64,000 nucleotides of DNA from Liolophura sinensis (taxonomy: Eukaryota; Mollusca; Polyplacophora; Chitonida; Chitonidae), in contig NC_088306.1 in the NCBI RefSeq assembly GCF_032854445.1, forward strand, positions 10,504,193 through 10,568,192, given 5' to 3'. This document shows positions 1 to 64,000 of the stretch, in pieces. The notes beneath the pieces are model-generated. The model searched no databases. It was not told where the DNA came from and saw only the letters and a program-made list of their open reading frames with translations. Within the stretch, counting starts at the first letter, position 1, and every line of letters starts with the position of its first letter. The translations under genes and the position numbers were made by a program.

Positions 1-792
1 TATAACATGGCAAAATGGCGTCACCAAATGAGCGGCTAGGTGCTGGCAATTGTTTGCTATTTATTTTGTTGATAAATGGTGTATATATGTTTAAAAAAAA
101 TATTTTAGAACATTTCTGGAATTCTACTTATTAAATAATTCAGCTTTAGTGGCTGACATTAAGTTCACTTAATGATCACAAGATATGCAGTACCTATACG
201 TATGTTCTGAACCACGTGTACAGGTTACTTCCCTTGGCGACCGCTCTCTAGACTTATGGTGTTCGCAACGAAAATCGAACCAAACTGTGAATGATGGGGT
301 TGTGTTTTGTCCAAAAATCGTAAGTGCATATTGGTTTAAGTGGCTGTAATCGACACTCACAGTTCTCAAGTAAACATGAAATTTACTGGTACGTAGAAGT
401 AACTAGATAATAAAGATTTCTTTACGTTGTCATGCAACAAAATCCCTTGGCTGTGCCTATACAACAACAACACTGAACACTTCTTCTCCAGTGACAAATG
501 GCTGATGGAGTCAGGACTTCAGCTGCAGTTGAACACAGTTTAACATATGCATGCTGCACAGTTAATTTCTGTAGAATGATGTGATGGAGCAACAAAAACT
601 ACAGGCAGTAGGATCCAAATTTCTCACCAGTGCCGTTACGACACACAACCAGTTAGCTCTGTATAGCTGTGATTACTTGTAGGCCTATATACACTTTCAT
701 TTTTACAGTTCACAGCCTTGTCTTGTTCTGTAAGCTTACCTTGAACAGAACACCTTAGTACTTCCTGTGTTGTCCTCCATATACTTATGTGG

Positions 793-1260
793 TCAGCAAA
801 GTAATCTGTCCATCTGTCCATAGTATGCGCCATATGTCATCAGGAAAGGACAGCAGAATTCCTTGCTGACCTTCACCAGCACCACTCCAGTAAAAATATA
901 GGCTAAGTAAAAAAAAAAAAAAATTGCTGATGCTGTGATGTGTTCAGGCACAGCAAGGACTTTTGTACTCTGAGTTTGTGGTGACAATAGGTTTGGCAAC
1001 AGTTTTTTTCCAGCCACGTTTTTAATTGTAGTGTGCTCTAATGTTGGTTTGGGGCCATTCTTGCCGAACAAAATTTTTGCCAAACCTAATGTCAGAACAT
1101 TTGTGGAGTTAGAATTTTTGTTGTTGTTTGCTGATGTCTGATAGTATACAGCGATAAATATACATGGATCATATGCAGAAATTGATCCAGATTTAGTAGG
1201 GACATACACAGTTTGACAGACAGTATTAGTATACTGAGGACAAGGTACAGAGATGTGCAA
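793..1260 (-). other. Unassigned open frame, 155 codons, doubtful
   Basis: This is the longest open frame outside the two genes and the arrays. A possible acceptor (TTGTCCTCAG) lies just inside its upstream end. The middle, rich in N, T, K and P, reads like plausible protein, but a poly-A tract turns into a run of phenylalanines and no good donor follows. I recognise no domain. It could be a decayed exon or chance. Confidence 0.12.
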
Positions 1261-1613
1261 GATAAATCAAGATTATGGAACAATACAGTTCTGTGATAGT
1301 GTACATAATCTCAGCCCTGCTGAGATCACAACTGATAAAATCTAGTGTAACAATGTAAGTGACGATCGTAAACCTTCTGGGTGTGGAGTATGGGTGATTG
1401 AATGCTAATAGTACAAAATTATAAGCATTATGGTGTAATAAAAGTCTGCTCATTGGTGGCTATTGTGTAGAAAAAGATCTCTATACTTCCTACATTTTCT
1501 CAAAGTTTCATCTCGTAATGCTCTGTGCATTTAATGGGCATATTGCCAACATCAGCTAGTCATATTCTTGTTGTATCCCTGAACCTCAGGGTAGCTGTTA
1601 CCAATCAGTGTGC

Positions 1614-1867
1614 AGGGGCCTCCGTGGCTCAGTTGGTTAGCGTGCTAGCGCAGTGTAATGACCCAGTGTCTCTCACCAATGCGGTCGCAGTGAGTTCAAG
1701 TCCAGCTCATGCTGGCTTTCTCTTCGGCGGTATGTGGGAAAGCCTGTCTGCTACCTGCGGATGGTCGTTCTGCTCGGTTTCCACCCACCATAAATGCTGG
1801 CTGCCGTGGTATAAGTGAAATATTCTTGAGTACGGCGTAAACACCAATCAAAAAAAAAAAAAAAAAA
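1614..1867 (+). mobile_element. SINE family A, nearly full length
   Basis: It starts GGGGCCTCCGTGGCTCAG, the box A region of a tRNA-like head. Box B-like GAGTTCAAGTCC follows about 70 bp later. The body contains the conserved GCTGGCTGCCGT and GTGAAATATTCTTGAG blocks, and it ends in a long A tract. The element lies upstream of the zinc-finger gene in the same orientation. Confidence 0.85.
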
Positions 1868-2780
1868 GTCAGTGTGCCATAACCTTGAACTATTTTAAAT
1901 TCCACTATTGCTATTTCAACACTAATGGTTTCTACAGAAAGAAACATGTAGTTGCAAATGTATGATGCGTATTGATGTGGTGCAGCTACAAGAGTTACTG
2001 TATGAAGTAAGATGCAGTGTATCGCAGTCCCTACCACTTCCACCGAAGGATATTGTGTGCATGATTTACTCAGATAAAAGCAATGCTTTCATCCTCAGTG
2101 GTCACTTGTAGTTGGAGATACAACATTAAACCCAAGCAGTCATTCATTGCAGTTTTAGAAAAGCGTCCATTTTTGTCGTATCTCCTTTCCTCTGTTCACA
2201 GCTTTTTTTTTTTTTCATCTCAGATGCACTTCTATCACAAATAAGTTTTGTTTTAGTCTGGTACCCTGCATGTACCTCCAATGCAGAGCAGTGCCACTGT
2301 CGGGAGGCAAGGGACCATGCTTCAAAGAAAAAAAACATCCCTTCTGTGCAAAGGTGTGGAGTTTGTAACTCTCTTGGCTGAACCACACAAATGAATAAAT
2401 ACAATTAGTTTGCAACTGAGGTTTCAAGGCAGCTGGCTTTCTGCATGAGTGTTTTTTTTCCCCTTCTTGTTCTTGCACTGTGATACATTGTAGTTATTTT
2501 GTAGCATTTCTGCTGCCCCTGTTAAAACATTTTGTGTGATTTGTAGAAACTTTGTTGCTGACAACAGTATGTCTTTATCAGAGCACACAGAAATGGATTT
2601 TTGTTGTGTGCATGGAAATGAATTAACAGCAGCATGTTGTAGTGTAGCATGGCTTTATTAAGATTTTTTCTTTCAGGCAGAAGGTAGAATGTTCAAACAT
2701 TTTTTTTTTTTTGCAGTTGTTGACATTGATAAAACAGTTCCAACTTAGAGCCTTCTTGAGAGCATAACTAACAAGTAACC

Positions 2781-2849
2781 ATGACAACAGAAGGGAGGGC
2801 ACCTCACAATCAGCCTGGGAGGACAGAGGATTTGAAGACTGTCATTGAG
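2781..2849 (+). CDS. Zinc-finger gene coding exon 1
   Basis: Twenty-three codons from MTTEGRAPHNQPGR to TVIE, ending GAG|gtagat in phase 0. The exon probably starts at 2717, after a T13-GCAG acceptor, which leaves 64 nt of 5' UTR in this exon and implies at least one upstream non-coding exon. The in-frame stop at 2769-2771 fixes the start. Confidence 0.65.
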
Positions 2850-4382
2850 GTAGATTACCTGTCAGACCAGTCTATTAAAAGAATATATGTATAAAGGTAT
2901 ACATGTGTATACTATGGTTACATGAGTGAGTGAGTGCTTCGGGTTGAACATCGTACTAGTTACATGAGCATTTTGCTGTTAACATTGGCCTACTCTGATT
3001 GAGGGCACAAAGAGCTTGGACCAGAAATTGTTGAGTCTTTCACCAGTGCCATCATGGATTAGAATCCCTGACTCCTGTTGCTGGTTTGATTTTATTAATT
3101 TACTTGATTAGTGTTTTGCGCCACACTCCACAACCTTTCACTTATACAATTATACCAGCACAGTGGTGGGGGGAAACTCATGACGGTCTGCAGGTTACTG
3201 GTTTGGTTGAAGCTGCTTTACTAGTGTCCTAGTGGTTGTCTCTGGCCTATGTGTGGATTGTCAAATATCTAACCTGCATCACTCCTAATGGTTTTTGTGT
3301 TCGTCTTGAATTTGGAGACCTGCGATCAAACCCGGGGTCAGGTCATATCAAAGATTTTAAAAATGGTACTTATTGCTGCGTCATTTGCCAGGTGCTCAAC
3401 ACTGATTTGAATGAGAGGCTAGAGCAAGGAAACAGGGGACACTTCCACTTTCCGTAAAGTACGACGTTAAACCCCAAGCACTCACTCCACTTTCGGTAAA
3501 AGATACTGTCTAGGTTATAGTGTCATAAGGGGATGACATATACAAGAAAAAACGTGAAAAATTGATATGTGGGCCCTGCAGGGCTTATTGTCCCCATGTT
3601 GGTATAATGTGACAGTCTGCATGATTTTTTTCAACTATAAACCTTACCTACCATCCTAAGAGTGAGAACGTTTTGAGAATAGTGTTCAAATGCATGTATG
3701 AATAAGATTTATTTACTTATTTACATTGATTGATGTTTTTTTACTGTATTCAATAATATTTAACTTTATGACGGTGAGCAGCATTATGGCAGAACCCAGC
3801 AGAAACCCATTACCATCTGCAGGTTGCTGTCAGACCTTCAGTATGAGTAAAATAAATAAATGCATAAATTTAATTATTTGAATGGAGGCATAGAATAGAA
3901 TAAACCCTTTGTTACATAAGCATATTAGTATTTCATGTGAAATGCATTTTATGTGTATATTATTAAAAGCTCCTGAAAAAAAGAATAGACATCTTTGTTC
4001 TTCAGTTTTACATGTACTAACATTAAGATGTAATGAGATATAGTCCATTATCTGACCTCTGATCATTTTGCCTGAGTTAGGGTTTTATTCTATCTATTTG
4101 TGTAAATTAAACACCCCTTAGCATCCTGGCTAGAATTTTAATAAAAAAAAATATTAATTGATATTAATTGCAATTTAATAAACGTCACTGGTCTAGAATT
4201 ACTCAAACTGCTGTGTTGCCATCATATTTTAATAACATACAACAGCATTAAAACATTTATAGCATTAGCATTAAGTTGCATTAAATATAAATGGTTTTAA
4301 AATCATAAATAAGAAAGTACAAAACACTTCCTAGTCTCATTCATTGTAGAGGTCAGGCAATGTCAGAAGTGCTTTTGCATTG

Positions 4383-4432
<50 letters not shown>

Positions 4433-7400
4433 CTAATGTTTGCAAATATATATATGTCTTTGATATACACTTGCTTGTTCTTTGTTTGAGTAGATTTTGA
4501 GCCTCTTACCAATGCAATTCAAGGCTAGCTCCTCTCTGACCACTTGTTGCAAGATATGTCAGCAACCTGCGTATGGCCATGTGTTTCCCCCAGGCTCTGC
4601 CTGGTTTCCTCCCACCAAATAATGCTGGCTGCTGTTGTATAAGTGAAATATTCCTGAATTTGGCGTAAAACACCAATCAAAATAAATAAATATAAATGTT
4701 TTTTTTTTATTTATCTTTCCACCATTTGTTGTCAGCACTTTTGATACAGTTTATAGCAATTATCGAGGAAATAATATGTTATCAAGATTCTTCATTTTAC
4801 TGCAGATATTTGACACAGTCACAGCTATTGTTTCTCAACCCTTCCTCAACCTTTTCAACTTTGCTGATCATGATGCGTGCAAGAAGTTACTTCTGGAGGT
4901 ATCAGAAGCGTCCAGTGTTGAGCTGTGTTCATCCCCAGGCACCAATCCCAACCACCCAGCATTCAGTCTCACAGGATCACTGTCCAGTCTCCTCAAGACT
5001 GAGTCTTTTCTTTTCGAGGTACTGTGAATGATTCCCTTTTGTACAAAGTACAGGCATGTCTTATGTCATACCCCAAGCATTGGCATCAGCATTAAATAAC
5101 AGGCTGACTGGGAAAGCAATGTTTAAGTAGATGTTAGATTTGTTTTCTTTATTTGATTGGTGTTTTACGCCGTACTCAGGAATATTCCACTTATTTGATG
5201 GCAGCCAGCATTATGGTTGGAGAAAACCGGGCATAGCCCTTGGGAAACCTAAGACCATGCGCAGGTTGTTGGAAGACCCTTCCGACGTACGACCAGAGAA
5301 GAATGAGGATCGTCTTGGGTTTCCCCCGGGCTCTGCCTGGTTTCCACCCACCATAATGCTGGCAGCCGCCATGTAAGTGAAATATTGTACAGATTAAAAA
5401 ACCAAACAAACAAAGCAAAAATAGAACATTTAATCAGAGAATATCATTTATTTCAGACACTTCAAGTAGTCATCAGTTTGTTAATAATTGCATTAATTTG
5501 AAAATATGAATTCCAAAATTTGCCTCTTTCAGAAATTTCAAGAATTGAACCAAGTGGGGAGAGCAGAAGCAAGTGTTGTCAGTGCTAATGGTAGGTTTCA
5601 GTTTATACAAAAAGTCAGACAGGGCTGAAGTGGCCCTTTGGTGTAGGTCATTGGCTCAAGAACGTGAATTCAGTAACGGTCTGTAGAAATGACTGGATAC
5701 TTCTCTGTTGTGCTTCGCTGGTGCGGATGTATCAGTTGGGAAAAACTGCCTGGCAGCCATAGATTTTTAGCTCACCTGTGCTAAGTAAGGAAAGGAATTT
5801 TGAGAGGGGGATCATAAGGTGTTTGTAATGGTGTCAGTGTCCAGTTTGTTTAAAGGTTTTGGCCAATCATAGGGTTGCAGTGGCCACCCATTGTACACAG
5901 ATAGCCATTTGTTGGTAGCGATATGCATATCAAAGACCAAAGAAATTTTTGACCTCCTACCTCAACATTTCCTCAGCCATCCAGAAGGTTGCAATTGCCA
6001 TCATGGATTGCCAAATACATTTCACGATTTGCATATCAAACACCGCGGTGGGTAAATCTGCACATGAACATGTAATCATGGCAATGATTTACAGCTCCAT
6101 AACCTACTTATGAATATGATAAACTGTCATAGTTTGGCCTTTCTTGTTAATTTCATTCCAAGATCTCAGCACTATGTAATTAGAGAATCGGGGCCTCTGT
6201 GGCTCAGTCGGTTAGCACGCTAGCGCAGCGTAATGACCTAGGAGTCTCTCACCAAAGCGGTCGCTGTGAATTCAAGTCCAGGTCATGCTGGCTTCCTCTC
6301 CGGCTGTACGTGGGAAGGTCTGCCAGCAACCTACGGATGGTCGTGGGTTTTCCACGGGCTTTGCCCGGTTTCCTCCCACCATAATGCTGGCCGCCGTCGT
6401 ATAAGTGAAATATTCTGGAGTACGGCGTAAAACACCAATCAAATAAATAAATAAATACTAATTAGAGAATCCGATTTTGGTTTAGATGTCAATATTCGCA
6501 CGTATCACATGACTTGAACATTATGCAGTTTTATGAACCGCTCAGTCAGGTGAGCTACTGATATTTCCTGAATGCCTTGATACCTTTTGTAATAAATTTC
6601 TTTTGTACATGATGTCATAATGGTGAAGATTGGCAAGGATAGTTGTGTTAAATGTTTCAGGGTAATTCCAGTGTTGAACATGCTCAAAGAGGGCCAGGAA
6701 TCTAGTTTAGTTAAAGAATGAAAGATGTGTTTGACCGTTGTTCACGCTCTTTACATGTAGCTGTTGATTTGACTTAGAGCACTGCTACATGTAGATGAGT
6801 TGGATGTGTGATTGGTTATTGCTTTTATTTGAAAGGTTTACAAGTATTGGCAGAGGTCACAGAAGAAACCTTAAATGCTCCAAGAGTGATGTCTGAACCA
6901 TTAGAGTCGTCTGTCCTTCCAACCAGGGTATATCAGCTTTCTGATGCAGCTTGTGCAGAGTTGAAGAGCTCTTCAGGAGAGAGCACTCAAGTTGATCAGG
7001 ATTCGGGAATTACCACTGCTATTTTAAACCAGAGTTATCAAGGTAAACGTCCTGCTAGGCCGGAAAGCAAGGATTTAGTTGCAATTTCTCAAACTCTGTC
7101 CTCGAACAAAGAATCTAAGAGCAGTAAGCAAGCGTCTAGCAATGTATCAGAATGTAAAATTAGCCCGGAAAATAGGAAATATGAGACTTTATGCGCCTTG
7201 TTGGGTTTTGGAAAGCCACAGAACAAATTGGTTCATGAAGAACATGGGGCGGCAGCTCTCCGAGCTAAAGCCACGGAGTCGAAGGCAGAGGCCTGTCATG
7301 AAATTGAAGGAGAGTTAAAGATTGAAAGAGTAACAGCTAAACATCCTAATGTAGTGCCATCAATCATTAGTAAAGTCCATTCTGTGTTGGAAAAGTGCCG

Positions 7401-9579
7401 TGGCGAAAAACGCAAGCGAAATAGTAACGTCATAGTTGCTGATTCTGAAAGGAAAAGGTCTTTGAGAATTAAACAGAGGGCATCCGGTTCAAGCACTAAT
7501 GTAAAAACATGTGGTGCACAGACGCAAAGGGTTACATTGTCTGCTCAGAAATATGTACAAAAAAGAACTCTGAACAAAAGGAATCATACAGATGACAGAA
7601 GTGAAGCTCCACGCAGAAGCCTGCGAAATAAGAGGAGTGGAGCAGCTGTGGAAAACACCCAGCCAACAAGCACCCGAAAAAGTGTGAAACAAACAAATGC
7701 TGAACCAGCGAGCACCAGAAATAAGGATTCCTTTTCCAATTCTGAATGTGAGACTTCCGCTCATCAAGAACCGGAAGTCCAGGATCATCAACTAAGAATA
7801 GACAGTGCATTTAAGCTAAGTACAGGATCTGTCAAATCGCAGACAGATGCACACACAAGTGAAGCATCTCAAGTGGAATGCCGGCCAGAAAATGAAGAGG
7901 AGAATCGTCCAGAGAAAGGTATGAAAGGTATGTGGTCCAGTGAAGCCGCAGAAACCAGTGGCTTAAGTGTAACGTCTGCTGTGGTTTCTGGGAATGATGA
8001 CCTTTTAAAGGTTCCAGTGGAAACTCGTGCAGCGGATGAAGAAGTAGTTGCTCCAGGTTTAAGTGACTTAAGGCAGCCAGAGTCTTCTGTTGAAGAAAGC
8101 AGTAGCCAAAATGTAGAAAATGCAAATTCTGTCACAGACTCATTAGAGGATCTTTCTAATAAACGCCCAATACATACGGGTCAGATCAAGGGGAATAAAA
8201 GTGACTCCAACAATCAGAAACTTGCGGCTCTAACGAATGCGTTTCATTATTCAAATCCAGTTCTCAGGGAAATCGATATGTTTCGAGAGGATAACGGTAT
8301 TGAACTCTTGCAAATCGTAGAATCAAACAACAAAACTGTCATCACGAAACAAAGCGGACATTGTGCGATATGTGGTCAGGAATTCGAAAGTTGTCAGTCC
8401 TTTGCAGCTCATATTATGTACAGTCACTTTAAGTTCAAATGTCAGAAATGTCTGTCTGTGTTCTCCAAGAGAGAAGCTCTCGAGGATCATGTGCGTGGCG
8501 AAAACATCTGTCAGGGACCTCGGCTGAAAAGCCGACGTAGGAAAAGGAGCGACGCTCGTTCCGAGTCGACTCCATCGAAGAGGAAAGATTTACGGTGTGG
8601 GGATTGTGATCAGGTATTCGGTCACCGTTCTCGACTTGACAAACACCAGTTAGAGGCTCACAATCCAATCGTCGTTTGTTCTGTTTGCAATGAAACGTTC
8701 CAGTCCTTCGCACGTCTGCGAGTGCACATTGATCTCATCCACACGGAACAGGAGCACATATGCGATGTCTGCGGGAAAAGTTTCAAAGCTTTGGCAAATA
8801 TGGTCGGTCACAGAAAACGCCATAACGCTGAAAGACGCTTCGTGTGTGGGAATTGTGGTAAAGCGTTTAAAGACAAGTGTGCCTGGAAGGAGCATTTAGA
8901 AACGCACAAGCCCAAAGAGGAGAGGACTTGCCGATTTATTTGCCCTACCTGTGGTAAACGCTTCCAGTCAAAGCGGGTGTGTTTGGACCATCAAAACATC
9001 CATACTGGGACCAGGCCCTATGAATGCGAGCTGTGTCGCTTGAGATTCGCAAGTTTAGGCATTATGAAAAGTCACATGAAGATGAAACATAGTGATAATC
9101 GCCCTTACCGCTGTGACTTATGTCCCAAAGCCTTCAAGGAAAAACGCGCACTACAAGCGCATACTGTCACGCACACAGGCATAAGCGAACATAAATGTCT
9201 TCACTGTGGTCGCCCCTTTGGAACTGCGACAATTTGCAAGACGCACATGCTCAAATGCAAGAAGTCTAAAGGCGTCACCCCGATGCCCGGAACCTTTGAG
9301 CCCACCAAATCGTTTGAGACGAGTGAAACTTCAGTCGTGGATACGTCAGCTGTGGAAGTGCATCTAGGTGTGGAGGAAAGCCAGAGCGCGGTGGAGACAA
9401 TGGAAATGACGTTTGACGATCAGCAGATTACAGAGTTACAAGTGACCACAGAAGTGGTGGAGGACCCTGTGGTGTTCATGTGCAGTGCTTGCAATGAAAC
9501 CTTCGATAACATGGAATCCGCCGCTACTCACATCAGCCTGTGTCAAGTGGAGGGGAAAGAGGAGAACGCATTGTCTTAA
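2781..9579 (+). CDS. C2H2 zinc-finger protein, 4 coding exons, about 1027 aa
   Basis: Probable nuclear DNA-binding protein with eleven C2H2-type fingers. Coding exons are 2781-2849, 4806-5018, 5533-5590 and 6836-9579; they join in frame (69+213+58+2744 = 3084 nt) with GT-AG introns. The ATG at 2781 is chosen because an in-frame TAA sits at 2769 and the exon has a strong acceptor at 2716 after a T13 tract, giving a short 5' UTR. Residues 1-113 (exons 1-3) form a non-finger N-terminal part with few cysteines, so it is not a ZAD, and it does not look like BTB, KRAB or SCAN. About residues 115-620 are low-complexity, acidic and Ser-rich, with two basic patches (RKRSLRIKQR near 319 and PRRSLRNKRS near 372). 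Fingers 1-10 occupy about 623-923 and finger 11 lies near 996-1018. Inter-finger linkers are mostly not the TGEKP type. I cannot name an orthologue. The exon 2 and 3 joins are inferred from splice sites and phase only. Confidence 0.85.
3438..3490 (+). repeat. SINE family B tail fragment
   Basis: Short remnant with the diagnostic block GTACGACGTTAAACCCCAAG followed by CACTCACT. It lies in intron 1 of the zinc-finger gene. Confidence 0.5.
4384..4432. repeat. (AT)n microsatellite
   Basis: About 24 uninterrupted AT units in intron 1 of the zinc-finger gene. Confidence 0.95.
4500..4693 (+). mobile_element. SINE family A, 5'-truncated
   Basis: Begins within the box B side of the head (CTCTTACCAATGC) and keeps the body and the tail CACCAATCAAAATAAATAA. 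It ends about 110 bp before exon 2 of the zinc-finger gene. Confidence 0.75.
4806..5018 (+). CDS. Zinc-finger gene coding exon 2
   Basis: Seventy-one codons, phase 0 at both ends, with acceptor TTTTACTGCAG and donor GAG|gtactg. It reads IFDTVTAIVSQPFLNLFNF onward: hydrophobic, helix-prone and free of stops, unlike the surrounding intron. No domain name can be assigned; it may be a protein-interaction region. Confidence 0.75.
5150..5393. mobile_element. Fold-back pair of family A SINE tails
   Basis: Left arm (about 5150-5300) is a family A tail read on the - strand. Right arm (about 5308-5393) is the same tail read on the + strand. The junction lies near 5300-5310. The arms about 5184-5252 and 5308-5385 are reverse complements with some mismatches and could form a long hairpin. 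It sits in intron 2 of the zinc-finger gene and accounts for the overlapping open frames on both strands here. Confidence 0.8.
5533..5590 (+). CDS. Zinc-finger gene coding exon 3
   Basis: Fifty-eight nt: acceptor CTCTTTCAG, KFQELNQVGRAEASVVSAN plus one base, donor G|gtaggt. It leaves phase 1, which exactly matches the acceptor TTGAAAG at 6835 so that exon 4 opens with G-L-Q-V-L. The phase match is the main support. Confidence 0.75.
6190..6462 (+). mobile_element. SINE family A, full length
   Basis: Head GGGGCCTCTGTGGCTCAG with box A, box B-like GAATTCAAGTCC, complete body, and tail CAATCAAATAAATAAATAAA. It lies in intron 3 of the zinc-finger gene. Confidence 0.9.
6836..9579 (+). CDS. Zinc-finger gene coding exon 4 (main exon)
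   Basis: About 915 codons in one exon, ending with TAA at 9577-9579. The open frame runs back to an ATG at 6808, but 6808-6835 is better read as intron (branch and polypyrimidine region plus acceptor TTGAAAG), so that ATG is unlikely to be the start. Finger cores in order: CAIC, CQKC, CGDC, CSVC, CDVC, CGNC, CPTC, CELC, CDLC, CLHC and CSAC. Finger 2 ends in H...C after a long spacer, and fingers 10 and 11 end in C rather than H. One huge exon carrying all fingers is common for C2H2 genes. Confidence 0.93.
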
Positions 9580-9838
9580 TGGCCGGATCGTAAAGGTCAT
9601 TGAACTGTAAATGCTCGTCGCTCCATAGCAATGGAGACTTCGTTTGGCTGGTTATAGTTGTTGGCCCATTAATTGTTGGCCCATTAATTGTTTAGATTTG
9701 TTCATGAACAAGGCGTCATTATTATTCTACCGTGACTTAAACATCAGTACACGTTCACAGGAGATCATGTTATATACTCACACACTTATCAACATGTACT
9801 ATGTGAAAACCCCAAGAATACATACACACACTGTGTGA

Positions 9839-10203
9839 CAGGGAGCGAATGTTCGCCATTGCCAATCTTTGCGTGTAGGCACCTGGCGGGAATGCTTTGG
9901 AGATTCCGCGCTTCCAAATTCTGAACGATTTCATTTATTAAAATTATCGCTGATACTACCGTCAAAACATGCAGAATCTAACAAATGATATCGTCTGTGA
10001 TTGAAAGCGTGAGATTGTCCCAGTTTGGCCTACACAAAAGTGGAATCCAATGTTGTAGCAGAAAACTTGCAAAATCAGACTTGAACTGTGTCAGAAGGAT
10101 ATATTGATTTGTGACAGGATAAGAGACCATTTTTGTGATGTAATGTAACTGAGATCATGGTTCCAACCCGGCGGAAATTCACAACGGCGCACATTCGCTC
10201 CTG
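9839..10203. mobile_element. 365-bp terminal-inverted-repeat element (MITE-like)
   Basis: The left end CAGGGAGCGAATGTTCGCC and the reverse complement of the right end, CAGGAGCGAATGTGCGCC, agree over about 25 bp apart from one 1-base gap and a few mismatches. The interior has no coding potential. CAGG-type ends are seen in hAT elements, but no 8-bp target duplication is visible, so the superfamily is uncertain. It lies just after the zinc-finger stop codon and may be part of the 3' UTR. Confidence 0.55.
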
Positions 10204-11021
10204 TCCATGCATTATGTATTGAGATCACGTTGAACTATGGGAATATAAGAGCTACTGGGTACACTGTTTATTTGTCACGTCTCAGTTTGGCTATTGTCAT
10301 ATTGCAATTGTTGTATGTAGTTGAAAACAATGTTACATAAAGTTTGTTTCTCTTGGAAGTTGAAAGTTTCTGCGTTTTAATCATGTTTGGCGTTGTTGAA
10401 CAAAAGTAAACAAGCTATGACAGATGGTATGGTTTCCCACGAACTAGAGTAGGGCTACACCTGCACATTTGCTTGTTTGCACCCAAAACTGACCTGTAAA
10501 GCTGTATAAAATGCGGCTGTAAACGGCAGTCATATTTTTGGGTGGGCATTCGATAAGAATAGAATTGACTTTTACCCAAGGTTATTATTATTTTTTCTGC
10601 ATTGGACCAGTCTTACAATGTTTAACACGAGTACGCGTGCCATTTCTAGGTTAATCAAGTGTAAAGACATTATTCATCAAATTGATTTATTTATTTTATT
10701 TATTTGATGGGCGAAACCAAAGACCATACCAAAGCCTTTCAAACTGGTACTTGCTGTTGCCTCGCTTGGCGCTCAGCACTGAGAGATTAGAGCAAGAAAA
10801 CATGACTGGTTAACCCGGTGTCAGTATAATTGACTGGGTGGGATGTCGTCTGGTGTCTTCGCTATGTTAGTTCAGTTATGGCAGCACTTTAGCGGCTTTG
10901 ACGCCCTGCCACAACACATGTACACACATCTAATGACTCCTCGCCGTCATAAGACTGAAAAATTGTTAAATACGGCGATAAGCCCAAGCATACATAATAC
11001 ATGCATACATTATTTGTTTGA

Positions 11022-11165
11022 CGTTATACGCCGTATTCGAGAGTATTTCACTGAAAAACGGCGGCCAGCATTATGTTGGGAGGAAACCGGGCAGAGCCTG
11101 GGGAAACCCACTACTATCCGCAAGTTGCTGCAGACCTTTCTAGGTACGACCGGAAAGGAGTGAGT
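11022..11165 (-). mobile_element. SINE family A, 3' part
   Basis: Tail (TTATACGCCGTATTCGAGAG) and body through the CGCAAGTTGCTGCAGACC block; the tRNA-like head is missing. It runs directly into a family B tail fragment. Confidence 0.75.
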
Positions 11166-11233
11166 TAGTGCCTGGGGTTTAACGTCGTACGCAACAATTT
11201 TCAGTCATATGACGACCGGAAAGGAAGCCAGCC
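11159..11233 (-). repeat. SINE family B tail fragment
   Basis: GTGCCTGGGGTTTAACGTCG and the CAGTCATATGACGACC block, fused to the preceding family A copy. The junction suggests one element inserted into the other. Confidence 0.6.
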
Positions 11234-13741
11234 CTCTAACTAATGGAAGAATACTACGTTAACTAAGCTACATGTACACGTATTTGTGCTCAAAGTATAG
11301 ACCGTATTCAGAAATAGGGAAATCCCCAACAATCTGACTTACTTATTTTTTAAAGCCCTGGCAGGGGCCACGGGGCGTTTATGGTCGCATGCCATCTTGA
11401 AGAAGGTCACTTATATAGTCCTCGTGGCCCGGGTATACAATTTGGAACTTAAAGACCTGATAAAACTCAAATAGACACTTTAAATCAACTGCGATACTTG
11501 TTTACATTTACCAAGTGACAATATACACCACTGTATCCCACCTCCACCCCCGCCCTCCCATGTATATCATTGATCTCGTCCACACACAAGCGTAGCTGAA
11601 CACAGTATTCTCCCCTGACATGCCTAAGTGAAATGATATGTCTCACTAGGACCAGTCGTTGATGAGATGCTGTAACGGTTTCCTACATATCCGTGACGAA
11701 ATTCTGCTGAAATAGCATGACTTTACCAGTTGATAGATGGCTGGGCTCTTGCATGCGTGGATAATGTTGGATTCAAGTCGTAAATGCATGCCAGGGCAAT
11801 TTTGGACAACGTGTTGATATTGCCCAAACCGCACAGGACAAAGCAGTTTTTGCCATGGGTTGTCGGACTCTTATAACATGTGTGGGTCTTATACCTTGCC
11901 TTTTCAAGACATACTGTAAATCTTCAACATTTTCAACCTCTTTAAGAACTTTTTATCAGTGGAATTTATGCATACAATTATTATGAAAATGACAACAAAA
12001 TGATCTTTTTGTGTCACTAAAGATACAAGCTTTATAAAACTGTGCAGATTATTCCTTGACAACCCGTACTTTTGTCAAAATGTTTTAAAATATTGATCAC
12101 AGTGTTGTTTGAAAAGTCGAAGAATTAGGGTAAATTTACATGCCATACGAAACCGCTGATTGAGTGACTACTTCAACGCCCCCTTTGTCTTGAAGTCGTA
12201 CATCTGTGTGTTGCTAGTTTCGGATGCATACAGCTTAATGTCAGTGGGCATGATTAGTCCATACCTGGCTTTATAATGTCTTGGTTTCCCCACGTTCTCA
12301 ATCCCAATGTATGTATGATATAGAAAAGTGCAGCATAGATAATAAAATATTAGAGTAGGTAATAAAATCAGAGTAGCGACGTGTAATAGCTGGCAAAGTC
12401 ACGTCTAACCCGTGAGATACGACCTCTTTGCACCTTTTCCACAGTAAGGGTTTTTTTGTTTGTTTTTGTTTTAACTGTTCATGTAAAATGTTTACAAAGC
12501 AGCACCTTATATGTAACATATATTGGTCCAGGCGTCAGTAGAGCCTGTTATGAGGGTTACTGAATCATAAAAGCCGATGTACGGTCGAATCGCTTATGGG
12601 TCGTCATTGTTTTCACAGCCGATCAAAGGAAGATAACTATCAACAGGCCATACTCCTTATGGCGCATGCGCCGTTCTCTACTTATCGCTTTACATCAGTG
12701 CCGCCACTAGACAAGCTTGACCTTCAGAGCCTGAGTCGAATGTAGACTTGTTTAGCCTTAGCCTTCTCACGCGTGTCCTTCCGCGAAACTATTTAATCAA
12801 CATTCATCAAAAAGATTGTTTCAGGTGTTGGTTGGAATCATGTTGTGCATAATGTAGTTAGCGGAAATGCATATGTATAAAGTATTGTTACAGACAAAGG
12901 TGAGACGGATTGCTTATGTTTTGTATCACTTCCTTACCTCATCACCGTGACACCACTGTCCTCGGCGTTGTTCAATATTTTCTGTACAAAATTTAATAGA
13001 GATGGCAGTGACGTAAAGCGAAAGGTAGAGAGCGACGCATTCGTTCTAAGGAGTACGACAAAGGACGCGTATGATATCGGCTGCAGAATATGGGAATATA
13101 CACGTTAACCACTTGACTTATGCTGTCCAATGAAAACCGGAGTATTTTGCCAGATTCGGGATAAAGAGCAAAAAAACCAACGCACCTTTACCGGAGAAAC
13201 TTTGATTTCTGTTTTACGCAGCACTTAGGAATTTTTGACTTAAATGACCGCGTTCAGGTTTATAGGTGGAGGGGGTGGGGGGGGGGGTGTCAGCGGTGTA
13301 TACCCAGTTACAATTTACAGACATTTTTGGCAACTAATATTTGGTCTTTCCCTTTAGAATAAATGCCAACGAAATAACTACAAAGATTTTGAATTCAAAC
13401 GCACATGAAACAATCGCCACACTTAAAAATAATTGGCCACACCCTCTGGGTTTGCCAGCTCTGGTGGCATTCCAATCACTGAAAATAAGTTTCCTTGAAA
13501 ATCAGTCCGTGTTTTCAGAGTTGTAGATCTTTGGTAGTCTGAGAAGCTTAATTGGATATGGTGGGAAACCTCAACTGGATTAAAATCAAGCGAGCATTTT
13601 GGTGCCAAAGCAGTTTATTAGAGTCATTCTGATACATTCTCACAGCAGAGGAAATGCAAGCAGCTAACATCTTGATTACAGCACCGTGTTTTGACAAAAT
13701 TCAGCCATATTAGTGACTCATTAGAATCTATTTACATACCT

Positions 13742-13885
13742 TTTTAACTGGTGTTTTACGTCGTACTCAAAAATACTTCACTAACATGATGGTGGCCAGC
13801 CTTCTGGTGGGAGGACAATTTGCAGAGCTTGGGGGAAACCCACTACCACCCGAAGGCTGTTGAGCAACCTTCCCAGTGAGGGCGA
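13742..13885 (-). mobile_element. SINE family A, 3' part, diverged
   Basis: Recognisable from GGTGTTTTACGTCGTACTC and the GGTGGGAGGA and GGGGGAAACCCACTACC blocks. The head is absent. Confidence 0.7.
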
Positions 13886-14244
13886 AGTCATATATTTAAT
13901 TGCAGGCAGGCCACTGACTGTACATGAATGATACAGTCTTTAACATCTATGAATTTGGGGAAACACCAAGTGCAATCTAAAAGCTACAACCCATATTTAC
14001 TTATGTTTTTTTTTTTTTTACAAGATCCGAAGGACTCTAACTATCAGGACACTTGTGAGACCAAAATATGGTTGTGGTATATTTCCGTATGAACAACTGG
14101 ACTTTATATGAACGAATATGTGAATAAAAACACACACTGCTGAAAACACTACAGAAAAAAGAAAGTCTACACGCCTATATAAAATCATACGCACATGGCA
14201 GTTTGAAAAGGAGCTGCACATGTAGCATTCATGAACTAAACTTA

Positions 14245-14500
14245 ATCCTACAATCTGATAATATCGTCTACACTGTAAACGGTATCTGGGATGTTCACTT
14301 AATCCAATACTCTGATAATATCGTCTACACTGTAAACGGTATCTGGGATGTTCACTTAATCCTACAATCTGATAATATCGTCTACACTGTAAACGGTATC
14401 TGGGATGTTCACTTAATCCTACAATCTGATAATATCATCTACACTGTAAACGGTATCTGGGATGTTCACTTAATCCTATAATCTGATAATATCGTCCATG
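14245..14500. repeat. 57-bp tandem repeat, about 4.5 copies
   Basis: The unit begins TACAATCTGATAATATCGTC and contains TACACTGTAAACGGTATCTG. Because 57 is a multiple of three, the array stays open in one frame as a 19-residue repeat, but there is no gene context. Copies are almost identical, which points to recent expansion. Confidence 0.9.
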
Positions 14501-14889
14501 CGGTAAAAGTTAATCATGATGTTTAGATTAAGATCACTATAATCACTTCACTTTTTATAAGTACATGTACAATAACATAATAAAGATGGCTTAACAGAGA
14601 ACATGTAGAGGGCGCCGTAGACTAACTCACTCAACAGTTAGCAGGGTCCACTTCAACAATGCGTTTAATGTGTGTCTTTTTTTTTCATTATGAACTCATT
14701 AGAATTCTAACCCAGACAAATGAACAAAGAACATCTCTAAGAAAATCCGCAAACAATTTATACCCCATAACCAGAATCAAAATGTGGCCTTTTCTGCAGT
14801 TGTTGAAGAAAAAAAAAAACAAAAGCTTTGCCACCTTCACCTGTCTGATTAATCAGTGAACACAAGCAGCAAACTCAGAAACAAGTATT

Positions 14890-14961
14890 TGCATATGAAC
14901 AAATGTTCATGTTTGCATATGAACAAATGTTCTTGTATGCATATGAACAAATGTTCATGTA
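14890..14961. repeat. 24-bp tandem repeat, 3 copies
   Basis: Unit GCATATGAACAAATGTTCAT plus four bases, with starts at 14891, 14915 and 14939. Each unit contains the perfect palindrome GAACAAATGTTC. It probably lies in the SF3A1 3' UTR or just beyond it. Confidence 0.85.
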
Positions 14962-15184
14962 TTAAACTGCAAGGACTACAGATGCCACAACAGAGATCAA
15001 TCAAAATTTGACAAGCTGTGTAACACAGCTCAATAACTGATTGATTGACTGACTGATTGATTGATTGATGGCTACGTTGCAAGGTTGTGAGGATCGCATT
15101 AATAGGCCCTGTCATGAGTGAGGGAGCCGTGTACCCCTATCACCAGGGTGCGTGTGCACTAGCTCGCTATGATGACATTTCTGT

Positions 15185-17152
15185 TTACTTCTTTCTTCCT
15201 CCTCTCTCCTTGAGTTGTAGTGACACACAAGATCCATTGAGGAAGTTGTAGTAAGCCAGAGTATTGGAATCTTTGATGAAAATCCCCTTGAAAAAAAAAA
15301 AAAGCAAAAAACACAAATGAGTTTACACAGGTGGAATAAAACTGTAAAAATATTAATTACAATTGCTATGATCAAATTAGAATTGCTATGATCAAATTAG
15401 AATTGCTATGATCAAATTAGAATTGCTACTATCAAATTAGAATTGCTATGATCAAAACTTTAAGTTTTAACCATATATATTACTAATATACCAAGGGAAC
15501 TTTTCGGAAGAACTAGAAAAGTGCACAGGCAGTAAATAACAGCATCACACATTTTCAATTGTTGAGTGCGACGTTAAACCCCAAGCACTCACTCACTCAC
15601 TCACATTTTCAACTTAACCCCCCCCCCCCCCAACCCCCTAACCCCACCCCGCACATCCACATACTCCACCACCCCTGCAAATCCAGGGTGTAGATTACAG
15701 AATGTGTCACAAATACATCTCTCAATCCAAGCTACGATCATCTGTTCAGGTCTTCATTGCATATTATTACAACATAGTGTCTTAATGCTTTTCACCATTT
15801 CGTCCAGAAAGTTTTGTTTCAAAATTTCCATTTCAATTATAGCAAACAATTTCAAACAGATTATTAATGTATACAAGAAGCATGAAAATCATGACAGGTA
15901 TTAAAAATGTTCGCTTTACATAACTAAAAAAAGTGTACATGAAACAAAGTGACCAAGACAAACATGACCAAGTAAGCGACTTTTTGCAGGGCAAGGCCTA
16001 ACTTTCTGTTTGATGCTTGCTTTCTTTTCTCACGAGCAAGAGAACATACATACCTCGTACTGGAGCTTCTGCTTTCCTGCTGGCATTCCCAAGGCTTCAT
16101 TGACCTTTGCCTTAAGCACAGACACCTACAAATGGGACAAAAGTTTTTGTACCAAAGTGCTTTCTGTTTTGTTTTATAAAATAATAAACCATTATAATGT
16201 CAAATCATATTTATTTATTTATTTCATGGGTGTTTTCTGCCGTTCTCAAGAATACTTCATCTATATGAAGGCAGCCAGCATTACACCGGGAGGAAACCGG
16301 GAAGAACCTGGGGAAAACCCACGACCATCCACAGGTTGCTGGCAGGCCTTCCAACGTACTGTCAAATCATAGTACACACGACAGAAAATACAGTTTTCAA
16401 GAATGACTGCGAAGCTGATTTACTAGTTTCTTTTGTAACTAGGTTTGTAACCATGATTTTTTGAAACAGACTTGAAACCTTGGACATCCATACTATAGTA
16501 ATCAAGCAAAAACATAACCCCCTAGGCTCGGGGGCTAATGGTCAAAAAAAAAAAAAAAATCTCCAATTCACGAAGCTAACAATATGCAGATACTTGTAGG
16601 TTATTCCTTAGCAAATATGGTGATATCAGCATTGATTTCACAAGAGTTCACAAGTCAAACAACACTCTGGCCAAAGAAATACTGAAAACTTATAGCAAAT
16701 TTTGGCTGAGCAGTTTATTTGGAGACATTTAGGAAATGAACGGGGGAATATTTCAACAAAGGGACATAACTACGTAAATGATTTTAGGTTTCACCCAAGG
16801 CTGAGTGGCCCAGTTTGCCTGAATGTTCTATTGGTTTTAGAAAGGTGATTTGAGGTTGTTTGGAAAGTTGGATGATATCCTTCTACAAACATTTTCAGCA
16901 CCAAATACAATATTTTAAGACATTTCTTTACCCCTAAAAATACAATTTTCTTGCAAACTTTAGGTAATTTACTGTGTGTCAAATATTGTCCATCAAAGAC
17001 AAATAAACATGCCAAGTTTCACAGCAAACTGTACATGATTGGTTGCTTACATTGTCTGTAAGGGGCAGGGTGAAGTTCAACATCTGTCCATTCAACTTCC
17101 ATTCCGGTTTGTCAGGAAGATTAGGCACCTGCACTTTGAACGTCACAGGACC
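15185..17152 (-). CDS. SF3A1: SF3A1 coding exons 17-19 (ubiquitin-like domain and C-terminus)
   Basis: Exon 17 (17051-17152): GPVTFKVQVPNLPDKPEWKL to LPLTDN. Exon 18 (16054-16125): VSVLKAKVNEALGMPAGKQK to LQYE. Exon 19 (15185-15286): GIFIKDSNTLAYYNFLNGS to LKERGGRKK and TAA at 15185-15187. Together they form the C-terminal ubiquitin-like fold; in human this domain with the RGG tail contacts U1 snRNA stem-loop 4. Exon 19's acceptor follows an uninterrupted T tract. Confidence 0.97.
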
Positions 17153-20100
17153 CTGTCAACAAAAACAGATTGACTGGTTGATTGATGGTTTGTCAACAGA
17201 TTTATTCACCATATGTAAAGGCAGGATAAAATTCAGCGTCATTCCAGAGTCAGATTTCTGTAAAAAACCTGAGAAAGGAGCAAATACACACACACTTGCT
17301 GATTACTCGATTCTCAACTTATACTTATTTATTTATTTCACTGGTGTTTTACGCCTTACTCAAGAATATTTCACTTATACGACGGCGGCCTGCATTATGG
17401 TACTAGGACCCCAACCATCCGCACACTGCTGGCTGACCACTACAGCTGGAGAGGAGGCCAGCATGAGCTGGACTTGAACTCAAAGCGACGACATTGGTGG
17501 GTGCTGATGTGCTGGTCACGGCGGTCCCTCTGACTTAATAAAGTCACTCACTGACATGTGGAACACCATGGAAAGAAGATGCCAGTACAGAAGTGGTTTA
17601 CTCTATGACTGTGACAGCCTCTAATGATATTATTTGTCTATAAATGACTTCCTTGTTTACTTCGTATATACAATAATGTTTATGGACAGAGGTTAACTGC
17701 GCATAAGTAAGTAGAGGGCATCACAACACCACTTCGGATTCATGACAAACCCCTGTACTCAGAGACAAAGCCAAGGTAGCAAGAGCTGGATTTGAACCCA
17801 CAACCCTGACTAGCCGAAGACCTGTGTTCTGCAGAATGATATCCCAGGTTACATTAATTTATCTGACAGGTGTTTCACACCACAATGAAAATCATATTTG
17901 TTTTGTATTTCTTATTAACAGCTCTATTTTATGCATACTTTCAATGCTTAGGAATATCATCAAGTGACATGATCAATGAATGTACCAGTACTTGACATGA
18001 AGGACCAGCTCAGTGCCCACAACAATTCGGCCTCTCCCCCTAGCAAAGCTGTTTTGACAGTTATTGCTGCTGACCTCACCATAGCATTCTACTTTAATTT
18101 TTCAAACTGACCGCTGGGGCCTTACGAAAACTGTAGTTTAAAGCAATTTTCATGCCCCAAGAAAAATGGCAAGAAGCATTATTTATACTTTCATGTCCCC
18201 CCACATCCTTAACTCCACATTAAAAATAAAAAACCAAGCGTTTAATGTATCCTATAAAACCGCAGGTGAACTAACAAGAGCTTTATACAAGCCTGCAACT
18301 CTTACAACTGCTTAATGGTCTCAGGAATACATTTGTACAAAAACAACCAGCTTACATTGTGAGTCCTGAGGAAGTCGTCTTCTGGGATCAGCGATTCCTC
18401 CGTCTTCTGTTTCTTGGAGGCAGGCTCCTCCTCCATGGGAGGTGGGGGCGGCCGGTTAGTCTTTGGTGGCGGACCCGGGTGGGGCATGGGGCCCCGCATG
18501 GGTGGGAAACCATGGCCCTGGTGCATGGAAGGGTGCATGGGGGGCTGGGCCAAACCTGAAGAGGAACACATCAGAGGCCTGAATAAAACATGCTTCGCCG
18601 CATTTGATAAGATCATCACAACATAAAATTAAGATTCAGCTTTTCAGCATTAAGGTGACCTTTATCTGATAATGTTGTAATTATAAATGAGGTCTGAGGT
18701 TATGGTGACAGGCCACAAAAACAATCTATATATCATTTAAGTTCAACAAACATTCCACTAGTGCACAATGAACAAACTTCCAACAACCATTCCACTAGTG
18801 CACACTGAGCAAACTTCCAACAACCATTCCACTGGTGCACACTGAGCAAACTACCAACAACCATTCCACTAGTGTACACTGAGCAAACTTCCAACAACCA
18901 TTCCACTGGTGCACACTGAGCAAACTACCAACAACCATTCCACTAGTGTACACTGAACAAACTTCCAACAACCATTCCACTAGTGTACACTGAACAAACT
19001 TCCAACAACCATTCCACTGGTGCACACTGAGCAAACTTCTAACAACCATTCCACTAGTGTACACTGAGCAAACTTCCAACAACCATTCCACTGGTGCACA
19101 CTGAGCAAACTAACAACAACCATTCCACTAGTGTACACTGAACAAACTTCTAACAACCATTCCACTAGTGTACACTGAACAAACTTCCAACAACTATTCC
19201 ACTGGTGCACACTGAGCAAACTACCAACAACCATTCCACTAGTGTACACTGAACAAACTTCTAACAACCATTCCACTAGTGCACACTGAGCAAACTTCTA
19301 ACAACCATTCCAATAGTGCACACTGAGCAAACTTCTAACAACCATTCCACTAGTGCACACTGAGCAAACTTCTATCAACCATTCCACTAGTGTACACTGA
19401 GCAAACTTCTAACAACCATTCCAATAGTGCACACTGAGCAAACTTCTAACAACCATTCCACTAGTGCACACTGAGCAAACTTCTAACAACCATTCCACTA
19501 GTGCACACTGAGCAAACTTCTAACAACCATTCCACTAGTGTACACTGAGCAAACTTCTAACAACCATTCCAATAGTGCACACTGAGCAAACTTCTAACAA
19601 CCATTCCAATAGTGCACACTGAGCAAACTTCCAACAACCATTCCACTAGTGCACACTGAGCAAACTTCTAACAACCATTCCACTGGTGCACACTGAGCAA
19701 ACTTCTAACAACCATTCCACTAGTGTACACTGAGCAAACTTCTAACAACCATTCCACTAGTGCACACTGAACAAACTTCTAACAACCATTCCACTGGTGC
19801 ACACTGAGCAAACTTCTAACAACCACTCCACTAGTGCACACTGAGCAAACTTTCAACAACCAATCCACTGGTGCACACTGAGCAAACTTCCAACAACCAA
19901 TCCATTGGTGCACACTGAGCAAACTTCCAACAAACATTCCACTGGTGCACACTGAGCAAACTTCCAACAAACATTCCACTGGTGCACACTGAGCAAACTT
20001 CCAACAACCATTCCACTAGTGCACACTGAGCAAACTTCCAACAACCATTCCACTAGTGCACACTGAGCAAACTTCTAACAACCATTCCACTGGTGCACAC

Positions 20101-23100
20101 TGAGCAAACTTCTAACAAACATTCCACTGGTGCACACTGAGCAAACTTCCAACAACCATTCCACTAGTGCACACTGAGCAAACTTCCAACAACCATTCCA
20201 CTGGTGCACACTGAGCAAACTTCTAACAACCATTCCACTGGTGCACACTGAGCAAACTTCTAACAACCATTCCACTAGTGCACACTGAGCAAACTTCTAA
20301 CAACCATTCCACTGGTGCACACTGAGCAAACTTCTAACAACCATTCCACTAGTGCACACACAGCAAACTTCTAACAACCATTCCACTGGTGCACACTGAG
20401 CAAACTTCTAACAACCATTCCACTAGTGCGCACTGAGCAAACTTCTAATAACCACTCCACTGGTTAACACTGATCAAACTTCTAACAACCATTCCACTGG
20501 TGCACACTGAGCAAACCTCTAACAACCATTCCACTGGTGCACACTGTGCAAGCTTCTGGCAGACTAGAGAATCACCCAGGGTTTTGAAAGCACCCTTGCT
20601 CCACAACCTCTGACGAGCTATTCAATTACCTAAACTTTCTCCGTGAATAGAACTTGTACATTTTGTATGTCCTGTGTATAGGGTTCATCAGCCGTACATG
20701 TAAAAGCTGATAATACATGGATATTCTAGTATTCTGTTTAAATATTGAATAACAATGAAACCTTCCTTTGTCATAGTTACTGGTACAATATTTTTGGTAT
20801 TGCGTAAAAATCAATAGTGCTGCACTATAATTCATTCCCACCCCACCACCCCTCCAAAAAAAAAAATCAACAAACTGGACTTACCAAGAGCGAACGGCTG
20901 CATTGGAGGACGTGGAGGCATCATCATGACTGGCTGGGTCATCATTGGGGGGCGGGGCATAGGAGGAGGTGCCATGGGGGTGGGCATAGGGGCAGGCATG
21001 GGGGGCGGAGGTTTGGGGGGACGCAGAGACTCAGAAGTCATAGGGGGAGGGGGTTTAGGAGCCTGGAGAAGAGGTTGGTTGGGTTTAGCCGGCCCAATCT
21101 TCTCCTTTTCCTCATCAGGCCTAAACAGAGAAGAGAAGAGTTTTTCACTTATATGATGGCAGTCAGGATTATGCCTCAAAGAAACTGGAATGCCTCGTGT
21201 AAGCCACAGCCCTTTGGCAAGTACATGTACCCTATAAATTCCCCAACCATTTTGCCCATGAACGAGCAACTTTCAGGGCAATGCATGCACATTTTTAATT
21301 TGTTATTGGAGACAAATCCACATTGGTTGGATTGGTCAGTTTCAGAACTCCACAAAAAGTATAATTTTTCCGATCTACATAAAATAATGCCTTCAGAATA
21401 TGCTTGAATAAACACCTTGAAAACATGTGCAAAGGTTGAAGAATTACAGAACTTCAGCATTTGAGTGACACTTTTCTATCCCAGAATTCTTAGACAAACT
21501 AGAAGAAAGTTGATGAAATATGCTTCAAAATAACATTCCTGTTTTAAAACCGGAGCTAAAGCACAGAGGTCCAGAGAGAACAGAGCTGTGCATATGAATA
21601 CAGGAACTACTTACACAAGACCTTTGACCTTATGAATGACAGCAATCTGGTCCTCAATAGAAATGTTCTCTCTGGCTTTTTGCGTGACTTTTTCCATGGA
21701 GGCTGTGTGTCCATCCCAAACCACCTTGATCTCTCTCTTTTCTTCCTCACCGATCTAAATCAGAAATAGGAAACAAGAGTAAATTCATTTATTTACCTGT
21801 ATTTATCTGATTGTTGATTACCATTATACTGTATTCACCTATAGGAGCACAGGACAATGGTCAGCTAGAGGAAACTTGAGTGGCCAGGGTACATCACTGA
21901 CCTTTAGCAAATTACTGAACACTTCAATTTCCAAAAGTGACGCACATTATGTATGTATGTATGTTTATTGGATAGTTGTTTAACACCAAACTCATTTTGG
22001 AAAAAACAAATTTAGGAAAAATTCATCATGCAAAATCTCAACTGCTCACCTTTTTACCAATTTGAGTTTCCTCGGCACCAGATCCAAAGATATCTGTACG
22101 TCTTTCTGCGAGGTGCTTCAGCGATTCTTCGATGGCTGAGCCAGGCGCATACACCTCTTCCTGGTCGCGTTTCTCGTGGATGGAACGGTTGCGCTCCTCG
22201 ATCCATTTGGGATCCAGCAGCCCTGGAAATCAGTGTTCGGGACAATTAGACTTCACATTCCCTTTCGTTGTGAGAACTGTTAAGCTAAAATGAGCTTTCT
22301 TTGTTTCAAGTTCATTGATTTATTAAGGAATTTTTCACTTATATGGCGGAATATATTTTATCTGGAAATCGAACAATAGGGAAACCATTGTCCTTCACCA
22401 GGTGACGGACAAACTTAATGACGTACAGTTGAAGATGGGCTCCGTGCTGCGGCTTCATTGGTTCATTGCAAAATGTCTTCTATCCAGAACCTATAGTCTG
22501 CTACATGTATGGCAGCAGGAGCTCTTTATTACTATAGCTTTATTTAATCACTTGAGTTATAAGTTACTTATTTATTTGACTGATTTTATGCCGTACTCAA
22601 AAACACAGGTATTTCACTGCATACAAGATGGTGTCCAGTATCATGGTGGGATGAAACCTGGAGAAGTCCTGAGGGAAAACACGATCATCCCCAGGTTGCT
22701 GCCAGACCTTTCCAGGTATGGCTGGAGACGAAGGCAGCAGAAGCTAGACTTGAACTCACAACAATCCCCTTAATGAAAGGCTTCCGAGTCACAGTGCTGT
22801 TTTAGCACACTGACCACCTGGACACAGAGGCCACCACTTGATATTTAATCAAGAATGTTTCACAAAATAGCAATTTATTTTCTTGATTGGTGTTTTACGT
22901 TATACTCAAGAATATTTCACTTAGATGACTGCAACCAGCTTTACAGTGGGAAGAAACTGGGCTAAAAACCACGAGCATCTGCAGGCTGCTGGCAGACCTT
23001 CCCACGACAAAATGGCAATTCAGTTTATGGATAAAATTACAACTCATCAAACAAACATGAAAAAAGCTGGCAAAAACCTCATGGGTCAAGCCTTGCTTGT

Positions 23101-26100
23101 CTTTAGGTAAGGCAGTTTGGCCGGAAATGACCTCCAGCTACAAGCCTTGCTTGTCCTTAGGTCAGGCAGTTTGGTCAGAAATGACCTCTAGCTACAAGCC
23201 TTGCTTGTCTTTAGGTCAGGCAGTTTGTTCAGAAATGACCTCTAGCTACAAGCCTTGCTTGTCTTTAGGTCAGGCAGTTTGGTCAGAAATGACCTCCAGC
23301 TACATGCCCTGCTTGTCTTTAGGTCAGGCAGTTTGGTCAGAAATGACCTTCAGCTACAAGCCTTGCTTTAGGTCAGGCAGTTTGGTCAGAAATGACCTCC
23401 AGCTACAATCCTTGCTTCAGGTCAGGCAGTTTGGCCAAAAATGACCTTCAGCTACAAGCCTCGCTTTGGGTCAGGCAGTTTGGCCAGAAATGACCTCCAG
23501 CTACGAGCCTTGCTTGTCTTTAGGCCAGGCAGTTTGGCCAGAAATGACCTCCAGCTACAAGCCTTCATTTAGGCCAGGCAGTTTGGCCAGAAATGACCTC
23601 CAGATACAAGTCGTGCTTGTCTTTAGGTCAGGCAGTTAGGCCAGAAATGATCCCCAGCTACAAGCCTTGCTTTAGGTCAGGCAGTTTGGCCAGAAATAAC
23701 CTCCAGCTGCATGCCTTGCTTTAGGTCAGGCAGTTTGGCCAAAAATGACCCCCAGCTACAAGCCGCGCTTTTGGTCAGGCAGTTTGGCCAGAAATGACCT
23801 CCAGCTACAAGCCTTGCTTTAGGTCAGGCAGTTTGGCCAGAAATGACCCCCAGCTACAAGCCTTGCTTTAGGTCAGGCAGTTTGGCCAGAAATGACCTCC
23901 AGCTGCATGCCTTGCTTTAGGTCAGGCAGTTTGGCCAAAAATGACCCCCCAGCTACAAGCCGTGCTTTTGGTCAGGCAGTTTGGCCAGAAATGACCTCCA
24001 GCTATAAGCCTTGCTTTAGGCCAGACAGTTTGGCCAGAAATGACCCCAGCTGCATGCCTTGCTTTAGGTCAGGCAGTTTGGCCAGAAATGACCTCCAGCT
24101 ACATGAACTATCTCATTTCTTACCAATCCTCATGTGTTCATGCCTTGCTTGTCTTTAGGCCAGACAGTTTGGCCAGAAATGACCTCCAGCTACATGAACA
24201 ACTATCTCATTTCTTACCAATCCTCATGTGCTCATGCCTTGCTTGTCTTTAGGTCAGACAGTTTGGCCAGAAATGACCTCCAGCTACATGAACAACTATC
24301 TCATTTCTTACCAATCCTCATGTGCTCATGCACTTTGTGAGCTGGAATCTTCTCTCCTGTGATAGGTGATATCATATACTGATCTGAAGTGGGCTCTGGG
24401 GCAACCGGACGCGCTGAAAACAAAGTAACAAACACATACGTTATACTGGGACAATAACAAAACAGAGGTGTGAAGTGTAGGATCATTATAATAATTATAT
24501 TTAATATATTTTAATTTTAAATTTAATTAAATTAATATTTAAATTAACTGGGCAAATCCTACTCTTGTGTATCACGGTAAACAAGGTCTGTAAACAAGAA
24601 AAATGGAAAGATATATAAAACAAATAATATGTAGATCAGGGCTTAACACTATCAAAGTACACAACTCATACATGACCATTCAAATTCCTGACACTGTTCA
24701 TCCAGTGTCTTAGCACAGCAAGGTCATCTTCATGTAAATCTCTGATTTATATCTGTATTTTTTATGATTTATTTACTCCCTTATACAACAGCAGCCAGCA
24801 ATAGCATTATGGTGGGTAGAAACCCGACAGGTTACTGGCAGATTTTCCCATGTACAATCTGTATTTTATTCCTGTTTATTTATTTATTTGATTGGTGTTT
24901 TACGCTGTATGCAAGAATATTTAACTTGTGCAACGGCAGCCAGCATTATTGTGGGAGGAAACTAGGCAGAGCCTGGGTGAAACCCACAACCATCCGTAGG
25001 TTGCTGCAGACCTTTCCACTTACGGCCGCACTTGAACTCACAGCGACCGCATTGTTGAGAGGCTCTTGGGTCATTACACTGCATCAGCGCGCTAACCAAC
25101 TGAGCCATGGAGGCCCCTTATTCCTGTTTAACACGGTACTATAAAATTCTGCACTAGCTAGGGCCACCATCTGGACAAACCAGATTTATTGATAGATCTG
25201 ATCGAGGTATATTTGATATACAGCACATGAAGATCACGTATATTGTGACAGGAGCTGGAAATTTTTATTTAATCATTTGATAGGTGTTTTACGAGCTACT
25301 CAAGAATATTTCACTTATTCAACAGCGGCCAGCATTATGGTCGGAGGAAACCGGGCAGAGTCCTTAGGGAAACCCACAACTTTACGCAGGTTTCTGGCAA
25401 CCTTCCCATGGATGAACAGAACTTTTGCTACACAAGAACAGAGGATATTGCCATCAGCCTCTTACACTGCTGAACTCTTACATGCTTTGTCATCATACTG
25501 GTGTTCTTGAGGTACAGTATTTCAAAAGTTGAGGTTTTTTATTTTTTTTTTAAAGCAAAGCATTTTGCTTGATTCTGACTGATTCATTCATTACATGATA
25601 CCAATAATGATTCATTTGTGTTACTAAAGATGCAAGCATAAAGCTGTGCAAATTATTTCTCCATACCCTAGTTCACTCAGAATAATTCAAACTTTTGGTT
25701 GCACAGATGGACGAAGAATTAAGGTAGTCCGTCAGCCTTACCTTTAGGGTTGTAATCCTTCCTTACTACCACCTGATCAGGGGTAGGGGGAAGTGGAGGA
25801 GGGTTGGGCAGGTCAGACGGGGGTGGGGGCGGGGGTTTGGGGCGATCCTGCTTCTCTATCTCCATCTCATCATCAGAGTCTTCTTCCATGTCCTGAAAAT
25901 GACATCACACAGATTACAGGTTATGATAACATGTTGACAATTCAATAAGCACAGTATTGATTGCTCTTCTTCAATATCTATGAGTAAAATAAAATAATAG
26001 TTAAATAAAAATAATAATAATAATAATAAATATAATAATAAAATTTAATAAAAATAAAATTTCTCTCTGCACTACAACTAATTCGAATGTGATTTACCTG

Positions 26101-29100
26101 AGTAATAAATAGGATTAATATTGGAGCTGATATGGACACATCATATATTTGCACACCCAAGAAATAGGGACTCCTCCATACCACCCAGTGTTCATTAATA
26201 AGGAAGATGGCTTGTTGGAGAAGTTTGTTGGTTTAGTCTTTCATATCTATTCATTTTTTTTATTTAATTGGTCTTTTACCCTGTACTCAAGAATATGACG
26301 GCAGCCAGCATTATTTAGGACACTGACAAAAATATAAAAAGACCATATTCACAGTCAAATAAATTCTTTAGACATGCATCACATCTTTATTTAGAACGCT
26401 GACAAAAATATAAAAAGACCATATTTGCAAATAAGTTTTCACACTCTTTCATCTGATTTTGGCATCATTTTTATGTTTTGTTCTCCTTTAATACCAGATA
26501 CTACCAAACAAAGTAAGCTGTAATTCGGATGTCGGGTTTTCTTTCAAAACATTTGGATACGGCGCTGTGATCAACTTACCTGGACTTGGGTGTTATCCAT
26601 GACCTGTGGGCAGGTTGCATTGGGGGGTGAGGCTGATTGGGCCTGTCTGGCTGCGGTGCAGGCTGCTGGGGAATGGTGGGACCTGCATCCTTGGGGCGTC
26701 GATTCTCAGATACCTCGCCTTCATCTTCGTCATCAGATTCCACTTCCATCTCCACGGCATCATCAAACTGGAATTATAGACACTGTCTACTGAAGAGTGG
26801 GATATTTAATGTCACTGAATTATTTTCATTTTCCTTAATGTTCAACACAGCAGCATTATTACAGAGGATATCGCACAGTGGAGGTGGAATACCACAAACA
26901 TGCTTGCCAGTGAGAGATGGAAATAACAACCCACAACACATGAAGTTATTATTATTTTTTTTTTATTTCATTGGTGTTTTACGCTGTACTCGAGAATATT
27001 TCACCTCTACGACAGTGGCCAGCATTATGGTGGGAGGAAACCGGGCAGAGCCCGGGAAAAACCACGACCATCCGCAGGTTGCTTTCAGACGGCAGGAGAG
27101 GAAGCCCGCAATAGCTGGACTTGAACTCACAGCGACCGCATTGGTGAGAGACTCCTGAGTCATTACGCTGCGCTGGCGCACTAACCAAGTGAGCCACATG
27201 AAGAGTTGATTGGGCTATCATTACCAACTTTCATGAGAAAAATATTTACATTTATTTATTTATTTGGTGTTTTACTCAAGAAGATTTCACTTACACGACA
27301 GCGGCCAGCATTATGGTGGGAGGAAACCCGACAGAGCCCGCAGGAAACCCACGACCATCCGCAGGTGGGTGGAAGACCTTAACATGTATGGCCAGAGAGG
27401 GAGCCAGCATGAGCGGGACTTGAACTCACAGTGACCGAAAATAGTTATATATACACTATTCAACTTTCACTGTGCAATATTCCGTACATTATTTTAGCAT
27501 AATTTAAACAATTTTGTATTTAAACAAGAATAGTCAATGTTTTCAGCTGTAGGCCTTCCCAGACTATACAGTATGACATTGCAAATAATCTCTTGTATGA
27601 CTTTGCGTCTTGTTTTGTGATATAGGAATGTAATAATTCCCACTGAGCTCGGATTAGAGCATCATAATACAAAATGTTTCTTCACTGATGTCACAGCGTT
27701 CGGGTGGGAAATATCAAAATGCAATAAAAAAAAAAGTGAAACATGTAACTGATGAGTGAAATAACACTTTTATCAGTGAAAGAAATCCTGACATTTCAAT
27801 GGTGTTCAACACAACTTTTCACTAAGGTAAGTTGCAAGAGTAAATTAGTAACCACTGCCAATTACTACATAAATATTTTGACCACGTTGATTTAAAGCTG
27901 TTGACAAACCTATGAGACTATAAATTTGGCCCTGAGAGCTCACTGTTCTGTACCACTGAATTTCACGTAGTTTTTAAAATAATGGTTTAAGGGCTGTTTC
28001 CCTCCAGGCACTGTGGTCCATTAAATCAGTCCTGTTTTAATTATAGATTTGTCAATGGCAGTCATTTCTTAGTTCCCAATGCCTATCATCTACTTACATT
28101 TGTTCAAAGATTTTGCATACTGACTTATTTATTTTTATTTGATTGGTGTTTAACGCCTAACTCAAGAATATTTCACTTACACGACGGCCAGCATTATGGT
28201 GGGAGGAAACCGGGCTGGGAAACCCACGACCATCCGCAGGTTGCTAATAGACCTTCCCAAGTACAGCTGGAGAGGAAACCAGCTTGACCTGGATTTAAAC
28301 TCACAGGAACCGCATTGGTGAGATGCTCCTCATTGCACTGTGCTGGCGTGCTAACCTCCTCATCCACTGAGGCCCCGTGATGGTTTTGGTATCTACATGT
28401 AAAACCATCACGATAATCCAGGTTGCCGAGAGACCTTCCCACTTACGGCCAGAAAGGAAGCCAGCATGAGCTGGACTTGAACTCACAGCGACCGCATTGG
28501 TGAGATGCTCCTGGGTCATTGAACCGTGCTGGAGTGCTAACCTCCTCAGCCACTGAGGCCCTGTGATGGTTTTGGTATCTTCATGTACATGTTGACACAC
28601 ACAAGTGCACTGTGCATTATATACACAATAGGGGTCAGAGCTCATACTCTGCTTCTGACTAACCAAACAGAACAAGCACGAGGCAGGGCAAAATAGCATA
28701 CGACTTACGTCTCCTTTGTCAAAGCGTTCTTGCTGAAGGACACGAACACCTACTTCCTCAGCAGACGTAGGAGGCGGAAGATGACCTGTTGGAAGACGAA
28801 GCAGAAAAACTCACGCACATGTACAGCTTAAAAATCACATCAATTCACATCTTGCATTTCCTATGTCTGATTTTCAAACGAAAACACAACATACTGTAAT
28901 TCTCATAATTTTTAGGACAGATATTGGTAGCATTGAAAGCCAGAAAAGAAAATACATTTCTCTCACAGTTTTTCAGAGTTTAAGTGAACACATGTATATG
29001 TTGTTCACTGGATTTAGCACAGTGTTAACCAAGTGGGAAAATAAACACTGTGATCGTGTGTTCCTGTTATAAATAAAGTGTATACTGGCTAAAAATAGCA

Positions 29101-32100
29101 GACAAGATGTCCCAAATTAGAAGAGTTCTCCATTTTTCTAACTTTACATCACAATTTACAATGTTCACATATGAACTTAAGCCAATAAATATTAAAATCT
29201 TTTCAATATAAGCATATATTCATCTATGGGAAACCGTCCTTATATATACAGTGTATCTATGGGTAACCTTCCTTATACATACAGTGTATCTATGCGTAAC
29301 CTTCCTTATACATACAGTGTATCTATGGGTAACCTTCCTTACACATACAGTGTATCTAAGGGTAACCTTCCTTATACATACAGTGTATGCACGAATGCAC
29401 TTCTCCCTCATTACATCCTTCTAACCATGATAACAGGTTATCCTAATTCCTCAAGCTTTTTGTATATGAAAGAGCAACTTTCAGCGCAATTTATGCACAT
29501 TTTTAATTTGAGTTTGGAGACAAAACTACATTGGTTGCATTGGCCAATTTCAAGGCTTCCCCAAAAGTAGAATTTTATCAGTCAAGACAGAACAATGCCT
29601 TCAGAATATGCTTGAATAAAACACCTTGCAAGTATGCAAAAAAAGGTTTACAGTATTATATTAAACACTGCCACAAATGCATCCCCCCCCCCCCAAGTTT
29701 TTCACAAAGCTGTTTTATTACATACACGATGCATCAGTACATACCTTCAAATGTTTCAGAGAAGAAAACCTTCAGATAGTGTATCTTATTTACACTCAAA
29801 GGCTTGGTTATCAGGTAATTATTCAATGGAAGCCATGATATTAGGCCGACATTGGCTATCATTTAACATCCTGAAACATACCACACTTACTCCTATATAA
29901 ATACACAAATCTATGCATACCTTGTTCATTGGGTTGAAAGTCCACTGTTTCAACAACAACAAAGTCATGCCAATCAATCTGGGCGTAGGCAACTGAAAAT
30001 AATGAGAGCAGGAAATAGAAACACTTCATTCAGGCTTACAAAAAAAAAAACTCAACAGCTAATGCAAACGTGATGATGTGATAAGATAAAGATTTGACAT
30101 CTTTTTAAAATCTGTAATAAAACTCCAGACTTTTAGCACATCTGTACCAACTCTTACAACCTGGCAATCTTATAATTTGACTTTATCCAATGTCCGTCCA
30201 AATAAAAAATAAGTTTAAACCACTACAAAGGAATGAAATCATTCTCTACCTCTCTCTCGCTCTTGAGCCTCTTCTTCCTTCCTTTTCTCCCTGTCCTGGT
30301 GTTTGGCCCATTCCACTCTGTAGTTCACCTCATCTAAAACCTACACAAATCAGATCGATCCAAAATGTGTTCAGGGGAGTCAGGTACATGTGCACTTAGA
30401 GACAAGTGAACAACAATCACAAAAGTCTCAATTAATTTCAAGTTCCATAATACTGCGCTAACATTAAAAAGATACAAAAAGATCACAGGAAAAGTATATT
30501 CTCGAACTATCCAGAAGTGAATAGTGAGTTCTTCATTAACACATGAAAAAAAAAAAAAACATAACTGCTTCTGTAAAAATGGTTTCCAGTGTGTACATGA
30601 AATGAGAATGAGGTTTACAGCCCAAAGTAAGTAATCAATATCAAAATTTAAATGCTCATGAAGTAAAATTACATGACAGCCACCATTGGCAGAGGGCCAC
30701 AACTCTGTAACAATCTGGGTAAATCAAATGGATTCGGGTCCCATACTCAAATACAGCAAACAGCTGACTTGAGCCGTCACGTTTAAGATTGAAAACTGGG
30801 AGCTTTGGTTAAGGGTACAAAATAAGGCATCAACTGTGACATGATCAACAACATTGGATTTTGGAAAATACATGGACTGCGAGCTTTGGTTAATGGTTCA
30901 AAATAAGGCATTAACTGAGACATGATCAACTTCATAGGATTTTGGAAAATACATGGACTGCGAGCTTTGGTTAATGGTTCAAAATAAGGCATCAACGATG
31001 ACATGATCAACAACATAGGATTTTGGAAAATACATGGACTGCGAGCTTTGGTTAATGGTTCAAAATAAGACATCAACTGAGACATGATCAACAACATAGG
31101 ATTTTGGCACATGGACTGCGAGCTTTGGTTAATGGTTCAAAATAAGGCATCAACTGAGACATGATCAACAACATAGGACTTTGGCACATGGATTGCGAGC
31201 TTTGGTTAATGGTTCAAAATAAGGCATCAACTGAGACACGATCAACTTCATAGGACTTTGGCACATGGACTGCGAGCTTTGGTTAATGGTTCAAAATAAG
31301 GCATTAACTGAGACATGATCAACACCATAGGACTTTGGCACATGGACTGCAAGCTTTGGTTAATGGTTCAAAATAAGCCATCAACTGAGACATGATCAAC
31401 AACATAGGATTTTGGAAAATACATGGACTGCGAGCTTTGGTTAATGGTTCAAAATAAGACATCAACTGAGACATGATCAACAAGATAGGACTTTGGCACA
31501 TGGACTGCAAGCTTTGGTTAATGGTTCAAAATAAGACATCAACTGAGACATGATCAACAACATAGGACTTTCTCATAAACATGGATGGGAGCTTTGGTTA
31601 ATGGTTCAAAATAAGTCAGCGACTGAGACATGATCAACAAAATGGGACTGTCTCATATTCATGGACTGCGAGCTTTGATTAATGGTTCAAAATAAGACAT
31701 CAACTGAGACATGATCAACAACATGGGACTTTGGTATATACATGGACTGGGAGCTTTGGTTAATGGTTCAAAATATGATTAACAACATAGGACTTTCGAA
31801 TAGACACGCACTGGTTATTTCTGGGATTATAATTTTATTACAAACTCGTGTGAAGACCCTGTTTACAACATAACACACAAAACATTATTTCTGACTAATT
31901 TATTTGAATCTAGATGAAATGCTTCAAATGATTTCTCCCAGGTCATGACTCTTGAAGATTTCACAGGTAGTGTTAAAGTTTCAAGCTGCACACTTTAATG
32001 TATAACAGCCGTTTTTTCGAAAGGGCCAATGACAAAACCATTCAACTTCAGTAATGGAAGTCACAGTCTTATTAATATTAGGAATCACAATTTCTGGATA

Positions 32101-35100
32101 CAGCACAGATTCAAGCACTGAAAATTAGTTTCAGCACGAGAAAATGTGCTGAACCTGCTCCCCGACAGCCTTCACCTCAGAAACTGTAATCCATACACTG
32201 TATAAACAGCATTTATAGTACTATGACTTTAAATCAGCTTTCTAAATGAGATCTACCTGTCTGAACTAGAAATGACTTAAAAATGGAAGTGTGTACCGTT
32301 TATGTGAGACGTAGCACATGATAGCTTTTGCTGTTTTAGAACAGATAATGACGATATGTCCTCATATCATAACTCACCACTGACTTGACAGCTGTACAAA
32401 TTCCATTCATGGCATCTATTCGTGTTAAGGGGAGGTAATTAGCACAAGTATGTCAGGTGGGCTTTTAGAATTTAACATGAATAAGTGCTAAATCAGACTC
32501 ACGGCTTTGGGATTTTCAGACTCCTGTTTCAGTTTGTTCAGCAAATCCTTTGGTGGAATTAGAATCTGAAGGATGAAATAAAGCAAACCTTTTTCCAACA
32601 GGAATTCGAAGAATTACCAAGAAACATTTATAAATACGTTCAGGTTAAGTGTATTCCATACTAAACCGAACTACTAGGCACCTTTGAAATTATCCAGTGA
32701 AAGTAATAACAAGAAAGAAATAAAACTAATACCAACTCAGTTGACTAATCTGACAAAGGGTTATCACTGGTGCTCCAATAAACTGAATATGTAACACTTA
32801 AAAATTACATGTATGTAAATTTCACTTTTGGAGATTTTAATACAAGAAACAAGTTGACAAACTAAAAAAGAAATCCCTTGGATCTGTTCTGACCTTGGTG
32901 TACTGTTCGACAAGCTTGGTGAAATAGTTGAACAGACTGTGCTGTGGTCGGAGAAAGTCAAATTGGTAATTCCTCTGTTCCCGATTCATCAGGTTTGTCA
33001 AAAACTGACGTCCGTTTCTGGCCACAAACTGCGCTGTCAGTTTGACCACATCCCTGAGAAAGAAACACGTGAACAATTTAGAAATGAATTTTACATCGAT
33101 CGGTGAGCACTGTACATATATTACGTGACATAATTTATTTATTTATTTGATTGGTGTTTTACGCCGTACTCAAGAATATTTCACTTATACGACGGCGGCC
33201 AGCATTATGGTGGGAGGAAACTGGACAGAGCCCAGGGGGAAACCCATGACCATCCGCAGGTTGCTGCCAGACCTTCCCACGTACGGCCGGAGAGGAAGCC
33301 AGCATGAGCTGGACTTGAACTCACAGCGACCGCATTGGTGAGAGGCTTCTGAGTCATTACGCTGCGCTAGCACGCTAACCGACTTAGCCACGGAGGCCCC
33401 TACGTGACATAAAAGAGACATGTTTTTTAATGTTAACATATTATTAAAATGTATCAGTTCACTATTTATTTAGTTGAGGATTTATACAACACTATGCAAG
33501 AATTTTATTTCCATATATGCACCTAGCCATTTATTTATTTATTTTGATTGGTGCTATATGCCGTACTCAAGAATATTTCATTTATACGACAACGGACAGC
33601 ATTATTGTGGGAACCCACATCTGCACCTAACCAGGTAAAGGACAAAATTAACCTATTAGCCTAAATGACCTAAAATTTCGTCCATGACCAAGCCGCTCAT
33701 TTTCCTAGATTCTGGGAGTTTGGCTGATTTCAGAAAGGTGCTTTGAGAGGTAAATGCTCATTTGTGGTAGAATTTTTAGGTCATTTAGGGCAACTAACAG
33801 GGACCTATTATTCAAAAGTGTATTAGGACATGACCCCATTATTAACTTTGGTGTTGAGTCAACATCCATTGCATTTTCAACCTGGTTTTGGTTGGGGATT
33901 AGAAGTGGGGAGGGGCAGTGGCCTTGACCCATCAGCTTTCCTATGTTAAATAAATCTGAAAGGTGGGAATCGGCCCTCAAGCTGGTATTCCTTTGCCAAT
34001 AAGTTCACCACAGACATAATTTCTGAAAATTTCCCCCCATTGATGGAAAAGGCGCATTAAAAAAGAAGGTAATTTTGAGACGTAAAATACAACCCAAAAA
34101 TGAAAATAAAAAAAATATGGGCATGATTTTGGTTTCATTTCCCACATAACCGTACAAAAATTCAAACACACAACTTGAATTTGTCATAGCGTGGATTTAT
34201 TTAATTGACTGCATTCATAAAGTAACTGTCCTTCAGTACCAGCAAATGATTCTTACATGTATGTTTGTCTAGCACAACAAAACACTAGCACCATGCCATA
34301 AAACAGCATTGCCATATTGCACTGGAACAACACACTGTTGCCACTACTCGAAAACTGCAGTTCGGAAGCATGCCTGATACATCCCATAAACACCCTTCAG
34401 TACCAGCAGGTATTTACGGTTCAAAATACTTACAGGTCAAAGGCTGATATGGATGGCGGGTCTGCGATGAACTCAAACTCAGCCGGAGGATCTTTGGGCA
34501 CAATGATCTCTTGGATAGGCTTTACAATGTCCTGGGTTATCTTTAGGTTAGACTGGAACAGGGAAGGCTGGAAACAAGAGAACTAGCTGTGAGGAAATCA
34601 GTACGACAGAATTTTTTTTTAGATCTTGATAGTAAGGAATCACTGCTTTTGCGTCCTCAAGTTTTCAATGACTGATTCCAAACACTGTACTCAAGCATAT
34701 TTCACTTACACGACAGCGGTAAATTTCAAAGGTGGAGTAAACTGGAGTGCCTAGAGTAACCCAATAGCCTTTGGCAAGAAAAAGGCACTATTTTATTACA
34801 TGTAATAATCATTATATGCATAATACGTACATTTATTGGACAAATGACTGTCCTTTCTTTACTGATGATGGCTGACCATTTAGCCAAAATATCAAAACAC
34901 AAATGCTTTGTCCGCCTGGAAGCAGATTTGAATACAAGGGTGTAGTATTGTGGTTTTCATTCGTTAGTATTATGGTTTACGTGTACATTCTTAAACACAA
35001 AAACCTACCACTGTAAAATCAAAGTCAAATGATAATAGCTATATACATGTACGCATATATATATATATATATATATATTTATTTATTTATTTATTTGACT

Positions 35101-38100
35101 GGTGTTTTACGCCATACTCAAGACTATTTCACTTATACAACGGCGGCCAGCATTATGGTGGGAGGAAACCAGGCAGCGCCCGGGGGAAACCCACGACCAT
35201 CCGCAGACTGCTGGCAGACCTTCCCACGTATGGCCAGAGAGGAAGCCAGCATGAGCTGGACTTGAACTCACAGCGACTGTATTGGTGAGAGGCTCCTGGG
35301 TCATTACCCTGAGCCACGGCGGCCCCTACTATATATATATTCCTTTCACACTCACCTTGGGAGCTGGTGGTTCCTGGCCTGAAATTTCAAAAAATAACAG
35401 AATTAGATTTGACACATAGGAGTTAAGCACATAAACAAAGTTGGGAGAGAAATTTGATAGGTAAATTGTCCAATTCATATCAGCATATTTAACAGAAAGT
35501 TGGAACAGAATCAGTATTCTAAAACTTTACATCTCAGTATTCATAGTCTAATAATTAATTTTATTTCATAAAATGTTTAATTGATTGTGCAGTTCTTGTA
35601 AAGCAGAATTTCTGAGGTGAGGTGACCAGTGATGTAAATAAAGCCAAAAAAGTTCACAACAATTAAAAACGTCATGTTACCTTTCCCTTCCTTGAATTCT
35701 TTGACCTTATGTTGGTAATACGCATGGTACGGATCAGCAGGGTTCAGGAAGTTGAACTTCGGGTTGTTCACTTCATTCTGGCGAATTCTGCTCTCGAACT
35801 CTGGGCCATTTCTGGCAACAAAGCTGGCAGTCTTGTCAACAATATCTTTAGCATGAATTAAAGATTCATAACTCAGTGCAGCTTGTCTGATGAAAAACAT
35901 GGTCCATGTGAATGTACAAAAAGTTTGTTGATGATGAACATGAACGCTTGTTACTGTTGATGATACATGAACACTTGTTACTGCTGATGACATATGAACA
36001 TTTGTTATTGCTCATGTTACATGAACACTTGTTAGTGTTAATGTTACATGAAAGCTTATTACTGTTGATGATACATGAATGCTTGGTATTGTTGATGATA
36101 CATGAACACTTGTTATTGTTGATGATACATGAACACATGTAGTTAACAATAACATGTTATTCTTATCCAGATTCAGATGTACTTTGGTTCATATTAATTA
36201 GGATTAGTCCTAGTACACTGACCAGAAACTGTAGACCCACACTGAGAAACGTTTGGATATGCTGTAATGATAATCATGTCTGCTTAACTCCTGATAGGAG
36301 ACCACAGCATAAGTACATGTATTAGTGAACGGATTGCAGTGCGGCTCCACATACCTCTATGTGGTCAAATTAGGGGAACGATAACATTAGCGGAATGATA
36401 ACATTAGGGGAATGATAACAATAGTGGAATGATAACATTAGGGGATTGATAACAATAAGGGAATGATAACATTAGGGGATCAATAACATTAGGGGAATAA
36501 TAACATTAGGAGATCGATATCATTAGGTGAATGTTAACATCAGGAGATCGATAACGTTAGGCAGTTTGCAATGAAAAAATATTTGACTGAAAACAAGGTT
36601 TTCACACACTACATAGCATATACTGCAGCATGGTAGTTTTAAAATCAGCTTGATTGGTCAGTGATGCTCTGAATGGGAGATATTTTTTGAACTACTGTAG
36701 AAGGGTTTTTCTATTAAAAGTGACCTATAAAGTTGTAAAATTCAGAAATGCAGCAACTACAGAATTGCATGCAGTAAGCATATTAGGAGTGAGTGAGAGC
36801 TTAGGGTGTAACGTCGTACTTAACAATTTTTCAGTCATATGACGACGAAGGAGTGCTTAGGGTGCATGTCATGTGCCTCCTCGTTGCAAGACAGATTTCC
36901 ACCACTCTTTTATCTAGTACTGTTTCAGTGAGATGACTTACCCAAGGCAAGTAAACCTTCCCACTCTAATCATTATAATGATTCAGGTCAACCAGTCATT
37001 GCAATATCCCCTTTATGCTAAACGCCCAGCAAGGAAACTTCCTTTTTTAAGGTCTTGGGTGCGATGCGATCCAGAATTGACCCTGTATCTACCGCTCGCA
37101 AAGCAGACGCTCTAGCAGCTGAGCCATCAGGGCTGGTAAGCATATTCATTGACATGCATGTATGATTAGGGAATTCAGATCAAGATTTTAGCTGATCTGG
37201 ATTAGGCATCCTGGCCAATTTAACTGGTTACCTCTGATTGCATGTGGCGATGAGAAGGGCAGATGTTACATCATGCATTTGACCGGCTGGAGGTATGTAC
37301 AGTGTTTTCTCACACCAACACTCATGCTGTGCATGACTTGGTCTCTGACCAAAGGTTGAGCAGCCATAATTATAACATTTGCTAACAATTCTCCATCTAA
37401 AAGCTGAGTGTACTCCGATTAGTTCAATGGCAATGCTTGTTCATATCAGATACATTTTGTACCTGGTGCATCAACCAACCAGGTAAATATCAGAATCAAA
37501 AATAAAGAGGAAAGACATTTAGTCTACTGAATTATATTCCGACTAGTCTATCTAGATGACTAAGTGTGTTATTTTTAAAATACTGACATTCACAGTAACA
37601 CTGAATCCATCCCTTCCTCTGAAAAACCATGGTGGGATTTTAAATTCACATCTCCTTCCCACTCATGGCAACCACACCTACCTCCTCATTTTTTATGTAA
37701 CTTTGCGGTGGAATCTCAAATACTATCTTCTTACTTTACCACCCTCACTGATGAAATCAATTAACTTGCTGCCTTGTGGTCACATTAACTACTAGAACTT
37801 CAGCGGTACCAAACACCACACTGTAAACAGCCATTTTGAAATGTCATGGGACCTAACTGTAGGTCTGAAATGTAACTGAGTGTTGGCACTGAAATCTTCC
37901 AAAAAGTTATTCTATTTCCATTGTCGTCTGTAAGCACCCCTTCAATCGTCTTTATGCAACCCACTAAGGCATAAAAAAAGACTTGTATTTTTACTTCGCG
38001 CAGTTAAGTTTGGGTGCCATCAGCACGGACATCTTTGAGATCTGTTCCATCAAGTTAGCGTTCGTAAATCTGCAATGAGTTTTTGAAAGGCAGGGATGGA

Positions 38101-38566
38101 CTCAGGGTCATGATTAGCTCTGTAGGGCTATGATTATGTATACTATCACAGCCCTGTCTTGTTCCATAAGCTTAACTTGGACACCTCTGTACTTCCCTTG
38201 CTGGCTTTAGTATACCAAATAATTTGTCGTACAGTCGAGAGGGAATAGGCCCCTATATTCCGACTAGCTTTCCATTTATTCAAGTGTCAGTGTCACTCAA
38301 TGTGATCACAATCAGTTCCATAGACGCCCATCAAAATAAGTTTAATCTAGAGTCAAATTTTACCCCCCCACCCCCCCTCCCCCCCATGTCAAGATTAATT
38401 ACGACATAAATACGACAATTTGTTGTTGTTGAACAAGGATACTTCTGACTTCAGGAGGCGGGTAGATGATTCCTATCACTGGCTTGGACACAGTACCTTT
38501 GGTTGGCTCTTCGGGATCAGTTTGTTCCTCTTCCACAAGAGGCATCTGTACATCGATAGCCGGCAT
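15185..38566 (-). CDS. SF3A1: Splicing factor 3A subunit 1 (SF3A1/SF3a120), 19 coding exons
   Basis: Large subunit of the SF3a complex (with SF3A2 and SF3A3) of the U2 snRNP, acting in the nucleus in branch-site recognition and A-complex assembly. Coding exons in transcript order: 38443-38566, 35681-35845, 35356-35378, 34434-34567, 32894-33053, 32503-32565, 30250-30340, 29921-29992, 28709-28785, 26580-26767, 25742-25892, 24312-24413, 22050-22222, 21615-21754, 20885-21120, 18356-18555, 17051-17152, 16054-16125, 15185-15286. All have AG acceptors and GT donors with matching phases. Total is 2375 nt, one short of 2376, because exon 10 carries an apparent 1-base deletion; corrected length is about 791 aa against 793 in human. 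Domains: SURP1 (about 43-96), SURP2 (about 150-200), charged linker, conserved SPITGEKIPA segment, Pro/Met-rich region (555-690), ubiquitin-like domain (about 701-785) and C-terminal RGGRKK. Identification rests on near-identical segments such as VARNGRQFLT and YAQIDWHDFVVVETVDFQPN. Confidence 0.97.
15350..15455. repeat. 20-bp tandem repeat, 5 copies
   Basis: Unit AATTGCTATGATCAAATTAG repeated five times in SF3A1 intron 18, about 65 bp from exon 19. One copy has CTAT changed to CTACT-like sequence; the rest are nearly identical. Confidence 0.92.
15565..15605 (+). repeat. SINE family B tail fragment
   Basis: GCGACGTTAAACCCCAAGCA followed by CACTCACTCACTCAC, the characteristic end of family B. 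In SF3A1 intron 18. Confidence 0.6.
16208..16365 (-). mobile_element. SINE family A, 3' part
   Basis: TTATTTATTTATTTCATGGG tail, then body to the GGTTGCTGGCAGGCCTTCC block; head missing. In SF3A1 intron 17. Confidence 0.8.
17322..17530 (-). mobile_element. SINE family A, internally deleted
   Basis: Tail and head are both present, with box B-like GGACTTGAACTC and ending GGCGGTCCCTC, but the middle of the body is shortened. In SF3A1 intron 16. Confidence 0.75.
18356..18555 (-). CDS. SF3A1: SF3A1 coding exon 16
   Basis: 200 nt; His/Met/Pro-rich stretch, then PPPPPMEEEPASKKQKTEES and LIPEDDFLRTHN. The KKQKT patch is a likely nuclear localisation signal. Donor AAT|gtaagc. Confidence 0.96.
18745..20556. 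repeat. 37-bp minisatellite, about 49 copies
   Basis: Unit contains ACCATTCCACTAGTGCACAC then TGAGCAAACTTCTAACA. It fills most of SF3A1 intron 15. Variants (CTAG/CTGG, GTGCAC/GTGTAC, TTCT/TTCC, and a CCAAT/CCACT change) are mixed along the array. Because 37 is not a multiple of three, all three frames of the - strand stay open over long runs, producing the spurious MEWLLEVCSVCTSG-type open frames. The array ends about 330 bp from exon 15. Confidence 0.97.
20885..21120 (-). CDS. SF3A1: SF3A1 coding exon 15 (Pro/Met-rich)
   Basis: 236 nt; opens with PDEEKEKIGPAKPNQ and continues as a low-complexity Pro/Met region typical of SF3A1 between the central part and the ubiquitin-like domain. The opposite strand contains a perfect G-quadruplex motif near 20976-21005. 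Confidence 0.95.
21150..21440. repeat. Dispersed repeat, copy 1
   Basis: The segment 21259-21440 (GAGCAACTTTCAGGGCAATG ... CTTCAGAATATGCTTGAATA) recurs as a diverged copy at 29468-29655. The left part (GTGAAAAAC-side, CACTTATATGATGGCAG ... CCCTTTGGCAAG) resembles 34690-34785. In SF3A1 intron 14. No coding potential; family unknown to me. Confidence 0.6.
21615..21754 (-). CDS. SF3A1: SF3A1 coding exon 14
   Basis: 140 nt; VVWDGHTASMEKVTQKAREN, then EDQIAVIHKVKGLV. Acceptor TGATTTAG, donor GT|gtaagt. Confidence 0.96.
22050..22222 (-). CDS. SF3A1: SF3A1 coding exon 13
   Basis: 173 nt; GLLDPKWIEERNRSIHEK to HLAERRTDIFGSGAEETQ, ending IGKK|gtgagc. Closely follows the vertebrate sequence. Confidence 0.97.
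22563..22835 (-). mobile_element. SINE family A, full length, diverged
   Basis: Tail TTATTTATTTGACTGATTTT, body, and a head ending GACACAGAGGCC with degraded box A and box B. In SF3A1 intron 12. Confidence 0.75.
22870..23010 (-). mobile_element. SINE family A, 3' part
   Basis: Tail GATTGGTGTTTTACGTTATA and body to the GCTGGCAGACCTTCCCACG block. It lies about 60 bp after the preceding copy in the same orientation. Confidence 0.75.
23083..24312. repeat. 49-54-bp minisatellite, about 23 units, with exon-junction copies
   Basis: Units of about 49 bp (GCCTTGCTTTAGGTCAGGCA, then GTTTGGCCAGAAATGACC ... AGCTACAA) mix with 54-bp units that carry an extra TGTCT segment. The last units next to exon 12 become 94 bp because each includes CTCATTTCTTACCAATCCTC plus TGTGCTCATGC, a copy of the exon 12 end with its splice donor. 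It occupies more than half of SF3A1 intron 12. Confidence 0.95.
24312..24413 (-). CDS. SF3A1: SF3A1 coding exon 12
   Basis: 102 nt; contains the conserved SPITGEKIPAHKVHEHMRIG. Its last 20 nt and donor (ATTG|gtaaga) are copied twice in the intron 12 minisatellite immediately downstream. Confidence 0.97.
24765..25120 (-). mobile_element. Two adjacent SINE family A copies
   Basis: A short 3' fragment (about 24765-24860) followed by a near-full copy (about 24873-25120) that ends in the tRNA-like head AACTGAGCCATGGAGGCCCC. In SF3A1 intron 11. Confidence 0.8.
25267..25412 (-). mobile_element. SINE family A, 3' part
   Basis: GATAGGTGTTTTACGAGCTA tail and body with GGTCGGAGGAAACCGGGCAG. Head missing. 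In SF3A1 intron 11. Confidence 0.8.
25742..25892 (-). CDS. SF3A1: SF3A1 coding exon 11
   Basis: 151 nt: acidic DMEEDSDDEMEIEKQ, a proline run, then PPTPDQVVVRKDYNPK, which matches the vertebrate protein. The opposite strand is very G-rich here. Confidence 0.96.
26253..26430. repeat. SINE family A fragment joined to a duplicated segment
   Basis: About 26253-26312 is a family A 3' fragment (- strand) that breaks off at CAGCATTATT. It is followed by two direct copies of GACAAAAATATAAAAAGACC (near 26325 and 26400) about 77 bp apart. In SF3A1 intron 10. Confidence 0.65.
26580..26767 (-). CDS. SF3A1: SF3A1 coding exon 10, apparent frameshift
   Basis: The exon opens in frame with FDDAVEMEVESDDEDEGE and closes with MDNTQVQ|DMEEDSDDE continuing into exon 11, but these two conserved ends are in different frames. 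The exon is 188 nt where 189 is expected. Read straight through, the frame meets a TAG early in exon 11. The likeliest place is the C6 run (G6 on the + strand, 26622-26627), where one more C restores the frame. The middle is not conserved, so the exact spot cannot be fixed. Confidence 0.85.
26955..27200 (-). mobile_element. SINE family A, nearly full length
   Basis: Tail, body with GGTGGGAGGAAACCGGGCAG, box B-like GGACTTGAACTCACAGCG, and head to AACCAAGTGAGCCAC. In SF3A1 intron 9. Confidence 0.88.
27248..27440 (-). mobile_element. SINE family A, head-truncated
   Basis: Tail TTATTTATTTATTTGGTGTT, body, and ending just past box B (GACTTGAACTCACAGTGACC). It follows the previous copy by 50 bp. 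Confidence 0.85.
28125..28570 (-). mobile_element. SINE family A plus a duplicated head segment
   Basis: A full copy (about 28125-28375) ends CCACTGAGGCCCCGTGATGG. A second partial body and head (about 28405-28565) ends CCACTGAGGCCCTGTGATGG. Both are followed by TTTTGGTATCT, so head plus flank has been duplicated in tandem. In SF3A1 intron 9. Confidence 0.8.
28709..28785 (-). CDS. SF3A1: SF3A1 coding exon 9
   Basis: 77 nt; LPPPTSAEEVGVRVLQQERF then DKGD. Acceptor TTCCAACAG, donor GAC|gtaagt. Confidence 0.95.
29223..29395. repeat. 33-bp tandem repeat, 5 copies
   Basis: Unit GGTAACCTTCCTTATACATA then CAGTGTATCTATG. Because 33 is a multiple of three, open frames persist on both strands (NLPYTYSVSMG and KVTHRYTVCIR), and neither is likely real. 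In SF3A1 intron 8. Confidence 0.92.
29468..29655. repeat. Dispersed repeat, copy 2
   Basis: Diverged relative of 21259-21440; shared blocks include GAGCAACTTTCAG, CACATTTTTAATTTG and CTTCAGAATATGCTTGAATA. In SF3A1 intron 8, same orientation as copy 1. Confidence 0.65.
29921..29992 (-). CDS. SF3A1: SF3A1 coding exon 8
   Basis: 72 nt encoding YAQIDWHDFVVVETVDFQPN and following NEQ. This segment is essentially invariant against the vertebrate protein and anchors the identification. Donor G|gtatgc. Confidence 0.98.
30250..30340 (-). CDS. SF3A1: SF3A1 coding exon 7
   Basis: 91 nt; VLDEVNYRVEWAKHQDREKR followed by a Glu/Arg-rich helix. Acceptor TTTGTGTAG, donor G|gtagag. Confidence 0.95.
30792..31795. 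repeat. 76-81-bp minisatellite, about 13 copies
   Basis: Unit contains GAGCTTTGGTTAATGGTTCA, then AAATAAGGCATCAACTGAG and ACATGATCAACAACATAGG. Units end either in ATTTTGGAAAATACATGG (81 bp) or in ACTTTGGCACATGG (about 76 bp). It fills half of SF3A1 intron 6. Confidence 0.95.
32503..32565 (-). CDS. SF3A1: SF3A1 coding exon 6
   Basis: 63 nt, phase 0 at both ends: ILIPPKDLLNKLKQESENPK plus A. Acceptor CCTTCAG, donor GCC|gtgagt. Confidence 0.95.
32894..33053 (-). CDS. SF3A1: SF3A1 coding exon 5 (SURP2)
   Basis: 160 nt; encodes the second SURP module (DVVKLTAQFVARNGRQFLT to KLVEQYTK), which in human contacts SF3A3. Nearly identical to the vertebrate protein. Donor AAG|gtcaga is non-consensus at +3. 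Confidence 0.98.
33130..33402 (-). mobile_element. SINE family A, full length, best preserved
   Basis: Tail TTATTTATTTATTTGATTGG, intact body, box B-like GCTGGACTTGAACTCACAG, and head GACTTAGCCACGGAGGCCCC. The flanking TACGTGACATAA appears on both sides (33121-33132 and 33401-33412), which fits a target-site duplication of about 12 bp. In SF3A1 intron 4. Confidence 0.93.
33525..33625 (-). mobile_element. SINE family A fragment
   Basis: Tail and first part of the body only (GTGCTATATGCCGTACTCAA, GACAGCATTATTGTGGG). In SF3A1 intron 4. Confidence 0.7.
34434..34567 (-). CDS. SF3A1: SF3A1 coding exon 4
   Basis: 134 nt; encodes PSLFQSNLKITQ through the conserved FEFIADPPSISAFDL lead-in to SURP2. 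Acceptor TTGTTTCCAG, donor CT|gtaagt. Confidence 0.95.
34680..34790. repeat. SINE-tail-like relic
   Basis: GTACTCAAGCATATTTCACT and CGACAGCGG resemble the family A end, but the rest (GGAGTGCCTAGAGTAACCCA, CCTTTGGCAAG) differs and recurs in diverged form at about 21145-21225 and 57600-57680. Probably a different family sharing a tail. In SF3A1 intron 3. Confidence 0.4.
35055..35328 (-). mobile_element. SINE family A, full length, after an (AT)n run
   Basis: (AT)n at about 35055-35079 merges into a TTTA tail, followed by body, box B and head ending GAGCCACGGCGGCCCCTAC. In SF3A1 intron 3, ending 28 bp before microexon 3. Confidence 0.88.
35356..35378 (-). CDS. SF3A1: SF3A1 coding exon 3 (23-nt microexon)
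   Basis: Acceptor AATTTCAG, 23 nt (GQEPPAPK with one base from exon 2), donor AAG|gtgagt. Skipping it would shift the frame, because 23 is not a multiple of three. The match to the phases on both sides supports it. Confidence 0.8.
35681..35845 (-). CDS. SF3A1: SF3A1 coding exon 2 (SURP1)
   Basis: Acceptor CTAAAG, 165 nt, donor AAAG|gtaaca. Encodes almost the whole first SURP module, from IVDKTASFVARNGPEFE to KVKEFKEGK. The upstream intron has a weak polypyrimidine tract and a 27-bp tandem repeat starting about 85 bp away. Confidence 0.97.
35935..36140. repeat. 27-bp tandem repeat, about 8 copies
   Basis: Unit ATGAACACTTGTTACTGTTG plus seven bases. Because 27 is a multiple of three, open frames appear on both strands. 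It lies in SF3A1 intron 1, about 90 bp upstream of exon 2. Confidence 0.88.
36371..36560. repeat. 17-bp tandem repeat, about 11 copies
   Basis: Unit GGGGAATGATAACATTA with drift (GATCGATAACATTAGG variants toward the right). In SF3A1 intron 1. Confidence 0.88.
36787..37137 (-). mobile_element. SINE family B, nearly full length
   Basis: Read on the + strand it opens GAGTGAGAGCTTAGGGTGTA (tail) and closes CTCTAGCAGCTGAGCCATCA, the reverse of a tRNA-like head. Internal blocks are CAGTCATATGACGACGAAGG, ACTTACCCAAGGCAAGTAAA and GGTCAACCAGTCATTGCA. In SF3A1 intron 1. Confidence 0.85.
38443..38566 (-). CDS. SF3A1: SF3A1 coding exon 1
   Basis: ATG at 38564-38566; 41 codons plus one base, ending with the conserved GIIYPPPEVR, donor AGAA|gtatcc. 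The start agrees with the MPA... N-terminus of vertebrate SF3A1. The 90-codon open frame on the opposite strand (38420-38692) is a shadow of this exon. Confidence 0.95.
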
Positions 38567-38619
38567 TTTGACGCTTTGCTGAGGTTACAATATCTAAATT
38601 TAGGTCACGTTTTTCACCG

Positions 38620-38643
38620 TCACGCTAACCTTGTCGCAGCCAT
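38620..38643 (-). promoter_or_regulatory. Upstream ORF and YY1-like motif in the SF3A1 leader
   Basis: AAAATGGCTGC at the start of an 8-codon upstream ORF (MAATRLA, TGA at 38620-38622), ending 53 nt before the main ATG. AA-ATGGC-GC is the YY1 core often found just downstream of metazoan transcription starts. Whether this ATG is in the transcript depends on the true start site, which I cannot see. No TATA box was noticed. Confidence 0.45.
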
Positions 38644-39343
38644 TTTAACTTTACGTGCCAACAAAAGGAAGAGCTCTAGTCAGGGGAGGTAACACATGAC
38701 TTAATGATCGGTTAGCCACAAAGGCGGTAAATAACGGTGGTGTGAAGTGTGTCGTGGTCAGTAAATGCCCAATGGTGCGACCAGAGCACAAGAGAAACAA
38801 AAGGGGAAACAAAGATACATATGAGTTCATTATCAAGTAATGTGAAGATGTCTATTTTCTCTGTCTTTCGTTTATTTATTTATTTATTTACCGGTATCTA
38901 TTTTTTTGTAATTCATTGCTGTTTTCAAGAATATTTTACTTGTGCATATCGGATCGCGGACAATCTTGGTAAGATGCATGTATGCTACATATGTGGTCAG
39001 TCTATAAAGCCACTGACAAATTTTCACATTTGTGACACACAGATATACAATATGCATGTACAATAGTGAATTTTATTTTTTTATTTTTATTTTTTTTCAT
39101 CAGGGAACATAAAATTGCGTAAAAGGACTTCAACACCAAATTCATGAATATACCGGAACTGAGAATTAACTGGAGAAATCCAGAAATCTCCCTTTATTTC
39201 CATCGGTTGTATTTGTTTTAGGCCTACACCCTACACAGAAAATCTAGAAAATATATAAAATACGATAGCTATAAGAACAATCTCTTTTCGGAAATGATTA
39301 GACTGGAAACCAGTCGCATGTGTGTGATTTTCATTTGTTAAGT

Positions 39344-39348
<5 letters not shown>

Positions 39349-39440
<92 letters not shown>
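39349..39440. repeat. (GT)n microsatellite
   Basis: About 46 uninterrupted GT units, source of the poly-His/Thr open frame on the - strand. Confidence 0.97.
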
Positions 39441-39442
<2 letters not shown>

Positions 39443-40063
39443 TGGCAGCAGTATGAAATCTCACGTTAATAACGACCTTAGATAACCTTAATGACCTTAG
39501 TGATGACGAAAAGTAAACTGACATGGCTATAACGTGATGTATGGCTATAACGTGATACATGGCTACAGTCGGCACTAATCATATTGGTCCGTAGCCTGTA
39601 GGTAGTATGCCTATATCTACCTACATGTTAAACCATGGCCGGTGGTTTCATGATTTTTGCAGGAGAACTTTTTCTGAAAATCAAAGCGAAATCACATGCA
39701 CTGTTAGCTGACTTAACGCTAGACATGTATGTTTAAGTATCTATAGGCCACATGCACAGGCCAATACACCTATTCAAAATCTACCATAAAATGGCCAGCT
39801 GTTGATGTTGGTATGCCTAGGCCTACATGTAGGTTAACTAGACACAATGACACTGATTGCCTATCAGGTGAAATCAATATTGTCATATCTGGACTTTTCT
39901 CATCGTACGGCAACTCTAAAATTAATTTTTGTGTGATCCCTTCAAGCATATAGATTAAATCCTGTTTTAAATCCTGTTTTAAATCCTGTGACCCGAGAAG
40001 ACTTCTCAAGTTGAAGCCATGAAAGGCAAAGATGCATATGGTTAGCGCGATGTTTTCACCGTG

Positions 40064-40345
40064 ATTTATTTATTTATTGGTGTTTTATATATTGATTAGT
40101 GTTTTATGCCGTTCTCAGGAATATTTCACATATAACAGCGGTTACAAACATTATGATGTTTGAGGAAACTGGACTCAATTCCACGACCATCCGCAGGTTG
40201 CTGGATATTATAGCTTCCCACATACAGCTGGAGTGATTGAGTGAGTGCTTGGGGTTTAACGTCGAACTTAACAATTTTTCAGTTATATGACGACCAAGGA
40301 ATCCTTAGAGTGCTTGTAATCTGTAGCCTGCTTAGGTTTCCTATC
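40064..40345 (-). mobile_element. SINE family A fragment followed by SINE family B fragment
   Basis: Family A 3' part at about 40064-40220 (TTATGCCGTTCTCAGGAATA, CGACCATCCGCAGGTTGCTG), then family B tail at about 40225-40345 (GAGTGAGTGCTTGGGGTTTA, CAGTTATATGACGACC). Confidence 0.75.
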
Positions 40346-41621
40346 TCACTGAAGTCAGATCTATAGTCGTTCGCTATACCGGTACCAATAACTCGCCAAC
40401 AAGATCTGCAGTAGCCTACTGAGGCTTCCCATCTCACTGAAGTCAGAACTAAAACCGTTCACTTTACCGGTACTAATAACCGTCGTTCACTATGCTGAAC
40501 CCACTGACAAGTTCTGAAGAAACACTTAGTCCTGCTAAGTCCGATAAATCTTCCTCTTGAGGTCAAACGTTAGTTAGTCCGATAATCACAATATAATCCA
40601 CCAACATCACTTTTTTGCAAGGGTTTTGATCAGTCCACATTAAAATGTGTTACGACCCTAACTGTCTGTGTTATAAAGAGATGGCTTGTTCGAAATACAC
40701 GACAGTTTAGCCGCACAAAAAAGTAACCAAAACCAGCAGATTTTATTTTACAACAATTTATTAGGTTTAACAAGAACAGATAACAAGACTTTTACAAATA
40801 CTAAAGTACTTAAGTTTAACAAGAAAGGATAGCAGTATCTTTACAAATACTAAAGTACTTACATGTACAACGGTGTCAAGTACAAACGGACGCATATACT
40901 CCACAACGCTTAAAAATTGCACAGAGGCAATATTCACAAGAGGGAAAATCATCAGTATAACTGAGTGTATGACGAAATATACACAAAATTCCACAGGCAG
41001 GGTCCGTGTACTAATAAGCACTGTGTACACAAGAGCACAAATTAATTATACAAGTTCAGACTGAACAGGTACTCGGTGGAGATAAGATATAACAAAGCCA
41101 GAGGCTATAAAGACACCAAAATTCAGCACAAATGGCCCACTAAAGTAACACACAGCGAAAGCATCAAAAACTCTCAATAATTCTCCTTTCTCCTACTTTG
41201 ACTTGCTTTCATTGGTCTTATGTAGACTGGTATATAAGTCTATATAACACTTGTTGTAAACAAACAGACCCCGAACTGAGCGTATTCTGGAGCGTATTAA
41301 GGCAGAGGCAGACAGCAGGCCCTGAATTCAGCATATGTAAACAGTGGCAAGCTAAATTTAGAAGCTGTTATGTGCACATAACAAATGGTAATCATTTAGT
41401 ATAGCGACTGCTTTTAGGCTCTCTAACTTCTTTGTGATAGTTGGAAAATGGCCACTCGTATAACCGGTGAAATACACCGTTATCTCAGTTGACCTTGGTT
41501 TCCCTTTTAACCATCAGAGGCTAAAATGTTCTCATATTTCTCAGAAAAGTTGGGACTTTAATCCTAAACTAAAGTCTGGGTGGACTTAATCTGATTAACC
41601 AGCATGACCAGTAGTCTGGGT

Positions 41622-41870
41622 ATTTATTTATTAGTGTTTTACGCCGTTCTTAAGATTATTTGTACGTGCATGGCACGCAGTATATCATACCGGCCCCCGA
41701 TAGCACAGCTGCTAGAGCGCCCGCTTCGGGAGCGTTAGACTCAGGGTCAATCCTGAGTCGAGTCACACCTAAGAGCTTTTTTTTAACTTTTTTGTTCAAC
41801 GACTGGTTGACCCATATCAGTGCCTTACTTGCCTTCGGTAAATCATCTCTGCAACGCGATGTGTACATGA
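41622..41870. mobile_element. SINE A tail fragment next to SINE B head
   Basis: About 41622-41680 is a short family A tail (- strand). About 41690-41870 is the family B head on the + strand: GATAGCACAGCTGCTAGAGC (box A-like) and GGGTCAATCCTGAGTCGAG (box B-like), truncated after the CCTTCGGTAAATC block. The cloverleaf-like head is a SINE, not a tRNA gene. Confidence 0.75.
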
Positions 41871-42234
41871 AGTTGGTTAAGGCGAAGATGTAAAGCCATC
41901 AACACCTCTATAGGGACTATACGTACAATCAAGGCATACAGGAAAAACCAGAGCATCGACGACAGTGTATCAGCTGACAAATGGTCGCATTTAATCGGTG
42001 AAATACGGCCTCGTGTCAATTTACATCAGGTACTGTTTTATTCTAACGGTCCATCTACATGATGAGAAAGTAAAGAATTACCACGAAGGCCACCCCGAGA
42101 GCTTTGGAAACAGGGGAGATTATCCAGCACTGAGATTAAATCAACATCTTGAGTCCACGACTGACGGGAAGACCAGTCACACAATACATACTACATATAC
42201 AACATACATCTTAGTTCCGTGTTTTGAACATGAT

Positions 42235-42446
42235 TTGTGGTATGTCTCAGAAGCCTCTCATCTATGTGGTCGCTGTGAGTCCAGTTGATGGTGGTGGCTT
42301 CTTCTTCAGCCTTACGTTGCAAGCAACCTGCGGTTGGTTGTGGGTTTCTCACGGGCTCTGCCCGTTTTATGCACCATTATGCTGGCCGCCGTCGTATAAA
42401 CGAAATGTTCTTGGGCACGGCGTCCATTTCCAATCAAATAAATAAA
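42235..42446 (+). mobile_element. SINE family A, head-truncated
   Basis: GCCTCTCATCTATGTGGTCG through body to CCAATCAAATAAATAAATC; box A missing. Confidence 0.75.
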
Positions 42447-43645
42447 TCAATACTTGTATATAAATATATAAATAAATACTTGTATATAAATATATAAATA
42501 AATACTTGTATATAAAAAAAAAAATAATTGTAAATTAATAAATAAATAAATAAATAAATAAATACCGTTGGGCAATGCTGAGCCAGACTCAGTGTACGCA
42601 CGTGTTTAAGAGCATTATTTATCCAAGAAAGTATACGTACACATATAATTCAGGATTAGTTCACGTATGTCTTTGTGTTTGGACACTCATCTAAGTGAAG
42701 AATTCTTTGAGTACAGTATTAAACACGAATGATGTAAATAAATTTAGGTTGTCACCAATGGCTAAGAGAACCTGAAGTGCTGAATTTGATGCCATTATCC
42801 TTCGCCCACTAACCGCCCCTGTTAGGGTAACTGTTGGTGGCGGATTGTATCAAAATGAATAGCAATTTATCTTGGGAAACAAGAATTAAGACGAAATCAG
42901 GTGGAATTTAAGCATAGAACCATTGTGTTTTACATTTTGGTGATAGTGACATGGCTAGTGAAAACTAAATGACTTTCAGCAAAGATACTAAAACCAGAGC
43001 AGGGACAACAGAGTCATAATTAGCAAATGGTAACAGGTAACAGTTGAAATAGGGCCTCTTGCCAGGTTAGCTCAGTGAGGGTATTATTCCAACTGTTCAT
43101 GTAAATGCTTAAATAGTAGCAAATTACACGCCCCCTGGCACTATGACTTAAGCATAATTAGGTAAAAAAATGCAGAGATGTTCGTTGCATTTCATTACAC
43201 ATCACTGATCTAGAATTACTCAAAATGTTGGGTCGTCGTCTTACGTAAAGTACAATCACATTCAATCAATGCCTAATGACCTTTTATCTGGGCGATAATT
43301 AAGGCAGAGGTTAACGTAAAAGTCGTTTAAGTACCCGTCATGATATCTCACGGATTTCATACGAATGCACATTCATTACTGCAAAATTGACCTTGCATGC
43401 GTCGGGAATAAAAGGAATTTACAGTGTTTGGCCAAATCATGTTTTTAACCTTTATGTTTTCTAGCTTAGATTTTTGTCCCATTATCGTGTGTTTCTGGCA
43501 TAGTTTCTCACGCTAGAGAACAAAGAGTTTAGCACAAAGCTTTTATATCCGGAACCATTTACTGTAATTGGCGAGTGTATTGCAAGAGACCTAAAAGTCA
43601 TCGGGCATGCGTTTTGGACATCGACTTGACTATGCATTTGTCACG

Positions 43646-43783
43646 ATGGCTGCTGAACGGCACCGCGAACCTCCGCTCGACGTGATTGCTCGTCCAAGCG
43701 GCAATGGTGCCCGAACAAGACAAAGCTCTCTTCACGGAGACGTTTCTGGGAAACTTCGCTTAAGCCAGCAGGATCAGCTGTAG
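43646..43783 (+). other. Short open frame, 45 codons, possible first exon
   Basis: MAAERHREPPLDVIARPSGN, then an Arg/Ser/Gln-rich end and TAG. The ATG context CACGATGGCTGC resembles both a Kozak and a YY1-type start, and the surroundings are richer in CG dinucleotides than most of the region. There is no strong donor and no recognised domain. Confidence 0.2.
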
Positions 43784-44532
43784 AGACGCTACTCTCGTTA
43801 GCTGTCCAGTTTTAATCGACGTCCCTTGACAGGGTTTATTTGTGAGGCCAAAATATGAGCGTCCTTAACACGCTAGTCCGCCCCCAATTAGCACGTCATT
43901 AACACGCGCGGAACTCTGGAAGATATCAGTGATGCTATGAGGATAGCGCTGAATCTCTGTCTGAAACAGGCGGCTCACAACAGCACAAATTACCGACTAA
44001 GTGTTTCCCCTCATGGAAATGAGGTGTAAAAGATCTTGTGAAACAAAGAAATCGAGTTTGCACTTCCAAAGCACCATCACTAACGAGCATACCAAATTTA
44101 CAGTTAGGCAGAAGCGTTTCTCCGACCGCAGACAATCGACTCGTGACCATTGATGTTGCATGCTCGAATCCAGCTCCCGCTGAGTCGACTTCGGATTTTT
44201 GCTGGGACACTTGTTAGGTTCCAATAACGAAGTGCCGTGGTTCAATTTCGTTCCTCCAACTATATAAACCGTATGAAAAAAGTACACAAAAGCACAATGT
44301 TTTAGAAAAACACAAAAAAAAAACAAAACAAAAGCACCCCCCCCCCAAATAGCCCCCCTCCCCAATGTGTAAGATTCTCACCAAAAACATGACTAAATAA
44401 ATAAAATCAGATTACAGTTACAAATTTGACACCATGTATAGTGAATACAAAACTCGCTAAAATAGCAATCTTTTTCGCACCAAATTGCGTGATTCTAAAC
44501 TTTTAAGAAAGCGTTTATACAATCACACTTAA

Positions 44533-44690
44533 GTGGCCGTACGTGGGAAAGTCTGTCAGCAACCTGCGGATGGTAGTGGGTTTCCCCGGGCTCTGCCCGG
44601 TTTCCTCCCATCATAATGCTGGCCGCCGTCGTATAAGTGAAATATTCTTGAGTACGGCGTAAAGCACCAATCAAATAAATAAATAAATAC
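44533..44690 (+). mobile_element. SINE family A, 3' part
   Basis: CGTACGTGGGAAAGTCTGTC through tail CCAATCAAATAAATAAATA. Confidence 0.85.
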
Positions 44691-44831
44691 ACTTCAGTGC
44701 TAGTATGTCTGAGTTGTCGCTCAATTAGGCAGGCATTGGTTTAACATCATAGCCAAGAATATTTCACTTACACCATGGCAGTAACTCTTAGCGGTTGTGA
44801 AACCGGTGTGATCTGGTGTAATCTACCGACA

Positions 44832-45178
44832 TTGTCAGTGAGTGAGTGCTTGGGGTTTAACGTCGTACTTAACAATTATTCAGTCATATGACGACGAAGG
44901 AGTCCTTAAAGTGCAAGTAATATGCTTCCTTGTTTCAGGACGGACTTCCACCGCTCATTAATCTTGTACTGTTTCACTGAGACGACTTACCGAAGGCAAG
45001 TAATCCATCCCACCCGACCCATCACACTGATACGGGTCAACCAGTCATTGCACTTTCCCCGCAATGCTGAACGCCAAGCGAGGGAAATAGTCGTAGGTGT
45101 GACTCGACCCAGGATTGATCCTGGATCTACCGCTCTCGAAGCTGAGGCTCTACCAGCTGTGCTTTCAAGGCTTGCCCG
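44832..45178 (-). mobile_element. SINE family B, nearly full length
   Basis: Opens GAGTGAGTGCTTGGGGTTTA on the + strand and closes with TCTACCAGCTGTGCTTTCAA (reverse of the head). Shares all main blocks with 36787-37137. Confidence 0.85.
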
Positions 45179-45189
45179 ACATTTTGAAA

Positions 45190-46690
45190 GTTACCAACTT
45201 TCCAGGGATATATAAATATGCACACCACTGGTGGAAGAGAAGTGATCTTTAACGAACATAACACTACTCAAACGATCAAACAAACAACGTCAATTACTTA
45301 TTTTCACATAAACCGTGGGGAGGGGGGAGGGGGATAAAGTCCATCTCCATGCACCTTACGTGCTTCGTGCGTAAGATATCATTCAAAAGTATTGAAATAT
45401 GTTTTTGTTTTTGTCGACCATATTTAAATGATGAACGATTGCTTATTTGCTCGAAATTTTATGTCGTTTTAAATATTATTTTGGTCACATGAGAACAGGT
45501 CGGATGTACTGACATATCTATAGTACTGGAACGCCTTGGCGAGGGCACCAAATCTGACCAATCTCTCCCAATCACAGTATACATACACTTTTCCTGCCAG
45601 TAGTTGGACTACCGCCTACGCTTAATGCCACGCCGGTGAAATCCTACCATAATACGCCTACTCTCGAATAGGCATAGCATTTTCTTGATGTCACAAGAGC
45701 TGTCATTTTCTAGCCCAAAGGATGTTTTCGTGAATATCTTCAAAAGGAAGCGCAGTCCACATATTCGAAAAAAGTACAAGATCAAATATATTTTCCACCT
45801 AATAAAGAAAAAAAGTTATGCATTAATTGGCACGTCAAAATTAAGTTGAATGGTACACCTGATAAAGAATATTTGGCTCAGTGTACAAGTATATTACGGC
45901 GGTCGTATATCGTACACCTCCCCCAGCAGGGGGTGAGTATTTTTCTCAGTATCTAAAAAAAAAAACAAAACCCAACAATATTCAGCAGACTACTACAATG
46001 TATAGGCAAAGCTAGGACGATGGGTTTGTAAATCACAATGCCCATTAATCCAGTCCAGTAATCGTACCAAATCTCTTCTCTTCGTTTTTCATCGATTCAC
46101 TCTTTTCACCCAGCAACCAAAACATTTCCGGGTTTATCTTTTAACACCGAGATATACCCACCAGAAGGTAATTCAAGTGGCCGCCATTCTGGTTCCAAAA
46201 CGAGGCTGAAGTGTCTCAGGAATGTTTGTGGGGTCATGTTTCATCAGACCGGCTAGGGCGTCGGACAATGGTGCCACAAAGGTTCTGTCCACACAGAGAT
46301 TATAAAGATCGATGATTCCGTGGATCGATCAAATCAGGCTTTTGGGTTTCGACGACATTTTATGAAAGTTTCAACGTTTCCAAAAAAAAAAAAAAGAAAG
46401 AGAAAAGAATAGACAGGATAAAAAGGAGAATCAATTCCGTATGATTATAAGACACCGTGCAGCGGATTTCAGCTGTAGAGCATGACAGCAAAACAATGCG
46501 TCCGAATGCGTCACAATCCTTTAGTGAAACCTTTCTTCCAGACCTAAGCCGGGAGAAAATCTGACCACGAGTTTGCTTTTGTTCACTGAGTTGTCTTCAA
46601 ACCAAGCAAAAACAAACTCCCTGCAATCTTGGGCTGGATTACATCTATGTTCTTCTCATTTCATCAGGAAAACTATAGATAGTTGTGAAA
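45190..46690. other. Non-coding stretch with regulatory-like motifs
   Basis: No gene recognised. A CTCF-like 13-mer CCAGCAGGGGGTG lies at 45923-45935. An ETS-like CCGGAAAT (- strand) lies near 46130, and a YY1-like AGAATGGCGGCC (- strand) near 46180. A 46-codon open frame on the - strand (about 46180-46325) has protein-like composition but no exon signals. Confidence 0.3.
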
Positions 46691-46693
46691 ATT

Positions 46694-46697
<4 letters not shown>

Positions 46698-46769
<72 letters not shown>

Positions 46770-46770
46770 C
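46698..46770. repeat. (AT)n microsatellite, interrupted
   Basis: About 35 AT units with one break at 46743. Confidence 0.95.
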
Positions 46771-47137
46771 CACAAACCCACACATTTCCGTGTGTGTAAA
46801 ACGTATCTAACCAGTTTGGCTGGCCTCTTACTCGTTCATTCGTTCAAACGATTTTGTAGCATTTACAGATATATATCTACTCAACAATCTAGCCTCGGAC
46901 CCATTAGTTCATTCCAGCGTGTTCACAACTAGCAGTATTGCGCCTTATCAATTGTCTAGCCACTTACCCTGTCATTTGTTCAAACATCCACTTGGCACGT
47001 ATAGCTGCTCACCAAGCGATCTAACCACTCACTCATACATCCATCTGTCCAAACGTATACGTAACAGGTATAGCTGCTCGCCAAGCCATCCAACCAATCA
47101 CCCATCCATTCATCCGAAAGTCCACATAACACATATA

Positions 47138-47749
47138 TCGGGTGGGCCTAAAAAATGAGCCATATTTTGATGCTGCATTGCTCCATTATGCTTTGTTCAA
47201 ACTCTTTCAAACATTAGACACTCAAATGACATGATTTTGTTAATATACTGACCAATTTTCAAGGTCATAGCTTGAGTAGTCTGTACACAGGGTTAAAATG
47301 AACACATAGCCTCAAAAACACACGCTCCGCTGACCCACATTGCACCACCTGTCAGGTGTCATGAGTAGAGCGCACGCTGCACCTGTGTGATACGCGTCAA
47401 TAAAGTGTTGTCCGGAAAAATTGTCTGGATGTAGTGTCAGAGAAACCCTTCTGCCAGAAAGGCACACGTTTTGCTGAATCAAGATGGTTTTCTCTCCGGC
47501 GGACAAGGAATTGATCGTCTTTTCAAGTAAAACAAGGTAGGACATCATTTTGAAAGGTCCGGAACATGCGTTTTTGAGTCTGTTTTGATCTTGGTCCCAT
47601 GAACAGAAATCTTAAAGGATGAAATTGAAATTTGGTCTGTATACTTAGGACATGATGGCTTTTGGGTGTGTAAATTTTTAGAAGCTGACGGAAGAGGGTT
47701 TCGGAGATACTGAGTTTCAAAGTACGGCCCATTTTTTATACCCACCCGA
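47138..47749. mobile_element. 612-bp mariner-like non-autonomous element
   Basis: The ends are inverted repeats: left TCGGGTGGGCCTAAAAAATG, right (reverse complement) TCGGGTGGGTATAAAAAATG, with about 30 of 35 bases matching. TA dinucleotides flank both ends (47136-47137 and 47750-47751), as expected for Tc1/mariner insertion. The interior has only an 18-codon frame from 47483 and no DDE domain, so it is an internally deleted copy. It sits inside the 65-70-bp array, and joining the flanks restores an array-like ACACATA...GCTGCTC sequence. Confidence 0.85.
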
Positions 47750-48130
47750 TAAAGCTGCTCACCAAATCATCTAAGCACCCACCCATCCATTTATCCAAAT
47801 GTACACGTAACACATATAGCTGCTCGTCAAGCCGTCTGACCACTCACCCATCCATTTATCCAAACGTACACGTAACACATATAACTGCTCGCCCAGCAAT
47901 CTAACCACTCACCCATGCATTTTTCCGAACATACACGTAACACATAAATAGCTGCTCGCCAAGCCATCTAACCACTCACCCATCCATTTATCCGAATGTG
48001 CACGTATCACATATAGCTGCTCGCCAAGCCATCTAACCATTCATTCATTTGTCCACACGTAGAGATAACAAGCATACCTGCTCGTCAAGCCATCTGACCA
48101 CTCACCCATCCATTTCTCAAAACGTACACG

Positions 48131-48300
48131 TAGCCAGAAAGCGAACGGAGCTCGGACAAAATGCCATTGAAAATCGTGTGGAATTTCTCGGACAAAACTC
48201 TCAAACCTAATTTTCAGCTGAGTACGGTGGATAAAGAGCCCTTGTCCATCCTACCGTGTCATCTTTTCCTCAGCTCGCATTGATGTTAACTGCTCGTCCA
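48131..48300. repeat. Dispersed block X, copy 1
   Basis: Starts CCAGAAAGCGAACGGAGCTC and ends GCTCGCATTGATGTTAACTG. Shared with 48522-48690 and, less closely, 53130-53300. Confidence 0.85.
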
Positions 48301-48521
48301 CTCACCCATCCATTTATCCGAATGTGCACGTAATACATATAACTGCTCGCCCAGCAATCTAACCACTCACCCATGCATTTATCCGAATGTGCACGTATCA
48401 CATATAGCTGCTCGCCAAGCCATCTAACCATTCATTCATTTGTCCACACGTAGAGGTAACACGCATACCTGCTCGCCAAGCCATCTGACCACTCACCCAT
48501 CCATTTCTCAAAACGTACACG

Positions 48522-48690
48522 TAGCCAGAAAGCGAACGGAGCTCGGACAAAATGCCATTGAAAATCGTGTGGAATTTCTCGGACAAAACTCTCAAACCTA
48601 ATTTTCAGCTGAGTACGGTGAATAAAGAGCCATTGTCGATCCTACCGTGTCATCTTTTCCTCAGCTCGCATTGATGTTAACTGCTCGCCC
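48522..48690. repeat. Dispersed block X, copy 2
   Basis: Near-identical to copy 1 (GTGGATAAAGAGCCCTTGTC differs from GTGAATAAAGAGCCATTGTC), so it arose by duplication of a larger array segment. Confidence 0.85.
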
Positions 48691-49376
48691 ACCCACCCAT
48701 CCATTTATCCGAATGTGCACGTAACACATATAACTGCTCGCCCAGCAATTTAATCACTCACCCATCCATTTATCCGAATGTGCACGTAACACATATAACT
48801 GCTCGCCCAGCAATCTAACCACTCACCCATGCATTTATCCGAATGTGCACGTAACACATATAGCTGCTAATTAAGCCATCTGATCATTTCACCCATCAAG
48901 TTGTCCAAATGTAAATGTAACACATATAGCTGCTCACCAAGCCATCTAACCATTCATTCATTCATTTGTCCACACGTACAGGTAACAGGCATAACTGCTC
49001 GCCAAGCCATCTGACCACTCACCCATCCATTTGTCCAAAGGTACACGTAACACATATAGCTGCTCGCCGGGCCATCTGACCATTCACCCGTCAAGTTGTC
49101 CAAACATAAATGTAACACTTATATCTGATCGTCAAGCCATCTGATCATTCACACATCAATCTGTCCAAATGCATATGTAACTGTTCACCAGCTCATCTAA
49201 CACCATACACATCCATTCGTCCAAATGCGTGTGTATTACACTTAAAGCTGCATGGCTCACTGTACACATGTATCAGGTCAGCAATCTATCAGCTTACTCA
49301 TCCATTCTTCCAAACGTGAACCTATCTTAGGCGTCGATCTGTATAAGAGTCCTTTGTCAGTCAGATCACGTGTTGG

Positions 49377-50690
49377 AGTCCGCTGCAACTTTAAGTCAGG
49401 TGGCTTCTCACACAGCTAGGTCAGAGCGGTGGTTTGGTTACCTCAACCCATTCAAACCGCTGCGACTTTAAGTCAGGTGGCTTCTCACGCAGCTATGTCA
49501 GAGCGGTGGTTTGGTTACTTCATGCCATTCAAACCGCTGCGAATTTCAGTCAGGTGGCTTCTCACACAGCTAGGTCAGACGGGTGGTTTCGTTACCTCAA
49601 CCCATTCAAACTGCTACGACTTTCAGTGAGGTGGCTTCTCACACAGCTAGGTCATAGTGGTGGTTTGGTTACTTCAACCCATTCAAACCGCTGCGACTTT
49701 CAATCAGGTGGCTTCTCACGCAGCTAGGTCAGACGGGTGGTTTGGTTACCTCAACCCATTCAAACCGCTGCGACTTTCAGTCAGGTGGCTTCTCACGCAG
49801 CTAGGTCAGAGCGGTGGTTTGGTTACTTCATGCCATTCAAACCGCTGCGACTTTCAGTCAGGTGGTTTCTCACACAACTAGGTCAGACGGGTGGTTTGGT
49901 TACCTCAACCCATTCAAACTGCTACGACTTTCAGTCAGGTGGCTTCTCACACAGCTAGGTCAGGGCGGTGGTTTGGTTACTGAACCCATTCAAACTGCTA
50001 CGACTTTCAGTCAGGTGGTTTCTCACGCAGCTAGGTCAGAGCGGTGGTTTGGTTACTTCATGCCATTCAAACCGCTGCGAATTTCAGTCAGGTGATTTCT
50101 CACACAACTAGGTCAGAGCGGTGGTTTGGTTACTTCATGCCATTCAAACTGCTACGACTTTCAGTCAGGTGGCTTCTCACACAGCTAGGTCAGAGCGGTG
50201 GTTTGGTTACCTTATGCCATTCAAACCGCTGCGACTTTCAGTCAGGTGGTTTCTCACACAACTAGGTCAGAGCGGTGGTTTGGTTACTTCAACCCATTCA
50301 AACCGCTGCGACTTTCAGTCAGGTGGCTTCTCACGCAGCTAGGTCAGAGCGGTGGTTTGGTTACTTCAACCCATTCAAACTGCTACGACTTTCAGTCAGG
50401 TGGCTTCTCCCACAGCTAGGTCAGAGCGGTGGTTTGGTTACTTCATGCCATTCAAACCGCTGCGACTTTCAGTCAGGTGGCTTCTCACGCAGCTAGGTCA
50501 GAGCGGTGGTTTCGTTACCTCAACCCATTCAAACCGCTACGACTTTCAGTCAGGTGGCTTCTCACGCAGCGAGGTCAGAGCGGTGGTTTGGTTACTTCAA
50601 CCCATTCAAACCGCTACGACTTTCAGTCAGGTGGCTTCTCACGCAGCGAGGTCAGAGGGGTGGTTTGGTTACTTCATGCCATTCAAACCT
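49377..50690. repeat. 77-bp tandem array, about 17 copies
   Basis: Unit: GTCAGGTGGCTTCTCACGCA, GCTAGGTCAGAGCGGTGGTT, TGGTTACTTCAACCCATTCA, AACCGCTGCGACTTTCA. Two alternating forms of the third block (TTCAACCC and TTCATGCC) are interspersed. The array has no stops in the + frames, producing many overlapping open frames that are artefacts. Confidence 0.97.
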
Positions 50691-50744
50691 GACAGCAGTC
50701 GAATCAATATCATCAAGTGAAATAAATTTATTTACTTTGTTAAA

Positions 50745-50960
50745 ATTTTATTTAGACTGGTGTTTTACGGAACTTGTTTTTTTAGACTGGTGCTTTACGC
50801 CGCACTGATACGACGGCGGGTTGCATTATTGTGGGAGGAAACCAGGCAGAGCCTGTGAAAAACCCACGATAACCCGCAGGCTGGTAACAGACCTTCCCAC
50901 GAACGGTCAGAGAGGAAGCCAGCATGAGTAACCGCTTTTGTGAGAGGCTCTTGGTTAACT
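50745..50960 (-). mobile_element. SINE family A, with tail duplication
   Basis: TTAGACTGGTGTTTTACGGA and TTAGACTGGTGCTTTACGCC show the tail end twice, followed by the body to a degraded head. It lies directly after the 77-bp array. Confidence 0.75.
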
Positions 50961-50964
50961 CAAG

Positions 50965-52030
50965 TTTGCAAGGCCTTTCTGGATACATACCACAGTTGTC
51001 GCATTTACAATATGGGTTATTACTGTATGAACCTATGACCCATGAGCATGTAAGCATGTAAGACTTTATTTTGTAATGACGGACAGTAGACATCAAGCAT
51101 TTGCTGTCTCTATACAAGTGTCTTCGGAGAGGAGAGAGCATCATGATCAAGTAAGTTGGACTTTAAGGCTCAGCTGATTTAAAAGATTTGTCAGCAATCA
51201 ATTTCTCCAACTTTCGTAGCTTTTTGTCAGCAGTTAAAACACATGTCGATTTATTTCATCAGGTTTGATAGTATAATATTACAAAATGTACTTCTCATAT
51301 ATGTGGGCAAATTAGTAGGAAGCGATTTTTATCTTAAACGTCAGGGTTAGTATTAGTTTTCCTTGGTCAACAGGCAGTTTGTTAGACTTGTGCTACCTTC
51401 AAGTTTTGCTCGGTAATGCGCAGGAAGAAGCTTTTAAAGGCAAAGAAAACACTAAAATAAAGTATTTATCAGTTGAAAGACATTTAAACACTGTTCAGGA
51501 AAATAGTTTGATTCATTTTTGTTAGAACTTTTCTAACCGACTAAAATGCATTCAAAACGTAGAATTCTGTTGCGGTCTGTTGGGACCCATCAGGTATCAG
51601 TGACGTCACAGCAAATATTTTTTGGCCTAAAATAGTACCTTTCAAGGTCTACATTTGTAGAATGTATCTAAATGAAAATGCATTTTGAATTACGAAATAT
51701 AGCAGTCTATATATGTCAAGGGACAAAGTCTATATATGTCAAGTGACATCCCTGATCTCATTATTGTAAGAAGAGGCCACAGTAGAATCCAAAGTTTTAT
51801 ACGTATTTAACTAGGGCGAAAATTATTCTAAAACTAATTTGTCGGATAATATTTAATGGTCTTTCATCTCACAAGTATTTCATGTTAGTGTGTTCTTTGC
51901 TTTTAATCTGGCTTTAATCTGACACTCCAAGCTTCCTTATATTGTGATTGTATTTAAATAGCGTTGCATACAATAACTTGACATTTCATATATCATACTG
52001 AAGTCTCCCCTACTAAGTGTGCCCCCCCCC
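50965..52030. other. AT-rich DNA, nothing recognised
   Basis: No open frame of note, no SINE. A 13-C run at 52022 ends it. A short direct duplication, CTATATATGTCAAGGGACA, occurs near 51708-51745. Confidence 0.5.
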
Positions 52031-52034
52031 CCCC

Positions 52035-52288
52035 CGTTGTCTGGTTGTTAGCGTACTAGTGCAGCATAATATCCAAACAGTCTCTCACCAGTGCTTCCGA
52101 TTGAAGTTCAAGTCCAGCCCCTTTGCATGTTGACTTTCTCTTTGGTCGTACGCGGGAAGGACTTCCAGTAACATGTGCAGGGTCGTGAGTATCCACGGGC
52201 TCTGTTCGGTCTCCTCTCACTACAATGCCATCGTATAAGTGAAATATTCTTGAGTACGGTGTAAAATTTCTATCAAATAAATATAATA
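52035..52288 (+). mobile_element. SINE family A, full length, diverged
   Basis: GTTGTCTGGTTGTTAGCG head, AGTTCAAGTCCAGCC box B, body and tail TCAAATAAATATAATAATC. Confidence 0.75.
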
Positions 52289-52769
52289 ATCTACTCAGGC
52301 TTGAAAGTCGTCTCTGCCATCCTTAATAAATGTATACGTTGAATTAAAAGTTTCATGAAGACATTAATTTTACCTACGCATTGGGCATGGGTAAACTCAA
52401 GATTATCTTACAAATGATTTAATTTTGACACCCAGTTGTCTTTGTTTCGTTGTTTAACAGTCACCCACAAACATATTGTAATGAAATCTTGTCGTACGCC
52501 TATCCATTATTTAACAGCTGAAAGCCTCTTGGCCAACATTGTGTTGCCACCGGTTATCTCCAACAAATGGTTTCACATTGGCGTACTGGCTCTATGTACC
52601 CACTCTATGACTGGTACATTTGCAAATACAGGCATAACGCGTTTATCAAAACAAATCTAGCATACAACCAACTTGTCGTTGAATGTGTATAAACATGGAT
52701 TCAGACTAAAATTGACCATTCTTGATTGATCTTTCAATGTGTTTTGGGGCATTTGCAAAGGATCCACCA

Positions 52770-52771
<2 letters not shown>

Positions 52772-52839
<68 letters not shown>

Positions 52840-52840
52840 T
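52772..52840. repeat. (AAT)n microsatellite
   Basis: About 23 uninterrupted trinucleotide units; the source of the poly-Ile open frame. Confidence 0.97.
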
Positions 52841-53129
52841 CCAAGAAAATATAATTTTTGGAAAGTAAATTTGTCAACAACTTATTATCATAATAGAAAC
52901 TCAGATTATTATTATATGTTAGGGAAGAGCATGTTACCTACACCTGCACATAGGGCAACCGGACGCTGAATTCAAATTCGCAACCTGGTAATCGGTCAGG
53001 GATTATTGATCTCTATCACAGTCAGATCTTTTGATCACTCGGTCTTGGTTTACATTCCACAATACGATGACGAATGTCTAACATTCATAGCCAGGCCACC
53101 GATTTACAGGCATGATCAGCACCATGCTC

Positions 53130-53300
53130 TGTCAGAAAACGAACGGAGCTCAGACGACACGCCAATGAAAATCGTGTGGAATTTCTCGAGGACAAAACTC
53201 TCAAACCTAATTTTCAGTTGAATACGGAGAATAGAGAACCCTTGTCGATCCTACCGTGTCATCTTTTCCTCTGCTCGCATTGATGTTAACCGCGTCTTGA
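53130..53300. repeat. Dispersed block X, copy 3, outside the array
   Basis: GAAAACGAACGGAGCTCAGA to GCTCGCATTGATGTTAACCG. More diverged, without array units around it, and it ends just before the promoter-like region at 53330. Confidence 0.85.
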
Positions 53301-53319
53301 TCACAAATCGATAAACTGG

Positions 53320-53560
53320 ATGCTTCTCAACGGTCCCGCCATGCGGCAATCTTATTTAAATTTCACGCATCTGACTTTACACTAAAGCCGTCACGTGACT
53401 CGCGCACCGGGCCAGCTAAGCGTTTTATTGGATATTTGTAAGCCAATGAAAGTGGAGAGATTCCGAATGCCTGGTTGCGTCTTTTCAGACGTCTTTTTTG
53501 GTGTTTTGTTCAGAAGATGCCGGGTGCGAGTAAGAACACAGCTTTGGTCTTAGCCGGGAA
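53320..53560 (+). promoter_or_regulatory. Promoter-like region
   Basis: Contains GTCACGTGACTCGCGC (E-box/USF-like), a CCAAT box in AGCCAATGAAAG near 53452, and several CG dinucleotides in an otherwise AT-rich region. It directly precedes two start codons in a good context and a consensus donor. The orientation is inferred from the exon that follows. Confidence 0.35.
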
Positions 53561-53562
53561 CA

Positions 53563-53622
53563 ATGGCGAACCTGGCATCGATCTTTCATAATCTGGGCGA
53601 TAAGACGGGAAAGAGACCCCCA
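53563..53622 (+). CDS. Candidate first coding exon, unknown gene
   Basis: ATG in context AACAATGGC, 20 codons reading MANLASIFHNLGDKTGKRPP, then the consensus donor CCA|gtgagt. A second ATG at 53517 opens a 24-codon overlapping frame (MPGASKNTALVLAGNNGEPG...) that stops at 53591 and would act as an upstream ORF. I do not recognise the peptide, and no continuation exon was found in the 10 kb to the right. Alternatives are a non-coding first exon or chance. Confidence 0.3.
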
Positions 53623-53639
53623 GTGAGTTTACCGTTCTA

Positions 53640-54300
53640 ATGAAACTTAGCCGCTGTAAGGGTTACGCACACACTTGATCTTCATTTAGCCCCGCGGAAA
53701 GCGCATACTTGAATTACCAAATGGTGGGTAATAGGAAAACATTGACCAGGTGGTTGGCTGGACTGGGGCAAATCAATGGCGTCTAAGGAGAAAAAGCGAA
53801 CATTCGGAAAGGCTGGCGGGGAATAGCTAGCTGGCGAGATGCCGGGCTTGGATGCTGAAAGTAATCGGCAAGTCTGGGAGGAAAAGGAAATGGGAAAGAA
53901 TTGGAAGGAACGCGAATAGTTCTGAAGGGAATGCAAGGGAACTGAAATGCTCCTTTAGTGTGTTTAACATTGAACACTGTAACAGATTTCTATCTGCACA
54001 ACTTAGTGAACCAAGTATTTTATTTGTTTTTATCTACAATACACAGTATTATAGTCATTCATCTGGCCAGCCGTAGGCATAGTCAAATAGTTTGTTCTGA
54101 AATAACATAAAGTTTCGTCAAACGATCATTATGACAGGGTTTGCGTATATGTAATCTCCCTGGTGACGTCTAGCTAATGAACTGCTAATAAAACCACTGT
54201 AAGGTTTTTACTTAATTTTGCATATGCCATTGTGCTAGGGTGTTCGCTACTATTTATGCATTTACAAAAACAGCTAGAATAAAACCCTCACTGAGGTAAA
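53640..54300. other. No gene recognised
   Basis: Purine-rich stretch 53740-53950 (GGAAAAGGAAATGGGAAAG and similar) gives open frames on both strands, but none has exon signals. If the exon at 53563 is real, this is its first intron. Confidence 0.4.
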
Positions 54301-54304
54301 TGAC

Positions 54305-54556
54305 AAGAGGGACTTCCTGGGCCGAGCTGTTTAGCGTATCAGTGAGGTGCAATGAACCTCTTAACATTCCGGTTTCTGTGAGTTCAAATCAGGCCCATGC
54401 TGGCCGTACGTGGGAAGGTTTGTCAGCAGCCTGCGGATGCTCGTGGGTTTCACAAGGGCTCTGTCCGGTTTCCTCTCGCCATAATGCTGGCCGCCGTAGT
54501 ATAAGTGATATATTCTTGAGTACGGCGTAAAAATACCAATGAAATAAATAAATTAA
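54305..54556 (+). mobile_element. SINE family A, full length, diverged
   Basis: Degraded head TGGGCCGAGCTGTTTAGCG, body GGCTCTGTCCGGTTTCCTC, tail CCAATGAAATAAATAAATT. Confidence 0.8.
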
Positions 54557-55049
54557 AGTAAACTGACTAGAGGCAGGATTTCATCCGTTGAGAACGTGTG
54601 ACTAACTATTTCACTGTCGTCACTACTCTGGTTTAATTCTCTATGCTGTAGTCTTTTGTAAGGTATGCCTTTATACAATACACTATTTTTTAATTATGCT
54701 AGCTTCATTAAGCTTCTGAACTCTTGTCAACTCTACTGCATGCCGGCATGCACTAGTTGGCTCGGAGTGACAGCCCTGTAACGGAACATTTAAAAAATTA
54801 CGAATGCAACATCAATTTCACCTGAACTCAGGTTGACTTCCGTTGGCAGGTAATGTTTGCCGTATGAAAACTTATTCCTTAAGGTGTCGCTTTCGCTGCT
54901 GTTGACATACCCTTCACCGAGGAAGTCCAGCGCTACACCAATAGATTCGTCAGGTGTAGAACATTGTTTCATTATTTTGTTCCGACTTTGGCCGTAAAGG
55001 GCGTAATTCCTGACACAATAACCTGACTTCCAGACTTCAGGAGTAACAC

Positions 55050-55435
55050 AGTATTTATTTATTTATTTAATTATTTATTTATTTATTTATTTCAATGGTG
55101 TTTTACGCCGTACTCAAGAATATTTCACTTATACGACGGCGGCCAGCTTTGTGGTGGGTGGAAACCGGGCAGAGCCTGGGGGAAACCCACGACCATCCGC
55201 AGGTTGCTGACAGACCTTCTCACCTACGGCCAGAGAGGGAGTAACACAGTAATTCATACGTTTGAACGTAAGAGTATTCACATTCATTTATTTTTTGATT
55301 GCTGTTTTATGCCGTTCTCAAGAATATTTTACTTATGCGAGTTTGGCCAACATTAATGGTGGGAGAAAACCAGGCAGAGCCAGGGAAAACCCACAATCAT
55401 CCTCACGCTGCAAGCAGACTTTCCCACGTACGATA
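55050..55435 (-). mobile_element. Two SINE family A copies in tandem
   Basis: First copy about 55050-55240 has a long (TTTA)n tail and stops after the CACCTACGGCCAGAGAGGGA block. GAGTAACACAGTA occurs on both sides (near 55040 and 55239), which fits a target-site duplication. Second copy about 55278-55435 is a diverged 3' part. Confidence 0.85.
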
Positions 55436-55689
55436 CTAACATTCAATCAGTGACCCAACATCTTTGAAGTTTGAACGTTCTGTCACTAAAGTTGACTTAG
55501 ATGCCATAAATATCATGACAACACATACAATTAAAATGTTAAAGGCAAAAGAAATAATTAATAGCGTAACGGATAGAGGCGTCTTTAGTACGCAAATATT
55601 CCTCTGTACGCGCCTATGGTAATTCTGAGCTAAGTTTTACTGAACAGTTTTTAAGGAGGTTTCTTACATCGCTTTAATGATTTGGTGGT

Positions 55690-55900
55690 TTTTTTCTCTC
55701 CCAGTGGCTGGGTCTATAGAGATCTTATGATGGCCATGAAAAAGAATGACGATGACGGTGACGATGAACGAGGAATAACGGTGTTGACGACGGCAATGAC
55801 AATCTACAGATTAACGAGGCTAGAGTTGGTGATGAGGCTGATGATTTCAATAATACGTATGACAACATCTTCAGTGATAATGACGTAGCATCGGTGAGAT
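55690..55900. repeat. Degenerate GATGA/GACGA-rich tract
   Basis: Short-period purine-pyrimidine repeats (GATGACGGTGACGATGAACG and similar). Not a gene. Confidence 0.5.
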
Positions 55901-55989
55901 TATTTGTGATGTCGGTGATTGTAACGTTTGTGATGATGCGAATGCCTTTGTAAATGAGATTAAAAAATGAAATAATGTTCACACTGACT

Positions 55990-57150
55990 AGTTAAGATTG
56001 TTGAAGACCTTATGTTTGTTTACTTTTTTAATTGGCGTTTAATGACTTTCAACTTCTTTGATGAGACTTATAACCAGATTGTGCGGAAATGAAACCACCG
56101 ACCTTAGAGAAGTACCTGGCAATCAGCCTGACTTAAAGTTGCAGCCGTGTTGATGGTCAATTATTGCTATCGTGTTTACTACCCACTGTGATGATATGCT
56201 GGTACAATGACCAACAGTCACCGGCCTTTAGTTTTGTTCGCGAACGTTCCTCTAGTGTGCTTGGAAAGCAGTTCGCCCGGTTGTCCAGTTAATTCTGCTC
56301 TTTTTTTTTTCCTCAAAGCCAAGACATGCCACCTAATTCAATTTGCAGCCGCAAAACTGGACAATGGTGGTGACTTTTTCTTCAAGCGAGGAGTGTTTTC
56401 TGTAAAGAAACGGAAGTCCTATTGGCTGAAAGACGTGGCCAAGCCCATTACTGAAGGCTGGCACCATCACTGTCACAATACAGCCATGTAAATGGAAATA
56501 TTTCATCGCTGAGCGTTGAGGAGAAATTCATCTAGACGAACAATTATGGCTCGGTATGGCGGTTTTGTGTGAGAAAATGCTTCGAGACCAGACCCCAAAT
56601 AGTGTGCGTGAGCGCTGGGTAGGTTGACCGAATAAATCTTTTTAGAGGCGATTTCGATCTGAATCACAGGACACGATTTTGCTTAGGCCCCATTGGGAAC
56701 TGCATTTCAACTTTGGAATTCAACAAGTTGAACGTGAACGTGGCATACAATGTAGACATTATGCCAAGAGCCAGGTATTTCAGTAGAATGGTCCGTACCA
56801 TTAATTGGACTAGAACATTAAAAGAATTAGAAGAGGCCTGAGTAAAGGGTGAGTCCTTGGCTTGCTTTCGGCTAATCAGGGTGGCTTTCACAATCGATTA
56901 TTATCGTTAGTGACTATTGGATTGAGTGACTGAGCTTGAGACAGACGGATTGACAAGTTTACTAGCTGCTATCCAAATCGCCAACTGGATATAGACGTTT
57001 TGCTGTGTGATTGGCGGACTCGCAGACAAGACCATACTTTTTCTATGAACAGCAATTTCATAGTTCTTCATACTGTTGGTAACTGACGGATACTTCTGAT
57101 GTGTAATATCGTAACCGACTAATAATACGACTAACTGACTGAGAGACCGA
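55990..57150. other. No gene confirmed
   Basis: One + strand open frame (56207-56491) ends in a His-rich peptide with no recognised motif. No SINE or tandem array is present. Confidence 0.35.
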
Positions 57151-57480
57151 CATTATGAGTTTGCATTATTAGTAGTCGTCTTACTTGACTGATATCCGGA
57201 CCCGACTGACTCTTTACTCTGGCTAATTGATTGATACTCGGACTGACTGAGAGGATACCTGATGCTCTGACTGACTTGGTAATGCTCCGGCTAGTTGACT
57301 GTGTGACTGATATTGTGACTGATTGACTGGCTCACTGATACTCGGACTGGCTGAGAGATACTGCCCTGACTGATTCTCTGACTGACTTGGTAATGCTCTG
57401 GCAAGTTGACTATGTGACTGACACGTTTTCTGGTTTTGACCGATGACCGATACCTTCAACAGCCCAGTGGGTAAATGACA
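57150..57480. repeat. Degenerate GACTGACT-type repeat
   Basis: Loose higher-order repeat of about 115 bp: TGACTTGGTAATGCTC, GTTGACTGTGTGACTGATA and CTCGGACTGACTGAGAG recur twice. Confidence 0.6.
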
Positions 57481-58039
57481 GATACTCTGTTTGGCTGACT
57501 GGCTATTATTCTGGCTACCCGCTCAAGATGCTTGAGTATAGCTGTCTGGCTTTATGATTGATAATCTAATTTTATATATGTATCTGCATCATTGCTGCTA
57601 AACAATCTGTGCTAAAGAAACTTTCACTTATAACAAAGCAGTAAGATTTATGGGTAGAGCAATTTGGAGTACCAGGTGCCAGTAGTACCAGTGCCAGGGA
57701 TAAAGTACCTTCTTATGGGATGTCACTCAAGAACTTTTCCGCGCTAGCAAAATTTCAGATTATTCTTCAGCGAACAATGTTAAAAATCATTAATATAAAC
57801 AAATAAATTGACCAACGAAAGCTGCAAAGTACCCCACGAACCCCGTCGCCGTCAGCTTATCGTCACTAATGGCCAGTGAACAACAAGGAATTTAGAAATC
57901 AAGACACAGTCTGTATCAGCAGTTACCGCTTTTCAATAAGTTAATTGGTTGAATGAATGAATGCATTCATGAGAACACGTTTGCACGTTTGAGCCATCCA
58001 CTTGGCTATTAAGTACATCGACAGTCTGATCACTAAAGT

Positions 58040-58140
58040 ATATGGCCATCCGCAGGTTGCTGCAGACCTTCCCACGTGCGACCGAAGAGGAAGCCAGCAT
58101 GATCTGGACTTGAACCCACAGCGACCGCATTGGTCGTAAG
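58040..58140 (-). mobile_element. SINE family A internal fragment
   Basis: CCATCCGCAGGTTGCTGCAG through box B-like GGACTTGAACCCACAGCG; tail and head ends missing. Confidence 0.75.
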
Positions 58141-58379
58141 TTTCAAGACAGAGAAGAGAAGAAAAGAGAGAGCGTAGAGTAAGAGTAAAACGTTTGACAG
58201 AAAACTGGCCAACCTTCTTCTCGCATATGACACAATTAATGATTTTCGCTAGCTGCGCGAGCGCAGTATGTAAACCATATTGGTCGACTTCAGATGATAT
58301 CAAAAGAACTTCACGTAAGAGCACCGTTTAAAGGTTGATGTTGGCGTGCTGTATAGTCCAAAATGGAAACAAAAACTGC

Positions 58380-58620
58380 ATGCCATACGGTTCCTAGACA
58401 AGCACTCCAACCGTATTATAAGAACCGTGAAGGCGGTGCTGATTACTTGCCTTCGGTAATGCGTCTCAGTGAAGCAGCACTAGGTAAAACAGTGGTAGAA
58501 ATCCGTCCTGCAACAAGAAGGCGCATTACATGCACTCTAAGGATTCCTTCGTGGTCATATGACTGAATAATTGTTAAGTACGACGTTAAACCCCAAGCAC
58601 TCACTCACTCACTCACTGAC
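58380..58620 (+). mobile_element. SINE family B, 3' half
   Basis: CTTGCCTTCGGTAATGCGTC, GTGGTCATATGACTGAATAA, GTACGACGTTAAACCCCAAG, then (CACT)n. Confidence 0.8.
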
Positions 58621-58624
58621 TCAC

Positions 58625-60125
58625 TGACTCGATGAAATGTTCTTGAAATGTTCTTGAGCGCGTGAAAAAACACAAAACATGTATAAAAGTGAAACAGTGT
58701 AGCCTAATGAGGATGTTATCGGCCCGGATTTCATTTTATTGTGATGTGAATAAGATAATGTAGCAAAATCATGTTACGTGACTTTGAGATATTAAATAGT
58801 AAAGACATTGTTATTGTCGGTCCAATGTCACTATACTGGAATGAGCGTCTGTTGTGACCATATTACACCATAATCCATACAAACATTTATAAGCTGATAC
58901 AAAATCTATTCACCATGAACGATAATGGTGCTCGTCATTTTCTATAATTATATGTCTGTAACATCAAGGGAAGCGCAGTACCAACGCAAACACACCATCC
59001 GCTCGTGTCGAGCGCAACCACTGGGCCGTTTTGTTAGAGTTTCCCACCAGATTGCTGATCTTTTTGTTATCGTTTATTTAACGAAGTGATCCAAAGTCAA
59101 TTGTCCAAATTGGTAAGCTCTTCTGTTGGTCTGTTCTCCACGAGGCGGGATTTGCCCTTGTTGCATGTCTTATCAAAATGCGGCTCACGTAACCTTTCAA
59201 ATTTCGCCTCCTTTCAGCAAACACTGGCCCGCGCTGCTCTTTTGTCGTTTGTTGTTTTGGATTTCAGGCAGTAATCATCGTATGTATGAGGCAGGCATTC
59301 AGCAGACTCAGAACTTGTCATGCGGCCTCACAGAGCTTTTGTTACCGCACATCCGCGTCTTTCATTCCCGCAGCCATCCTTCCATAAGCAGTCGCCATCA
59401 GATCATTGTATATATTTATGCCAGTGGAAAGGATATAAGGCCGGCCATGAGGGAAGTGTCTCTCCGAGCTTTGGTATTGTTCAAGAAGAGGCCTCTGCGA
59501 TGCCGTGACGTTCGTATCGTTGGGCAAAAAAGAGAGTATAGAAGGAAAAAGTATTGTTAAAGCGCAGAAACACTAAACCTGCGAGAATAAAGCCAAACAT
59601 TTTGTCACTTGTCACATGCTTCGTCCTGCCTTTTCACACTGATATTTTTTATTCTGCCAATTCACTAGCCAGGAGCTGATTTGACAAGGTTGCACGGATT
59701 AGCAGTGACTCGGGACAAAAAGAGATACGGCAAGTTCCAGGCTTTGTAGGTTGGTCCGTAGTACGTGTTTATTGTCTTGTGTATAGGATTTTTGTCTAAT
59801 GACTAACATGACTGACAGGGCACCGGCTGGCTTATTGGTCCACAGCGTCGGCCTCACCCCGGCATATTCACAAATGACCAATGAATTCTTGTGCTCCAGT
59901 TAATATAGCTAACAAAGTTTGGTGTGCGAGTCACGAGTTTTATCAGGAATGGCGGTAGTTTCCCCTGGGCACTGACCGGCTTCATACCGCTATAAATTTG
60001 AGCTTCATTTGATTGAATAAATTTTGTTAAATAACCCGTTGAAATCCCTATCAAATACATAAAGGCACTTTATGACTCGTTTACCATAAGCACCTTGTTA
60101 CGGCGAAGTGGTTTCAGTATTCAAG
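58625..60125. other. No gene confirmed
   Basis: Mixed-composition DNA. A 144-codon + strand open frame (59126-59560) overlaps others in two frames and has no recognised domain or splice signals, so I treat it as chance. Confidence 0.35.
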
Positions 60126-60127
60126 CC

Positions 60128-60268
60128 TCTCCGGACGTACGTGGGAAGGCCTGCCAGCAACCTGCGGATGGCCCTGCCTGGTTTCCTCCCACCATAATGC
60201 TGGCCGCCGTCGTATAAGTGAAATATTCTTGAGTACGACGTAAAACACCAATCAAATGAAAATGAATA
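60128..60268 (+). mobile_element. SINE family A, internally deleted 3' part
   Basis: CGTACGTGGGAAGGCCTGCC, a deletion within the GGGTTTCCCCCGGG block, then an intact tail end. Confidence 0.8.
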
Positions 60269-60439
60269 AAAATCAATATTCAAGCAATAAATCAATAAGT
60301 GGATTAGAAAAAGCGTCCGAGCTTCTTTTTCTCCGCAAGAATAGGGACGCCTAACATATCCATGTGTAGAGCTTGTGCTGTTACGTGTCACTGACTAAAT
60401 GCAATATTGGTAAATCTGGCTAAAAGAAATAGACCATAG

Positions 60440-60632
60440 TGCTACACAATACAGGAGCCTCTCCCCAATGCGGTCTATGAGTTCAAGAGCAGCTCATGCT
60501 GGGCTTTTCCCCGATCTTACGCGGGAAGGGTCCATCAGCAACATGAGGATTGTCGTGTGTTTCTCATAATGCTGACTGCTGTCGTATAAGTGAAATATTT
60601 TTGAGCAACGCGTAAAATGAAATAAATAAATC
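60440..60632 (+). mobile_element. SINE family A, degraded
   Basis: GAGCCTCTCCCCAATGCGGT start, shortened body, TATAAGTGAAATATTTTTGA, tail AAATAAATAAATC. Confidence 0.7.
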
Positions 60633-60639
60633 AGTTCTT

Positions 60640-63600
60640 CGTATTATATGCCTGTTACCTTTCTTTTACCTTAAATTGCTCTGCAAGTGTATGACATATG
60701 GGAAGGTTCCTCAGATATTTACTAGAGGTCAGTGGTTTACTGCACAGGGCATTCCAGGCCTTTACTCCACACTCAATACTGAATCATGTAAGCGGAACAT
60801 TCTTGAGTTCTGGTGTAAACGGTAATGCAATAAAAAGATAATAAATAAATATTGGTGAAGTTAAAATCCATTTAACTGCTCAGCTGACGACAGCCAATAA
60901 CATTCTTCCTTGCTGACCCAATTTACCCCACAAGCGCTATTTGATACAACTCAGCCTAACATACCGTGCGCGTGTCGATTGACGTTCAAGGAAACGCAGG
61001 TCCACCCGTCCAATTTGTGTTTCCGGATTCCCTCCCTTTAAGCCTTTTTTGTCTATACCTTGCCTTAATCGATTCCACAGTTGCTTTGTTCAGCGATTAC
61101 AATGGCAAGCTTTGCAAATCGAGTAAACCACGGAAAGCCCCACTGTCTCCATTTGTCTTGATAACATTAAATACATTTCTAATGTCGTGACCAAGTCCAC
61201 CGTCTGTAGCCAACAATGAGACGTTATTCAAACCCTATAGGACATAAAAGAGAGACAACATCGCTATTTCTAATGGAGATATAGGATACGCTAATTTCCA
61301 CGGCTTTATGCCAGTCGGATCTAAAGGCAAGCTTTATCAACGGAAAACTAAAGGAAAATTGGTTGGCTAGAGATTATCCTGGGGAAAAGAACAAAGGGCT
61401 CAGTAACCTTATACCGTGTATAAAACTTCAACTCTTCCACAGACGTTGAATTGAAAGCTCAACGACTAAGCCTTCCAAGCCTGGCCTGTATATTGTCGAT
61501 TTTGGTGCATGAGAGATTTTGCAAACATACATTGTTGCCAAGTAATTGGAGAGGGGTGCTCCAAGCATCAATCAGCCTAGCCACCATTCACTTCGAATGG
61601 TCGCCAATAGTTTCCCTGAATCTCACAGGCATCGTTACCGCCTTCAAACCCTGGCATAAATTTGGCCTCGAACAAAGCGCTCGCTGGACTGGTACTGACT
61701 GCACTATGATAGATATTATATAGACTGAAGACTCGAGCTGCAGCGAGCCAAACTAAATTACTTCATGACTGCATTCAGCAGAATGATGTATGGTCGTTGC
61801 ATTGTTTGAGCACACAATGTGATTTCAGAGACTCCAATGCGATTTCTGCAGGCCTTTGTTGCCGGAAAACTCTTGTGAGAGGAGGCCGTAAATGGAACTG
61901 GTGGACTGATTTGTCGTTGTATTCTATCAGTTTGCTTGAGTCGGCATTTCCCTGTTGATGGGGTAAAAGAATAGGGTAATTTCTGGTGCTGAAAGGATAT
62001 TTTTCACATGCCATTGTAGACTGACTTCCAAGGCGCTCGCAAATTGCGAAGAAGCGTGCCGCACTCCCAAGTTCTGCTATTCAAAGCGATACTCCACCAC
62101 TCTCCATTCAAAAGACATATTGTTCAAATTCAAATTTACCCCGTTACACAATCGCTCCTTTATTGTTGGTAATATATGCCGTTTCTTTTGAAGTTAGACG
62201 CACTGCGTGCCGACTTTAAATAGCGAGAAACATCTTTTGCGTTTAGATCGTGAACACAGATCCTAACATCGGCATTATAAGGCTGCCCGTCTTCTGTCTA
62301 GAGGAGTACCTTGTGAAATGTCTAATGGCCGAACTCTTCATCACTTCCGGTTTCAGTGTATTCCGACATTGGTGAGCTTTTTCATGTCGCCACGTTTCTC
62401 ATTCATAGACGTTATTTTACGCGAAGCCTCCTGTTGTCCAGGCCCTCTTGACATTGTTCCATCGTCATTCAGGCCGCTCTCTCAAATGACCAAAATCTTC
62501 ACGTACAAGCTCAGTGCAGAGAGTTCACTTCCCGCGTGCGCGAGACTTACATGTAGATTTCATCTTAATTTACTTCATTCCAACGCCTTCCAAACTGACA
62601 TTCTGGGCACTTCCGGTCTTGGCGATTGGGATTGTAGACCTTTCCGGACAAGTGTCATTGAAGAACACAGATCTGGACAATCATAAAAAAAAGGTTTTGC
62701 AAATTTGAGATAACCGGATGTCCAATATATTACTTGCATATGCTTGACATCTCTGTGCTGTCTGAAGGACACAATTGCTTTCACTGATAGTTGAGTGCAA
62801 AAAGTATTCTTTCGAAAACTGGGATAAGACACTGAACCTTTGGGAGCCGTCCGTGAACAGTGCATGAATAGCACGGGTCGAGCCTGTGTAGTGATGCCTG
62901 AATGTGTTTTCTTGTGGCAGTATTGCAGGCGGTTTCCACCACCAAAGAAAATAAACATCAGATCAATAAACTATATGAGACAGTTGAATAAACGGTCCGC
63001 TCTAAGGCTAAATATCTGACATTTGGATCTATTGGTATGGCATTATCGTGGTGCATAACAGATACTTGTAAGAGCAGAGAAGCGCAGTTATCGAACCTGA
63101 ATTGTCTTCAAATACTTTTTCTTATTTGTTTATTAATTTTGAGTAAACCTTATTGCTAGTATGTTAGTTACAGGTCTTTAGCTGTTCAGTAGTAAAAACT
63201 ATGACATTTCCCAAAGCACAGGTGGGATGCCTGAGACAGACACATGAAGAATAGTGTACGTTTATTTGCGCAAAATAAATCTGTCGGTTCAAGTCAGTGT
63301 ATAAGAGTATAATTAGATCGATCTTAATTACTGACAGCCTTATATATCTTGTGTAAAGACAGTTTGATCCTTTCATTGCTGTGCTGTGTTCAGTATTAAC
63401 GAATATACATTTTCTGATAGCTGACCTTTAAATCATAAAAGCCCTCTAAACATGAGCACATTCAGAATAGCTGCGACATCCCACCACGATGTCGATGTTG
63501 TCTTGAACTGAGTGGTCCCGTGGTTAAAAGAAAAGATGTCAAAATCGTGACCAGCCGACAGACAGATTGACGGACCGACCCACAGATAGACAGGCAGACT

Positions 63601-64000
63601 AACAAAGCTGAATGGCATTGTATCATCTCAGTGGATTCTGTGGCGTAACATGGTTACATGGTTATTAATCAGATTAATCAAATTCATCTTCAAATATTCC
63701 AGATATAATTCTGACATTAAAGATTCATTTGTAGGGAAGGAACTTTATATCTCTTTTGTTTTACTTTTTCTTTAGCGATATAAAGGCAAGGTGAAAGACA
63801 ACGTACAACATAGAATAATAAGAGTGCGTGATTATTTGAGAAATTCTACCGAAGGGCTTTTCCAATCAAACATTTTTGTTCTTCTTGCATGCCTTAAAGG
63901 CCACATTTCTCTCTATTGTCTATCTCCACTCAACGCTCCATTCTTTTCAGCTCTCAATGGAAATCATAGACCATTATTCATTCACAATAGAATATTCGGT
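60640..64000. other. No gene or repeat recognised
   Basis: 3.3 kb of moderately AT-rich, apparently single-copy sequence. Open frames up to 127 codons occur on both strands but lack domain signals, splice context or agreement between neighbours. It could be intergenic or intronic. Confidence 0.45.

Follow-up and report, generated by a model that had tools for sequence, protein, structure and literature searches.

An exon-intron junction of SF3A1 in the chiton Liolophura sinensis lies within a compound minisatellite, one of six arrays found on exon edges among 127 coding matches

The DNA analyzed here (hereafter the window) is a stretch of 64,000 nt from Liolophura sinensis that carries the gene encoding SF3A1, a component of the U2 snRNP. 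The gene was located with a tblastn search that used human SF3A1 as the query, and exon borders were set by protein similarity and splice consensus, so they are predicted borders. A search of the assembly for the SF3A1 family matched only one place. The parts of the gene model considered here are as follows.

38566 (start codon) to 15188 (last codon), minus strand: SF3A1 gene (tblastn, human SF3A1 query)
24312..24413, minus strand: SF3A1 exon of 102 nt, phase 1-1 (protein match and gene model)
22223..24311, minus strand: SF3A1 intron of 2,089 nt with acceptor TTTCCAG/GG at 22223/22222 (splice consensus in the gene model)

The 33 codons of the 102-nt exon correspond to residues 399-431 of human SF3A1 (E 1.4e-9), and the exon also matches the Pfam family PRP21_like_P with an E value of 1.1e-5 and a score of 25.8 bits, which is below the gathering cut-off of 28.2 bits. 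Splicing from 24312 to the acceptor at 22222 yields a 754-codon SF3A1 frame without internal stops, in which the protein reads ...HMRIG/LLDPKW... across the junction. An earlier note made from the sequence had called this exon 12; this is correct as exon 12 of 19, but the number depends on the model, as the number of exons ahead of it is 11 or, with an upstream exon divided by a 110-nt intron (26713-26604), 12, which would make it exon 13 of 20. Only with removal of this 110-nt GT-AG intron does the upstream SF3A1 exon at 26580-26767 keep the frame, which is otherwise shifted by one base. The intron upstream of the 102-nt exon contains two copies of a dispersed repeat (24875-24971 and 25264-25360, 82% identical), presumably SINE-like from their look. 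Elsewhere in the window, the list of open reading frames includes a 926-codon frame at 6799-9579 that by its appearance may encode a multi-C2H2 zinc-finger protein, and a search of the window against Rfam gave no matches at the gathering thresholds.

On the minus strand, the end of the 102-nt exon and its donor recur at 24218/24217 and again at 24124/24123, and together with the real donor at 24312/24311 these are spaced by exactly 94 bp each, as the earlier note had described. Tandem Repeats Finder (TRF) reports an array at 24058-24331 with a period of 94, 3.0 copies and 95% matches; this array overlaps the exon-intron junction and includes 20 exonic nt and the donor. The unit is compound, consisting of a 40-nt junction piece with 19 exonic nt (CATGAGCACATGAGGATTG) and 21 intronic nt (gtaagaaatgagatagttgtt) and of one 54-bp unit of a 49/54-bp minisatellite. 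The array has captured an exon-intron junction and multiplied it, with the 94-bp unit and its junction piece present three times. The earlier reading was right that these are minisatellite copies of the junction, but it missed both that the unit is compound and that it belongs to a longer 49/54-bp array. This minisatellite begins 21 nt into the intron and extends to about 23083, and the two extra junction copies sit between the SF3A1 exon and the plain 49/54-bp array. A 5-nt microhomology, GCATG, is found at the join and is common to the exon (AAGTGCATGAGC) and to the start of the plain minisatellite unit (CAAGGCATGCAGC). In the order of transcription, the segments are as follows.

24327..24331, minus strand: exonic copy of the GCATG microhomology, at the upstream border of the duplicated unit (sequence)
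24291..24330, minus strand: junction segment copy 1, 19 exonic and 21 intronic nt, with the real donor ATTG/GTAAGA at 24312/24311 (sequence)
24237..24290, minus strand: 54-bp minisatellite unit between junction copies 1 and 2 (sequence)
24197..24236, minus strand: junction segment copy 2, decoy donor at 24218/24217, same as the real one over 40 nt (sequence)
24143..24196, minus strand: 54-bp minisatellite unit between junction copies 2 and 3 (sequence)
24106..24142, minus strand: junction segment copy 3, decoy donor at 24124/24123, with GAG>GAA and a 3-bp deletion (sequence)
23083..24105, minus strand: 49/54-bp minisatellite with about 20 units, in the 5' portion of the intron (TRF and sequence)
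24053..24057, minus strand: GCATG ahead of the following minisatellite unit, matching the exon microhomology (sequence)

Identity between the real donor and its first copy is unbroken over 20 exonic and 57 intronic nt, and copies 1 and 2 of the 94-bp unit differ at only 1 of 94 positions. The second copy of the donor shares 13 exonic and 18 intronic nt with the real one, a stretch over which all three donors are identical; beyond it, copy 3 carries the GAG>GAA change upstream, which is synonymous in the frame of the exon as the earlier note had stated, as well as the 3-bp deletion downstream and a 49-bp form of the minisatellite unit. When 38-mers across 38 boundaries (the two ends of each of the 19 exons in the first gene model, including the start and stop codon ends) were compared with the same strand of the window, a second copy within the window was found only for the donor at 24312/24311 (38/38 and 36/38). 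For the other 37 SF3A1 boundaries the best second match of the 38-mers on the same strand of the window was 26/38 or less. The 94-bp junction repeat is confirmed as real and is far beyond chance.

Used as DNA queries against the 609-Mb assembly, the junction stretch and 361 bp of the plain array each matched this place alone, and the repeat counts from these searches are lower bounds. Mis-assembly of reads within the repeat could in principle have produced the three copies, and the site does lie at the edge of a 1-kb minisatellite, where copy number in assemblies can err; this explanation is nevertheless highly improbable, as the SF3A1 copies carry distinct differences, the assembly has one matching place, and five more arrays of like kind lie at independent places (see below). 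A 32-base pattern from the repeat had no exact matches in either viral_contigs or genome_contigs, collections in which records of or near this genome may be absent. Further minisatellites in the window are found at 18745-20557 (37 bp x 49), 30795-31775 (81 bp x 12), 35926-36140 (27 bp x 8) and 49380-50689 (77 bp x 17), and 11.6% of the window consists of tandem repeats with a period of at least 20.

The description of the copies as near-perfect decoy donors proved accurate, in that all three donors have an identical 12-nt context with a predicted U1 pairing of -8.0 kcal/mol each. By predicted U1 pairing, the real donor ranks as the 7th strongest of the 18 donors scored in the gene, and its value is reached by only 3 of the 110 GT sites in the 2,089-nt intron, i.e., by the real donor itself and both decoys. 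No other U1 site of this intron is as strong as the three copies, which would fit a role in which the decoys help the real donor, with extra U1 binding downstream strengthening exon definition without cutting. Engineered U1 particles bound downstream of a donor are described as correcting exon skipping (PMC4822034). However, the real donor already ranks in the upper half of the donors scored in this gene, and help is not obviously needed; by analogy to the engineered particles such a role could be imagined, but it is unlikely. RNA folding provided no fixed ranking of the three donors by accessibility, as their order varies with the folding window.

Use of a decoy donor would add 94 or 188 nt to the mRNA, and the earlier note had named a shifted frame as the result. 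The arithmetic stands, since neither number is a multiple of 3 (94 mod 3 = 1, and the unit is therefore not in frame), but a frameshift is not the main consequence, because an in-frame TGA is reached first. Past the real junction, the decoy-donor reading is GGT AAG AAA TGA, with the stop ten bases beyond the junction.

24301..24303, minus strand: in-frame TGA for transcripts using a decoy donor (...RIGKK*) (sequence)

The predicted decoy-spliced product ends after 416 of the 754 residues. A stop codon located more than about 50-55 nt ahead of an exon junction is the rule for nonsense-mediated decay (NMD). The end of this TGA at 24301 lies 83 nt upstream of the nearest decoy junction at 24218, which is more than about 55 nt; decay of the mRNA would therefore be expected, and NMD is the likely fate of decoy-spliced SF3A1 mRNA as predicted from these positions. 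With regard to a pseudo-exon formed by a decoy donor and an acceptor within the repeat, no clear polypyrimidine-AG run was seen by eye in the 94-bp unit. The unit carries the donor side of an existing intron, and the acceptor of the model (22223/22222) lies outside it.

A control survey for arrays built on exon edges covered 127 coding matches in the same genome (126 distinct, as two, L015 and L016, share the same core). These included the 20 SF3A1 exons, 30 RRM and 30 DEAD loci that were the best-scoring of 146 and 49 matches, respectively (59 distinct), and 47 of the 50 matches to PF00118 (CCT), among them four pieces first picked for long open frames. Left out of the PF00118 set were two matches on C5 that share one 622-codon frame and one match split between pieces (C6:51811174). 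The survey units are domain matches rather than curated exons, with edges covered up to 60 nt beyond the match, and matches with internal stop codons were kept. Two candidates were dropped from the count. One was a 30-nt, 80% match that lies outside the coding match (L058). The other was a pair of RRM stretches within one open frame (L024 and L037, C3:21652909-21653460), which are 92% identical over 276 nt and were taken as a coding repeat; this pair looks like a recent domain duplication.

Six arrays built on an exon edge were found among the 127 coding matches, in SF3A1, a DDX27-like gene, a vasa/DDX3-like gene, CCT3 (twice) and CCT5. By group, this amounts to 1/20 for SF3A1, 2/30 for DEAD and 3/47 for CCT; none of the 30 RRM loci had such an array. 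With five more exon-edge arrays in the same genome, the capture of a junction in SF3A1 is not the singular event that it had seemed. Three of the arrays outside SF3A1 are located as follows.

L072, C5:2924001-2934000, array 4273-6423, at C5:2928273-2930423: DDX27-like array of 33 head-to-tail units of about 65 bp, carrying an exon end and donor
L073, C23:54001-64000, array 5698-6314: vasa/DDX3-like array of 47-bp units, about 13 copies, carrying an acceptor and the first exonic bases
L083, L112 and L102, C8:53403890-53406510, array at C8:53405163-53406017: CCT3 array of 66-bp, later 88-bp units, carrying an exon end and donor

The host of the first of these is a DEAD-box gene that we take to be DDX27-like, its PDB matches giving DEAD-box only. 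Its unit consists of 61 nt of exon end followed by GTGA, and the GTA that opens the next unit completes GTGAGTA; an intact G/GTGA is found in 31 of the 33 units. Many of these units end in CTCTCTACAG directly followed by GTGA, resembling a recursive-splicing (ratchet) site, but in the SF3A1 unit GT is preceded by TTG. In the vasa/DDX3-like array the units carry an acceptor such as TTTTGTTCCCACAG, followed by the first bases of the exon, and the AG is lost in 5 of 14 acceptor copies as counted by eye. The CCT3 gene was identified through its best PDB and NCBIfam match, which is subunit gamma in both cases. The 66/88-bp unit of its first array comprises about 42 exonic nt and the donor CAG/GTGTGT, with 10 intact copies including the real one; the frame stays open across the first six extra units, and use of these decoys would add 22-residue repeats. 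A second CCT3 array has 60-bp units, again with an exon end and donor, and GT is present in 5 of the 6 donor-like copies listed and lost in 1. The CCT5 array, on C1 below 72038430, is built from 109-bp units with about 89 exonic nt and GTGAGT, and contains four copies of GACAAG/GTGAGT including the real one. Kept apart from these six is a 41-bp array in CCT3 (L092) whose unit holds an acceptor and no more than a few exonic nt; it had been flagged because a domain match overlaps it, but this match extends into the intron. Upstream of another CCT exon (L075, 1620-1722), a 33-bp x 3 array with the unit end TTTCCACAG possibly bears an acceptor.

The number of arrays with a period of 20 or more that cross the edge of a coding match was compared with the number obtained by sliding each array over its locus. 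For the RRM loci, 0 were observed and 1.21 expected (19 arrays), for DEAD 2 and 1.29 (20 arrays), and for CCT 3 and 2.73 (13 arrays; L092 is counted here, and L091, a true exon-edge case, is left unscored as its array boundary was called differently). All groups together gave 5 observed against 5.2 expected in a test that is small, with 5 arrays observed, and that uses domain matches rather than true exon borders. Within the SF3A1 gene, uniform seeding of 8 arrays (counting the 49-bp row but neither the 94-bp row that overlaps it nor arrays below 2 copies) predicts 0.34 straddling founder units and one was seen, a number too small to judge an excess. An attraction of arrays to splice sites was also considered and is unsupported, as observed and expected numbers are about equal in this small test. 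Since the number of arrays crossing exon edges is close to that predicted by random seeding, neither attraction to splice sites nor strong counter-selection is needed, and the random rate of crossing is an observation favoring neutral capture. The suggestion that it is meaningful for the affected gene to encode a splicing factor is not supported, as arrays cross edges at about the random rate in this small test and helicase and chaperonin genes are affected as well.

Taken together, the SF3A1 repeat is probably a compound minisatellite that grew over the exon-intron junction by accident and is tolerated, and the arrays on exon edges of the other housekeeping genes most likely arose in like manner, as tolerated side effects of a genome rich in repeats. 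A repeat-rich genome may seed minisatellites via short homologies anywhere in genes, and a founder that spans a junction or, as in SF3A1, an intron array that exchanges with the exon could then copy the exon edge into the intron. Here, microhomology-mediated slippage or unequal exchange may have joined a minisatellite unit to the SF3A1 exon, with GCATG as the likely point of the first exchange. A second exchange, guided by 94 bp of homology, could have added a further copy, which would be consistent with the single difference between copies 1 and 2 and the larger number in copy 3. The outermost donor is assumed to be preferred, because the exon it defines is short (102 nt) and its use gives the sole mRNA without an early stop; if it is mostly used, the gene would survive in this way, while occasional use of a decoy would add 94 or 188 nt, meet the TGA and lead to removal of the mRNA by NMD. 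In the vasa/DDX3-like array, the loss of AG is as expected for copies without upkeep. Against the neutral reading, the donors are intact in nearly all DDX27-like units, and the donor positions in this array show less variation than the average (2 changes over 7 positions compared with a mean of 1.9 per position in 30 units), which could point to homogenization or constraint.

A regulated level of decoy use would instead make the SF3A1 array a poison-splicing switch, with an NMD target that tunes SF3A1 expression, perhaps as feedback given that SF3A1 is itself part of the U2 snRNP. NMD-coupled splicing is well known for genes encoding splicing factors, and SF3A1 has three equally strong donors and an in-frame stop guaranteed on decoy use. 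However, the SF3A1 copies appear young and their differences resemble those in the rest of the array, similar arrays are found in chaperonin and helicase genes, and the positions of the arrays fit random placement in the small test described above. Moreover, the first six extra units of the CCT3 array can be read through in frame, so that a stop is not a common feature of these arrays. Such a switch is therefore improbable, and accidental growth with tolerance remains the preferred explanation.

The nearest precedent for the SF3A1 array is the human interferon gene IFI6 (6-16), whose minisatellite was reportedly described by Turri et al. in 1995. It lies at an exon-intron junction, its repeat unit is 12 bp long and in frame, and its units carry usable donors. 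In IFI6, two downstream repeat units serve as splice donors, leading to three mRNA species, according to PMC4526556. As in IFI6, the SF3A1 array lies over the junction, and its units carry donors as strong as the real one, but it differs from IFI6 in that the 94-bp unit combines a 54-bp minisatellite unit with the 40-nt junction piece and in that decoy use meets a stop codon. The in-frame unit of the IFI6 type is absent in SF3A1 and present in the first units of the 66-bp CCT3 array. Minisatellite expansion across exon-intron boundaries with altered splicing, as seen here in its placement over such boundaries, is described as internal tandem repeats of human segmentally duplicated genes in PMC2812944 (reportedly De Grassi and Ciccarelli, 2009), which gives 162 alignments with boundary repeats and 27 intron modifications after manual inspection. 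The hosts described there are young duplicated primate genes, whereas those found here are conserved genes (SF3A1, CCT3, CCT5 and DEAD-box helicases). Splice-site sequence is also copied when an intron is gained because an exon segment bearing AGGT is duplicated in tandem, as described for the potato RdRp gene (PMC4974935); in that case the duplication makes a new intron, whereas in SF3A1 a donor that was already there has been copied into its own intron, and no new intron has to be invoked. Tandem alternative donor sites (GYNGYN, TASS) likewise give a single exon end a series of donors, but as described these are no more than about a dozen nt apart, while the SF3A1 donors are 94 nt apart and stem from a repeat array. 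In the open-licence literature on minisatellites with splice sites or junctions, judged by title and the start of the abstract, nothing was found that concerns SF3A1 or a genome in which such arrays are numerous. What is new here is the compound unit, the conserved housekeeping genes as hosts and the recurrence in one genome; the kind of array itself was already known.

A broader and rather doubtful proposal is that exon-edge minisatellites are a recurrent class in this genome, in which ladders that comprise 3 to 33 near-identical donors, or a dozen acceptors, beside the real site act as copy-number-variable splicing elements. If this were true, the number of units would set the share of extended or NMD-bound transcripts between individuals, and in-frame units such as those of CCT3 would let proteins gain repeated segments. 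Most work on how the spliceosome selects one of several equally good sites has used engineered duplications. The arrays in L. sinensis would offer a natural dosage series, with 3 donors in SF3A1, 4 in CCT5, 10 in CCT3 and 31 intact donors in 33 units in the DDX27-like gene, the real site included in each case, as well as about a dozen acceptors in the vasa/DDX3-like gene, all of them beside exons that need correct splicing. They would also represent a route by which minisatellites may eat into exon edges, with apparent tolerance at a roughly random rate.
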